Shown piece after piece: positions 1 to 64,000 of a DNA stretch of 64,000 nt. This stretch comes from Apostichopus japonicus (Eukaryota; Echinodermata; Holothuroidea; Aspidochirotida; Stichopodidae). How positions within the stretch are numbered: position 1 is the stretch's first letter; every line of letters begins with the position of its first letter. The stretch spans positions 1,364,501-1,428,500 of the forward strand of contig NC_092570.1 in the NCBI RefSeq assembly GCF_037975245.1. The letters are read 5' to 3'. Below the pieces are notes generated by a model. That model did no database searches. It saw nothing but the letters and a program-made list of their open reading frames with translations, and was not told the DNA's origin. Both the position numbers and the translations under genes were made by a program.

Positions 1-3000
1 TCATCTGCCAAGAAGTAGTGGAGGATCATCTCTCGAACGTCTCCAAACATCTTCTCTGTATCGTTCCAGAAGCAGTAGAATCTAAGAACGTGACGATCAT
101 GGTCCAGAAACTGTTTCAAGGTGTCTACTTTCTCGTAAGGGCGTAGAGGCTGCTGGGATTCGGCCATCTGTGGGAAATTAAAAATTTACAGAACCAGTGA
201 ACTTTATATGACTCTCAAAGATATTTACAACTCATGTTTCAATTTTTGCAAATTTTTTTGCTTTGGTAAATAAATTTACACAATTCTATGCAAACCCTTT
301 ATTACCATGAGAAGGCTTAATCCTGATATTATTACTTTGTAGAATATTGCAGAATACTCCCACAACTCACACACACACAGGGATTTTTGATAATGATAAT
401 ACATTGTTTACTATATCTTTCATAAATTGTAGGGTTTTTGCTATTAAGCAGATCATCTGCAGAGGCTTAAGACTACTTTCGTAAACTATAAATCTTCCAA
501 GTAATCACACTTTATGAAAGAAAGTAAACCAAAACATGACTATGACGATATTGAGTCACCATCCCTTATTTAATAATGTACATGTATAATTTACACAAAC
601 CTTTTCCCTGTAGTTCTGATGTGGGTCTCCAGGTGTATCTTCAGGGGGGTTCACTCTCATGCCCAACTTTCTCAGGAAGTTATAGGTGAACTGGTCGCAG
701 CCAGTGATCTTGAAGGTCCTGCCATAGAGTGTCATCTCACTGCCCACGTTAAAATGTTCTACTGTGTAACAGTGGGCATCATTTGGAGGTGGGAGGGGAA
801 TGCGGTGACGCTTGATCAGAGTGCCTGTCGTAGTACAAAGTTTTAAACACTTACTAAAGGTTTACAATAATAATAATCATAATAATATTAGGCATTTAGC
901 TATGCTATTCATGGTAAACCATATCACAGCGCTTACAAGTTATATTACCCCTGCTCAATGATAACCTGTCCCAGAGACAATCCCTCCAGGCGGCAGCAGT
1001 TATATACTGCGCCCAATGACAAGTTACCTCACAGGTACCCATTTAACCCCTGGGCGGAGAGAGGCAAGTGAGATAAAGCATCTTGCCCAAGGACACAACG
1101 TAATGAACTAGGCAGGAATCGAACCAGCAATCCTTGGATCACAAGTCCAACGCCTTAGCCAATTGGACACCACGCTCTTAGCCAATTGGCCACCACAATC
1201 TCAAGCACCCCAAAGAGATAAACAGTAGCAGGTTGTCTGAAACATAATTATCATTCTCTTCAAGTTCCCAATGCATCCACAAATACTTGAGCTACTCTTG
1301 AGGTTCCTTGCTGATCACTAGGTGATTTCATATTTGTTCTCCATTTTTGCCCTTGTTTTTGTGGAAGAATGGAATGCCGTCTACAAAATGATTACTTATT
1401 TCTCAGTTTGTGCATAAATTTCATATTGAATGTAATTACCTTGTGGAATCCCACTGTTGTTAACTTGAGGCTCATTAACTTGGATGGAGTCATCCTCGAG
1501 GTAGAAATAAATCTTGCATTTTCTAATTCTGTATTGCTCTTCAGGCTTCTCATGTACTCCTTCTTGAAAGTAGGCATCAAACCTCAAAACCTACTCAAAT
1601 CAAAGGGATGAAATATATCAATAGCTTTCTTGAATTAGATTATCATTCATTAAAACAACAGACAAAAAAGAAGCAAAACATTACTATGTTTAATGGGGCT
1701 GTGGTTTAAAGGCGCATTCATTTGCAATGTAAGACTTTCTGCTAACGACAGAAATATTTTTTGAAATATGATTACTTATGGTGAAAAATAACTTGAGATG
1801 AAAAAATGTTATTTATCACATTTAAAACTTAATTATTACAGCAAATGTTCTGGATATGTCAAGAAAACCTGCTCACTATTTTCGCAAATCAAAACAAAGG
1901 AACAGATTTATCACAAAATTTCTTACCTGTCTATCAAATGCAACCCAAGCAGGTGCTGCATTTCCTTGTCCTTGTGGAATATTACTGCGGTTTGGCTTTG
2001 GCTTTTGACCAAGTAACTGGGAGCCCCCGATTCCTGGTTTATGTTCTCCAACAAGCATGGACACATCATTGCAATTACCAAAATGATGCGATTTATGAAA
2101 CTTCTCTTTTCCAAGCTGTTGGGAGAATTGAATTGACAAGATATGTGAAAAAGTTGCATTAGCCTAAACCTTCACAGGCAAATCATATATTTTCCTTACA
2201 GTAGGATAAGAATATAGGCCTAGTGTCATTTCTGTCTAAAAATCTTTTAATGACGGCCTAGCATGTAATGGTTTTTAGCTTATAATGGTATTTTACATCA
2301 TATAAAGCCCATTATTAACTTTTGTGTAGGCCTAGTGACAGTATAAACTGTTAGGGATTTGATGATTCAAAGATCATGAAGAAACAATCTTTTATGTTAT
2401 TGATTTTTCTTTTCATAGTTAGGAGAAATTAGTCAACAGAGATCAGTTTTGTGGCCTACACCATTTTAAACACATTTTATGGTGTAACAGTTTCTTGGTT
2501 TACTCTTACATTAAATTTTGTGAAGTGTTATAGGCATTTGACCTCCACTGGCACTGGTCAGCAGTATTTGCAGTTTGTATGATAGTGTACGGTAACTTTG
2601 CATATTCCCCAAAAATTTGCAAACTGTGTTATAAATACTTATGTAGCTGCACAGATAGACACTGCAGTTGCTGTTTTAAAATTAAAATTGTAATAACTTT
2701 TTCAATCCCAAAGCTAAGAAACATTAATTTAGTATTTAACACACTTCAGTCATGGCTTACAGTATTTCATCCATCAAGCGGAATTATATGCATACACTCA
2801 ACTTTAGCACATGTGTGCACAAAATGTCCTTGCTTCAAGTTCAAGCAGTCTGAGACTTTGCAACTTTTAGAAGTATATTTTTTCTATGTCTGGCAGAATC
2901 TGGTGAAACCATCAAAGAAATCATATAGTGGTATATCTCATCCTGCCTGATTCACTGAGATTAAGACCATAAATGAAACTGGCGGTTCGCTAATTTGTGC

Positions 3001-3203
3001 CTTACGTTAGTTATTCTGTAGTAGTAGGCCTATAGCTATAGCGTCGATTATGAAGCCTTTACTATTCTACTGGCTAGGCTATGCCAGGTACAACGTTAGT
3101 CCTACTAGTCTCAGCGAATTTATGCTAGGCTATAACGAAATGAAAGAAATGAAATCCATACCTTATCATTGAACGAATTTCCTGGTAAAAATGGCAGAGA
3201 CAT
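1..3203 (-). CDS. EFHC2: EFHC2-like ciliary DM10-domain protein, 5' five exons (3' end beyond window)
   Basis: Five coding exons on the minus strand join in frame: 3203-3162, 2115-1927, 1590-1440, 824-601 and 167 to the left edge, all with GT/AG borders. Together they give about 257 residues starting MSLPFLPGNSFN. Exon 2 carries GKEKFHKS, KPGIGG and LLGQKPKP. Exon 3 carries RFDAYFQE and YFYLEDDSIQVNEP. Exon 4 carries RHRIPLPPPND and YGRTFKITGCDQFT. Exon 5 carries the start of a second DM10 repeat (LKQFLDHDRHVLRFYCFWND). The early residues resemble EFHC2 more than EFHC1. Family knowledge: DM10 proteins are inner-junction/microtubule components of motile cilia, and EF-hands lie near the C-terminus, which is outside this window. 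Phases (0, 0, 1, 0) agree at every junction, so the exon model is firm. The promoter should lie upstream of 3203, but no motif was identified. Confidence 0.93.
863..1197 (-). mobile_element. tRNA-derived SINE in EFHC2 intron 3
   Basis: Read on the minus strand, the head has a Pol III A-box-like stretch (TGGCTAAGGCG) and a B box (GGTTCGATTCC). A conserved body follows (TTGGGCAAGATGC, TTAAATGGGTACC, CTGGGACAGGTTATC), then an AAT-rich simple repeat at 863-893. This is the usual tRNA-head/body/tail layout of a SINE. The A-box segment is locally duplicated (1151-1172 and 1175-1196). It lies in the intron between the exons at 1440 and 824. Confidence 0.8.
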
Positions 3204-4470
3204 ATTTATTCGAAAATTGAAACTTGAAATATGAGACAAAACGTTAGGATTTCTGCTGGTCGCAGGCGAACATTCATGCATGTATAAGACTATTACTATT
3301 AGCACTTTCAGTTGCTACAGTCGTCAATTATCGTTTGCTTGTACTGTCTGGTAACGTTACTAAGGGGTTGCTAGGCAGAACAGATAAGTGACCTATAACC
3401 TTTCAGATAAAGCTACATAGTTACATTTGTTCATACTTCCAATTTGGCCAATAGTGATCGTAAATAATATAAATCTATTTTAAAAAGTACATTCAACAAT
3501 GATATTTTATTATTTTATTACATTGAAAACCCTTGTATCTATTTTTATAACCTATATTAATTACCAGAATTCTTCTGGTCACTATGAACTGGTAACGGGA
3601 TTTTCCCGTTTCGGTGTACCTCTATAGCTCTGTGCTCGTGTTAGGTACCGATCTGAGCTCCAACCAAACTTAATTTTCAGAAGTCATCAAGCTAGTCAAC
3701 CTTATCGAAAGAAGATATTTAGCCATTAATTTATCGATCGCACCTTTATTAATATCTCTACCGGGATTTTGACTGAGTGAGAGCTTGAACGAGTCAGACT
3801 ATTTAAGGAGATGCTAACTAAGTAGCTACAGCCTAACGTGTAGGATACGTTAGGTCTCGCCACTGTTTGTAGGGTTGCTATGTTGTTGACACTCTGATGC
3901 TGTGTAAAACTTTCATGAGCGATGCCAAAACGTGATCCTTGTCAAAGGCAAGCTTGTGACATTCAAGCATGTTTGCAGTGTAAGTCTCCTAAGAAGACAC
4001 TTAAAAGAAAATGAAGCTGAACTTTAAGCCTAAAAATAATATTATTTTGCCTTCGAGTAAAAGCCTAGGTCGCATTAAATTGTGAACTGTTATTTTTCAA
4101 AGTGTACTGAAGAAGTCTTAAGTCTGGTCCAAAGTGACTCCAAAAGATAATATTTAAATTGCCAGCAATGTTAAGATTATCACTATCAAGTAACTCTTGT
4201 GATGATGTTTGCTTACTTACATCTGCTAGCCTGATATTTGTTTCCAATATGTACCAAAGAAAGATTGTTGTATTAAGAAAATGTGGTATTTTAACTCATT
4301 TAAGATATTCAAGTAGATTGCGTTCATATTCTGCTCCTTTTTAGTAGACTGCGTCATGATAGGTTCCACTATGGCACTGTACCAAGTCTGGCACCAAGTA
4401 CAGCACCAGTGTTGGTGAAGATAATACTGTCACAGGATACGAAAATGTAGCTTTTATAACTTTTATAGTT
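3204..4470. other. Intergenic, no gene seen
   Basis: Region upstream of EFHC2. Only short, codon-poor open frames occur, without recognisable domains or paired splice sites. It presumably holds the EFHC2 promoter. Confidence 0.5.
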
Positions 4471-4624
4471 TGTGTAAAAGTAAGTTGGCCTGACGTTTCG
4501 ATCCTAGCAGGATCTTCTTCAGAGGGTAAATGACAAGTAACTGTTCTGTTACTGTTACTTGTCATTTAGCCTCTGAAGAAGATCCTGCTAGGACCGAAAC
4601 GTCAGGCCAACTTACTTTTACACA
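4471..4624. repeat. Near-perfect 71-bp palindrome (foldback repeat)
   Basis: Arms 4471-4541 and 4554-4624 are reverse complements apart from a few mismatches, with a 12-bp spacer. Each arm contains GACGTTTCG and CCTAGCAGGATCTTCTTCAG (mirrored on the other side). A diverged single copy of the same motif is at about 49950-49997. Confidence 0.9.
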
Positions 4625-5559
4625 TTCTATTACACAGGCTCTCTAGTGGATTTAAGCAGTTTACTAACAGTTTTATTTTATTTAACTTTTATAGTTAACG
4701 TTACGATCAAGTTTAATTGCAATATTTAATGCAAGAAACCATACCTCATATTACACACACAACAAAAATCAACAGATAAGAAAAAATACACAAAACATAG
4801 CCCCCAAGACGACAGTGAGTTAATATCTGCATGGCTGGGTGGATAAATAAACATAATTCAGGTTTTGATCTAGACTTTAGCTTACTTTCAGTCAGACAGA
4901 GAAGTGATGATGTAAAACACCCCTTCTCAATAGATACAGTTTGTGTTACATTGATTGAAACAGTAACCTAGTAAATGATTTGACTAGTAGTGTGGTAGTA
5001 ATACTGTCCCATTATTCAACTTGCTACTAATTTGCTGGCTGTATCTGCTGTATTCCAGTAAGATACTTTTATTTTTCAACTGTCATATCATATTTTCCAC
5101 CATTTTATGAAGAAAATAAGAGGCAAATACTATAGGCTACTAGGAACCTAAATAAGACCTATTTAGATATGAATATCAATGTACTGTAGTATAGATTGCT
5201 ATATCATGTTGGTTTCTGTTATCAATCTTTATATACTGTTACCGATGCAGCTAATACTGTTCTTATGTTTGCTTTCTATTTTTGATTCCATGTATGTCTG
5301 TTTCGGCCACAGCCAACAACTACAACGAAGCAAAATGCCAGAGAGTGCTCTCAGCCATGACCAGATGCTGTGAGACCTACAAAGCATCAGGATCCATTTG
5401 CTGCTCAGGCTTTTTGAAGGGAAATACCACACCAAACAAAAAGACTTGAGACTGAGTTTTACTCATTAGATTGATAAAATGAACTTTTTAATGATAAATA
5501 ATAGTACAAGCCAACAATGTAATTAACTGAGGCATGCTCAAGGCGTTACCATTACATTA

Positions 5560-6110
5560 TCGGCGTATATATAAATCTGGACAGACTTCGTCAATTAGGA
5601 GATGTGGAAGAAACGTACCAACCATGGAGGGTCATGTGACTTGCCCCCTTGTGGCCCTCAAGTCTTATTAGCACTCCTTGAATGTGTATTCTACAACAAC
5701 TAACGTTATGATCTCGTAACCACCACTTCCCTGGTGATTATATGCGAACCGTAACGTTTGCCGCAACTTTCAATTTTAAATTGCCATTTGGAGTATTTCC
5801 TTTCAAACAGAAGCTGGAATGCAATAAGGTTTTCAGGACTGTACACAATACATATGCAATCTATAAGACTCTAACAGTAAATGTTCTAATAGTAGCCAGG
5901 GTCCATGCATTTCTGTCACCAAGAAAGTACATCTCAACGTCCTTATCATCCAATTGTATGCAATTAATTATCAATTTTAAAGAAAAGGCTGGTTAAAGTG
6001 GCGTTCTTTTATCTACGACTGTTATCGTTTCGAACGGACAAAATGAAAATATGTAAGTAGCACCTGGTAGTACATCACATGACCCTCCATGGTTGGTAGG
6101 TTTTCCTACT
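5560..6110. repeat. Inverted-repeat-bounded element (MITE-like)
   Basis: A segment around 5612-5640 containing CCAACCATGGAGGGTCATGT recurs inverted at 6074-6100, about 430 bp away. The left interior (about 5560-5830) resembles 44860-45100, so this is a dispersed family. No transposase frame is seen inside. Confidence 0.55.
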
Positions 6111-6211
6111 GTGGAGCAAGCCTTCCAAATGACATGCTTTGAATATGATATCTAGGGATTGAAATCAGGCAAGCTCATGAGTTATCATATAGTGTCCTCA
6201 TCACAGATCTG

Positions 6212-6759
6212 CAGACCTGTCAACCTGTTTGACCCCAAAATAGCGAGAATAACATTTTTCAGGGCCAAAAAATAGGGAGAACAAGGGGAAAATAGGGAGG
6301 TTGGTAATTTTCAACTGAAATGATATAAATACTCCTAAATAGGTATAGTCTACTTATGCAATACAGTGAGAGAATCATCCAATCAGTCTTTCTTGTTGTA
6401 GTTTACAGCAGCTTGCTTGGCTTTCTCCAGGGTTTCTTTAGTAGGCTTCCATTTGAAACAGGGAATAGTGGACTCTGGGTACTGTGACTTCATGGCTAAT
6501 ATGCTAGATAGAGTCCCATCAAGCTTGAGACTTGACCGACTGTCTGTCTTGTTCTTGCGGACTACGCTGAATAGCCTTTCCTGTTCAGCGTTACTGTGGG
6601 GAATTACTTAGCATAGGACTAATTGTTGGCTATTTTCAGATATGTCGCAAGTGATGAAACATTAAAAAACCCGGAGAATAGAATATGAAACCGGGAGGCC
6701 AGGAGATTCGGTTAAAAACCGGGAGTTTCCCGGTAAAACCGGTAGAGTTGACGGGTCTG
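6212..6759 (-). mobile_element. hAT transposon relic with terminal inverted repeats and transposase C-terminus
   Basis: Termini read CAGACCTGTCAAC (left) and, on the reverse strand, CAGACCCGTCAAC (right). The element is flanked by 6-bp direct repeats GATCTG (6206-6211 and 6760-6765). On the minus strand, about 6600-6388 translates without interruption as the conserved end of an hAT transposase: SNAEQERLFSVVRKNKTD, then LSSILAMKSQYPES, CFKWKPTKET and a stop. hAT elements normally make 8-bp duplications; only 6 bp match here, so the outer bases may have diverged. The N-terminal part of the transposase is absent. Confidence 0.8.
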
Positions 6760-6914
6760 GATCTGTATTACCGTAGATATGGAGATCGACGATCAAAGAA
6801 ATAAAACATGACTTAAACCTACAAGGTAATGGAGATGATGGGATCTTCAAGGAATAGTATGGAATATATTTTTCTCTTTAAAGTAATTGTTAAATTGTCT
6901 GCCACTGGAATAAC

Positions 6915-7195
6915 TCCTTATTAAAAGGAAAGATTAGAGCCTTGTTATTTAACTAATTAAAGGAAAGATAAAGGGTATGTTATTTAACTCATTAAAGATA
7001 AGATTAAGGGTATGTCTTATTTAACTCATTAAAGGAAAGATAAAGGGCATGTTATTTAACTCATTAGGAAAGATAAAGGGAATGTTATTTAGCTCATTAA
7101 AGGAAAGTTAAAGGGTATGTTATTTAACTCATTAAAGGAAAGATAAAGAGAATGTTATTCAACTAATTAAAGGAGAGATAAAGGGTAATGTTTAA
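6915..7195. repeat. About 36-bp tandem repeat, eight or so copies
   Basis: The unit is built on GGAAAGATAAAGGGTATGTT followed by ATTTAACTCATTAAA. Copies differ by small indels and substitutions. AT-rich minisatellite with no coding potential. Confidence 0.85.
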
Positions 7196-7718
7196 GTCGG
7201 AAGATTTCGGCCAGGACCAGTGACCAGGACGAAAATATTTTTTGGAATTATTGATATTCTATTGGATACAATTTCTCTTTGTAATTTTGTTGTCGGTTTG
7301 ATATTATCATTCTCTTGCATACGTAGAGTTGCTTCACATATTTACTGTACCTTATTATACAAAATTACATGTGCCATCACATGTGACATCACAGTCCAAA
7401 ACCTTGACCACATATCTAGATCTATTTACAATTTTGACAAGCCATACAGTAGCTATGTAACATTGATGTTCATTAGAACAAATGGATTGTCCACTCCACA
7501 TACCTACTTTGATATATAGTATATAATATTGACTGGTCACATGTGACATCTCGATCAAAAAACAAAACCTTGATCGCCCGAACATATTTCAAACAAAATT
7601 CACCAGCCACACCTGATTCGGACCTTGCAGTTGTTTAAATACTGCCTCTACCAGCATATCCCATTCTACATTAAGTCCATTAGACAACGTCTCTTATACC
7701 TTCTATAGGTATATGTTT

Positions 7719-8831
7719 TCATACATGATGTAGTTCTTGTTCTCTTCCTGTACAGCAGTTAAATGTACTTTTCAGAGCATTTCGATAACGAGCACCAAAT
7801 ATGTTGTAAATAACTGGATTAATACCAGAATTGAACAATGAAGGGAAACCTATTAGGAATAAATAAACTCCCCAAGCTAAACCATCGTCATCACGTTTTG
7901 CTATGACGGCGAGAATGATAGCGATATCCTGAGATAGCACTAAACATAAGAACACAGCAGAATTTACCAATACCATTATGGTCAGATTCCTTTGATTCCG
8001 TTCATGACATTTTTTCCGGATATTATCACAGTCACTGATATTCTCATTCTCTTTAAGTACTTTGATAATTTTAGTGTAGAGCATTACAACAATTAGTAAG
8101 GTAATTAAATCTAAGAAGATGACAATATAACTGGATGGTGGTACTTCAGATATTTTCCGAAAGTGAACTATCCCTTTATACAATGGTATAGAAAACAATA
8201 GGAACACAGGACAAAGCGTAACGAAAGCAACAGAAATTCCAATCGCAGTCAAGCAACATCGCTGCTTTAGATTTGAAACTGAACCTATGTGTTCCAACGG
8301 TTTACAAATAGCCTTATAACGTTCATACGCAATCAATATAACAAGGCATAAACTGATAAATTGCAGCGAATTCCAAAGTAATGATATGACTAGAACAAAC
8401 ACGTCAAAATAAGAATATTGATAACCACGCACGAATGGGATGAGTAGAGTAATCGCAGTTACGAGCAAGAGAAAAGACGTAAATAAATCAACACCTGACA
8501 ATGCTACTAGGTAAATACAGATGTCAGATTTTCGTAAGATGGGATGTCTTTTAACTGTCGTCAAAAATAAAGCATTTGATGTCAATGCAAGAAGAGATAC
8601 AATCAATAAAGCTATGCACGGCCAGATATCGACACAAAATAAGGCTATGCACGGCCAGATACCGACACAAACTTGCTCATTATATCTATGATAGCACATC
8701 AACCTATGGTTTGGATCATTCGTAAACTGAAGTCCTACGTCATAGTCCGAGTCATAACGGAGGTTATGAGATGAAGTGTTTCCATAACTTGTACTTGATG
8801 ATGCATTTGAAGAAATATTGAAGTAATTCAT
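7719..8831 (-). CDS. Intronless rhodopsin-like GPCR, paralogue 1
   Basis: A single-exon, 370-residue seven-transmembrane receptor. The ATG at 8831 (MNYFNISSNAS) is preferred because it matches the starts of the other two paralogues; an upstream in-frame ATG at 8903 would add 24 residues. Hallmarks: TM1 Asn86 (LTSNALFL), TM2 Asp115 (LSGVDLF), ERY at 170-172 ending TM3, TM7 NPVIYNIFG and a tail with paired Cys. Several N-glycosylation sequons lie in the N-terminus. Residues 55-65 and 66-76 are an exact-length duplication just before TM1. Class A is clear from the motifs. The ligand is unknown; a chemosensory role like the expanded echinoderm receptor families is inference. Confidence 0.9.
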   Translation of the reverse strand: MNYFNISSNASSSTSYGNTSSHNLRYDSDYDVGLQFTNDPNHRLMCYHRYNEQVCVGIWPCIALFCVDIWPCIALLIVSLLALTSNALFLTTVKRHPILRKSDICIYLVALSGVDLFTSFLLLVTAITLLIPFVRGYQYSYFDVFVLVISLLWNSLQFISLCLVILIAYERYKAICKPLEHIGSVSNLKQRCCLTAIGISVAFVTLCPVFLLFSIPLYKGIVHFRKISEVPPSSYIVIFLDLITLLIVVMLYTKIIKVLKENENISDCDNIRKKCHERNQRNLTIMVLVNSAVFLCLVLSQDIAIILAVIAKRDDDGLAWGVYLFLIGFPSLFNSGINPVIYNIFGARYRNALKSTFNCCTGREQELHHV

Positions 8832-8903
8832 CTTCGATAATATTAATTCGAATGTCCTCGTTCTACGTAAGACTGCTACACAAGGCTGATGCTTATGTGA
8901 CAC

Positions 8904-10545
8904 AAAATATCTGGAAGTTATAAGCAGTAGCCTATAGAAGCTGTGGAAGTGAAATGGCGTCCAAAAGTAATGCTATAATGGCCGTTAGACAACGTATGCT
9001 TAGTTTTTGCTGATCAATGGAATATTAATAACACTTATTGGATAAGACCTCTACAAAGATCGTTCGTATCAGAATGTGATAGCTGAAAGGATGAACGTTC
9101 TGTGATATGGGATACCCGTACATCGGCGATCAACAAGTTTTGATACGTAGAGCTCATCACATATTTCAGTCAACGTTTAAACTTGAAGAACATCTAAGGT
9201 AGTCACCACAAATGCACGAATCGTTGAATGGTCTACAGTAAGAATGCAGTGAAGCGAATAAAAGAACTGTAGCCTATATTCAACACATTGTGTATTTATA
9301 TGATGTATCAGGAAGACTGACAAACGCCTTATTCTAGAACTATAGCCTCTGTGTCCTGATGCAGTCTCTTGTAGACTAGATAAATGAATTTGTTCAACAT
9401 CGGGTTGACTGTCTTTCTTCGTTTGTTATTTGTACTGAATAGACTCCAAGGTACAAGAGCGCATTGGAAATATATAGATGTTTGACTTATATTGAATAAA
9501 TCTGCTTATATTATACCTTTCAATGTATAGGCACAGAAAATATTAACAACAAACCATCGTTGAAAACCATGAGACTGTTTTGACAGAGGTTATTCTTAAA
9601 ACGTAAATCCAGATTGCCTACACCTGAGAATAATAAGAGAGGTCAAGCTAATTATAAAGTTAGTATAGTCCGAGTACTGTTAGACTGAACATTATATATA
9701 GCTTTTACTTGAGAAATATCCAGAAAGGTGTTGGTCGGAGTAAAACGTCAACTACTTTTGATAGCTCTATATCTGATATTGGTGATCATACTTCCTAAAA
9801 CTAAGCATCATTTTTTTAGACATGATGTTCCTTTCAATTAACAACATAGTGGCAGTTGTTATCAATGTCTTCATGATCATGTACAGATATAGTTTCTTAG
9901 TTCCTTGTTCAGAAGTGCCAGCATCCTGTTCTTAATTTACGTGTATTGATTCATAGTGCATTATTCTTGTTTGTTTTAAACGAAATATTCATCCCGTGGG
10001 TGTTTGTAAACCTTAAGTCGGTAAGTTGAATCTGAGTGGAATTAGATCTGACGCTCAGTTGGCTGAAGTGCTCTAGCAGTTAGAGTCAGAATCGCTGAGT
10101 TGTAATAGATATGCAATTTATTATTACTGGTTTAATTTGCCATTGCATCTATCTATCGCAGTGTATGTAAATGCAGACAGTTGGAGTGAGCATTCTTTAA
10201 GCATTGTATCTTCCTAATACTTCATCCTGCAAACTTTAAGTACCCAAATGAAGCCCAGAGAACGATCTTACCAATGATGTATACAAGTTTTTATGGGGGG
10301 GGGGGGGGTTATATTGAACATCTTTCCAAACAATTCAGTTGAAACTTTGTTTTAAAAAAAATGGAAATTTGACCTTTGACCTATTGTGTAGGAATGGGGG
10401 GGGGGGCTTAATGTGAGAAACTTAAAAGGCAATTTCAAAGAAGTAGCTGTACATGACATTTGGTGTGGAGCCTTGGGACCATCATCATTATGTTTTCAGT
10501 GTCATTTTGGGTTTGCTAATTAAATATAGATTATTGGCGGGTCCA
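8904..10545. other. Intergenic, no gene seen
   Basis: AT-rich DNA with two G runs (10286-10298 and 10396-10407). No supported coding frame or RNA gene was found. Confidence 0.5.
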
Positions 10546-10594
10546 AATGATAATTTTTCTGAAATTAGCATGTAAACACAAAATCTACAAAAAT

Positions 10595-10935
10595 ATATTT
10601 ATATTTAATATGAAATTGATATACTGTCATAGCATTCAGTGTCCCAGGAATGCTAATGGCCAGTTTAATACAAATATGTTTCATGTCACAAAGTTCACTA
10701 TTGTTCCATTTGCTTTCAAGATAATTATATCGGTGCATTTCATTCTTCATTCTTTTTGGTTGATTGCTGACTCTTAATTGAAATAAAACTATTATCTGCA
10801 GCAGATTATGAAAATACTGCATATGTAATATGGGTGACTGCAGGAAAATTCTATCTTTTTCATTTTCGTCATGGCCGACAGTTGATTATGATTTAACTTT
10901 AGCTTAAAATGATGTTTAATATAAACGTTGAAGAG
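10595..10935. repeat. Dispersed repeat, second copy at 32150-32490
   Basis: Both copies share long runs such as ACTGTCATAGCATTCAGTGT and CACAAAGTTCACTATTGTTC, in the same orientation. No coding signal. Confidence 0.8.
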
Positions 10936-11779
10936 GTTTTGTTTCAAGTGCTCAGATGGAATGAAGTGAACAATTGAACAATTTGCAGCAAAATGTCCAA
11001 TACACGAGATATGATAAGTTGTCAATTAAACATTTTTCAAAAATTGTTCAATTGCTCAGTTTAAGCAACTAAGCGATCCAATATTTTTCTGTTTGTTTTT
11101 ATTGGATAAGATTTTATCTTGTTATTTTAACAATTTACTGAAAAATTTCACCTTATGGGCAAAGCTTTTCTTATGTTGATGGCACTTTTAAGCTTCCGTA
11201 GAATAGCATTGAGCGTTTTAATTGTATACGTTGTACAGTAGTTTTATTAGGCTTTTTTTTTTAGAGTATTCAAAATCATACGAAGTTTTGTATGGTGGAG
11301 TATAAGAATCGCGAGATACAATTTCTTAATATGACAAGGAAAACGTGGTAAATATGACTGATTAAAGGTCAAGTTTGACCGAAAATTGTAGGTCACTCAC
11401 AAATAACAAGAATCTATGAAAATTAGAGTGCGACAGTCGGAAAAATTAGAGTGCGACAGTCGTAAATTCCTTACTCATAAGCGCACATATACAATTTTAA
11501 TCTAAAGCTGACGGGTACAGTTTCTTCCTCGTTATGATCCCCCACTATAATTTTCAGTTGATATATGTAATCAACATATTATGTTAAATTAAAAATAAGT
11601 ATAGGTATCATCAAACTATATTTAAAATTGATCGCAGAGTCAATCAGGTGTAATAGATTTAGGGAGGGGAAATTGATTGTGGGGTGAGGGGCTTCGAGTT
11701 CAAATACGTGTACTCCTCAAAAATAGTATGTAATGGCCCCAAATTACGGCATGCTGTAATTGCTGGAAGTTTTCAAAAA

Positions 11780-11965
11780 AGTCTTTTCCTGAGGGTGTTC
11801 ACTCTCCATATTGTTCGCTGACATTATAAACACACACAACAAGATGACTGAATTTCTCAGTTAGGTAAATTTCCTCCAAGGTGGTAATAAAACAGTTTAA
11901 GAATTTTAACATAAGGTGACCATATTTTAATATGTAGCATATATGGGACCAATAAATCATACTTA
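11780..11965. repeat. Isolated arm of the long-inverted-repeat element
   Basis: Contains AAGATGACTGAAT, AAGGTGGTAATAAA, GGTGACCATATTTTAAT and GCATATATGGGACCAAT. These match the left arm of the elements at 13107 and 17406. Confidence 0.6.
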
Positions 11966-12137
11966 GTATGATAGTAATATATAGTAGTGTAGAATTGTAC
12001 CTAAAGGGTCTACTCGTTTGTATTGAGTTTTAACGTGTAGTTGCATATAACAAGGTTTGAACCTGACTGGAGACCAATACTTCCCCGTATGCAACACCTT
12101 CGAAAAATAAATGAAGAGGCGCGGGGGGGGGGGGCGG

Positions 12138-12935
12138 GGGTCGGAAAGAGGATTCAAGAAAGTATGTAATATATAGGCTTCTTAAATAGTGCAGTTCCTA
12201 AAGGGTCTACTCGTTTGTATTGGGTTTTAATGCCTTCTAAAACGCTTAATTTACGAACAGTCTCTGTGAAGACTACTATAGTTCAGTCATACTTTCCCAA
12301 GCGTGGGCACAATTCTCCTAAGCGTGGGCACAATAAAGTTACTGTCACATATGCATGTTAACCAATATGTATATGTGTATATATGTATATGTGTCGGGGG
12401 GGGGGGGTCGGGGTCGGAAAGAGGATTCAAGAAAGTATACGTAATATATAGGCTTCTTAAATAGTGCAGTTCCTAAAGGGTCTACTCGTTTGTATTGGGT
12501 ATTAATGCTTTCTAAATCGCTTAATTTTCGAACAGTTTCTGTGAAGACTACTATAGTTCAGTCATACTTTCCCAAGCGTGGGCACAATTCTCCTAAGCGT
12601 GGGCACAATAAAGTTACTGTCACACATGCATGTTAACCAATATGTATATTTGTATATATTTATATGTGTCGGGGGGGTCGGGGTCGGAAAGAGGATTCAA
12701 GAAAGTATGTAATATATAGGCTTCTTCAATAGTGCAGTTCCTAAAGGGTCTACTCGTTTGTATCATGGTTTTAATGCCTTCTAAATCGCTTAATTTTCGA
12801 ACAGTTTCTGTGAAGACTACTATAGTTCAGTCATACTTTCCCAAGCGTGGGCACAATTCTCCTAAGCGTGGGCACAATAAAGTTACTGTCACACATAGAT
12901 GTCAACCAATATGTTTAAGTGTAGTGTATGCGGCT
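12138..12935. repeat. Three tandem units of about 265-270 bp
   Basis: Units begin at about 12138, 12410 and 12678, each with GGAAAGAGGATTCAAGAAAG near its start. Each contains CAGTTCCTAAAGGGTCTACT, and then a doublet of AAGCGTGGGCACAAT. A fourth, diverged unit is in 13370-13640 and a fifth, its duplicate, in 17680-17935. Confidence 0.85.
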
Positions 12936-13106
12936 GCGTACAGTATACATATGTTGTATATGTTTATATGTTAATCGTACATATGTCTGTATCTGTGACT
13001 GTATCTGTGGACTGTATTGGCCGCAAATTAGGCAAGCAATAATTGTTAGGAGTGTTCAAAAAAATACTCCATTGGAGGTCTTCGCTCTCCAAATTGTTCT
13101 CAGACA

Positions 13107-14265
13107 ATCTTAATGAACACAAAAGATGACTGAATGTCCAGTGAGGTATTTTTTTTTCCAACGAGGTAATATAAACCGTTTAAGAATATTGACCAGGGTG
13201 ACCATTTTGAATATATGGCATATATGGGCCAATACAGCATACTTTAATCCTTCTATACCTATATTAGTTGCATATATCAAGTTTGAACCTAACTAGACAC
13301 CCAAACTTCTCCCGTAGCAATGTAATTACCTTCGAAAATTAAACGGGTAAGGGGCGGGGGGGGGGGGGGTCGGAGTGTTTGAAAGAGAATATAAGAAAGT
13401 ATATGATGTATAGGCTTTTGTCTCACTTGCATTTTTCTCATAGGGTCTTCTTGTTTGTACATGGTGTAATGCCTTCCAAATTGTTAAAGTTTAGAACAGT
13501 TTTTTATGACAACTAGCCTAATATATTTCAATCATACTTTCCCAAGCGTGGGCACAATTGCCTAAGCGTGGGCACAATACGGATAATATGTATATATGTG
13601 TGTGTATAGTGTACGCGGCTGCGTGCAGTATACGTTGTCTATGTTTATTTTAATTTTAATGTTATTATGTTTTTGTTAATTTTAGCCGGTAAGCAATAGG
13701 CCCTACCTACAAGTTGCTTTTCATTCTATATATCAATCTTCGTGGCATTGTTCCACTAACTTTTGAGGTGAATGTTTGTAAAACGTTTCCATGTTTGAAT
13801 TCAGAGTTCAATAACATTATTTACAATAGAAAATTTACAATAGAAATGGACGTGGAACACATTTCTGGCGTAAACATGTGTCATTTATTTTACACTTGCT
13901 TTCTATCGCTGCAACAGAAACATTTGCAGCAATGAATAAGAGAGGAAAGGGAGAGCAAAATCGTTATTAAGTTGTCGCATTCCTGCAGTAAAGAGTGCAC
14001 CGTCTTAACTACAAATTTATAAATATATACTTTGTACCTCGTAAAGTGTGTTTGGTAAAGTATGTTCTTTACTTTGAATCTTTTACCGTTGTTTAGATTT
14101 TACACCCCAATACAAAACCAGTATATCCCGCTCCAAAGGTTTGCTGTTTTGGCCCCTAATATGCCAGGTATTCAAATATGGTCACCTTTGATAAAAAAAA
14201 ATATATTGTATTTGTATTACCACCCTTGAGGAAATGAACATTCAGTCATTTTATGTGGTTAATCA
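13107..14265. mobile_element. Non-autonomous element with about 120-bp terminal inverted repeats
   Basis: The left arm (from 13107) has GATGACTGAATGT, GGTGACCATTTTGAAT and GCATATATGGGCCAA. The right arm (about 14145-14265) holds the reverse complements of the same blocks in mirrored order. The interior contains the AAGCGTGGGCACAAT doublet. No transposase is visible, and target-site duplications are not clear. Confidence 0.65.
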
Positions 14266-14906
14266 GTGGCGTATCCAGGATTTTCTGACCCGGGGGGCGC
14301 GAATTACTATTTAAGCGGAGCGCCACCATCGGTTGGCGCGCAGCGTACAAGAAAATTTCTGGTTTTGATACCCCCAGATCACCGGAAATGGCACTTCTCG
14401 AACTTGAAACTGACCAACCAGATGTACACTTTTGCCTGAGAACCAAGTATTTCCAAATGGTTTTTTTTTTCCATCCATAACCTTTTTGAAGATGGTCATC
14501 AGTCACACATCATGTTCGACCTCATCACATCTCCCGCGGATCATTGCTTTTGTAGGTGGTTCTAAGTCGCTGCCCACTATACCCGTCAGCGCCACTTTTC
14601 AAGGTTTTAAGCCCATTATTTGTTCAGAATTTGAAAATTCACGATAAATTCACTTCAAAACATACCCATAATGCAATGTTGCACAAAATTTTATCTATGG
14701 ACAATCAATACAGAAAAACCTCCTTCAACCCCAAACAGACTATAGTCAAATTTGCACGAGTAGAGGGAAGTATGATGAAGAATGTTGGTCAGGGAATTTT
14801 CGAAAATTCCGACACAGTTAATTTATTGGTGTACAAATAATAAAACCTCTTTAAGGAAATAGATATTTTCGAAACCGACACACTACACACATCGACAGTT
14901 TTGAAC

Positions 14907-15467
14907 ATGGGCGCAGATCAGTCTTAGATAATGGTGGGAACGCGAGTCTGTTCTCTGACACTATCTAAGCGGAGCGCGACCATGGGTTCGCGCGTAGCGT
15001 ACGATTTTTTTGGGTCAAATATAGCCTCCCAGATCGCCGGAAATAACACTTCCCAGACCTAATGATGCTCCCAAACCTCCTTAAGTTTGAGATTTCATGG
15101 TTTAGAAATTTAGTTTGGGGAAATACATGCATGGGCGTCTGCAGAAAAAAAAAATCAGGGGAAAAATAATCCAAGTAGACTTTTGTATACGATGGGTCTG
15201 GCGTCCTCTCCCAGAAAACAATTATAGACTGCCGCAAATGCGATTTCCGTCCTGTATTTAACAACTGTGGATAAATATAATAAAATGAGAACTGTTGCAT
15301 GTGATTTGCACAATGCTGGATCAAACTTCGCCAAAGTTCAATACAGGGGAACTTGAAATGCAGCTATTGTTCAAGACAAATTGGTCGGGACACGGTATAT
15401 CATGTCCCCACTACTGAAAAGGTTAGTGGGGACGCGTCCCGCTGTCCCCACCAGGATCTGCGCCCAT
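14907..15467. mobile_element. 561-bp element with perfect 13-bp TIR
   Basis: It starts ATGGGCGCAGATC and ends GATCTGCGCCCAT. A second copy lies at the same place in the duplicated block (19199-19757). The interior has no transposase-like frame. The superfamily is undetermined; the flanks only weakly suggest a duplication. Confidence 0.75.
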
Positions 15468-15855
15468 TGTTTGGAGGCTGTTCATTCTGGAACGCCATTT
15501 TCATGCTCACTGATATGGAGTGATATCTGCTGTTTGCTTTACAAATTCGAATAATTCGAATATTGTTAGATGCACGTCCATTCAGTACAGTGTCCTTGGG
15601 ATTTCTTGGGATTTTACCGGGCCTGATCTTAGGAAATCGGGAGTGGTCACACTCCATTTAGGTAAGTGCACGACCTCAAGACGTCACTTATACACAACCC
15701 GATCACTAGTCTGTTATCGATGAAGTGGTGTGTTGCCGGATTTTGTCAAGGTCTTGGTACTATACGGGTGAAGGTCGAGAGGGGTGGGGCGTAGGGGTTG
15801 TGGGGCGCGCGTTTTCATGCAGATGAGAACAATCTCAAGAAGTGATGGGTGTGTG

Positions 15856-15908
<53 letters not shown>
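15856..15908. repeat. (TA)n microsatellite
   Basis: Uninterrupted alternating T and A. The counterpart in copy B (about 20150-20251) is longer, which accounts for part of the length difference between the copies. Confidence 0.95.
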
Positions 15909-15910
<2 letters not shown>

Positions 15911-16445
15911 ACAATACAAGGTCAAGTATACTTAAGGGAAAGTTCATGCACTTTGTGTAAGCCGCGGTATGCATCTATTTCGTTGCATATTGTTCTATAG
16001 CGATTCATGAAGCTGTAGGCCTGCCTGTACTAAATGTCAACTTTTATCCGGGTCCGGATATTTCCCAAGTAAAGCCTAAACTCGAGACCATTTGAACCGA
16101 CGTATTTCCTGAATTCGTTAGAAATTTCTAGTTAAGTTTGTGGTTTGCGATCTACAGACCATGAACTTTAAGGTTCTGGGAATTCCAACGCATACATTGT
16201 TCCTCCCGATAGTTTCCTGTATTACTCATTTCTTAAAGAGCTCAAGTTGAAATTTTACTTATCCGAGGTGGGTAATTGCACTTTTTACGAGGAGCCGTAC
16301 AGCTTCCTTGTTTTGGTATGTATTTAAGCCATTTTTTGATTAAATAATTTTTAAACTTTTCTCAAGCGTAATTTATACATATAATTACGCCTACAGTGGA
16401 ATTTCAACCTTCCTTAGCGGGTTCGAACCTCTGGATATACAATCA

Positions 16446-16520
16446 ACGTCCATAGCCTAGTGGTTAGGGTGTTCGCATATAAAGCGGGAGGCCCGGGTTC
16501 GAATCCCGGTGGAGGCTGGA
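16446..16520 (+). other. tRNA-like sequence (tRNA pseudogene or SINE head)
   Basis: It has AGCCTAGTGGTTAGGGT (A-box/D-arm like), a plausible anticodon stem around ATATAAA, and a perfect T-arm, CCGGGTTCGAATCCCGG. The acceptor-stem halves pair poorly, so a functional tRNA is unlikely. It is followed by a short body and a TA repeat. Confidence 0.55.
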
Positions 16521-16565
16521 AGTTTCTAAAATGTTCTGGATTTTCCAACTCACTGCAATTTCAAT

Positions 16566-16571
16566 TATATA

Positions 16572-16603
<32 letters not shown>

Positions 16604-16647
16604 GATATAAATATAGATAGATATATATATATATATATAGATATATT

Positions 16648-16679
<32 letters not shown>

Positions 16680-16856
16680 GATTGATATTGAAATAAATAC
16701 ATATATATATATAGATAGATATAGATATCATCATCATCGTAATCGTCGTCGTCGTCATCGTCGTCATCGTCGTCGTCATCGTCATCGTCATCGAAGGTCA
16801 CCGTCATCGTCGTCGTCGTCATCGTCATCGTCATCGTCATCATCATCATTATAGAA
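16566..16856. repeat. Compound microsatellite: (TA/GATA)n then (ATC/GTC)n
   Basis: 16566-16727 is TA with GATA interruptions. 16728-16856 is a trinucleotide tract of ATC and GTC. Open frames across it (poly-Asp, Tyr-Ile) are simple-repeat artefacts. Confidence 0.92.
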
Positions 16857-17405
16857 GTTAAATCATGAATAAACATACACTTTACCAGGACTGTCAGCTA
16901 AACAGAGTATACCGAAACTTACTGGTATATTATAAGCCCAATGAAAGGAACATAGAATTGCGCCCATTTAAAAGACACATTGCATACATTACTCGTTGAC
17001 ACCAGTTCGAATCTCACCGCTGTCATCAATGTATAAGCCTGCATGGTGGGATGTGACATAAATAAAAAAAAATACAACACACGAAAACGTGGCAGACGTT
17101 TTGAGAGTTTCAACAAATCAAAATGTATCAACCATAAATTGTTCCAGTTGATAATAACTAAAACTCATTACGATTTTCATTTATATATTCATTTGCCTTT
17201 GTCGTTTACCTCCACTGCATTAACATAAAGTCTGTTCAAAGTATCTCTTTCGAGATCCGGCTTTAGGAATCACAAATGATTTCGAGTTGGTTTGCATCAT
17301 GTTTGATCTCTAGAGTAAGGCAAAATATGTCACCAAAAACAGAACTAGTATTGTTCGATACAGGTGACAAACGCCTACAGTGGAATTACGACCTTCCTCA
17401 CTTTC

Positions 17406-18558
17406 ATCTTAATGAACACAAAAGATGACTGAATGTCCAGTGAGGTATTTTTTTTCCAACGAGGTAATATAAACCGTTTAAGAATATTGACCAGGGTGAC
17501 CATTTTGAATATATGGCATATATGGGCCAATACAGCATACTTTAATCCTTCTATACCTATATTAGTTGCATATATCAAGTTTGAACCTAACTAGACACCC
17601 AAACTTCTCCCGTAGCAATGTAATTACCTTCGAAAATTAAACGGGTAAGGGGCGGGGGGGGGGTCGGAGTGTTTGAAAGAGAATATAAGAAAGTATATGA
17701 TGTATAGGCTTTTGTCTCACTTGCATTTTTCTCATAGGGCCTTCTTGTTTGTACATGGTGTAATGCCTTCCAAATTGTTAAATTTTAGAACAGTTTTTTT
17801 TATGACAACTAGCCTAATATATTTCAATCATACTTTCCCAAGCGTGGGCACAATTGCCTAAGCGTGGGCACAATACGGATAATATGTATATATGTGTGTG
17901 TATAGTGTACGCGGCTGCGTGCAGTATACGTTGTCTATGTTTATTTTAATTTTAATGTTATTATGTTTTTGTTAATTTTAGCCGGTAAGCAATAGGCCCT
18001 ACCTACAAGTTGTTTTTCATTCTAATTATTAATCTTCGTGGCATTGTTCCACTAATTTTGATGTGAATGTTTGTAAAACGTTTCCATGTTTGAATTCAGA
18101 GTTCAATAACATTATTTACAATAGAAAATTTATAGAAATGGACGTGGAACACATTTCTGGCGTAAACATGTGTCATTTATTTTACACTTGCTTTCTATCG
18201 CTGCAACAGAAACATTTGCAGCAATGAATAAGAGAGGAAAGGGAGAGCAAAATCGTTATTAAGTTTTCGCATTCCTGCAGTAAAGAGTGCACCGTCTTAA
18301 CTACAAATTTATAAATATATACTTTGTACCTCGTAAAGTGTGTTTGGTAAAGTATGTTCTTTACTTTGAATCTTTTACCGTTGTTTAGATTTTACACCCC
18401 AATAAAAAACCAGTATATCCCGCTCCAAAGGTTTGCTGTTTTGGCCCCTAATATGGCAGGTATTCAAATATGGTCACCTTTGATAAAAAAAAATATATAT
18501 TGTATTTGTATAACCACCCTTGAGGAAATGAACATTCAGTCATTTTATGTGGTTAATC
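17406..18558. mobile_element. Long-inverted-repeat element, copy B
   Basis: Counterpart of 13107-14265. The same arm blocks appear at 17406-17540 and, inverted, at about 18440-18558. Confidence 0.65.
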
Positions 18559-19198
18559 AGTGGCGTATCGAGGATTTTCTGACCCGGGGGGCGCGAATTA
18601 CTATCTAAGCGGAGCGCCATCATCGGTTGGCGCGCAGCGTACAAGAAAATTTCTGGTTTTGATACCCCCAGATCACCGGAAATGGCACTTCTCGTGCTTG
18701 AAACTGACCAACCAGATGTACACTTTTTGCCTGAGAACCAAGTATTTCCAAATGGTTTTTTTTCCATCCATAACCTTTTTGAAGATGGTCATCAGTCACA
18801 CGTCATGTTCGACCTCATCACATCTCCCGCGGATCATTGCTTTTGTAGGTGGTTCTAAGTCGCGGCCCACTATACCCGTCAGCTCCACTTTTCAAGGTTT
18901 TAAGCCCATTATTTGTTCAGAATTTGAAAATTCACGATAAATTCACTTCAAAACATACCCATAATGCAATGTTGCACAAAATTTCATCTATGGACAATCA
19001 ATACAGAAAAACCTCCTTCAACCCCAAACAGACTATAGTCAAATTTGCACGAGTAGAGGGAAGTATGATGAAGAATGTTGGTCAGGTAATTTTCGAAAAT
19101 TCCGACACAGTTAATTTATTGGTGTACAAATAATAAAACCTCTTTAAGGAAATAGATATTTTCGAAACCGAACACTACACACATCGACAGTTTTGAAC

Positions 19199-19757
19199 AT
19201 GGGCGCAGATCAGTCTTAGATAATGGTGGGAACGCGAGTCTGTTCTCTGACACTATCTAAGCGGAGCGCGACCATGGGTTCGCGCGTAGCGTACGATTTT
19301 TTTGGGTCAAATATAGCCTCCCAGATCGCCGGAAATAACACTTCCCAGACCTAATGATGCTCCCAAACCTCCTTAAGTTTGAGATTTCATGGTTTAGAAA
19401 TTTAGTTTGGGGAAATACATGCATGGGCGTCTGCAGAAAAAAAATCAGGGGAAAAATAATCCAAGTAGACTTTTGTATACGATGGGTCTGGCGTCCTCTC
19501 CCAGAAAACAATTATAGACTGCCGCAAATGCGATTTCCGTCCTGTATTTAACAAATGTGGATAAATATAATAAAATGAGAACTGTTGCATGTGATTTTCA
19601 CAATGCTGGATCAAACTTCGCCAAAGTTCAATACAGGGGAACTTGAAATGCAGCTATTGTTCAAGACAAATTGGTCGGGACACGGTATATCATGTCCCCA
19701 CTACTGAAAAGGTTAGTGGGGACGCGTCCCGCTGTCCCCACCAGGATCTGCGCCCAT
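19199..19757. mobile_element. TIR element, copy B
   Basis: ATGGGCGCAGATC at the left and GATCTGCGCCCAT at the right. Nearly identical to 14907-15467. Confidence 0.75.
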
Positions 19758-20146
19758 GGTTTGGAGGCTGTTCATTCTGGAACGCCATTTTCATGCTCAC
19801 TGATATGGAGTGATATCTGCTGTTTGCTTTACAAATTCGAATAATTCGAATATTGTTAGATGCATGTCCATTCAGTACAGTGTCCTTGGGATTTCTTGGG
19901 ATTTTACGGGGCCTGATCTTAGGAAATCGGGAGTGGTCACACTCCATTTAGGTAAGTGCACGACCTCAAGTCGTCACTTATACACAACCCGATCACTAGT
20001 CTTGTTATCGGTGAAGTGGTGTGTTGCCGGATTTTGTCAAGGTCTTGGTACTATACGGGCGAAGGTCGAGAGGGGTGGGGCGTAGGGGTTGTGGGGCGCG
20101 CGTTTTCATGCAGATGAGAACAATCTCAAGAAGTGATGGGTGTGTG

Positions 20147-20253
<107 letters not shown>

Positions 20254-20465
20254 ACAATACAAGGTCAAGTATACTTTCAGGGAAAGTTCATGCACTTTGT
20301 GTAAGCCGCGGTATGCATCTATTTCGTTGCATATAGTTCTATAACGATTCATGAAGCTGTAGGCCTGCCTGTACTAAATGTCAACTTTTATCCGGGTCCG
20401 GATATTTTCCCAAGTAAAGCCTAAACTCGAGACCATTTGAACCGACGTATTTCCTGAATTCGTTA

Positions 20466-21244
20466 AAAAAAAGTAAAGACCTCCGGAAAGGTAGTTTGTT
20501 TGTAAACTTCTGGCAGTTATATATAGCGTGCTATAATTTGTGTCATATGCAGACTACCTTTCATCCATTTAGCCACCGAAAAATTGCTCAACGGGCAAGT
20601 ATTAGCTTTGAAGTTATGTTTTCAGGATCACCGCCCTAAAAGTGTGTTACATGTGCACATAATGGTAGCAGTGTTATATATATGATCTGTTAATGTTACC
20701 CTAAAACTGTGGCTTTCTAGGCATTAACCCATCATTTCATGCTCACGACCCGACCTATAGCCAGATTGTTTAACAAGTGAGTTACAACTCCCTGATTTAA
20801 CTAGTAATTAGCTAGGAAGCACATCAACGCAGGAGGATCTCCATCCTTTTGGAAATTTCCAGTTCATATACTCCATTAATGGGGTATAAGAGAATGTATA
20901 GCAAACGCTGATACGTGTGCGAAAATTATAAAAGGAAAAAACAACCTCCCCGTGTGAAAAGAAAACAAAGAACAATAAGAAAGCAGACGCTAATTCAGTA
21001 TAAGAGTATACTATTACTTTCAAACGTATATAGTGACTGATCAGGGAGGTCTAAAATATCACCTCCCTGATCAACAGATTAGGGTTGCTCATTGCGGTTC
21101 ACAAATTCTCTACAATAAACCAATTGGATGCATTGTTCTGTTTGATACAGTATAAGGCAGGCCGTATCGTGTATTTTCATTGTTGTATCTGCATATGCAT
21201 CAAGAAGCAGATAAACCAAACACGTACCATACTAATCGGACATA

Positions 21245-21275
<31 letters not shown>

Positions 21276-21540
21276 AACCAACTTACTTTAACACATAAAT
21301 AAGTATACATAAAAAAGTTAGACAGGCAGATGAGGAGACCCGTGTATGTGTCTTCTCATCTGTTTTCTCATGATTCCAGCGGTAGTGATAAGAATATCGA
21401 TCAGCCCTGCCAGAGCGCCAAACTTAATTCTTTGTGAGGGCGAGCTGTTTGTTGAGGTATTATGATCGAAGGCCCGCAACGTGAATTACGTAACTTACCA
21501 AAATGAGCAACCACGGGGATATTTGCTGATACGCTCTACG
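20466..21540. other. Intergenic, no gene seen
   Basis: Contains a short (AAT)n tract at about 21246-21271. No supported gene. Confidence 0.5.
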
Positions 21541-22647
<1,107 letters not shown>

Positions 22648-22734
22648 ATAACTGAACAAAGTATGAGAAATACATTGTGAGGTACATATGGTAGTATGTT
22701 TGTGCAGGCCATGCACATTCACGTTGAAAGATAT

Positions 22735-22900
22735 ATGCTGTATTAGAAAAATGTCAGAAATTCAAATATGGTCACCTTTGGTCAAATCCTTTAACTTTTT
22801 TTCTATTACCACGTGCACCCTGAAGGAAATTTACCTCACTGGACATTCAGTCATCTTGTGTGTCCATTTACTAGAATTTCAAGAGAACACTTTGGAAGAG
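22735..22900. repeat. Isolated inverted arm of the long-inverted-repeat element
   Basis: It has ATTCAAATATGGTCACCTTT and CTGGACATTCAGTCATCTTG. These match the right arms at about 14170-14260 and 18460-18550. Confidence 0.6.
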
Positions 22901-22979
22901 TTAAAACCTCTCTTTTTGAAAACTTCTAGCAAGTACTTAAGCATGCTATAATTACAGACGAACATATAATGAACCGAAT

Positions 22980-24305
22980 AGGCAGATGATTGTCTCGGTA
23001 AAAAATACCCGTGGGTACAACTTAAATGTAACGTATATGGGCGTTGTAATCATACCGTAATCACGTTCTGTGTATTTTTTTTGAAATTTCCGACGTTTAA
23101 GTTAATATTAATCATCTCTTAAATTCCGAATCCTTATTGAGTCAACGTAAGCGAAGTGTGCAAGTTGATGTAATCATGCTGTACTGACACTCGTGGTATG
23201 TGTATGCTCTGGAATTTCCGACGCGTAAGTGAATCGTAATCTTCCCGTAAATTCCGAATTCAGTGGAGAATACATTCAACGTAAACGCAATGAGTAAGTT
23301 GGTGTAATCATGCTGTAATCCCGTGGTGTGCATGCTTCGGAATTTCCGACGTGTATATCCTAAACATGCCGTACTGTTCCTGTTTCAGGTGAACGAAAAT
23401 ATTCATATATGTTTAATACGAACAAACAAAGTTTAATGTCATCTTCGTATAAATAGTATTAAGCATGACAAGTCCATGTGAACTTGACGTTTAAGGATTT
23501 CGTAATCAATACGTAAACGCTGAAATGAACGTATTTGGGTATTTGTAAGTTAATTGTAAATATACAGTAAATTTTTAACTGCACTCGTTTCAGCCAACGT
23601 AAATGTTGAAATTTTGTTCATGAGATGCAGTCAAAGGGTAATATCATTATCGGGAAGATTGACATGAGAATTGTGTCCAGTATTTTATTTCATGGAACAA
23701 TACGTAAACGCTGAAATGAACGTATTTGGGTATTTGTAAGTTAATTGTAAATATACAGTAAATTTTTAACTGCACTCGTTTCAGCCAACGTAAATGTTGA
23801 AATTTTGTTCATGAGATGCAGTCAAAGGGTAATATCATTATCGGGAAGATTGACATGAGAATTGTGTCCAGTATTTTATTTCATGGAACAATCAACGTTA
23901 ACGTCATGCTTAAGTTTGGCGTAAGTTTGTTGTAAACGCGTTGTATCTATGCTACGAGTTTCCGATGTGTTTAGATAATCGTAATCCTGTCGTAAATTTC
24001 TTCGTGGCGAGATTAAGGTCAACGTAAACGTGGAGAAGAAATAAGTTTTAATAAATACGAAAGTAATTATTAAGTTCCGATACGGAAATCTGTTGTTCCG
24101 TGTTTACAATGTTTACGGATGCGTAATCACATCGTAAACGCGTTGTTCCAAAATGTACGGGTTTCCGATGTTTAAGGTGACCGTAAGCAAGACGTAAACA
24201 TCCAAGGACTGTGCATACGATAACTTAAATGCGTGTCTTTTTCCCGTGTTATCGCCAATACACACTCCTAGATACATAGTGCACGCAAGAGTTACGTTCA
24301 ACGCA
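22980..24305. repeat. CGTAA/GTAATC-rich degenerate satellite with an internal 191-bp duplication
   Basis: Blocks of about 130 bp begin with a TTTCCGACGTGTAAG-like motif (near 23085, 23213, 23342, 23960 and 24165). They contain repeated CGTAAAC and GTAATCATGCTGTA. Within it, 23507-23697 and 23698-23888 appear identical. No coding gene is supported. Confidence 0.7.
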
Positions 24306-24399
24306 CGAGCCCTGAATTATAGTTCTCTGTTCTTTAACATTCATTAAACCTTTGTGCTTAACATTTATATTTTCAAACAAGATTTCTTTTGATTTATTT

Positions 24400-25430
24400 G
24401 GATTCAAAATGAGATTTTTCTACTCACACAAGCTAACAATTCTAGAAATAAAGTACTGATAATCATCTTGATCTTTACTGTGTGTGCTTGTACTGATTCT
24501 GCAGGAAACAGCAGTATCATCTGCATACTTAATAACATTGCAGTTGGAACCTGAGCGTTTCTCATCCGTGTAAATGGTGAAAAGTAGAGCCGATAGAGGA
24601 CCCCCTTGAGGATCGCCAATTTTAATATCCGATTTAGAAGAAAATCCCTTCTGTAATTTCACTTGCCTGGTTCTTCAATAAAGCTACATACATCTTGAAT
24701 TAGGCGATTAGGCAATACCGTATTAAATGCGCTTGAAAAATCTAAGAAAAGGACTTTTGACAATGTTGTGTCTTTCTGATTTAGCCCCGAAACGATGTCA
24801 TGTACAAGAGTAAGTATATGGCATCAATGCATGAAACTCCCTTTTTGTAGGCAAATTGTTTTTTGTCTCCATGTTCGATGATAGACTGCATATTGTATGG
24901 GAGTAGAATTTTCTGTATGCAGTTAAATCCAATACTTGAAATATCTATTGGTCTATAGTCTTTAACTGAAATGGGATTACCTGTTTTAGGAACAGGCGAC
25001 GTTTTAGCATGTTTCCACGAAGATGGAATCAGACTTTCATTAATACTTCTATTAAAAAAAGTTGCAAAAATACTACACAGTTCGTCAGAACAATATTTGA
25101 AAACCCACCATGAGATGTTGTCGAAACCTGATGCAATTCCACTTTTAACCAGGCTGAAATATTTGTTAACTTCATTCTTTACGAAAACTACAGGTATATC
25201 ATTAGTTCTTTCTGGTAAGATCAAATTAACATCCTTAATAACAGCACTGTTAAAACGTCCAAAATGTTCATTTAATTCAACTCCAAGTTCACTTTTTTGT
25301 TTGGGCTTTGATATCAACTTGAGAGTTTTTGGTATATCATGGTATATCATCAACCTACCAAGTACAAGTTCCCTGAAGATTATATATTCTTTAATAACCA
25401 ACATCCCATACATACACACCGACCGTCACC
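24400..25430 (-). pseudogene. LINE reverse-transcriptase fragment (decayed)
   Basis: Read on the minus strand, the N-proximal part (25419-24781) has SGIASGFDNISWWVFKYC, SWKHAKTSPVPKTG and VKDYRPIDISS, typical of non-LTR retrotransposon RT. A further piece (about 24780-24670) has LDFSSAFNTVLPNR, which includes the first catalytic Asp. The last (24662-24420) has GDPQGGPLSALLF and KYADDTAV, the YADD catalytic box. Frame changes separate the pieces. No endonuclease domain or poly-A tail was identified. A jockey/CR1-like clade is plausible but not assigned. Confidence 0.88.
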
Positions 25431-26095
25431 TCAGCATAATTTTTTTTTGCAGCGGGAGGGGGGATAATTCTGACTCTTTAAGTTTAACTGACAAATATCC
25501 ACGCCAGTCAATATCCAGTAGGAACTGAGCAAACGTTTTGCACGTAGTGCAGACGCCTGTATAACCCTTGGGTTTGCTTAATCAGCTCCTTTTGGTATCG
25601 CTTATTCTGTTAAAGCTATACGATTTTAGCTCAACAGATCTGCCAACTGTGCTTACAGTGGCTTGCATGAATTTGTCAACTTTCGTCGTCGAAACGCTAA
25701 AATCTGGCTGACGTGTTCAGGCGGGTTTTAGTAGGACTGTACTGGCATATCAAAATCGTATTGCTTTCTACAAATACACTGGACAGAGAGAACTATAGGA
25801 ACTCAGCAACGCGGAATGCAGCGTTTACACTGGTTTCGTTGCGACAGTTTTGTACGGATGCCTGATCCAGACGATAAAATGATATAGGCTTGTGCATCAT
25901 GATCGTAGTGCAGAAACATGTATGTGATGACAGTATGGTCGATGTTGGGTACCGTAGAATGGGTTTTCAGAAACTACTTCTCTTGACCAGGTTGTATTCA
26001 ATCATTTGAGGCCACTTTCAAGTGGTTTCACTGTATCTGGGGTGTTTCGGGAGTCTTGGGGTGTAAGCTATAATCTAATGTGAGACAGTGATTGG
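25431..26095. other. Intergenic, no gene seen
   Basis: Unique-looking sequence with no supported coding frame. Confidence 0.4.
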
Positions 26096-26890
26096 AGATG
26101 TTGGGACAACAGACAGAGGTACTGGGTACCCCTCCAGTGGAAGTTACTGGAAATGACTTCCCCTAAATCTGGAGTCCTCAGTACAATTCATTTGCCAGTA
26201 GTTTTCAATTGGCTACACCATAAGCTGACCTAGGTTGGGGGGGGGGGGTGGGGGCGGACTCTGGCAGTGGTGGCCTTCCAATATAAATTACTGGAAATGC
26301 CCATCCCTTACATATAGAGTCCTGCCTATCATTTTCCAGTTGGTTTCAACTGGTTACATCATGAGCTGACCTAGGTCAATGAGGGATGGGGCATTTTTCT
26401 TGGGTCCACTGGCAGGGGTACCCCACTAATATAAATTACTGGAAATGCCTATCTCTTAAATATAGAGTACTGCCAATCACTTTCCAGTAGTTTTCAACTG
26501 GTTACCTCATAAGCTGACCTAGGTCAATGAGGGGACGGGCATTGTGGGGGTCTACTGGCAGGGGTATCCCACTAATATAAATTACTGGAAATGCTTATCT
26601 CATTCATATAGAGTTCTGCCTATCATTTTCCAATAGTTTTCAACTGGTTACCTCATGAGCTGACCTAGGTCAACGATGGTAGGGGCATTTTTGCGGTCCA
26701 CTGGCAGGAATACCCGACCAATAAAAATTACTGGAAATGCCCATTCCTTGTATCTGAAGTCCTAACCATTATATTTTTCAGTAGGTTTCAATTGGTTACC
26801 TTTTGGGCTGACCTAGGCCATAGATGAGGGGTCAATTATTGATGACTGACGAAGCAACCCCACAACCAATAATGACTGGCGATGGCAAGT
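26095..26890. repeat. About 145-bp satellite, five to six diverged copies
   Basis: Each unit carries AAATTACTGGAAATGCC, a TTTCCAGTAG block, CAACTGGTTACCTCA and GCTGACCTAGGTCAATGA, then a G-rich spacer and CACTGGCAGGGGTA. The outer copies are more diverged. Confidence 0.88.
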
Positions 26891-27774
26891 TGTTGCTCTT
26901 GGGGCCACACCTGACACATTGTACTTACTTTCATGGGGTTACCAATGAAAGCTGATCTAGTTTAGCTTTTAGGTGAATTTAAAATTGCCCTCCCACCCAC
27001 ACCCACCACAGCATGTTTGCCAGTCGTCTGGTTCCATATACAGGAATGCACTTTGAACATTGTGATGTACAAGGCAATTGGTTACCTTCCCAGCTAACCA
27101 AACCCTCTGGACTCTCGCTCTATAATGAAGTGACTGTAAGTATAGGCCTTGGCTATTACTAGCGTAATTCCTTGTAGTTGTACACCACTAGCACTGAAAC
27201 TGGGGTTGGAATAAGTTTACACAATGGCGCAGACATGTTGTTTATCCAGGAAATGCCTGCGATTGGCTGAAACCCTAAAGCTTTGCTGATATCTATTTTG
27301 ATTGGTGCTAACATTCTGTGACAACGTCGTGGTGCCAACAGCGCGCTACGTCATCAACATATTTTCGGCTTCATTCGCTCAGTGTATGAGTAATTAGCCT
27401 GACGTCATTCTCCCCTTTATAGTTCTTTGGTCACACTTTATCCTTCAAAGAGCTTATATTGCAGTACTTTTAGTGTCGTTTTGGGGGGTGAAGGAATTGA
27501 TATGTTGATTGAGTTTCATATTATTCTAATAACGATTTCCAACCAACGCCATACCGAACTGATTTTCACTTAGAAGTCTTGAACATAACTGCAGTAAGGG
27601 TATAACGTACAGTCAAACGTTATCTCTCTGTGAGACGTGATTTGAAACATTGAAGGGGAATTTTGTCTGCATGTTTTACGGTTTCAAACCTCTTTCAATG
27701 TAGCCTAAAGTACAGTGTTAAACATAGGCTTGTTTTTCATCTCTTCTGTGCAAATACTAAAAGTGTTATCAACA

Positions 27775-30070
27775 GATTAATAGAAAATAGTCAAAGCTTT
27801 CATCCGGCAAGTGTTTCTTGAGAATGACGACGTTACACAAATTCTTCTCGCTTCTACGAACGGCTTTATCATATGGACACAGGGACTAATTCGAGTTTGT
27901 TTATATATTCGGACAAATCAGGCAATATATCGTGCTTGATGCGTTTAACGTTACATGCGAGTACATTTCGTTAATTCACATAACCAAAGTCTTGTTTTGG
28001 ACCATGTAAACGATTCATGCATTTCATGACTGTCTCTAATGTTCTTCATTATGAACGCTAACTGATATACGTGATATGCTTGTTTGATCACCAATGTGAT
28101 GAGAAGTGTGCGTTGTGACGATTCTCTCTTCCAGTTAACAGGCTACCTCATAGTACAGCGAAAGACATTTGCAGATAGGACTTAGACATTTCAAGAAACG
28201 CGGCAAAAGTAGGACAATGTCATGATCAATTTTATTTAATGGAAACACTTCGCCGATTAGTGAAAAAAAACTTACTCCCCTGTCGTACAGCCTTACCCTA
28301 TGGTTTTGCACTCAGTTACATGGCCGACTTCATATTTGCTTGATGGAAGTCTACTACAAATGAGAACCATAATCCATCCTCATTCACGAGGATACATGAA
28401 TAAATGTGACAATCATGTTGAACATGTTTCCGAATTCGACATCTGCAGCATTATCTTCCGAGTGAGTAAGACGCTTTGGCAGACAGAAGACATTTTATGA
28501 AGGATTTTCATAGCCTATATACTCAATGTTTAATTTCACGGGAACAACTGTTGACTGAAATGCGATCTTCGATGAACTTCATTCGTCTTCAAGCTTTAAG
28601 TAAATAAAGGTGCATATTCCAATTATTGTGCCTAATTGATTAATGTGCCTAATTGATATGAGTACATAGTACAATTAGGACTTCATCATTTAATAATACT
28701 ATTTCAATTATAAGTTCATATTAACCGTCTATACTGCTTGACAGGGATATTACTCTTTTTTTCTAAATCACATCTTTGGTATCCTCAGGTTTTGATCCTG
28801 TTATCTTCTCTAGGATTTGTGTCACATAGCATCATTGGTATTAAGTATTATATATTGGTATCCAGTGGAACTAAAACAAGAAAATTGACAAAGAAGAAAA
28901 ATAGCGATAATTACTGTACGTAACAATCATTGTCACAACGTGGTTTACCACATTCAAATGACTTAAAAAGTTATAAGAAACAAATCGGATTATTATAGTA
29001 AGAACTACAAGAATTGACTAGAATATTTATTTATCTAAAATGGATTACTTAAACATTTCTTTGAACACATTTTCATATCGTTGGTGGGATTATAATTATG
29101 ATCAAAATTTAACTGTATGGCAAAGCGTTTTATTTTTTAGTTTAAGTCTTTTTGCAATAACAACAAATGTATTGTTTTTGATTACAGTTAAGAGACATCC
29201 AATGTTACGAAAATCTGCCATGAGCATTTACCTGGTAGCATTGTCAGTTGTTGATTTGATTACATCAGTACTCTTTCTCTTATTTTCGATTATAAGCCTA
29301 CAATTAGGCATACAACACATTCTAGACCCGACACGTGTTCATTTTTTATGGATCCTCACTGGTGGTGTGTCTGCTATGGCGCTGTCACTATGTTGGAGTT
29401 CTTTGCAATATATAAGTCTATGCCTTGTTATATTAATTGCGTATGAACGTTATAAGGCTATTTGTAAACCGTTGGAACACATAGGTTCAGTTACAAATCT
29501 AAAGCGGCGATGTTGTTTGACTGCGATTGGAATTTCTGTTGCTCTTGTTGGTCTTTCTTTAGTTTTCGGTTTTGCCTCTTTGTATTTACTTGCCGGGATA
29601 AGTAGCTTCATAGAGAAAGTACCACCATCCAGTTATATTTTCATCTCCTCAGATTTAATTACCTTATTATTTATGGTAATACTCTACACTAAAATCATCA
29701 AAGTATTTAATGAGAATCTAAACATCAGTGACTGGGATAAAATCCGGAAACGAAATCATCAACTACAGCGGAATCTGACCATAATGGTACTGGTAAATTC
29801 TGCTGTGTTCATATTTTTAGTGCTATGTCAGGATATCGCTATCTTTCTCGCAATCATAGTTAAACGCGATGACGGTGGTTTATCTTGGAGAAATTACTTA
29901 CTCCTAATATATTTCCCTACATTGCTAAATTCTGGTATTAATCCAATTATTTACAACATTTTTGGTTCTCGTTATCGAAGTGCTCTGAAAAGTACATTGA
30001 ATTGTTGCACAGGAAGAGACAAAAACTAGAACATGGAGACATAGAACTTAGTCATGTTGTCTAACCACAC
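27775..30070. repeat. Receptor-containing duplication, copy 1
   Basis: About 1.2 kb upstream of the receptor at 29040, the receptor itself and its immediate 3' flank match 34625-36925 in the same order and orientation. Shared landmarks include TTTCATCCGGCAAGTGTTTC, TTAATGGAAACACTTCGCCG and CATTTATTTAATAATACT-like AT blocks before the ATG. Confidence 0.9.
29040..30029 (+). CDS. Intronless rhodopsin-like GPCR, paralogue 2 (truncated tail)
   Basis: A 329-residue single-exon receptor beginning MDYLNISLNTF, with sequons at N5 and N23. TM1 Asn43 (ITTNVLFL), TM2 Asp72 (LSVVDLI), ERY at 136-138, NPIIY at 301-305 and a CC pair in the tail are all present. Compared with paralogue 3, a single-base deletion near 30020 (GAGACAAAAAC against GAGACCAAAAT) gives an early stop. 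The next 33 or so bases still encode paralogue 3's tail in another frame. The usual TM3-start Cys and the TM6 CWxP box are not seen. It lies on a tandem duplication shared with 35852-36925, and is probably a chemosensory-type receptor (inference). Confidence 0.92.
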   Translation: MDYLNISLNTFSYRWWDYNYDQNLTVWQSVLFFSLSLFAITTNVLFLITVKRHPMLRKSAMSIYLVALSVVDLITSVLFLLFSIISLQLGIQHILDPTRVHFLWILTGGVSAMALSLCWSSLQYISLCLVILIAYERYKAICKPLEHIGSVTNLKRRCCLTAIGISVALVGLSLVFGFASLYLLAGISSFIEKVPPSSYIFISSDLITLLFMVILYTKIIKVFNENLNISDWDKIRKRNHQLQRNLTIMVLVNSAVFIFLVLCQDIAIFLAIIVKRDDGGLSWRNYLLLIYFPTLLNSGINPIIYNIFGSRYRSALKSTLNCCTGRDKN

Positions 30071-30507
30071 TCTCCTCACTATTATTATGATAACAACAAT
30101 ATTCCAGCGTTCCACACTGATTAATGACTTCTGTAAATGGGGGGTGGTGCTTAATGCGACTCACATTGTTACTTTTATTCGCAATTTAAAATGTACGTGA
30201 GTAAGGAGATCTTTCGATGATACTACAAGACACTACATTATTGTATAACCAAGTTGTATGGAATAACTCGTCAATTAGAATTAACAATAAAATTATATAT
30301 AAAAGGACTTGGCACACCAGGGGGGGGGGCTTATTATGTGAAGGATTTAGTCCACATAAACAACAAGGTCCTTAATTTCTTACTTTTCGAAATCAATTTA
30401 ATTTACTTGGTTCCTTTTCACCCTTTACCTTGGTCTGGTGGACGATATCCCCTCTTACTGGAAAACGTTGGTTAACGTGAATACTGTTCCCCATTGAAGA
30501 TGACACT

Positions 30508-31140
30508 TTGTATCACAGGTTATTCGGTATTCCGCGTATGTCCCGTGCCTTTTATAAGGAGGTGGTAAAGAATGTCTCTAAAAATCCGACCATTTGTCTT
30601 AAATGGGAAACCTCTTTTCAATTTAATGAGGATCAATGGAGAATTAATGATGATCAATGGAGAAAGGATTTTTTAAAGTCCTTTTCAGTCATTAAGAGAA
30701 AATAAGATTAACATTTTTCAGTATCGTTTAATTCATAGGATTCTGGGCACAAATCGTTTGCTTCATCAAATGAATATTAAACATACATTCCATGTTAACC
30801 TTTGATGAGGAGGATGAAGAAACTATTGATCAATTACTTTGGGTTTGTAATTAAAGGAAGTCATTTATTTTAGACGTCGAACTATCTGTGCTTGGTGAAC
30901 AATTTACTTTTCAAAGAAGGATATTTATTTCGGACACCAATTGTGCCTGAAGCACCCCTATAACTTTCCGATTTTTGACCTTAAATATTATATTTTTAAG
31001 AAGAAATTTCAAGAAGAAATTCCTAATTTAAACGAATTTTTATTTAGATTTAAATGTATGCTTCAAGTCGAAGAATATTTACAAAAGTATAAATTTCATG
31101 CACCCATTACCTATACTACTTTACATAGTGCATTTTAAAA
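30508..31140 (+). pseudogene. LINE ORF2 C-terminal relic (L1/Tx1-like)
   Basis: Frames joined by indels read DDQWRKDFLKSF, INIFQYRLIHRILGTNRLL and, after a shift, DEEDEETIDQLLWVCN. These match the region downstream of RT in L1/Tx1-type ORF2 (a 'HRI/LxTNxxL' segment and a Cys-rich end). The following block, QEEIPNLNEFLFRFKCML, recurs at 31320-31500 and 37130-37245. A local duplication repeats the DQWR motif. Confidence 0.7.
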
Positions 31141-31289
31141 ATGCATTTTCTTATTTTCGTAAAGATCTCATCAATTGTATATATTATTTTCAGATTATGT
31201 TATTCAGCGTCTAAATCGATCCTGTGTAAAGTAAGTTTTTTTTGAGTGAGTTATGGATAAATATCAAAAATTTAAAAAAAATAAATAAA

Positions 31290-31540
31290 AAATTGCGGTG
31301 GATTCGAACTGGTGAAGATAGTTCAAGATGAAATTCCTAATTTAAACGAATTTATATTTAGATTTAAATGTATGCTTCAACTAGAAGAATATTTAAAAAA
31401 GTATAAATTTCATGCACCTATTTCCTATACTACTTTACATAATGCATTTAAAATATGCATTTTCTTATTTTCGTAAAGATCTCATCAATTGTATATACTT
31501 TTTTCATATTATGTTATTCAGCGTCTAAATCGATCCTGTG
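31290..31540 (+). repeat. Second copy of the LINE 3' block
   Basis: Repeats about 31010-31230 (AAATTCCTAATTTAAACGAA, GTAAAGATCTCATCAATTGT), adjacent and in the same orientation. Confidence 0.8.
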
Positions 31541-32139
31541 ATCTTAAATCACTGTGTATCTAATGTTGTTGCTTCTTTAAAATTGACTTCAGGAAGAGAT
31601 GTTTCTTTGTCATTACATTTTTGGACCCGTCACATCGGATGACTGGATGTGTAGTGGCAGAGCTGCTTATTTGGCCTTCCATAGAAAAGTAATTTTTATG
31701 TTTTCGGGTGTTAAAAGCCTACAAGCCAGCACGGTATTTACGAGTCAGAAAATATCACCATTTACGACCCACGAGTACGTTTATATGATTTCGAGTATTT
31801 TTAGTGTGTTTCGCTAGCTTTTAGAATGTATCATTCTACAGTTATTTTGTTTCCTTGTTTTTCGTGTTTTTTTTTTGGTGACGAACGGTGTAAATATCTC
31901 TGTAAATACAAGTTGTTATTACTTTACTACGGACTTTCGTCAGTGTGTGCTATTACGGATTTTCGTCTTCAGCAAATTTTAGTCGGCTTTTCAGCTGTGT
32001 GCCCGGACATCACATGATGGATTGTAGTTATTGTATAAGAGTGTTTAGATTCATTGTGCTTAATACTCAGCAGTACAATAATATCCGCCAATCAATGTGA
32101 TGACTGTGTGTTTAACATGGTGAATGTAACATTTATTAC

Positions 32140-32495
32140 ACAAATAGTAACATGAAATTGATATACTGTCATAGCATTCAGTGTCCCATTAATGCTAAGG
32201 GTCAGTTTAATGCAAATATGTTTCATGTCACAAAGTTCACTATTGTTCCATTTGCTTTCAAGATAATTATATCGGTACATGTCATTCTTCAATCTTTCTT
32301 TGTTAATGGTTGTTTGTTGACTCTTAATTGAAATAAAACTATTATCTGCAGCAGATTATGAAAATACTGCTTATATAATATGGGTGACTACAGGAAAAGG
32401 CTATCTTTGTCATTGTCTTCATGGCCGACAGTTGATTATGATTTAACTTTAACTTAAAATGATGTTTACTATAAACGTTGAAGAGGTGGGTATTT
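32140..32495. repeat. Dispersed repeat, copy of 10595-10935
   Basis: Same runs, including CACAAAGTTCACTATTGTTC and ATGGCCGACAGTTGATTATG. Confidence 0.8.
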
Positions 32496-33349
32496 ATGTG
32501 AAAAGTGAAGAAAAATAATTTCAGTGTTAACTGGCTATAACCAAATATTCAAGATCCTTCCTCTTACTTGAGGATGTATAAGTATTGATCCATTGTGCTT
32601 AATATTATTACATCATAATCCTGTCAAAGAACTGATAGTAAGTTTCCCTAGTTGGAACAGTACTACAATGCTTAATTAAATACCAGCATGTTTAAATTGC
32701 AAAGCTCAAATGACGTAGAAGATTATGTTTCTTTATCTTAATTTTGGGAGCTTTCAAATATTTTACATGTTGAGAAAGTTGGGTCAAAATTCCTGAGTCG
32801 ACCAAATGCTTTTTGTACATGCATCTAAGAAACTAAAAAAGTGATTTATATAAATTTTCGTAAGCATACACCTTATTTAAGTGATAGTATCTTTTGTTCA
32901 TGTTTTGTTATTACCTTTTGTTTATGTTTTTTCTATTGTACTGTTTTTCATTTTAGGTAAAAGTAGGATTTACATTGCTGAAAGATTCCAGCCGTTTGAA
33001 AGTATATGATATCAATGTGGTCACGGCCGCCATAATGTATCTGATGCAAACTGTCATCCATAACTGGACACAAATGTTAAAATATCATGGCTGTAGTTCA
33101 CTACTCATGCATGATTGTATATGCACAGGATACCCTCTTAAGTATTGAAATAAAAGGTTGAATTCATCAAATATTCTGAATTATTTGTGTTGTCATTCCT
33201 TTTTGTTGTCTCTTAAATGTGCCTTTCTGTTGTGATCGATTTAATAAAAATAAGTGCACCAAGCTGCTTTTAATAATTAACCTAAAACATGTGTAAAACG
33301 CTTAATGAACGGTTGCTATATGTAGAAATCGCTGGCAAAACTTCACATA

Positions 33350-33850
33350 ATAATATGATGTGGCTGAATTTTATACTTGGTACGTGGATGCACCTTATTG
33401 ATTACACGGAACCTTGAGGTCAACAGAAATTAAGCCTGGAACTTATTGAAACCTTCCGATTACTCAAAAAGTAAGTATTAGATGAAGTTGTTACATACAT
33501 GGATATGGTTCCCCCTTATTGAGTACGCGAACCAGAAACTGGTGAAGGTTAAAGGTCATAAGAGGACAGATCCTGCAGGTCAGAGCCTGAAAATTTTGTT
33601 AACACTTTAACTCAAGAAGTAAAGCTTGGGTGAACTTTTTTTCCTTAGGTACGCGAACCTTGGTGAATGTTTATGGTCATTTGGAAATTGCAGAGGTCAA
33701 AAGTCTGAAAACATTGTAAACATGATAACTGAAAACATCTCGATTGAAGATAATACTTGGTAAGTAAATCACCCTTATTATTGAGCACAAGCACCCTATC
33801 GAAATTGATGGAGGTCAAAGGTCTGAAATCCCTAACCTATCCCAACACAC
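33350..33850. repeat. Degenerate repeat rich in GAGGTCAAAGGTCTG-like motifs
   Basis: Blocks of roughly 130 bp share an ACTTGGTA(C/A)GT motif, TTATTGAGTACGCGAACC-like lines and GGTCAAAGGTC-like motifs. Non-coding. Confidence 0.55.
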
Positions 33851-34139
33851 ACACACACTCCCGCACACACAAATCCGCCTGCGTGACTGCATAGGCTACG
33901 ATTATCATCGAAACCAACTAGAATGCAAAATGCATTGAGGTTTCGATGAACTTCAATGCAGTAAACGTCTGCTTGTTAGTAACCAGAACTAGCTGTTACA
34001 ATAGAAATGGTCCGAACCACAATTTCCCCCATATAGATATCATGTAAAAGGATTTTCAGAGTTTGACATCTGGTGACCCCAAATGAGATTTAACCTCACA
34101 AGCAACATGATTCTACACACACCCACCCGACTTAGGGAC

Positions 34140-34620
34140 TGCTTAGGTTACGATTATCATCGAAACCAAAAATAAATAACAATAGCTGTAACTGAAGGCG
34201 GTGCATTATATCAAAACAATAGGGACCACTGTTTGAGTGAGTGATATTTCAGATAAACAATAGAGTTCACCGTGCAACGCGCTTAGATGCAGGCAAATTG
34301 TCTTGTCAAAGGTCAAGAAAATTTGTTATAGGGAGATATTATGAATATGGCTTGCAATACCTTCCCTCACATATGCTTAGGTTACGATTATCATCGAAAC
34401 CAATGATAAATAACGATAGCTGTAACTGAATGGGGTGCTGCATATCAAAACAATAGGGACCACTGCTTGAGTGAGTGATATTTCAGATAAATAATAGAGT
34501 CCACTGTGCAACACGCGTAGATACAGGCAAATTGCCGGGTCAAAGGTCAAGAAAATTTGTTATAGGGAGAGTTTATGAATATGGATTGCACCACCTTCCC
34601 TCACATATGCATATATTAAA
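34140..34620. repeat. About 235-bp tandem duplication
   Basis: Two adjacent copies share AGGTTACGATTATCATCGAA, ACAATAGGGACCACTG and GGTCAAGAAAATTTGTTATA. A partial third copy of the first motif is near 33893. Confidence 0.85.
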
Positions 34621-34624
34621 GGTT

Positions 34625-37290
34625 TCATCAACAGCTTTCATCCGGCAAGTGTTTCTTGGGTATGAGGAAGTTGCACAAATTTGTTTCTCTTCTACGAACG
34701 GATTTATCATATGGACACAGGGAGTAATTCGAGTTTGTCTATACTGTATATTCGGACACATCAGGCAATATATCGTGCTGATTACGTTTAACGTTACATG
34801 CGAGTACATTTCGTTAATTCACATAACCACAGTCTTGTTTTGGACCATGTAAACGATTCATGCATTTCATGACTGTCTCTAATGTTCTTCATTATGAACG
34901 CTAACTGATATACGTGATATGCTTGTTTGATCACCAATGTGATGAGAAGTGTGCGTTGTGACGATTCTCTCTTCCAGTTAACAGGCTATACCTCATAGTA
35001 TAGCGAAAGACATTTGCAGATAGGACTTAGACATTTCAAGAAACGCGGCAAGAGTAGGACAATGTCATGATCAATTTTATTTAATGGAAACACTTCGCCG
35101 ATTAGTGAAAAAAAAAATACTCCCCTGTCGCGTACAGCCTTACCCTATGGTTTTGCACTCAGCTACATGGCCTACTTCATATTTGCTTGATGGAAGTCTA
35201 CTGCAAATCAGAACCATAATCCATTCTCATTTACGAGGATACATGAATAAATGTGACAATCATGTTGAGCATGTTTCCAAATTCGACATCTGCAGCATTA
35301 TCTTCCGAGTGAGTATGTCGCTTTGGCAGACAAGACATTTTATGAAGGATGTGCATAGCCTTTACTCAATGCTTCATTTCACGGGAACAACTGTTGACTG
35401 AAATGCGATCTTCGATGAACTTCATTTGTCTTCAAGCTTTAAGTAAATAAAGGTGCATATTCGAATTAATGTGCGTAATTTATGGTACATAGTACAATTA
35501 GGACTTCATCATTTAATAATACTATTTCAATTATAAGTTCATATTAACCGTCTACTGCTAGACAGGGATATTACTCTTTTTTTCTAAATAATATCTTTGA
35601 TATCCTCAGCTTTTGATCCTGTTATCTTGTCAAGGATTTATGTCACATAGCATCATTGGTATTAAGGATTATTTATTGGTATTCAGTGGAACCAAAACAA
35701 GAAAATTGACAAAGAAGAAAAAATAGCGATAATTACGTAACAATCATTGTCACAACGTGGTTTACCACATTCAAATGACTTAAAAAGTTCAAATATACAA
35801 ATCAGATTTTTATAGTAAGAACTGGAAGAATTGACTTGAACATGAACTGAAATGGATTCTTTCACCTCATCACATCCTTTTGATACAGTATACCTATCTA
35901 ACTGTAGTTGTGAGTCCTTTAACGACGCAATATACGATTATGAGTATGACAGATACAGTTTTTGGTGTAGTTCAGATGAATTTACTCTAACGATAGGCCT
36001 ATGGCCATTCTTTATTTCATTGATTTTAAATCTTTTGGCAATAACAACAAATGTATTGTTTTTGATTACAGTTAAGAGACATCCAATGTTACGAAAATCT
36101 GCCATGAGCATTTACCTAGTAGCATTGTCAGTTGTTGATTTGATTACATCATTTCTCATTCTCGTATGTTCGATTATACAACTCATTTTCAAACTTAGTG
36201 ATCCAATTGTGACGTCACGGTCTGCTGTACTGCTGTCACTATGTTGGAGTTCTTTGCAATATATAAGTCTATGCCTTGTTATATTAATTGCGTATGAACG
36301 TTATAAGGCTATTTGTAAACCATTGGAACACATAGGTTCAGTTACAAATCTAAAGCGGCGATGTTGTTTGACTGCGATTGGAATTTTTGTTGCTTTTGGT
36401 GTTCTTTTTGTTGTTTTCCTATTTTCCTCTATGGAATTACTTGGCGGGGTAAGAAGCTTGGGGAAAATATGCGAAATACCACCATCCAGTTATATTTTCA
36501 TCTCCTCAGATTTAATTACCTTATTAATTGTTGTAATACTCTACACTAAAATCATCAAAGTATTTAATGAGAATCAAAACATCAGTGACTGGGATAATAT
36601 CCGTAAACGTAATCATGAACTACAGCGGAATCTGACCATAATGGTATTGGTAAATTCTGCTGTGTTCATATTTTTAGTGCTATGTCAGGATATCGCTATA
36701 TTTCTCGCCATCACAGTAAAACGCGATGACGGTGGTTTATCTTGGGAAGATTACTTACTCCTAATATTTTTCCCTTCATTGCTAAATTCTGGTATTAATC
36801 CAGTTATTTACAACATTTTTGGTTCTCGTTATCGAAGTGCTCTGAAAAGTACCGTGTTGAATTGTTGCACAGGAAGAGACCAAAATCTAGAACATGGAGA
36901 CATAGAACTTAGTCATGTTGTCTAACCACACTCTCTGTCTACATATGTATACATATACGAATATATATATATATATATATATATATAGGAAGTCATTTAC
37001 TTTAGATGTCGAACTATCTGTGCTTGGTGAACAATTTACTTTTCAAAGCAGGATATTTATTTCGAATACAAATTGTGTGTAATGTACCCCTCAAATGTCC
37101 AATTTTTAACCTAAAATATTATATTTTTAAGAAGAAACTTCAAGAAGAAATTCCTAATGTAAACGAATTTTTATTTAGATTTAAATGTTTGCTTCAAGGC
37201 GAAGAATATTTAAAAAAGTATACATTTCATGCACCCATTTTCTAGACTTCTTTATATAATGCTTTTAAAAATGCAATATCTTGTTTTCGT
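34625..37290. repeat. Receptor-containing duplication, copy 2
   Basis: Matches 27775-30070 and, after the receptor, the LINE tail at 30854-31140, which resumes here at 36987. The block between the receptor and the LINE tail is therefore shorter in this copy. Confidence 0.88.
35852..36925 (+). CDS. Intronless rhodopsin-like GPCR, paralogue 3
   Basis: A 357-residue single-exon receptor. It has an acidic, aromatic-rich N-terminus, TM1 Asn67, TM2 Asp96, ERY at 149-151, NPVIY at 316-320 and a full tail ending IELSHVV. TM regions 1-3 and 5-7 are almost identical to paralogue 2. The N-terminus, the TM2-TM3 loop and the TM4-TM5 loop differ most, as expected for ligand-facing parts. A Cys in the second extracellular loop (KICEIPPSSY) is absent from paralogues 1 and 2. 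No Cys stands at the usual TM3 start position. Ligand unknown. Confidence 0.93.
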   Translation: MDSFTSSHPFDTVYLSNCSCESFNDAIYDYEYDRYSFWCSSDEFTLTIGLWPFFISLILNLLAITTNVLFLITVKRHPMLRKSAMSIYLVALSVVDLITSFLILVCSIIQLIFKLSDPIVTSRSAVLLSLCWSSLQYISLCLVILIAYERYKAICKPLEHIGSVTNLKRRCCLTAIGIFVAFGVLFVVFLFSSMELLGGVRSLGKICEIPPSSYIFISSDLITLLIVVILYTKIIKVFNENQNISDWDNIRKRNHELQRNLTIMVLVNSAVFIFLVLCQDIAIFLAITVKRDDGGLSWEDYLLLIFFPSLLNSGINPVIYNIFGSRYRSALKSTVLNCCTGRDQNLEHGDIELSHVV

Positions 37291-37338
37291 AAAGATCTCA
37301 TCTGTATAAATATATATATATATATTTTTATATATATA

Positions 37339-37372
<34 letters not shown>
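36960..37372. repeat. (TA)n tracts flanking a LINE 3' block copy
   Basis: TA tracts at 36960-36986 and about 37307-37372 bracket a third copy of the LINE 3' block (36987-37300). Confidence 0.85.
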
Positions 37373-37374
<2 letters not shown>

Positions 37375-38276
37375 TGGCGAGTCATATTTGGCAATAACAA
37401 TGAATATTTTAAATGATGTAAACGATCTGTTATGAGTTAATGGCAGCTACCTTACTATTCTATTAGATGCTTTATCCAGTGGTGGAGGGGATTTAAAAAA
37501 AAAGTGACTACATCATGTTAACAGTTTATAGAAGTAACATCTATTAAACCAAAGACAAAAAGTGCCAGAAAACCGTACGGTTTCTTTGATGTTTTATCAT
37601 TTGTCAGTTCATGCCTTTTTGAATTTCTTCGCCCTCCCCCTCCCTTTCACCCCAGCCTCTTTTACATATGTCGGTTTGTGTTTGCTACCCCTACCCTTTA
37701 AAAATAAAATTAACGTTAAATACCCATCTATAGATATTTGGACATTAAACATTGAATCAGGGTGTTGGCGACAGCTTGTACATTTGTTTATTGAAGCAAA
37801 CATAAAGAAATTAAAAGCCTCCCGAAAAGGGCCATATAACTATAAATTTAAGTTGGCAAGATATATGCAAAGAACGTTTGTAACTTGATTCATGTATCGA
37901 GTGGACAGAAAATTGTATCAGAAAGATGCAAACATATATTTCGGCTTGTCTCTTATTTTTCGAGATATATATTTGGATGCTGATTTTCTTCAAGAAAAAT
38001 ATGTTGGCTTGCCTGTTTTTCTAGAGCTAGGCTCTATACTTTCCTAAAATTCGTTGCTACCAATTATTAGTTTTTTCGAACGAATTATTAATTTTTCTGG
38101 CAAATGAAATATTTACTGCACATCCGTGTAGCTGTTTACAACATAACTGTTATGGTGGTGAGGTTGTTAACCCGACAACTGACCTTCCAAACTCAGGAAA
38201 CTGATAAGATTAAAATGATGCCAAGATTATCAACTTTACAAATTGTTCTTAAAGGGTGTGAAGACTCGCGCAAAAA

Positions 38277-38640
38277 GAAACGTCTCATGCCGGTAATCTG
38301 ACCTATAGTTTCGATTGAGATGTAACAGAAGTGTTAGACACCACCATTGATCCCAGAAAATACACACACAGCTTGCTACCGTCGGTAATTAAACACTAGT
38401 GTACAGTCAGTACATACAGCTGCGGTCAATACCCACAGCGCAGTGTACAAACGATACAGCGATGGACATCTCAGGTCCAGCTAAAGATAACAAGGTATCA
38501 CGTTTCATTATACTGTCAGCATTTTGTAGCGACAAGCAGAAAACTTCACTTGCAAGCATCGGAAAGTTAACTATTTTTGAGAGCGCGACACGCGGTTCGG
38601 GGCGAGTCTTCAATGCCTTTAAATTGAAACATGTTATGAA
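38277..38640. repeat. Dispersed repeat, copy at 53512-53855
   Basis: Shared runs include CACTAGTGTACAGTCAGTAC, GATGGACATCTCAGGTCCAG and GGGCGAGTCTTCAATGCCTT. Open frames exist on both strands in this copy only. The second copy has indels that break them, so coding is not supported. Confidence 0.8.
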
Positions 38641-38762
38641 AGCTGTCAGTGACACATCACTCCCCTCCATCCGTAAGTTCAAATTAAACAATCAAATAAT
38701 CGCAGCAACACGTAAGTTACCAATCCCTGCAATGTGACCGTGTAAAATTCAGAGTAAATATT

Positions 38763-39122
38763 CAGTGGCGTGTAGGAAGGTACTTTTGAGTGGGGGGGGG
38801 GGGGAGAAGACTGATGGCCGGCCTGGGGGAGGGGTCTAAGGGGAGGGGGATTTTTTTGGCATTTCCAGGTGGCCTCAGATGCAATTTGGTGCAATATAGC
38901 ACACTTCAACACCCAATCCATTTTGTAAAGAATTTTGCATTTTCACCTGGCTTTAGATGCAATTTGGTGCTCCAAATGAGTTTTTTTTTCTCATTTGGAA
39001 ATGAAAAAGGGGTTTTCTGACTTGCGAAGCGGGGGGGGGGGGCGGAATGATACTTCCGCCCCTCCATATTTTTCACTGGGGGGGGGGCTGGCGCCCCCAG
39101 CCCCCCGGTTCCTACGCCCTTG
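38763..39122. mobile_element. hAT-like MITE, 360 bp
   Basis: Left end CAGTGGCGTGTAGGAAGG; right end reads, inverted, CAAGGGCGTAGGAACCGG. The interior is G-rich with no transposase. The flanking 8-mers (TAAATATT and CGTTAATT) match poorly, so a target-site duplication is not demonstrated. Confidence 0.65.
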
Positions 39123-41600
39123 CGTTAATTTCAATGTGAAATGAAAAAGTCGGCTACATGTTCATAATCCATAAGCTGGCAAATATTCCATCAAAGCTAT
39201 AAAGTTATACCGAACAATTTAGTACTAAAACGTGTAATATCGTAATAACTTTAGCCTGACAACAACGTCGTAATCTTTATTGTTATATAGGTTTATTTCT
39301 TATAACTTAATTCTTAGATTTGATGCTTCTCCAAATCTTTTATTATGTACTTTGAAATCTATTGCGGATGAAGCATATTATATGTATACAGACGGATAAG
39401 ACATAAAATAAATATGAACTTTGGCACCATAGTCATTTTTCTCGTATATTGTAGCAGTGCTGCAAGAATCACACACTGTTTACTGGTAGCCTCATTTTTA
39501 ACGCAAAACATACAACACATGAATATGGTAACGAATGCTGGAAAAGGACTTTGGTTAAAACAATGTTCAATGCAAAGTTTTCTAATTGTAACGGGATAAT
39601 GGACTTAAAATGCAATAATGAATTTTTTTTGGAGTATCATAGTACACATGAATATGGTAACAAATGCTGGAAGAGGAAAACTTTGGTAGACAAAATTTGA
39701 AAAAAAAGAAAAGAAAAAAAATTTCGTATTTTGTAACAGAGAGGCCAAACGCTAAAGCTGTTGACAATTCCATTATGTATAAACAAGAGGTGGGAAATGA
39801 TGGTTATGGTGGGAGGGGGGTGGGGGGGGGGCTGACAAGAGTTACAATGCAGGAACAATCAACAATGCAACTATTAGTATGTTGAATATTCTGGAACAAA
39901 ATGAAAAACAATCTTTACATCAAAAATCAAGGTAAACTTACAAATGAGTTTCTACTGACTTTTTTCAAGTCACACGACTCAACAAGACTTGGACCTAAAA
40001 GAGGACTCAAACCCAACCATAATCTTTCGTTTATATGACAGATATCTATGGGAAGAACAAGCCCTCCCCCCCCCCCCCCCAAAAAAAAGCAAAGAAAAAA
40101 TCGTTTTCGTTTGGGAGATATTCTTTAGAGTTTAAATGTCGTGACTGAGAGTTGTCATTTTGTAAATCTGTGACTTCACAGTGCCAATAGGACATGAACT
40201 CATTTTTACTTTATATTTTGCTTTTCTTTTCGTATTTTCAAGGTAGAATGTTAACATTGTTGACCATAAAACTGTAATGCGATCATTACGTCATGTTACG
40301 ATTCAACATTTTGTATAGCCCAATATAAATTACAGATCATAAAATTTAAAAAAAATAATTGAAAACTGACACATGTGGCTCGAAAAGGCCATATTTAGAC
40401 ATGATTAAGAACATTGATCAGGAACATTAAATCTGTGATATATATATCTCTCAAATGGAATAACGTTATGATGAGCCGTTTTATAGCAGTTGTTCAGCTA
40501 GGACAGTTATCTCTCTGTCCTACTGTATGGAGCAATTATGAAGATTGGGTTTGTGTCTCCATTAAAATGGAATGACTTTCTCAACTCTTACATCCAGATG
40601 TTAAAATCATTAGTTAAGTTAAAATTGAAGTCCAAACTTTAAGCAGTCTTGTTTGTATATATCCATCCTGCTATCACCTGTTATACAACACCACCTAATT
40701 GTATTCTGGTTGTATACTAACACATCTCATTCAAAGGCTCTGTTAACAAGTTATAACATGTCAGGTAATGAGGCAGCATGGACAAACCACTCCTTACCAT
40801 TTACTCCAATCTCATATACCTCCACTGCAAATATAAAGTCTTGCACTACTGTGCACATGCAACTAAGAAATTGAACTAAGTTAAATATACATACAAGGCT
40901 ATAATATATTCATATAATGGAAATAAAACAGTTTCAAGTATATTGCAGGAGAGCAGCTTTTGGATCAAGTATCTCATGAGAGGAAACATCCAATGCCATT
41001 ATTTAATTCATCTGGAATTTTGCATTGTTGTTTTATGCATGTATGCAACTCATTAGAAAGTTTAAACTCATTATAAACTGACTTTATAATAGAGAAGCAA
41101 TCAGCATGATTAAAAAACATTTTGATGGTTATAAATCGGTTCCCCTCCCCCCCCCCTCTACTGTTGACCCCTCCAATCTCCCTCTCTTCATCCTGTGACC
41201 AACAATAGCTGATCATGCTTTATGGATGACATGCCATAGGCACAACTGTAGGATTTAAGGAGTTGAGTTAAACAAAAGTCAAGAGACCCTTCAAATCCCA
41301 TGTACTCTACTGAAGGCCCCCTCCCCCCTCTACCCCCCTAAAAATACGTGCCCATATTAAATTGGAGTACATATTTCCTGTTCATAGGAGTTTGTACTGC
41401 CGTATATCTGAGCACACATTGTAGCCATATATCTCCCCATCACAACTTTACAAATGTCAGAAATTATATTTCAGAGTAAAAACACAAAAGCACTTGATTG
41501 CTGTTTTAGACCTTTCAAAGAGTTTTTTTGTCAACCAGAGTCACAATAATTTGTTATGTCTACATTTGTAATCACTGCTGAACTTAATACAACTTCATTA
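39123..41600. other. Intergenic, no gene seen
   Basis: AT-rich, with C/G homopolymers (40066-40080 and 41145-41157). No supported gene or RNA. Confidence 0.45.
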
Positions 41601-41619
41601 CATTAAAACTTATTAGAAC

Positions 41620-43020
41620 TTATCTGCGTTTGCACCAAGAAGCAAAATGCTTACAATTATAGGTGAGAATATTGTAACGGTTCTCACCCAATTTGGACCT
41701 AGCTCTCTGAAGTACCTCTTCCGGCGGTAACATTGGGGCACCACCGTAGGACACGCGGAGGATGGGAGGGGACACTTCAACCCATTCCTCCACCACACCC
41801 CTGCTGTACATGTTACGAATTAATTTCAACTTGTTGGTCTTTGTATTCACTGTAACAACTATAGCATGACATCTGGGGTGACTGAGGTGACCAGGCAGGA
41901 CCACCTGATCCCCCTCATTGATCTCACTCAGTTGCACCTCCTCATCACCTCTTTTGACTGACATGTGAATCACCTGTCCAAACACACGACCCAGTTGAGA
42001 CCCCACTGCTTTCTGGGGTGCCCTTATGACCTCTCCTTTTATGACGCTCCCCATAAAAAAGCTCATTTTCACTTCCAAAGTCGGAACTTCAAAACATCCT
42101 ATCCCTCCCCCTGGTGTACCACTGGCTACTGCTCCACTGATCTTGAAACCTTTCTCCACCAATATATCAATGAACCTCTTAATGAAAGCATCCAAATAGC
42201 TCCCACGGTCTGTACACCCCTGTCGTTCTGCGATGGCGTCTTCCAATTCGAAAGCGACCGCCGAGCCGTCCATGGCAAATAAAATCCCACTCTTGATCTT
42301 GGTCTTGGCGTAACCTTGCTCGACCACTCGGATACAATCCTCTTCTCGACCAGTGACCCAGGATGAACCCAATAATGTCTTGAGGACCTCGCTGACTTCA
42401 GTTCCCACTAACCACATGGCTCTCCATCCGTGTCCAGGACCGCATTTACAGTAACCGGCGAGCACTTTACTTTTGCAAGTTAATATGTTGTACACTTTTG
42501 TTTCTACCTGGCAAGATGCCAAAGCTCTAGCTACAACCAAAGCAGCAGGATCGCAAAGAGAACCATAATCCACAATTTGTAGATTCGTAACCATGGATAA
42601 GTCAATGAGCATGCGTCCAATCGTGATCTCACAGAACGCCAATTTTTGCAGCGATATCACAGAGGCAAGTTTTCTGTCATCATCAACAGATTCCACAATT
42701 GCATCAAAAGTGAGTTTCTCTTTACCTTGTACCTCTACCCATCTGAGATGGTCCCCTTGTTGTACCCTTCGTGACTGGCATACGATCCTTGTTGTTGGTG
42801 ACGCTTTCTTATACTGACGAAAATAGAATCTCTTTGTTTCTATCGTAATGAAAATCTCCTCCGTCATCAGAGTCTCGAAGAACTTTTCATCCAGCCATTC
42901 TTTGCCGCAAGTCTCACAAAAAGCTCCACACACTTCTTCTTTGCTATCACCATAAATCCAAAACTGTTTAGAGTCTCGGTTACCACACAGACATCCTCTT
43001 TGTATTTCTAGGAGTTCCAT
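41620..43020 (-). CDS. Zinc-ribbon plus tandem LRAT-like domain protein, stand-alone paralogue
   Basis: A 466-residue protein from the ATG at 43020. A 3' splice site (AG at 43041-43040, after a long T run) lies just upstream, implying a 5' UTR exon. Cys10, Cys12, Cys35 and Cys38 (CLCGN ... CETCGKEWL) form a zinc-ribbon-like knuckle. A first LRAT-like domain starts at GDHLRWVEV and ends YNILTCKSKVLAGYCK, where the catalytic NCxHF box is lost. The second domain has GDQVVLPGHLSHPRCHAIVV (His) and YNILTYNCKHFASWCK near the end, with the candidate nucleophile Cys codon at 41655-41653. LRAT/PLAAT enzymes are thiol acyltransferases or phospholipases acting on lipids. Both paralogues have Lys where the family usually has Glu (NCEHF). 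Substrate unknown. Confidence 0.85.
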   Translation of the reverse strand: MELLEIQRGCLCGNRDSKQFWIYGDSKEEVCGAFCETCGKEWLDEKFFETLMTEEIFITIETKRFYFRQYKKASPTTRIVCQSRRVQQGDHLRWVEVQGKEKLTFDAIVESVDDDRKLASVISLQKLAFCEITIGRMLIDLSMVTNLQIVDYGSLCDPAALVVARALASCQVETKVYNILTCKSKVLAGYCKCGPGHGWRAMWLVGTEVSEVLKTLLGSSWVTGREEDCIRVVEQGYAKTKIKSGILFAMDGSAVAFELEDAIAERQGCTDRGSYLDAFIKRFIDILVEKGFKISGAVASGTPGGGIGCFEVPTLEVKMSFFMGSVIKGEVIRAPQKAVGSQLGRVFGQVIHMSVKRGDEEVQLSEINEGDQVVLPGHLSHPRCHAIVVTVNTKTNKLKLIRNMYSRGVVEEWVEVSPPILRVSYGGAPMLPPEEVLQRARSKLGENRYNILTYNCKHFASWCKRR

Positions 43021-43516
43021 GCTAAAAATGCAGTGTTTCCTAAAAAAAAAATATATTAAAAAAAAAGATGGGAAAAATGAATTAATGAACATTCAAGTTA
43101 AGAAAGTAAAATTTGACAGCATTGTAATACTCTTAGGTGCCTAGGAATGCCTTGTTGATATTAATATTATCTACAGAATAAAGGCATGCAGTGCCTAACT
43201 GGTATTACAGTACTTCATACACACAATGCACCATACCCTTCCCCACATCCCTCCTTCCTTCTTTATGCCTCAAAGATCACTCTTGCTAAAAATCATCTCT
43301 TGATATAAATACCTTTAAGTTTTGGGGTTCCTTAACAGCTGCTTGCATTATGGGCCATTATGGGCTGAAGTTATGAAAGTAATTTATCTGAATTTTGTTG
43401 TTCCAAGCTATTCACAGGGGCTGAGAGGGATGTTCATTAGATTTTTATTTTTATTTTTATATTTATATTCTATATTTATTTATGTGTTCTGTTTGTTATA
43501 TTTTGTATGTTTTATA

Positions 43517-43868
43517 TGGCGGAGTGTATAGCCTAGTGGTTAACGCCGGCGTCTCCCAGTGATGAGATCCCCGGTTCGATTCCCCGCCGACAGCAATGTG
43601 TGTCGTCTGGCAAGGGTGTTGTTCAATAACAACTTCCCGACATGGACGTTAAATGGATGTGTGCCGAGAGATTGGCTACAGTCAGCTTGCGAGTCTATAA
43701 GCCTCCATGGCTTCTTTCGCGAGTTCCTGCTTACGGGAAGATCACTATACATACATACATACATACATACATATATGTGTAGGGATCCTGGGGAGAACAC
43801 TGGTTCACCAGTGACAGGATCCCTGGTTACGAATAAAGTTGATAAAAAAAAAAAAATTAAAAAAAATA
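43517..43868 (+). mobile_element. tRNA-derived SINE with poly-A tail
   Basis: The head has TATAGCCTAGTGGTTAACGC (A box) and CCGGTTCGATTCCCCG (B box). The body follows, then a (CATA)n tract at 43748-43773, a 3' segment with a near-palindrome around GGATCC, an AATAAA and a poly-A run at about 43845-43868. It is unlike the SINE at 863-1197 in body and tail. Confidence 0.8.
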
Positions 43869-44859
43869 GATTTATGTTAATGTATAATATAGTATACAGT
43901 ATGTAAAAATACAGTAAAATAATATCCCTGATGAAGCCAGTTAAGTATGAGTTAATGCTTTACAATGGATGATCATATTTTGGTATTTTACAAATATGAG
44001 AGGCAACAAACATTACTCTAAAAGTCAGTCTGCTAATATATCTCACAAAATTCAAAATATGAATGTTGTTAGTCCTGGACGTTCTAACACTTCATCTAAT
44101 AGCAGGATTACTCATAACATTGAGCAATTGTATATAGATAGCGTTATCTGACAAAACTATCTAGGCCTAGCTATCTGACTCTCAGAATTGTCAACAGGAA
44201 CTAACTCAATGAGGTCACTGTATTTACTGGTTTACTAGTTTTGGCATGCTGTAGCAGCTACATCGATGAGATCTGCTTACTGCGTACGTGACTATTTAAT
44301 ACATGAACCAGGATTACTGCTAAAAAGGTTTGGTCTTTATGGCCATAAGGGCTTAGGCCTGCAGTAACGTGCATTTACTACTAGGCTAATTCACATACAT
44401 TTATCACATGCAAGACATACATGTTTAGATTGAGAACATTGACCTAATCTATTTTAACAAGCATGCATGGAACTTCAATCTTTGAGGAAAACTTACGAAG
44501 CTGAAAGCAGTGATCCAATAGTCAAGGGTTTTGTGTTTTATATTGTCTTGGAAGTGACTTCCCTGTCGTATTATATACATTGACCTGGGAAACCAAACAC
44601 TCAATTGCAGTTTTGATTTCGCACAACAATGTATGATTGCACAATAGGTACTTTCCATTTCAGGACTGGTGACATCATTTTCTACAGTGCATTGCTGGTA
44701 CCTGCAGTGAGAATATAACTATAGGCGTATGAACGGAGGTTAGGGGAGGAGGAAAGGGCGGGCAGGCGGTGAGGATTTGAGTGAGAGCTTTAGTCGTTTC
44801 TGACATAGCGGCGAATACATCAACGAGTTAAATGATTCATTTACCTCGTTGGAATACAT

Positions 44860-45100
44860 AAATCTGGACCGCATATGTCAATTACGAGACCCCCTCCCCC
44901 CACAAAACACCAAACACGGAGTACTCATTGAATGTCTATACTAAAACTAGTGTCGCGATCTCATAGTTACCACATTCCTCGTAAAGTTACGCGAACGACG
45001 GGATCTCACTAAGTGGTACATCTTCCCAATGTTAACCGCAATTTGCAATTCCAGAATTGCCTATTTGAGTGTTTGCATACAAACAATCGAACAGCAGATG
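44860..45100. repeat. Diverged copy of the 5560-5830 repeat
   Basis: Shares ATAAATCTGGAC, the ATCTCATAGTTACCACATTCC-like block and an AATTGCC-ATTTGAGTGTTT-like block with 5570-5810. Only part of the element is present. Confidence 0.5.
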
Positions 45101-45326
45101 AAGTTTACATACCATGAACCAATCATAAACAAAATCAAAATTAGTTGTAAATTGTACAATTTAGGCTCTGAACTGCTGGCTGAAGAAAGGAAATAAGTTC
45201 AACTAATATTGCTGTAGTTGCATATTATCACATTCGACCATATTCGTAGTTTGAGTACTTAATTAGAGGGAGTCACATTCCAAAGAAGTTCCCGTACAAG
45301 AGCATTGCCCTAGCATGAGTATCACT

Positions 45327-45372
45327 CAGGGACGTAGCTAAGGCCTGATGATTGGGGGGGGGGGGGGTAGTG
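45327..45372 (+). mobile_element. Single hAT-like terminus
   Basis: CAGGGACGTAGCTAAGG followed by a G run resembles the ends at 38763 and 55572. No matching right end was found, so this is a truncated relic. Confidence 0.4.
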
Positions 45373-45869
45373 GCTGAAATTCCACATCTTTCGCGACTGC
45401 ATTTTTGTTCCGAACTTTTTTCGATACATTTGTAACACTGGCCCTCACTTCACAAACTTATTGATCACTCTGGTTAAGCAAGTAAGCAACTGAGTATAGT
45501 TATCTGCTTAAAGGCTACATAGACTACTGACTACAAAAGCTATGTTAATGTAACAAACGGGGACATTTTTTTTTCAACAAATTATATTCGACGACATAGT
45601 GAATTACCCAAAAATACAGTGCTTTTTCATGGACAAAGTTTTTGTTATGTTGATGGCACTTTTAAGCTTCCGTAGATTAGCATTCAGCGTATACCATAGA
45701 GATGTATATTCTGAATTTACTTGAAGCCAGCGAACATGGTCAAACCCAGTTGGAAATTCCGACTGTCGCACTCAAATTTGTCCAACTATCGTCAGTTAGT
45801 ACCAAGATTGGAGGGGGGGGGGGGCGGTGCAATGCCCAGAGTGAGAGTACCACTCAGATCTGAGTGGTT

Positions 45870-46735
45870 CGAACCAGTATGAGTAGGCCTAGACAAGTTC
45901 TGTTTCCTCTGGGTAAAGATCGGAGTATGTCGAGAATGCTACCCGTATGAGTACAATGTCCACAGTACGAGTACCACTCAGAACCGAGTACCACTCAGTA
46001 TGAGTACACAAGTTCTGTTTCCTCTTCGTCTTCGATACGGTGCCACATCCGCAATAAGGGACAATACCTCACCACATTCCTCTGGTTAAAGATCGGAGTA
46101 TGTCGAGAATGCTACCCGTATGAGTGCAATGTCCAGAGTACTAGTACCACTCAGAACCAGTATGAGTACACAAGTTCTGTTTCCTCTGGTTAAAGATCAG
46201 AGTATGTCGAGAATGCTACCCGTATGAGTGCAATGTCCAGAGTGCGAGTACCACTCAGAACCAGTATGAGTACACAAGTTCTGTTTCCTCTTCGATACGG
46301 TGACACATCCGCAAAAAGGGACAATACCTCACCACATTCCTCTGGTTAAAGATCGGAGTATGTCGAGAATGCTACCCGTATGAGTACAATGTCCACAGTA
46401 CGAGTACCACTCAGAACCAGTATGAGTACACAAGTTCTGTTTCCTCTTCGTCTTCGATACGGTGACATATCCGCAAAAAGGGACAATACCTCACCACATT
46501 CCTCTGGTTAAAGATCGGAGTATGTCAAGAATGCTACCCGTATGAGTGCAATGTCCAGAGTTCTAGTACCACTCAGAACCAGTATGAGTACACAAGTTCT
46601 GTTTCCTCTGGTTAAAGATCGGAGTATGTCGAGAATGCTACCCGTATGAGTTCAATGTCCAGAGTACTAGTACCACTCAGAACCAGTATGAGTACACAAG
46701 TTCTGCTTCCTCTGAGTAAGATTGAGTATGAAACC
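45870..46735. repeat. Minisatellite of alternating short and long units
   Basis: The core unit (about 105 bp) has AAAGATCGGAGTATGTCGAG, AATGCTACCCGTATGAGT and ACCACTCAGAACCAGTATGA. Some copies carry an extra segment of about 55 bp (TTCGATACGGTGACACATCC ... CCTCACCACATTCC). About seven core copies are present. Confidence 0.88.
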
Positions 46736-47123
46736 TAGAGTACAACTGCGAACAAGATACTTCAGTATCAGTACAGTATTTAATGGACTAACGAAGAACA
46801 AAGCGTATGATACTATGATGGGTACGTACCACATGTTAAAACCCATTTGATGGAAGCTGTACTGATCCATACAAAACTTGCATAGTATGGCAATTCCCTG
46901 TATTAACTACACTTTACACCCATCAACTGAGCTTTGAGTTTATAAACTGAGCATTGATGAAATAATGGCTACACAAATGAAAATTTACCTTTTATTAATC
47001 ACAATCACAAAATTATATACAGTAGGATTGAGACATGCAAATTAGCTACACTCTTAAATTCAACTGTGACTTAGGTCTTAACCCTAAGCACAACGAAGAT
47101 TGCATTAATTTTTTTTTTTTTAC

Positions 47124-47590
47124 ATACATACATACATACATACTTTTATAGAGCGCAAACTCCATATGATCAATGCGCTAAAATTTTCAAGAAAAATAAT
47201 ACCAACAAAATGTACAATTTATTAAACAGGTAAGTCTTAAGTTGTTTTTTCAACAGTGCAACAGATTTAGAATTACGTATAAGGAAGAGAGTTCCACAAC
47301 ACAGGTTCTGCACTGGAAAAGGCGCCCTCACCCACCTGTTTCTTAGAAGATGATATAAGAAGCAGGGTCTCATCCATTGCAGACCTGGTAACAGGACCAG
47401 ATAATGGTGCGGTTTTCCGCTGAAGCTTGTTAGAGAGATAAGCCGGGGCAGCATGATTCATACATTTATACACATAAAGACGTAATTTAAAATGGATTCT
47501 TTCACTGATAGGTAACCAATGCAGGGCATGTAGAAGAGGTTTTGGGCTCTCTAACCTAGCTGCCAAGAAAATTAATTTCTCAAGAAAAAA
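47124..47590 (-). pseudogene. LINE 3' end relic (CR1/L2-like RT tail)
   Basis: On the minus strand, 47566-47273 reads LLHALHWLPISERIHFKLRL, APAYLSNKL and EPVLWNSLP, then after a shift SKSVALLKKQLKTYLF. This is the well-known C-terminal signature of many non-LTR elements. It ends at a TTTTATAGAGCGC-like 3' tail and an (ACAT)n tract (plus strand 47124-47144). Confidence 0.85.
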
Positions 47591-48044
47591 GAGATCAGAG
47601 TATTTACCTAAAAAGTTCGCTTATATGCAAATATATAAAGTTTCATATTTCATTTAAATATTAAACCAAATCAATGACAGTTTTAGCAATTTAAAAAAAC
47701 TGGCTGCATAATGTGTGCATTTGCTACAATCTAATGATACAGTCTATGACTCTATTGATAATGGAGACTGAACTGAAGTCAACCCAAATGAAACAAAGAA
47801 CAATAAAATTAGGCCTAAACATCAAACTTGAAGGTTCGGGCCAAACCCCTGCCCCCCCCAAAAAAAACAATATTACAAATTCAATTGGCAAAGTTGCTAC
47901 GTAAATCCCAATAGTCGGATGGGTATCCACTTGTATGTAATTACTATTACATGACTTGATGTAAGAGGTGCTTTAAGCCTTACAGCTGAAACTACTAGGG
48001 TCGAAATAACTCCCCTACTCTCCAGACAAACATCAGAAATTATT

Positions 48045-49426
48045 TCACTGGTTCTGCTCTTTGCACCATTGAACAAAATGTTTACAATTATTTGTCACTA
48101 TATTGTAGTCATTTTTCCCGCCAATTTTTGATCTTGCGGTCTGTATCAAGAAATCCGGGTCGATGGCTATGTCGGCTCCCACAAGTAAAACCTGGGGCGG
48201 TGCTTTTATCCACTCTTCGACCACACCCTTCTCGTATGTACTGCGGATTAACCTCAACTGCTTTGCATCTGAATCAACGGATATGACTATGGCATGACAT
48301 CTTGGATGTAAAAGGGATCCGGTTAACACCACGTGATCTCCGCTCTGGAGTTCTTTCAGCTTCACCGTTTTGTCTTCCCGCTTGACAAACTTCTGAATCA
48401 AGCTACCGAACGACGATCCAGCTGACGTATTGTTGAACTTCCCCATGGCAACATGAAATTTGTGGCCGTCTTTGAAACACTGAACAGAGAAAGTAACTTG
48501 AACCTCCGAATCTTTAAAGATCTTTATTACGTATTCCCTCAGGCTGTTGTTTTCTGTTTTCGACACATCAAATTCTCCGTTTTCTTTAAGACTGACCAGA
48601 AGCTTTTCACAGAAATCGTCGTCAACACGATTTTTGGATAGATCAAAACCGTTCCTCCCATTGCTTAGATCAAGAATAATGCTGGTCTTGTTTATTTCTA
48701 CTAGGGCACCCACTGCTTTCACTTCACGTAATTCGCTGACAGAGCTTTCTGTATTTGGGCTTTTACAGACAGTCCACGATTCATGATTTACCAATCGGCT
48801 AAGGGTGTTTGTAAACGGCACGCCGACTAACCACCAGTTTCGGAAATATTCATCGGAACCGCACTTACAGTATCTGGCAAGGCACTGAAATTCAAATAAG
48901 TTTGCTACCTGCGGACAACCGTCGCACCAAGCAAACGCTCTAGCTTTCACCAATTCTGTGGGATCACAACTGGCGTACGTCACAACCTTTGCATTCTTTA
49001 GCTCAGAAACGTCGAGCTTAGCACGGCTAATCGTAACTTCACTTGGACCAGTTCGGCGGAACGAAACGACCGACAGGGTGGACTCAGAGTGAATGGTTTC
49101 AACGATGGCCTCATGGTGACCCGACAGAGTTTCCTCACAGTCAGAAAGAACTAGGTGATCCCCTTCTTTTAACGTTTCTAATGTGAACTGTTCTGTATTT
49201 CTTTCTCTGGGTGGGTGGTCAAACTGGGCATTGTGGAAGTAGAATATATTCTCTTCAAACAGAAGGCTATTTCCATCAACCTTTGAAACATCTTCTACGT
49301 ATCGCTCAAGTAACCATTCCTTGCCACATTTCTCGCACAAAACCCCCAACAGCTCGCCACCGTTTACATATCTTTTGTATCTGTTGGCGTTGCCACAAAC
49401 ACATTTTCTGAACTTTTCTTTGCTAT
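48045..49426 (-). CDS. Zinc-ribbon plus tandem LRAT-like exon, probably spliced to NAPE-PLD
   Basis: One 460-codon exon after a good acceptor (AG at 49428-49427, behind TTTTTATTACCTCTAC). The first in-frame Met is about 300 codons in, so the reading frame must begin in an upstream exon. The first two bases complete a codon begun in phase 1, which the donor in the last NAPE-PLD exon (49689) provides, giving EEKDSKEKFRKCVCGN. CVCGN ... CEKCGKEWL repeats the four-Cys motif of the paralogue at 43020. The N-terminal LRAT-like unit starts GDHLVLSD, retains GHHEAIV and has a shortened Cys region. The C-terminal unit has GDHVVLTG, HPRCHAIVI and YNIVTNNCKHFVQWCK, with the nucleophile Cys codon at 48086-48084. 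It is a lipid-directed acyltransferase or phospholipase by family; the activity is inferred. Confidence 0.85.
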
Positions 49427-49463
49427 CTGTAGAGGTAATAAAAAAGGTAAGTCACTTCAGATA

Positions 49464-49469
49464 TTTATT
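49464..49469 (-). terminator. AATAAA polyadenylation signal in the NAPE-PLD/LRAT intron
   Basis: Minus-strand AATAAA about 210 nt after the short-form stop codon and about 36 nt before the LRAT-exon acceptor. Its use would end a NAPE-PLD-only mRNA; splicing would remove it. Confidence 0.5.
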
Positions 49470-49678
49470 TTTTAAAGTTTTATAAAGCACAGAGGGCATT
49501 TGGCACGATTAAGCACATTAATGTGATTAACACTCAAGGATGCATTCAAAGATGCACTTGCCATTTACACCGTAGAATATACACAATCTGTATTCTACGG
49601 GACGGGTGGTCCTTATCGGCTATCAAAATACATTACAATTAAAAATTCAGCTGAGAGTCATCCTTTTTTAAGAATAAT

Positions 49679-52600
49679 TCAATTTTTACCTTTCTCTTCC
49701 TTCTCAGCGTAATCGATAGTCGTCATCAAATCTTCCTCCAAGGTTACAAAATCGTTTTTATCGAGGCGGTGTTCTTTCATTGCTTTTTTCAAGTCTGTGA
49801 TTGGTTGATCCACTCCCTGGAAAACAAAGACGTCCGAAGAACTTGAAGAGCAGAATTCATAATTTAAATGCTTAACCTCCAAGGAGATAAAAATTTTTCC
49901 TCTATTTTGGATTTTCTGTTTGTTTATAGATAAAGCAAATTAATAGAAGGTCAGACGTTTCGGTCCTAGCAAGATCTATTCTCAGCGGCTTAATGACCAA
50001 CATGTACACTGCAGTAGAAAATGTTGTAGCAAAGAGGAGGGACATTTGCTAGTAGCCTGGGTGACAAACAATAATATGTGGAAAGGGGAGAGGCGGGGGG
50101 GGGGGGGTTAGCTGTGACTCAATATTCCCTGTATTCCTTCATAATCCTACTCACCGTGATTTATTTCCCTTTTTGTACAGAGTCAATAAACATATTGTTG
50201 AGGTGGTAATGGTATGATAAGGGGTTTGTAATAACTCCCGGGGTCTATTGATCCAATTTCATAAGCTAACAAAGAAACTGACAAACAAGGGAAAGAAAAA
50301 CAAAACTAGTATAGGTTACCTATGAGAGGTTAAACCTGCATTCCTTACCTCAGTGCTAAGCTTAAAAGTGCGCCAGTGAATCCCGATCGACTTCCTTGCT
50401 TGGAGGTGTTGGTGAATTTTCACGGCTTCCTCAGGGTTTATGTGTTGGCATTTCATCATTTGCCTGTGACACAAAGAATGCATGAAAAAGTCACAAAAAG
50501 TCTTTCCAAGAAAGAAAAAAAGGGTGAGGGGGGATTCTAAAACCAACAAAAAGCAAAGAACGGTTATTTCAAAGAAACGTTGCTATTTGGTCACAATTTC
50601 TGATAAAATTTGTCAAACCAATTAAAGCAAGATGGCAAATAAAACTAAAGAACGAAGAAAATCTAACCCGCCTTCTTGTATTGACTAACCCTAACCAGAA
50701 ATTGATATCTTTCCAACCTGAAACTCACTGATTGCCACAACCGGTCCATAAAATCCTTCAGTAAGGTGAGAAAACTAGGCATTTTAACATGATGATGCAA
50801 GTTTAATAGACTTCTAGAACATTACAAAACAGCCACAATCAACTTGTCCTGGCTACCGAACACCACTGAGTGTACAGAATCTGTTAAAGTCTGGTCAATA
50901 AAATTGAAGGATAGTTGTACTATCTTGCAATACTAGATGGCTATATTTTAACTACTATACCATATTACGTCATATAAACTTATTCAGGCAGAAAGTTAAC
51001 AAATCAAAAAGATATTGTAGGAGGCCCACATCCTTTTGTATCTGAAACTTTTGGTGGTTTCAGTCATTTTAATAGGACCTGGGATGTGGCTAATGATAAA
51101 CTTTAATCATGATAGCCCAGCTTTTTATGGGATCATACAAAGTAATTAAGAGGTTAGCCCTCACATACAGAATGCATTTTGTTTACTTCCCCATTTGTGA
51201 ATCTCAAAGAAATCTTATTCACTCAAGCAGATTAAAACTGAAAGCAGCTGAGTCACTCAGGGAAATTATTACATACATCACTACATCATCAGGAGATCAT
51301 TACACACATCATTACATCATTACATCGCTGTATCATCAATAGATCATTACACACATCATTATATAATTACATCATCACATCACTACATCATCAGGAGATC
51401 ATTACACATTACCCAAGGTGATCATTACATACCCTAGTCTGGGGCAATCGAATGTGTGAAGAAAATACTGATGTGAGCTCATTCATGATGTACAAGTTAC
51501 ACTACATACAGTGAGATAATTCCTGTTGTAAACACCCAGCCAGTGTTTACAGAATGTGAAGTCATTACCCTCATGGTTTGATGAAGAGTAACATCAACCA
51601 AGGAAAGAATGATCATGTATTAAACACCTAAGGTTTGACCGTTTCACTTGGGTCTTTTCTAAGGAACCGTTGCTAGGGAAGTACACGGAATGTGTGGCTG
51701 TGTAATGGTAGTTATATCGTTGGCTGTATAAAGGTAGTGTTTAATAAACCATCACCTTGGTTCATATGCTCCGATTGGAAGTAACGCCACATCTACTCTT
51801 CCAAACCTCTCACAGATATCGGTAAAGATCTCCTCTTGGTACCCTGTGTCACCCGCAAAGAAGACGGTGAACCTCTCGCTCTTTACGATCCACGATCCCC
51901 AGAGGGAGGTGTACCAATCATGAGGACCTCTCGCACTCCAGTGCTTGGCTGGGGTGAAGTATAACATCATGCCACACGCCGTCGATTGCCCCCACCACGT
52001 GCATTCCTTGACAACATCCTCTTTACAACCCCATTCCACAAATTTCTTCTTGAGACCCATTGGGACAAACCACTGTATGGCTGATGCTGACTTGAGAGCT
52101 GCCAGTTTCTTCACACTTGCTTTGTCCAAATGGTCGTAATGATTGTGACTTATTAACACAATGTCAATGTCAATTTTGAGTTTGGTCAAAGCTTCGGCGT
52201 CGAGAGCCGGCTTCCGGTATCGCCGATACCCTAAGACATTAGTCATACCGACTGTATCGCTGAACACCGGGTCTGTTAGGATATTCTTTCCTTCCATTTG
52301 TATCAGTAGAGAAGCATGGCCTATCCACAGAACCTGAACTTTATCTCGTGGAGGACTTTGTAATTGGCTGATTTGGTCATCGTTGAGATCTTCTACTACC
52401 TTCCGCTTCAGAGAAGATGGAGTCACTGCTGGTTCTCCAGCCTCTGGGTTACCATTATCACTCGGAGGCTGCATTTCCATACTCTCATCTCTAGGAAGTC
52501 CCGATTCCACAGTATCATCTGAACTTTGACCCTTTTAACAATGGAAAACACAAAAGATACATTTTATTAAAAGAGTATACATTTTTATAGATAAACTATA

Positions 52601-54589
52601 ATCTCAGAATCTGTGTGTTAAACTACACCGGTTAGTACTGGGAAATACTACATAGCGTTCATATTAAATGTTCATTGAACTGGTTTCCTGACTGAATCTG
52701 ATGGTACTGTAAGTGGAGGGAGAGGAGGATTTGGAGGAGGAGGAGGAGGAGGAGGAGGAGGAGGAGGTGGTGGAGGAGGAGGGGGAGGAGGTGGAGGAGG
52801 AGGAGGAGAAGGTGGAGGAGGAGGAAAGTGGACTAGTTATGATATGCAACCGGCTACATTGCTACATGTTATTTTGGCATGTCGATAATTACATCTAAAC
52901 TCTGCTTGGTAATCATGAACTGGAAGTAAGGAATATTGGATAATACCAACAAGACAATTTACTGTTCATCCATAAAACAAAAGAGTGTTTTAGAAATGAG
53001 TGTATCATACTTAACTTTTTTCAACAGTTACTTTAGAAGATGTTTCTGTTACTTTAAAACCTTTGCACTGTGTAAGTATCCTGTATGTAGCACTAGAGCC
53101 ATTTCAACTTATCAACATCTTCATGTATCCATGACAACACATACATCGCATTTGATTACTGCACCCACTAATAACCTCATGTCCCACCGTGATGCATGTA
53201 GTGTATTAACATAGTTCTAATTTGCATAATACCTCCATGTCACCAGTACTTTATGTTACTTTGACTGTGCATATAATACATCAGTACACCTCCTAAGTTC
53301 CTAACAGACCACACGTGTATTTGTTCTCTCTTGTGCTTATAGTTGTGTTAGTATAGCAAAGCCCCGGTGAAGACAAGACAATGCACTTCTCTGAAAGTGT
53401 CATACATTCCCATGGAAATGGAAATCAATGCAGTACATCATGACCTTGAGCTTATATGTATTAACCCACAGAGCATGCAATGTAGTATATTTAAACAAAC
53501 ATCATGCACAAAGAAACGACTGATGTTGGTAATCTGACCTAGTTTTGAATGAGGTGTAACAAAAGTGTTAAACACCACCATCGATCCCAGAAAATACAGA
53601 CACAGCTTTCAATCATCAGTAAATAGACACTAGTGTACAGTCAGTACATGCAGCTACGGTCAATACCAACAACACAGTGTACATAGCAGTGATGGACATC
53701 TCAGGTCCAGATAAAAGATAACAAGGTTTCACGTTTCATTACTGTCTGCATTTTGTAGCGACAAGAAAAATTTCACTTGCAAGCAATAGAGAGTTAAGTT
53801 TTTGCAGAGAGCGGCACGCAGTTTGGGGCGAGTCTTCAATGCCTTTAAGGATTTGATTAACAATTTCTATCAATGAATGATCAAAATCACTCAACTGTAT
53901 TCTAATTTTAATATGTGTAGTTCCTCAGAAAGGTAATGATCTCAAAATGTTTTTTGTTCTGTGCCTACGCAACCTACAATTGGGCAGAATTTGACCACAA
54001 AATGTCTGCCTTGTCAATTTCTTTTCATACCCCTAAAATGACAGATTCGTCGATAAGCTAACTCAGTGTAGTATTAAATATATGTACATCCATTGGCTTT
54101 GGATGCTGTTTGCTATGCTCTGAGCCTCTAAGCTCAGACAGGTCAGGTCTCAGACAGCAGTGGTATTATATTGAGGTAATTTTGGTTATTTTAGGGAGTA
54201 AGAATTCCAAATGCTGGGGGGAGGATGTTGAAAGCTTATAAAAACACAATTTGATCAACATAAACTTGAAAAGGATTAAAACTCATCAAATATGTAACTC
54301 TGCTTGACTGCCAAAAGTTTAGGTTACCTGCTTTATCATTAGTAAAGTTTGAAGGTGCATCAATTACGAAGGTGCATCAATTATGAAGCCTTTACTATAT
54401 CTAAATTATACTTACCTTATAAAGGTATGCACTCAACATTGCCGAAACATTTTGGCCATTTATTTTAGATGGATCAAAAATTTTAAATTGCCATCTAGCA
54501 GGATTGTGGTAACTTTTTCCCATGAAAGTATCCTGGATCTGCGGCACAATCGAGGACTCCTCATGTCTGTTTCCATCTGGTGACGCCAT
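49679..54589 (-). CDS. NAPEPLD: N-acyl-phosphatidylethanolamine phospholipase D (NAPE-PLD)
   Basis: Four exons join in frame: 54589-54416, 52531-51756, 50463-50349 and 49816-49679, giving 400 residues. The ATG at 54589 has an ACCATGG context. The metallo-beta-lactamase fold is clear: WIGHASLLI, then HNHYDH at residues 187-192 (the HxHxDH zinc box), PAKHW (His255), FAGDTGY (Asp286), PIGAYEPR, NPEEAVKIH and the final metal ligand in IGIHW (His346). The enzyme is a membrane-associated zinc phosphodiesterase that releases N-acylethanolamines from NAPE. The length equals that expected for the family. The last exon ends GKN-stop at 49679 but also holds a GT donor at 49689-49688 that can splice to the LRAT-like exon at 49426. 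An upstream coding exon at 55011 is possible. Confidence 0.93.
51268..51415. repeat. (ATCATTACA)-like microsatellite in a NAPE-PLD intron
   Basis: Many copies of ATCATTACACACATCATTAC and ATCACTACATCATCAGGAGA variants. Confidence 0.8.
52718..52828. repeat. (GGA)n purine microsatellite in a NAPE-PLD intron
   Basis: An almost pure GGA/GGT trinucleotide tract just upstream of exon 52531 in transcript order. Poly-Glu and poly-Ser frames across it are artefacts. Confidence 0.95.
53512..53855. repeat. Dispersed repeat, copy of 38277-38640
   Basis: Same landmarks in the same orientation, with several small indels. Lies in the first NAPE-PLD intron. Confidence 0.8.
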
Positions 54590-54978
54590 GGTCAAAAGGT
54601 GAAAAACTGAGGCTTGCTGTAAATGGAATGTTAAGATGTTTTCTGGTTAGTATACTCATACAGTTTCAAATGTAACTCATTATGACGCAATGAACTTGAA
54701 ATTTTTTCACGCATCCACTCTTTCTCTACTCATGAGTCATGGTTATTACTGTATCTGTGATGTCATAGTGCCACTAGGACGTCAGGTACCTGAAACCAAT
54801 ACTTCTTTCTCTCTGTTTCTCTCTAATTCCCATTGTAAAGGTTAGATTCAGGGCTATTGTAATAAATAATTATTGAAGGAAAATAAAATAAATGATGCTT
54901 AAAATAAAGCTTTTCCGAGGGGGGTGGGGGTGTTAAGGATAACAGAACCTATCTTCTAAAAAAGGGCAATTTTCTTAC

Positions 54979-55011
54979 CTTGTTTTTGGAGAGGGTTGGG
55001 GCAGGGACCAT
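54979..55011 (-). CDS. NAPEPLD: Candidate alternative first coding exon of NAPE-PLD
   Basis: ATG at 55011 gives 11 codons (MVPAPTLSKNK) ending exactly at a GTAAGA donor. An acceptor at 54618-54617 (TTTACAG) opens nine in-frame codons (QASVFHLLT) that run into the MASPDG start at 54589 without a stop. The resulting enzyme would have 420 residues. Plausible from phase and splice sites only; the sequence has no recognised counterpart. Confidence 0.45.
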
Positions 55012-55571
55012 GGCGCCGAATGGAATTACTTATTAGCAATGCCAATAGAACCAGGCTAGCCTAATTTACATACATTAGACCTAGCCTAAGCCTTTGTAAA
55101 CCGTTTGAGTGATGCCTGTACCATCCAGACGCGACAATACAACAACAGTTGGAGGCAGTACAAACTTCTTTCCGTAAACTTTTTCTACTTCTAAATCTGT
55201 GAGCATATTTATGACTACAGTCTTGATATTCTGACCATAAAAAGTTGCAGAAATATGTTGAATGGTAAGAAATGAAGAAAGAGAAAAATACTACCTATAT
55301 ACCTACCAACACTTTATTCGGGAGAAGACGTAATCTATTGCGCAATCAGTGGAAATTCCCTTTTGGGAAGACGTACGTCATATTAATTGAACTACTTCAA
55401 TTGGTTATCTAGAGTTGTGCAAGTCAAAGTTCGTTCTATTAGACGATCAACAGGGTTTATCGAAGGCGATAAAATCTGGTCAATGATAAACCAGGCTCAT
55501 CGACCGATTAATCCAACCGAGACTGATAAACCTCGCATTTCCATAAACATATGTTTCTCACTCGATACACC

Positions 55572-56617
55572 CAGGGGCGTAGCGGGGGTTTTTGTTGGAT
55601 TTTTTTGTGGATATTTTGATTTGCCGACGGATCTGGAAGTGGTGACTGAAATGGGGGAGGGGTCTAAGGGGAGGGGGTCCCCCTCCCCTTTGGAAAATTT
55701 TTAGTTTTGAAACGTCCTTAGATGCAGTCTGGTGCATACTTTAAGTCAAATTTGATTTGCCGACCGATTTGGAAGTGGTGACTGAAATGGGGGAGGGGTC
55801 TTAGGGGAGGGGGTCTACCCCTCCCCTTTGGAAAATTTTTAGTTTTGAAACGCCCTTAGATGCAATCTGGTGCATATTTTAAGTCAAATTTGATTTGCCG
55901 ACGGATCTGGAAGTGGTGACTGAAATGGGGGAGGGGTCTAAGGGGATTAGGTGTCCCCTACCCTTTTGGAAAATTTTTAGTTTTTGAAACGTCCTTAGAT
56001 GCAATCTGGTTCATATTTTAAGTCAAATTTGATTTGCCGACGGATCTGGAAGTGGTGACTGAAATGGGGGAGGGGTCTAAGGGTAGGGGGTCTACCCCTC
56101 CCCTTTGGAAAATTTTTAGTTTTGAAACGCCCTTAGATGCAATCTGGTGCATATTTTAAGTCAAATTTGATTTGCCGACGGATCTGGAAGTGGTGACTGA
56201 AATGGGGGAGGGGTCTAAGGGGATTAGGTGTCCCCTACCCTTTTGGAAAATTTTTAGTTTTTGAAACGTCCTTAGATGCAATCTGGTTCATATTTTAAGT
56301 CAAATTTGATTTGCCGACGGATCTGGAAGTGGTGACTGAAATGGGGGAGGGGTCTAAGGGTAGGGGGTCTACCCCTCCCCTTTGGAAAATTTTTAGTTTT
56401 GAAACGTCCTTAGATGCAATCTGGTGCATATTTTAAGTCAAATTTGGCACGGAAGAAGCTCCCGTTCTCCTTTTCTCTATTCAGCTTTCCTTCTTTCTTC
56501 CCCTTCCGCTCTCTTCACCTTTTCTCCTTTTGCCGACAGACCCAAAATTTGCCGACAGCGACCAAATTATTGGGGGGGGTGTGACACCCCCCACACCCCC
56601 CGCTCGCTACGCCCCTG
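55572..56617. mobile_element. hAT-type non-autonomous element with 8-bp target-site duplication
   Basis: It starts CAGGGGCGTAGC and ends GCTACGCCCCTG. The flanks are GATACACC (55564-55571) and GATACACC (56618-56625). Perfect ends, CA...TG termini and an exact 8-bp duplication fit the hAT superfamily. The interior is mostly a 138-bp tandem repeat (about 55600-56430), and no transposase frame is present. Confidence 0.92.
55605..56435. repeat. About 138-bp tandem repeat with alternating unit types
   Basis: Six copies of a unit with TTTGATTTGCCGACGGATCT, GGAAGTGGTGACTGAAATGG, a G-rich/C-rich hairpin and GGAAAATTTTTAGTTTT. Copies 3 and 5 share GGGGATTAGGTGTCCCC; copies 4 and 6 share GGGTAGGGGGTCTACCCC. 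The higher-order period is therefore about 276 bp. Confidence 0.88.
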
Positions 56618-56629
56618 GATACACCCGCT

Positions 56630-59600
56630 TGTTGGCATGTACGGTTACCGCCCGAAAAAAAACCCAGTTGGCATAAAGGCTAACCTGGTGCATTGGTTTT
56701 GGTGTCCACAGACTTGGCGAGCAAATAAAAATGGTATTTAATATTTGTAGTTGGATCAAATTTGTGCTACTATCAAACAAATCTTGGTACAATTTACTCG
56801 GCAAAACACTATAGCCATTTAGCAAGTTTCCTCCCTAGAAGTCTTTTCCAAGTTCGCCCTGTTGACATTATCAAAGCTAATATGCTTGATGAATTCCATG
56901 TTTCACCCCACTTCATTCATGAATAATGTCTCTTTTTCAATTTGGAGAGTTTGTGTTTTTGTCCTGTGATTTGTGCCCAACTTTGTCCATCATAATCGTT
57001 ATGATTCTCGCACCGAGTATTGGAGAGAACTGGACGAAACGACAGGGGGTTGGGTCTTTTGGGAGGGGGGGGGGGAGGCAGTGAGCTATAGTCTCAGGAA
57101 GCATTGGATAAGTATACTGCATTAGCATTTGCATATTAGGTAGCATTATTAATTGCATATTAGGAAAACTTACAACTTTAAAAATTTGGTCATAGGACAC
57201 AATTGTTTCCCAGGGCCAGACTTGGCTCTCAACACACAAGTTAAACAGCCAAAAGAGGTGCTAATTAATCTTTCACTTCCTCCAGTCCTCTTTGCCTTTA
57301 CGTTAACCTCTTTTGACTGATTCTATTCCAACAATTAGAAAGGAAAAAGGATGATGACCTCAGAGGATAGTTTTCATTATTGTCAACAATTTATTAACAG
57401 AGATAAAAAAAAAAGAGTCAAATAACAATTTTACTAAATGCAGTAATTTTTACAAATATGCACCTTTAATTATATCAAGTATTCATTTCATCTTTTTCAG
57501 TTGAAAACTTCAAAACTGATCCCCACCAATGATCTCTTAGGATGCAAGTATCAACTTTGAAGAAAAGAGGTTTCCTTTGATGAGCATGTATGTGATCGAG
57601 GGAGGGTGGATGGGTGGAAAATGGAGAGTGTATAAAAAACCCTAAGTTCTGGTAACAACTTATATTAATTGTGAACACAACTGAGATGGTAAGACCAGAT
57701 ATTAAAACGTTGAACTAAATGACATCTAGTTATATTCTTGACTTGAGTCAGTTTGCCATCTCTATCAGGAATTGAGCTCCATTAACTTTTAACATCTTTC
57801 AAACAGATGGATCTATAATGTAACCACATTTCATACCATGTCCCCCCCTTGACAAACAGAGAGACCAAAACTATTCCCCAATTTTTTTAGATTCATCTTG
57901 TTCATATTTACTTACTCATAGTTTTTTATTCAATACAGCAAATGTGTGACTTGAGTCATACCTTTTCACAGTACTACTTGATGATGTCACTACTTGATGT
58001 CATATCTACAATTAGATATGTATTTGAAACAGTACACAGTAACATCGCCTCCACTTTTAGAAGTTGTATAACATCTCGCTGCTACTAGATCTGCGGCAGT
58101 ATTCAGTGGTAGATTTAGGATTCCTTGGAAGAGATGGCCCTGGCCGGACAAGTTTCAGTAGATGGACATTATACAAATAGCGGTGCATAGGAAAACATCA
58201 TTGACAATTAGGGCACGCCTGCAGGCATCCCAAACTAAGTACTTTGTTCTGAATAAAGATTTTGTTTGTCGTTGATTTAGAGGGAAGGTGTGGGTCCTTT
58301 CCTTGGATTCTATCATGGTACTGATAATTTGATACTATCTTTCTCTACATTTCTAAAAATGTGAAACATATCATGAGAAGTGAAAGGGTTCCAGCACCTT
58401 CAGAAATGACTGAACAACACATGAGGGTCTTATACCAGAGGTGAAATCCCCCCGCCCCCTCCCATCCTGTTTCTGTAAACACTTTCCCAGCCACCACTGG
58501 AGCATGCAAGACACAGATACACTAGCATCACAGGAACTAATGATTTCTACAGCAACCAGATATCCAAATGTTAAACTGCATGCATCAATATTGTTCAACT
58601 GCAAAAGAATCTTCAGGGACATGACTTTTGGGTTCAGGCTTTTGGTCTTACACAGAGAAAAGCTTCCTATTCAGTACCAGCCTGACAGATGACATACACA
58701 CCAAACAATGACAAAACGGTTTCCATCAATCCAATGAGATATTTTATTTACACATTTGAGCTCTATCATTGTGAGGCTGTGAACCCTCAACATCGCCCAC
58801 CTCTACATGCCATCCACCCACTCCCCTCTAAAACTAAAAAGTTTTTTTTCATTTCCTTAAAGCTAGGTTTGGTTGTGTTTGTAACACCAACCTTAGGTTC
58901 CACTCCATACCATTAAAGAAATATAAACTTGTTGTGATGAATTGGACAAAATCGTTTGTATCACCAGCTTCTTAACTCCGTTACCAGTAAATTCAGCTTG
59001 ACCAATCAAGCTTTCAATATCATCTGTATTTTGCTCTTTGTAAGTTTAACACTAAACCCTTTGCATTTGCTCCAGATCTTTGTAAACCAATGCAATCATA
59101 AGTAACACCGTATATGTACTGCTCTATTACTGATAAAAAGAAACAAAGTTATCCCATGTCTTCATTTGATTCCTTGCAGATTTTACAATCCGTAATACTA
59201 GGTAGGTAGTTTAAAAAACACAAAAACGTGAAAAATCGGTGACAAATACCACGGCTGGTGCAAAGTTATCTTGTCAACATTTCCGTAAACACCTTAAAAA
59301 GTTATGAAAACACGTCATTGGTTAAATCCATCACAGAACTGCATCATTGCATCAAAAATCATATGGAATACGACTTAAGTACTTTGAGTTTATAATGCTT
59401 GTGTTTTGTCCCATCACATAAAATAATGCTGATGACAGTACATTTTAATCAGATCCTTCATAAATGCTCTCAAAATGATAACACTTGACACTAGTATTGA
59501 TTTGAGCAGGTTTCCCTTTGAAACAATTCCCATCCCCACCCAACTCACCCCGAACCACCCCCACCCAGCCCTTCCACACTCTTGACCCCCTCCACATACA

Positions 59601-59950
59601 GACTTTGAAAACGACTAGCAACAAATTTGTTAGAAAATTCTCTGTACAAAACCATTTAGGAGAAGAGATGACTGCTTATAATATTTCAACAGACTTGATA
59701 TCACCTGCCAACCTTTGGATGGACTACTCCTCCTCCTTCTGGTCATACCCCGTTTCAGTCATCTATCTTGTGACTTGACCTTATTCTGCTCTGTATCAAA
59801 CTAAAAGAAAATACTTCTCTTGATGAACGATCGTATCTACAAGACTTTACAGAAGATCTCAACCTACCCTTCGGGAACCCTGAAGGATTCTACCTCAAAC
59901 GGTCAAGTTTGTCATTCCTCCGACTTAATAATAACAACAGAGGTTCGCTC
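56630..59950. other. Intergenic or U2SURP 3' UTR, no gene seen
   Basis: No supported coding frame. The part nearest 59950 may be U2SURP 3' UTR. A G run lies at 57065-57074. Confidence 0.45.
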
Positions 59951-59960
59951 TCTTCAAAAC

Positions 59961-64000
<4,040 letters not shown>

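Follow-up and report, generated by a model that had tools for sequence, protein, structure and literature searches.

The 64,000-nt stretch of Apostichopus japonicus DNA analysed here (hereafter the window) raises the question of how a long coding exon without a start codon could be translated. This exon lies on the minus strand (49426-48045) and encodes a zinc-ribbon-like CxC..CxxC module, a degenerate-looking LRAT-like domain 1 and an LRAT-like domain 2, followed by a stop. Its frame of 459 residues cannot extend far upstream, as a stop lies about 25 nt before the acceptor, and the only Met is residue 327, with none in the 326 codons before it; thus an upstream coding exon is needed. Pfam LRAT (PF04970) was recognised with an E-value of 4.6e-7 (30.6 bits against a cut-off of 24.3), covering only profile positions 81-116 of 120, and an NCBIfam scan added nothing specific. 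The four Cys columns of the CxC/CxxC module are invariant in all six aligned members. The acceptor is strong (7.16 bits, phase 1) according to splice-site matrices with generic values, not trained on the A. japonicus genome, as for all splice scores below; sites scoring at least as high occur at 0.078 per kb on both strands of the window. The sequence-only reading of this locus had described an LRAT-like exon with no usable Met for about 300 codons and a strong phase-1 acceptor, and both points were borne out.

Upstream of this exon on the same strand is a gene for NAPE-PLD. Exon 1 (54589-54416) begins with ATG, ends in phase 0, has no Pfam match on its own and joins the following exon in frame. 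Exon 2 (52531-51756), which ends in phase 2, contains the metallo-beta-lactamase core (Lactamase_B_2, E-value 1.1e-24; PDB 4qn9, E-value 6.8e-40). Exon 3 (50463-50349) ends in phase 0 and has a homologous exon in three paralogues; the open reading frame containing it matched the tail of Lactamase_B_2 with an E-value of 0.0015, which is under the family cut-off. Exon 4, as far as a proposed phase-1 donor (49816-49690), could be aligned with 4qn9. When these four exons are joined to the LRAT-like exon through a proposed intron of 263 nt, every intron has GT..AG borders and the result is 858 codons including the stop, with no internal stop, as had been claimed before. The proposed fusion product would have 857 residues.

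The four-exon protein matched human NAPE-PLD (4qn9) with an E-value of 8.5e-61 over 260 aligned residues, reaching chain residue 379. By sequence, the metallo-beta-lactamase fold with its HxHxDH motif is present, and like in the human enzyme the later His and Asp ligands are all kept: residues His253, Asp284 and His343 of 4qn9, which we take to be the remaining metal ligands, as well as His321, are conserved in the alignment. The NAPE-PLD half is genuine and complete; NAPE hydrolysis is its predicted activity. Unlike human NAPE-PLD, the protein may carry a C-terminal extension of 460 residues.

Whether this extension is always made depends on how exon 4 ends. Directly after the proposed donor GT, within 49689-49679, we found an in-frame TGA (49681-49679), three codons beyond the donor, which was absent from the earlier description. 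If exon 4 is left unspliced, it ends at this stop after 45 codons, and an AATAAA (49469-49464) lies 212 nt beyond the TGA, within the proposed intron; thus a plain NAPE-PLD is fully encoded. A single AATAAA in an AT-rich stretch of such length can be due to chance, and we regard it as a possible poly(A) signal. The plain protein would have 400 residues, a normal length compared with the 393 of the aligned PDB chain. A Lactamase_B_2 family search revealed four NAPE-PLD loci in the genome including that of the window, and the other three all end as plain NAPE-PLD in the same exon, with stops at about 36 to 41 codons from the exon start. The last exons of these three share an HGE motif near the C-terminus that is missing from the window copy. 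This absence would fit a gene whose old C-terminus has become less constrained, that is, an obligatory fusion in which the TGA is a dead relic within an intron and the locus makes nothing but the 857-residue protein. However, the stop yields a protein of normal length and a possible poly(A) signal lies beyond it, and we consider an obligatory fusion very unlikely. With a normal stop and a possible poly(A) signal still in place, the fusion is probably not the only product. The earlier claim of a NAPE-PLD to LRAT-like fusion therefore stands as a plausible in-frame transcript, but probably not as the sole output of the locus.

The phase-1 GT donor at 49690/49689 on which that claim relied is indeed present and in frame, but its score is only moderate (3.91 bits; the three other donors of the gene score 8.7 for exon 1, then 3.0 and 6.34), although it is the only one of three GTs in exon 4 with a positive score. 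Phase-1 donor-like sites were also found in the last exons of all three paralogous loci (4.73, 4.73 and 2.84 bits), none of them known to be spliced, and two of the three outscore the window donor. They arise because the HGE codons contain a GT. The donor alone proves little and is not above chance, since paralogue last exons hold such sites, two of them better; donor strength was dropped as proof of fusion after this control.

That donor-like sites are common in NAPE-PLD last exons, together with the retained stop and AATAAA and the plain structure of the other three loci, agrees with a different explanation, in which NAPE-PLD and the LRAT-like exon belong to two separate neighbouring genes and the latter has its own small first coding exon without recognisable homology, either within the NAPE-PLD introns or upstream. 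The window itself contains a tandem paralogue of the LRAT-like exon, LRAT2 (43039-41620, minus strand; 35-36% identical; Pfam LRAT E-value 6.5e-9), which has its own ATG at 43020, shortly after an acceptor ending at 43040; therefore, unfused forms may exist. Two further relatives, L015 and L002, also have a Met close to the start of the unit and agree with two genes in the same way. Two separate genes are the main rival to the reading favoured below, though less likely than it, and the few candidates for a separate first exon (see below) weigh against them.

It is also conceivable that the LRAT-like exon is an orphan of a broken duplication that yields no protein, or that an assembly slip hides its start. 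The absence of an ATG fits either case, and the DNA of the exon 4 to LRAT-like junction had one match genome-wide (671,581,487 bases in 35 contigs), in one assembly. On the other hand, 459 codons have stayed intact despite long divergence: LRAT2 (36% identical) is the nearest relative found, followed by a pair of contig C7 genes (both 31%), and comparison with the nearest gave a dN of 0.67 with dS saturated. Divergence of this extent without gaining a stop indicates that the exon is not a fresh dead copy. HiFi reads underlying the contigs, provided that the assembly is that of PMC10344927, further disfavour an assembly slip. We therefore regard an orphan or a slip as very improbable.

A clue to what precedes such exons comes from relatives elsewhere in the genome. 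Upstream regions were surveyed for six zinc-ribbon/LRAT loci outside the window, leaving aside two C15 loci and the remainder of the relatives list, and Death-like exons were found upstream in four of them (two on C7 and two on C11), with a Pfam-significant Death domain in one of these four. The significant case is C11:28260053-28263738, where a Death-domain exon (L065, Pfam E-value 7.4e-12) is followed by a phase-matched zinc-ribbon/LRAT-like exon (L048). In the other C11 relative, L042, the first exon showed a weak DED match (0.029) and a better match to TRIP12 (0.0075), both under the cut-off, and the second exon had no match to a Death family in Pfam. Upstream of the C7 copies are two exons that are conserved between the copies and appear Death-like by eye, followed by a linker exon; the donors of the three are in phases 1, 1 and 0, with acceptors that fit by inspection. 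In Pfam, one of the two Death-like exons had no match, and the other had only weak matches under the cut-off, to HisG_C (0.0046) and a bacterial Death-like family (0.097). No Death-like exon was found upstream of the C13 and C16 loci, the latter within 4.1 kb. A search of the literature for an LRAT domain combined with a death domain in invertebrates gave no match.

Several features of these relatives recur in the window. Like the C7 and C11 genes with Death-like exons, the window exon has the CxC..CxxC module and LRAT-like domain 1, and it enters in phase 1 as in both C11 loci, whose LRAT-like exons come after exons with phase-1 ends (the acceptor phases were judged by eye). Of the C7 twins, only one has a Met as its first codon, and their dN/dS over the LRAT-like exon is 0.5, indicating only mild constraint. 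Since the start-less state is found in relatives that have upstream exons, the question becomes which partner the window copy uses. Unlike in the C7 and C11 genes, the place of the Death-like exons is occupied by NAPE-PLD in the window.

We considered whether a Death-like exon close by is the true partner and rejected this, as none was found in the window with Pfam, in frames of at least 55 aa, or with a model of moderate sensitivity built from the C7 and C11 exons. When the C7 and C11 sets were tested against each other, one of two exons was recovered each way (E-values 5.8e-5 and 0.0025), while the other C11 exon reached 1.5 and the other C7 exon was absent among the matches listed, and the true Death domain of L065 reached only 0.14. 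The scores that this model gave L033, L035 and L042 follow from its construction. The minus strand upstream of the window's two LRAT-like exons has 30 stop-to-stop frames of 55 aa or longer. Pfam gave no family above its cut-off for 29 of them, among which the NAPE-PLD exon 3 frame mentioned above scored best, and the thirtieth is NAPE-PLD exon 2. For two separate genes, this lack of a Death-like or otherwise Pfam-recognisable upstream exon among frames of that length, with a Death-like model of moderate sensitivity, is unfavourable, and so is the scarcity of other ATG-led phase-1 donors. From the acceptor to position 59960, which borders the next long minus-strand frame (59961-60521), a phase-1 donor of at least 2.7 bits terminates just four ATG-led frames: that of NAPE-PLD exon 4, a wrong frame of exon 2, and two others 9-10 kb away. 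Exon 4 is the nearest of the four and the sole one in a known coding frame. These scans, which together covered frames of at least 55 aa, donors of at least 2.7 bits and single-exon starts, favour NAPE-PLD as the partner; the single genomic match of the junction DNA agrees with this, and the fusion is plausible as the most economical source of an initiator for the start-less exon.

Taken together, we favour, with a probability of about one half, a composite last exon from which both a plain NAPE-PLD and a read-through-spliced NAPE-PLD–zinc-ribbon–LRAT–LRAT protein would be produced. When the AATAAA is used, exon 4 would continue to its own TGA and give the plain enzyme. When RNA polymerase reads through, the phase-1 donor could be used and exon 4 spliced to the start-less exon, giving a protein in the order NAPE-PLD, short charged linker, zinc-ribbon-like module and two LRAT-like domains; under this reading both RNAs would be made. 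The LRAT-like unit may have derived from the family found behind Death-like exons and lost these exons afterwards, and NAPE-PLD may bring LRAT-like domain 2 to membranes. If the joined RNA exists, the enzyme would have an architecture that we did not find named in literature titles or abstract openings, and lipid-mediator production would be linked to a family with members behind Death-like exons in other parts of this genome. It would also represent two genes fusing through splicing that bypasses a stop, caught with the stop still present.

What the added domains could do was judged from their catalytic residues. PLAAT/HRASLS enzymes are described in PMC4624172 as having a Cys-His-His or Cys-His-Asn triad and, in all HRASLS members except HRASLS5, a C-terminal hydrophobic membrane segment. 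In domain 1 of the window protein, the His before AIV is lost and the Cys is uncertain; this domain looks degenerate and catalytically dead. Domain 2 resembles PLAAT/HRASLS in having a His in front of AIV and the NCKHF Cys; compared with the PLAAT motif NCEHFV, its NCKHFV retains the Cys and HFV, with Glu replaced by Lys. Unlike these enzymes, the window protein has two LRAT-like domains and a zinc-ribbon-like module, and by eye no C-terminal hydrophobic tail, as the sequence stops six residues past NCKHFVQW. A further difference is likely at the third triad position, where PLAAT has His or Asn. By hand alignment, LIR of domain 2 corresponds to the VIH seen both in C11 domain 1 and in the PLAAT-like locus L001, although the program placed the VIH of L001 otherwise; Arg follows LI or VI in all six aligned domain-2-type sequences, and it is likely that Arg stands in for the third triad residue. 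The match to PLAAT structures (2lkt and 7zot) covered 29 residues with an E-value of 0.14.

It had been proposed that one polypeptide may both make and cleave NAPE, which is weakly supported. Considering the lost His of domain 1, the likely Arg of domain 2 and the short PLAAT match, NAPE synthesis is not the likeliest activity of the fusion product, and domain 2 would at most be a Cys-His domain of an atypical kind, acting in acyl transfer or as a hydrolase. A more elaborate scheme, which we consider unlikely, is that NAPE-PLD replaced a Death-like partner, that the unusual Cys-His domain 2 synthesises the substrate, NAPE or a similar N-acyl phospholipid, which the fused NAPE-PLD then cleaves, and that alternative 3' ends switch between the plain and the coupled enzyme.

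Some additional observations were made in the genome and in the window. At C7:19519115-19603013, a cluster of LRAT-like genes has a further NAPE-PLD gene some 20 kb away on the same strand; thus the genome shows NAPE-PLD next to LRAT-like genes in two places. At C7:1348700-1360850, the Death-like/LRAT gene pair is adjoined by a satellite-like array whose repeat period is about 283 nt. Within the window, a tandem repeat with a unit of about 138 nt (55534-56446) directly precedes the NAPE-PLD gene. In the region of about 13100-20140, tblastn showed matches spaced by about 4.29 kb, suggesting a tandem duplication. Three long single-exon frames (7719-8972 on the minus strand, 29022-30029 and 35846-36925 on the plus strand) appear by eye to encode related rhodopsin-type receptors.
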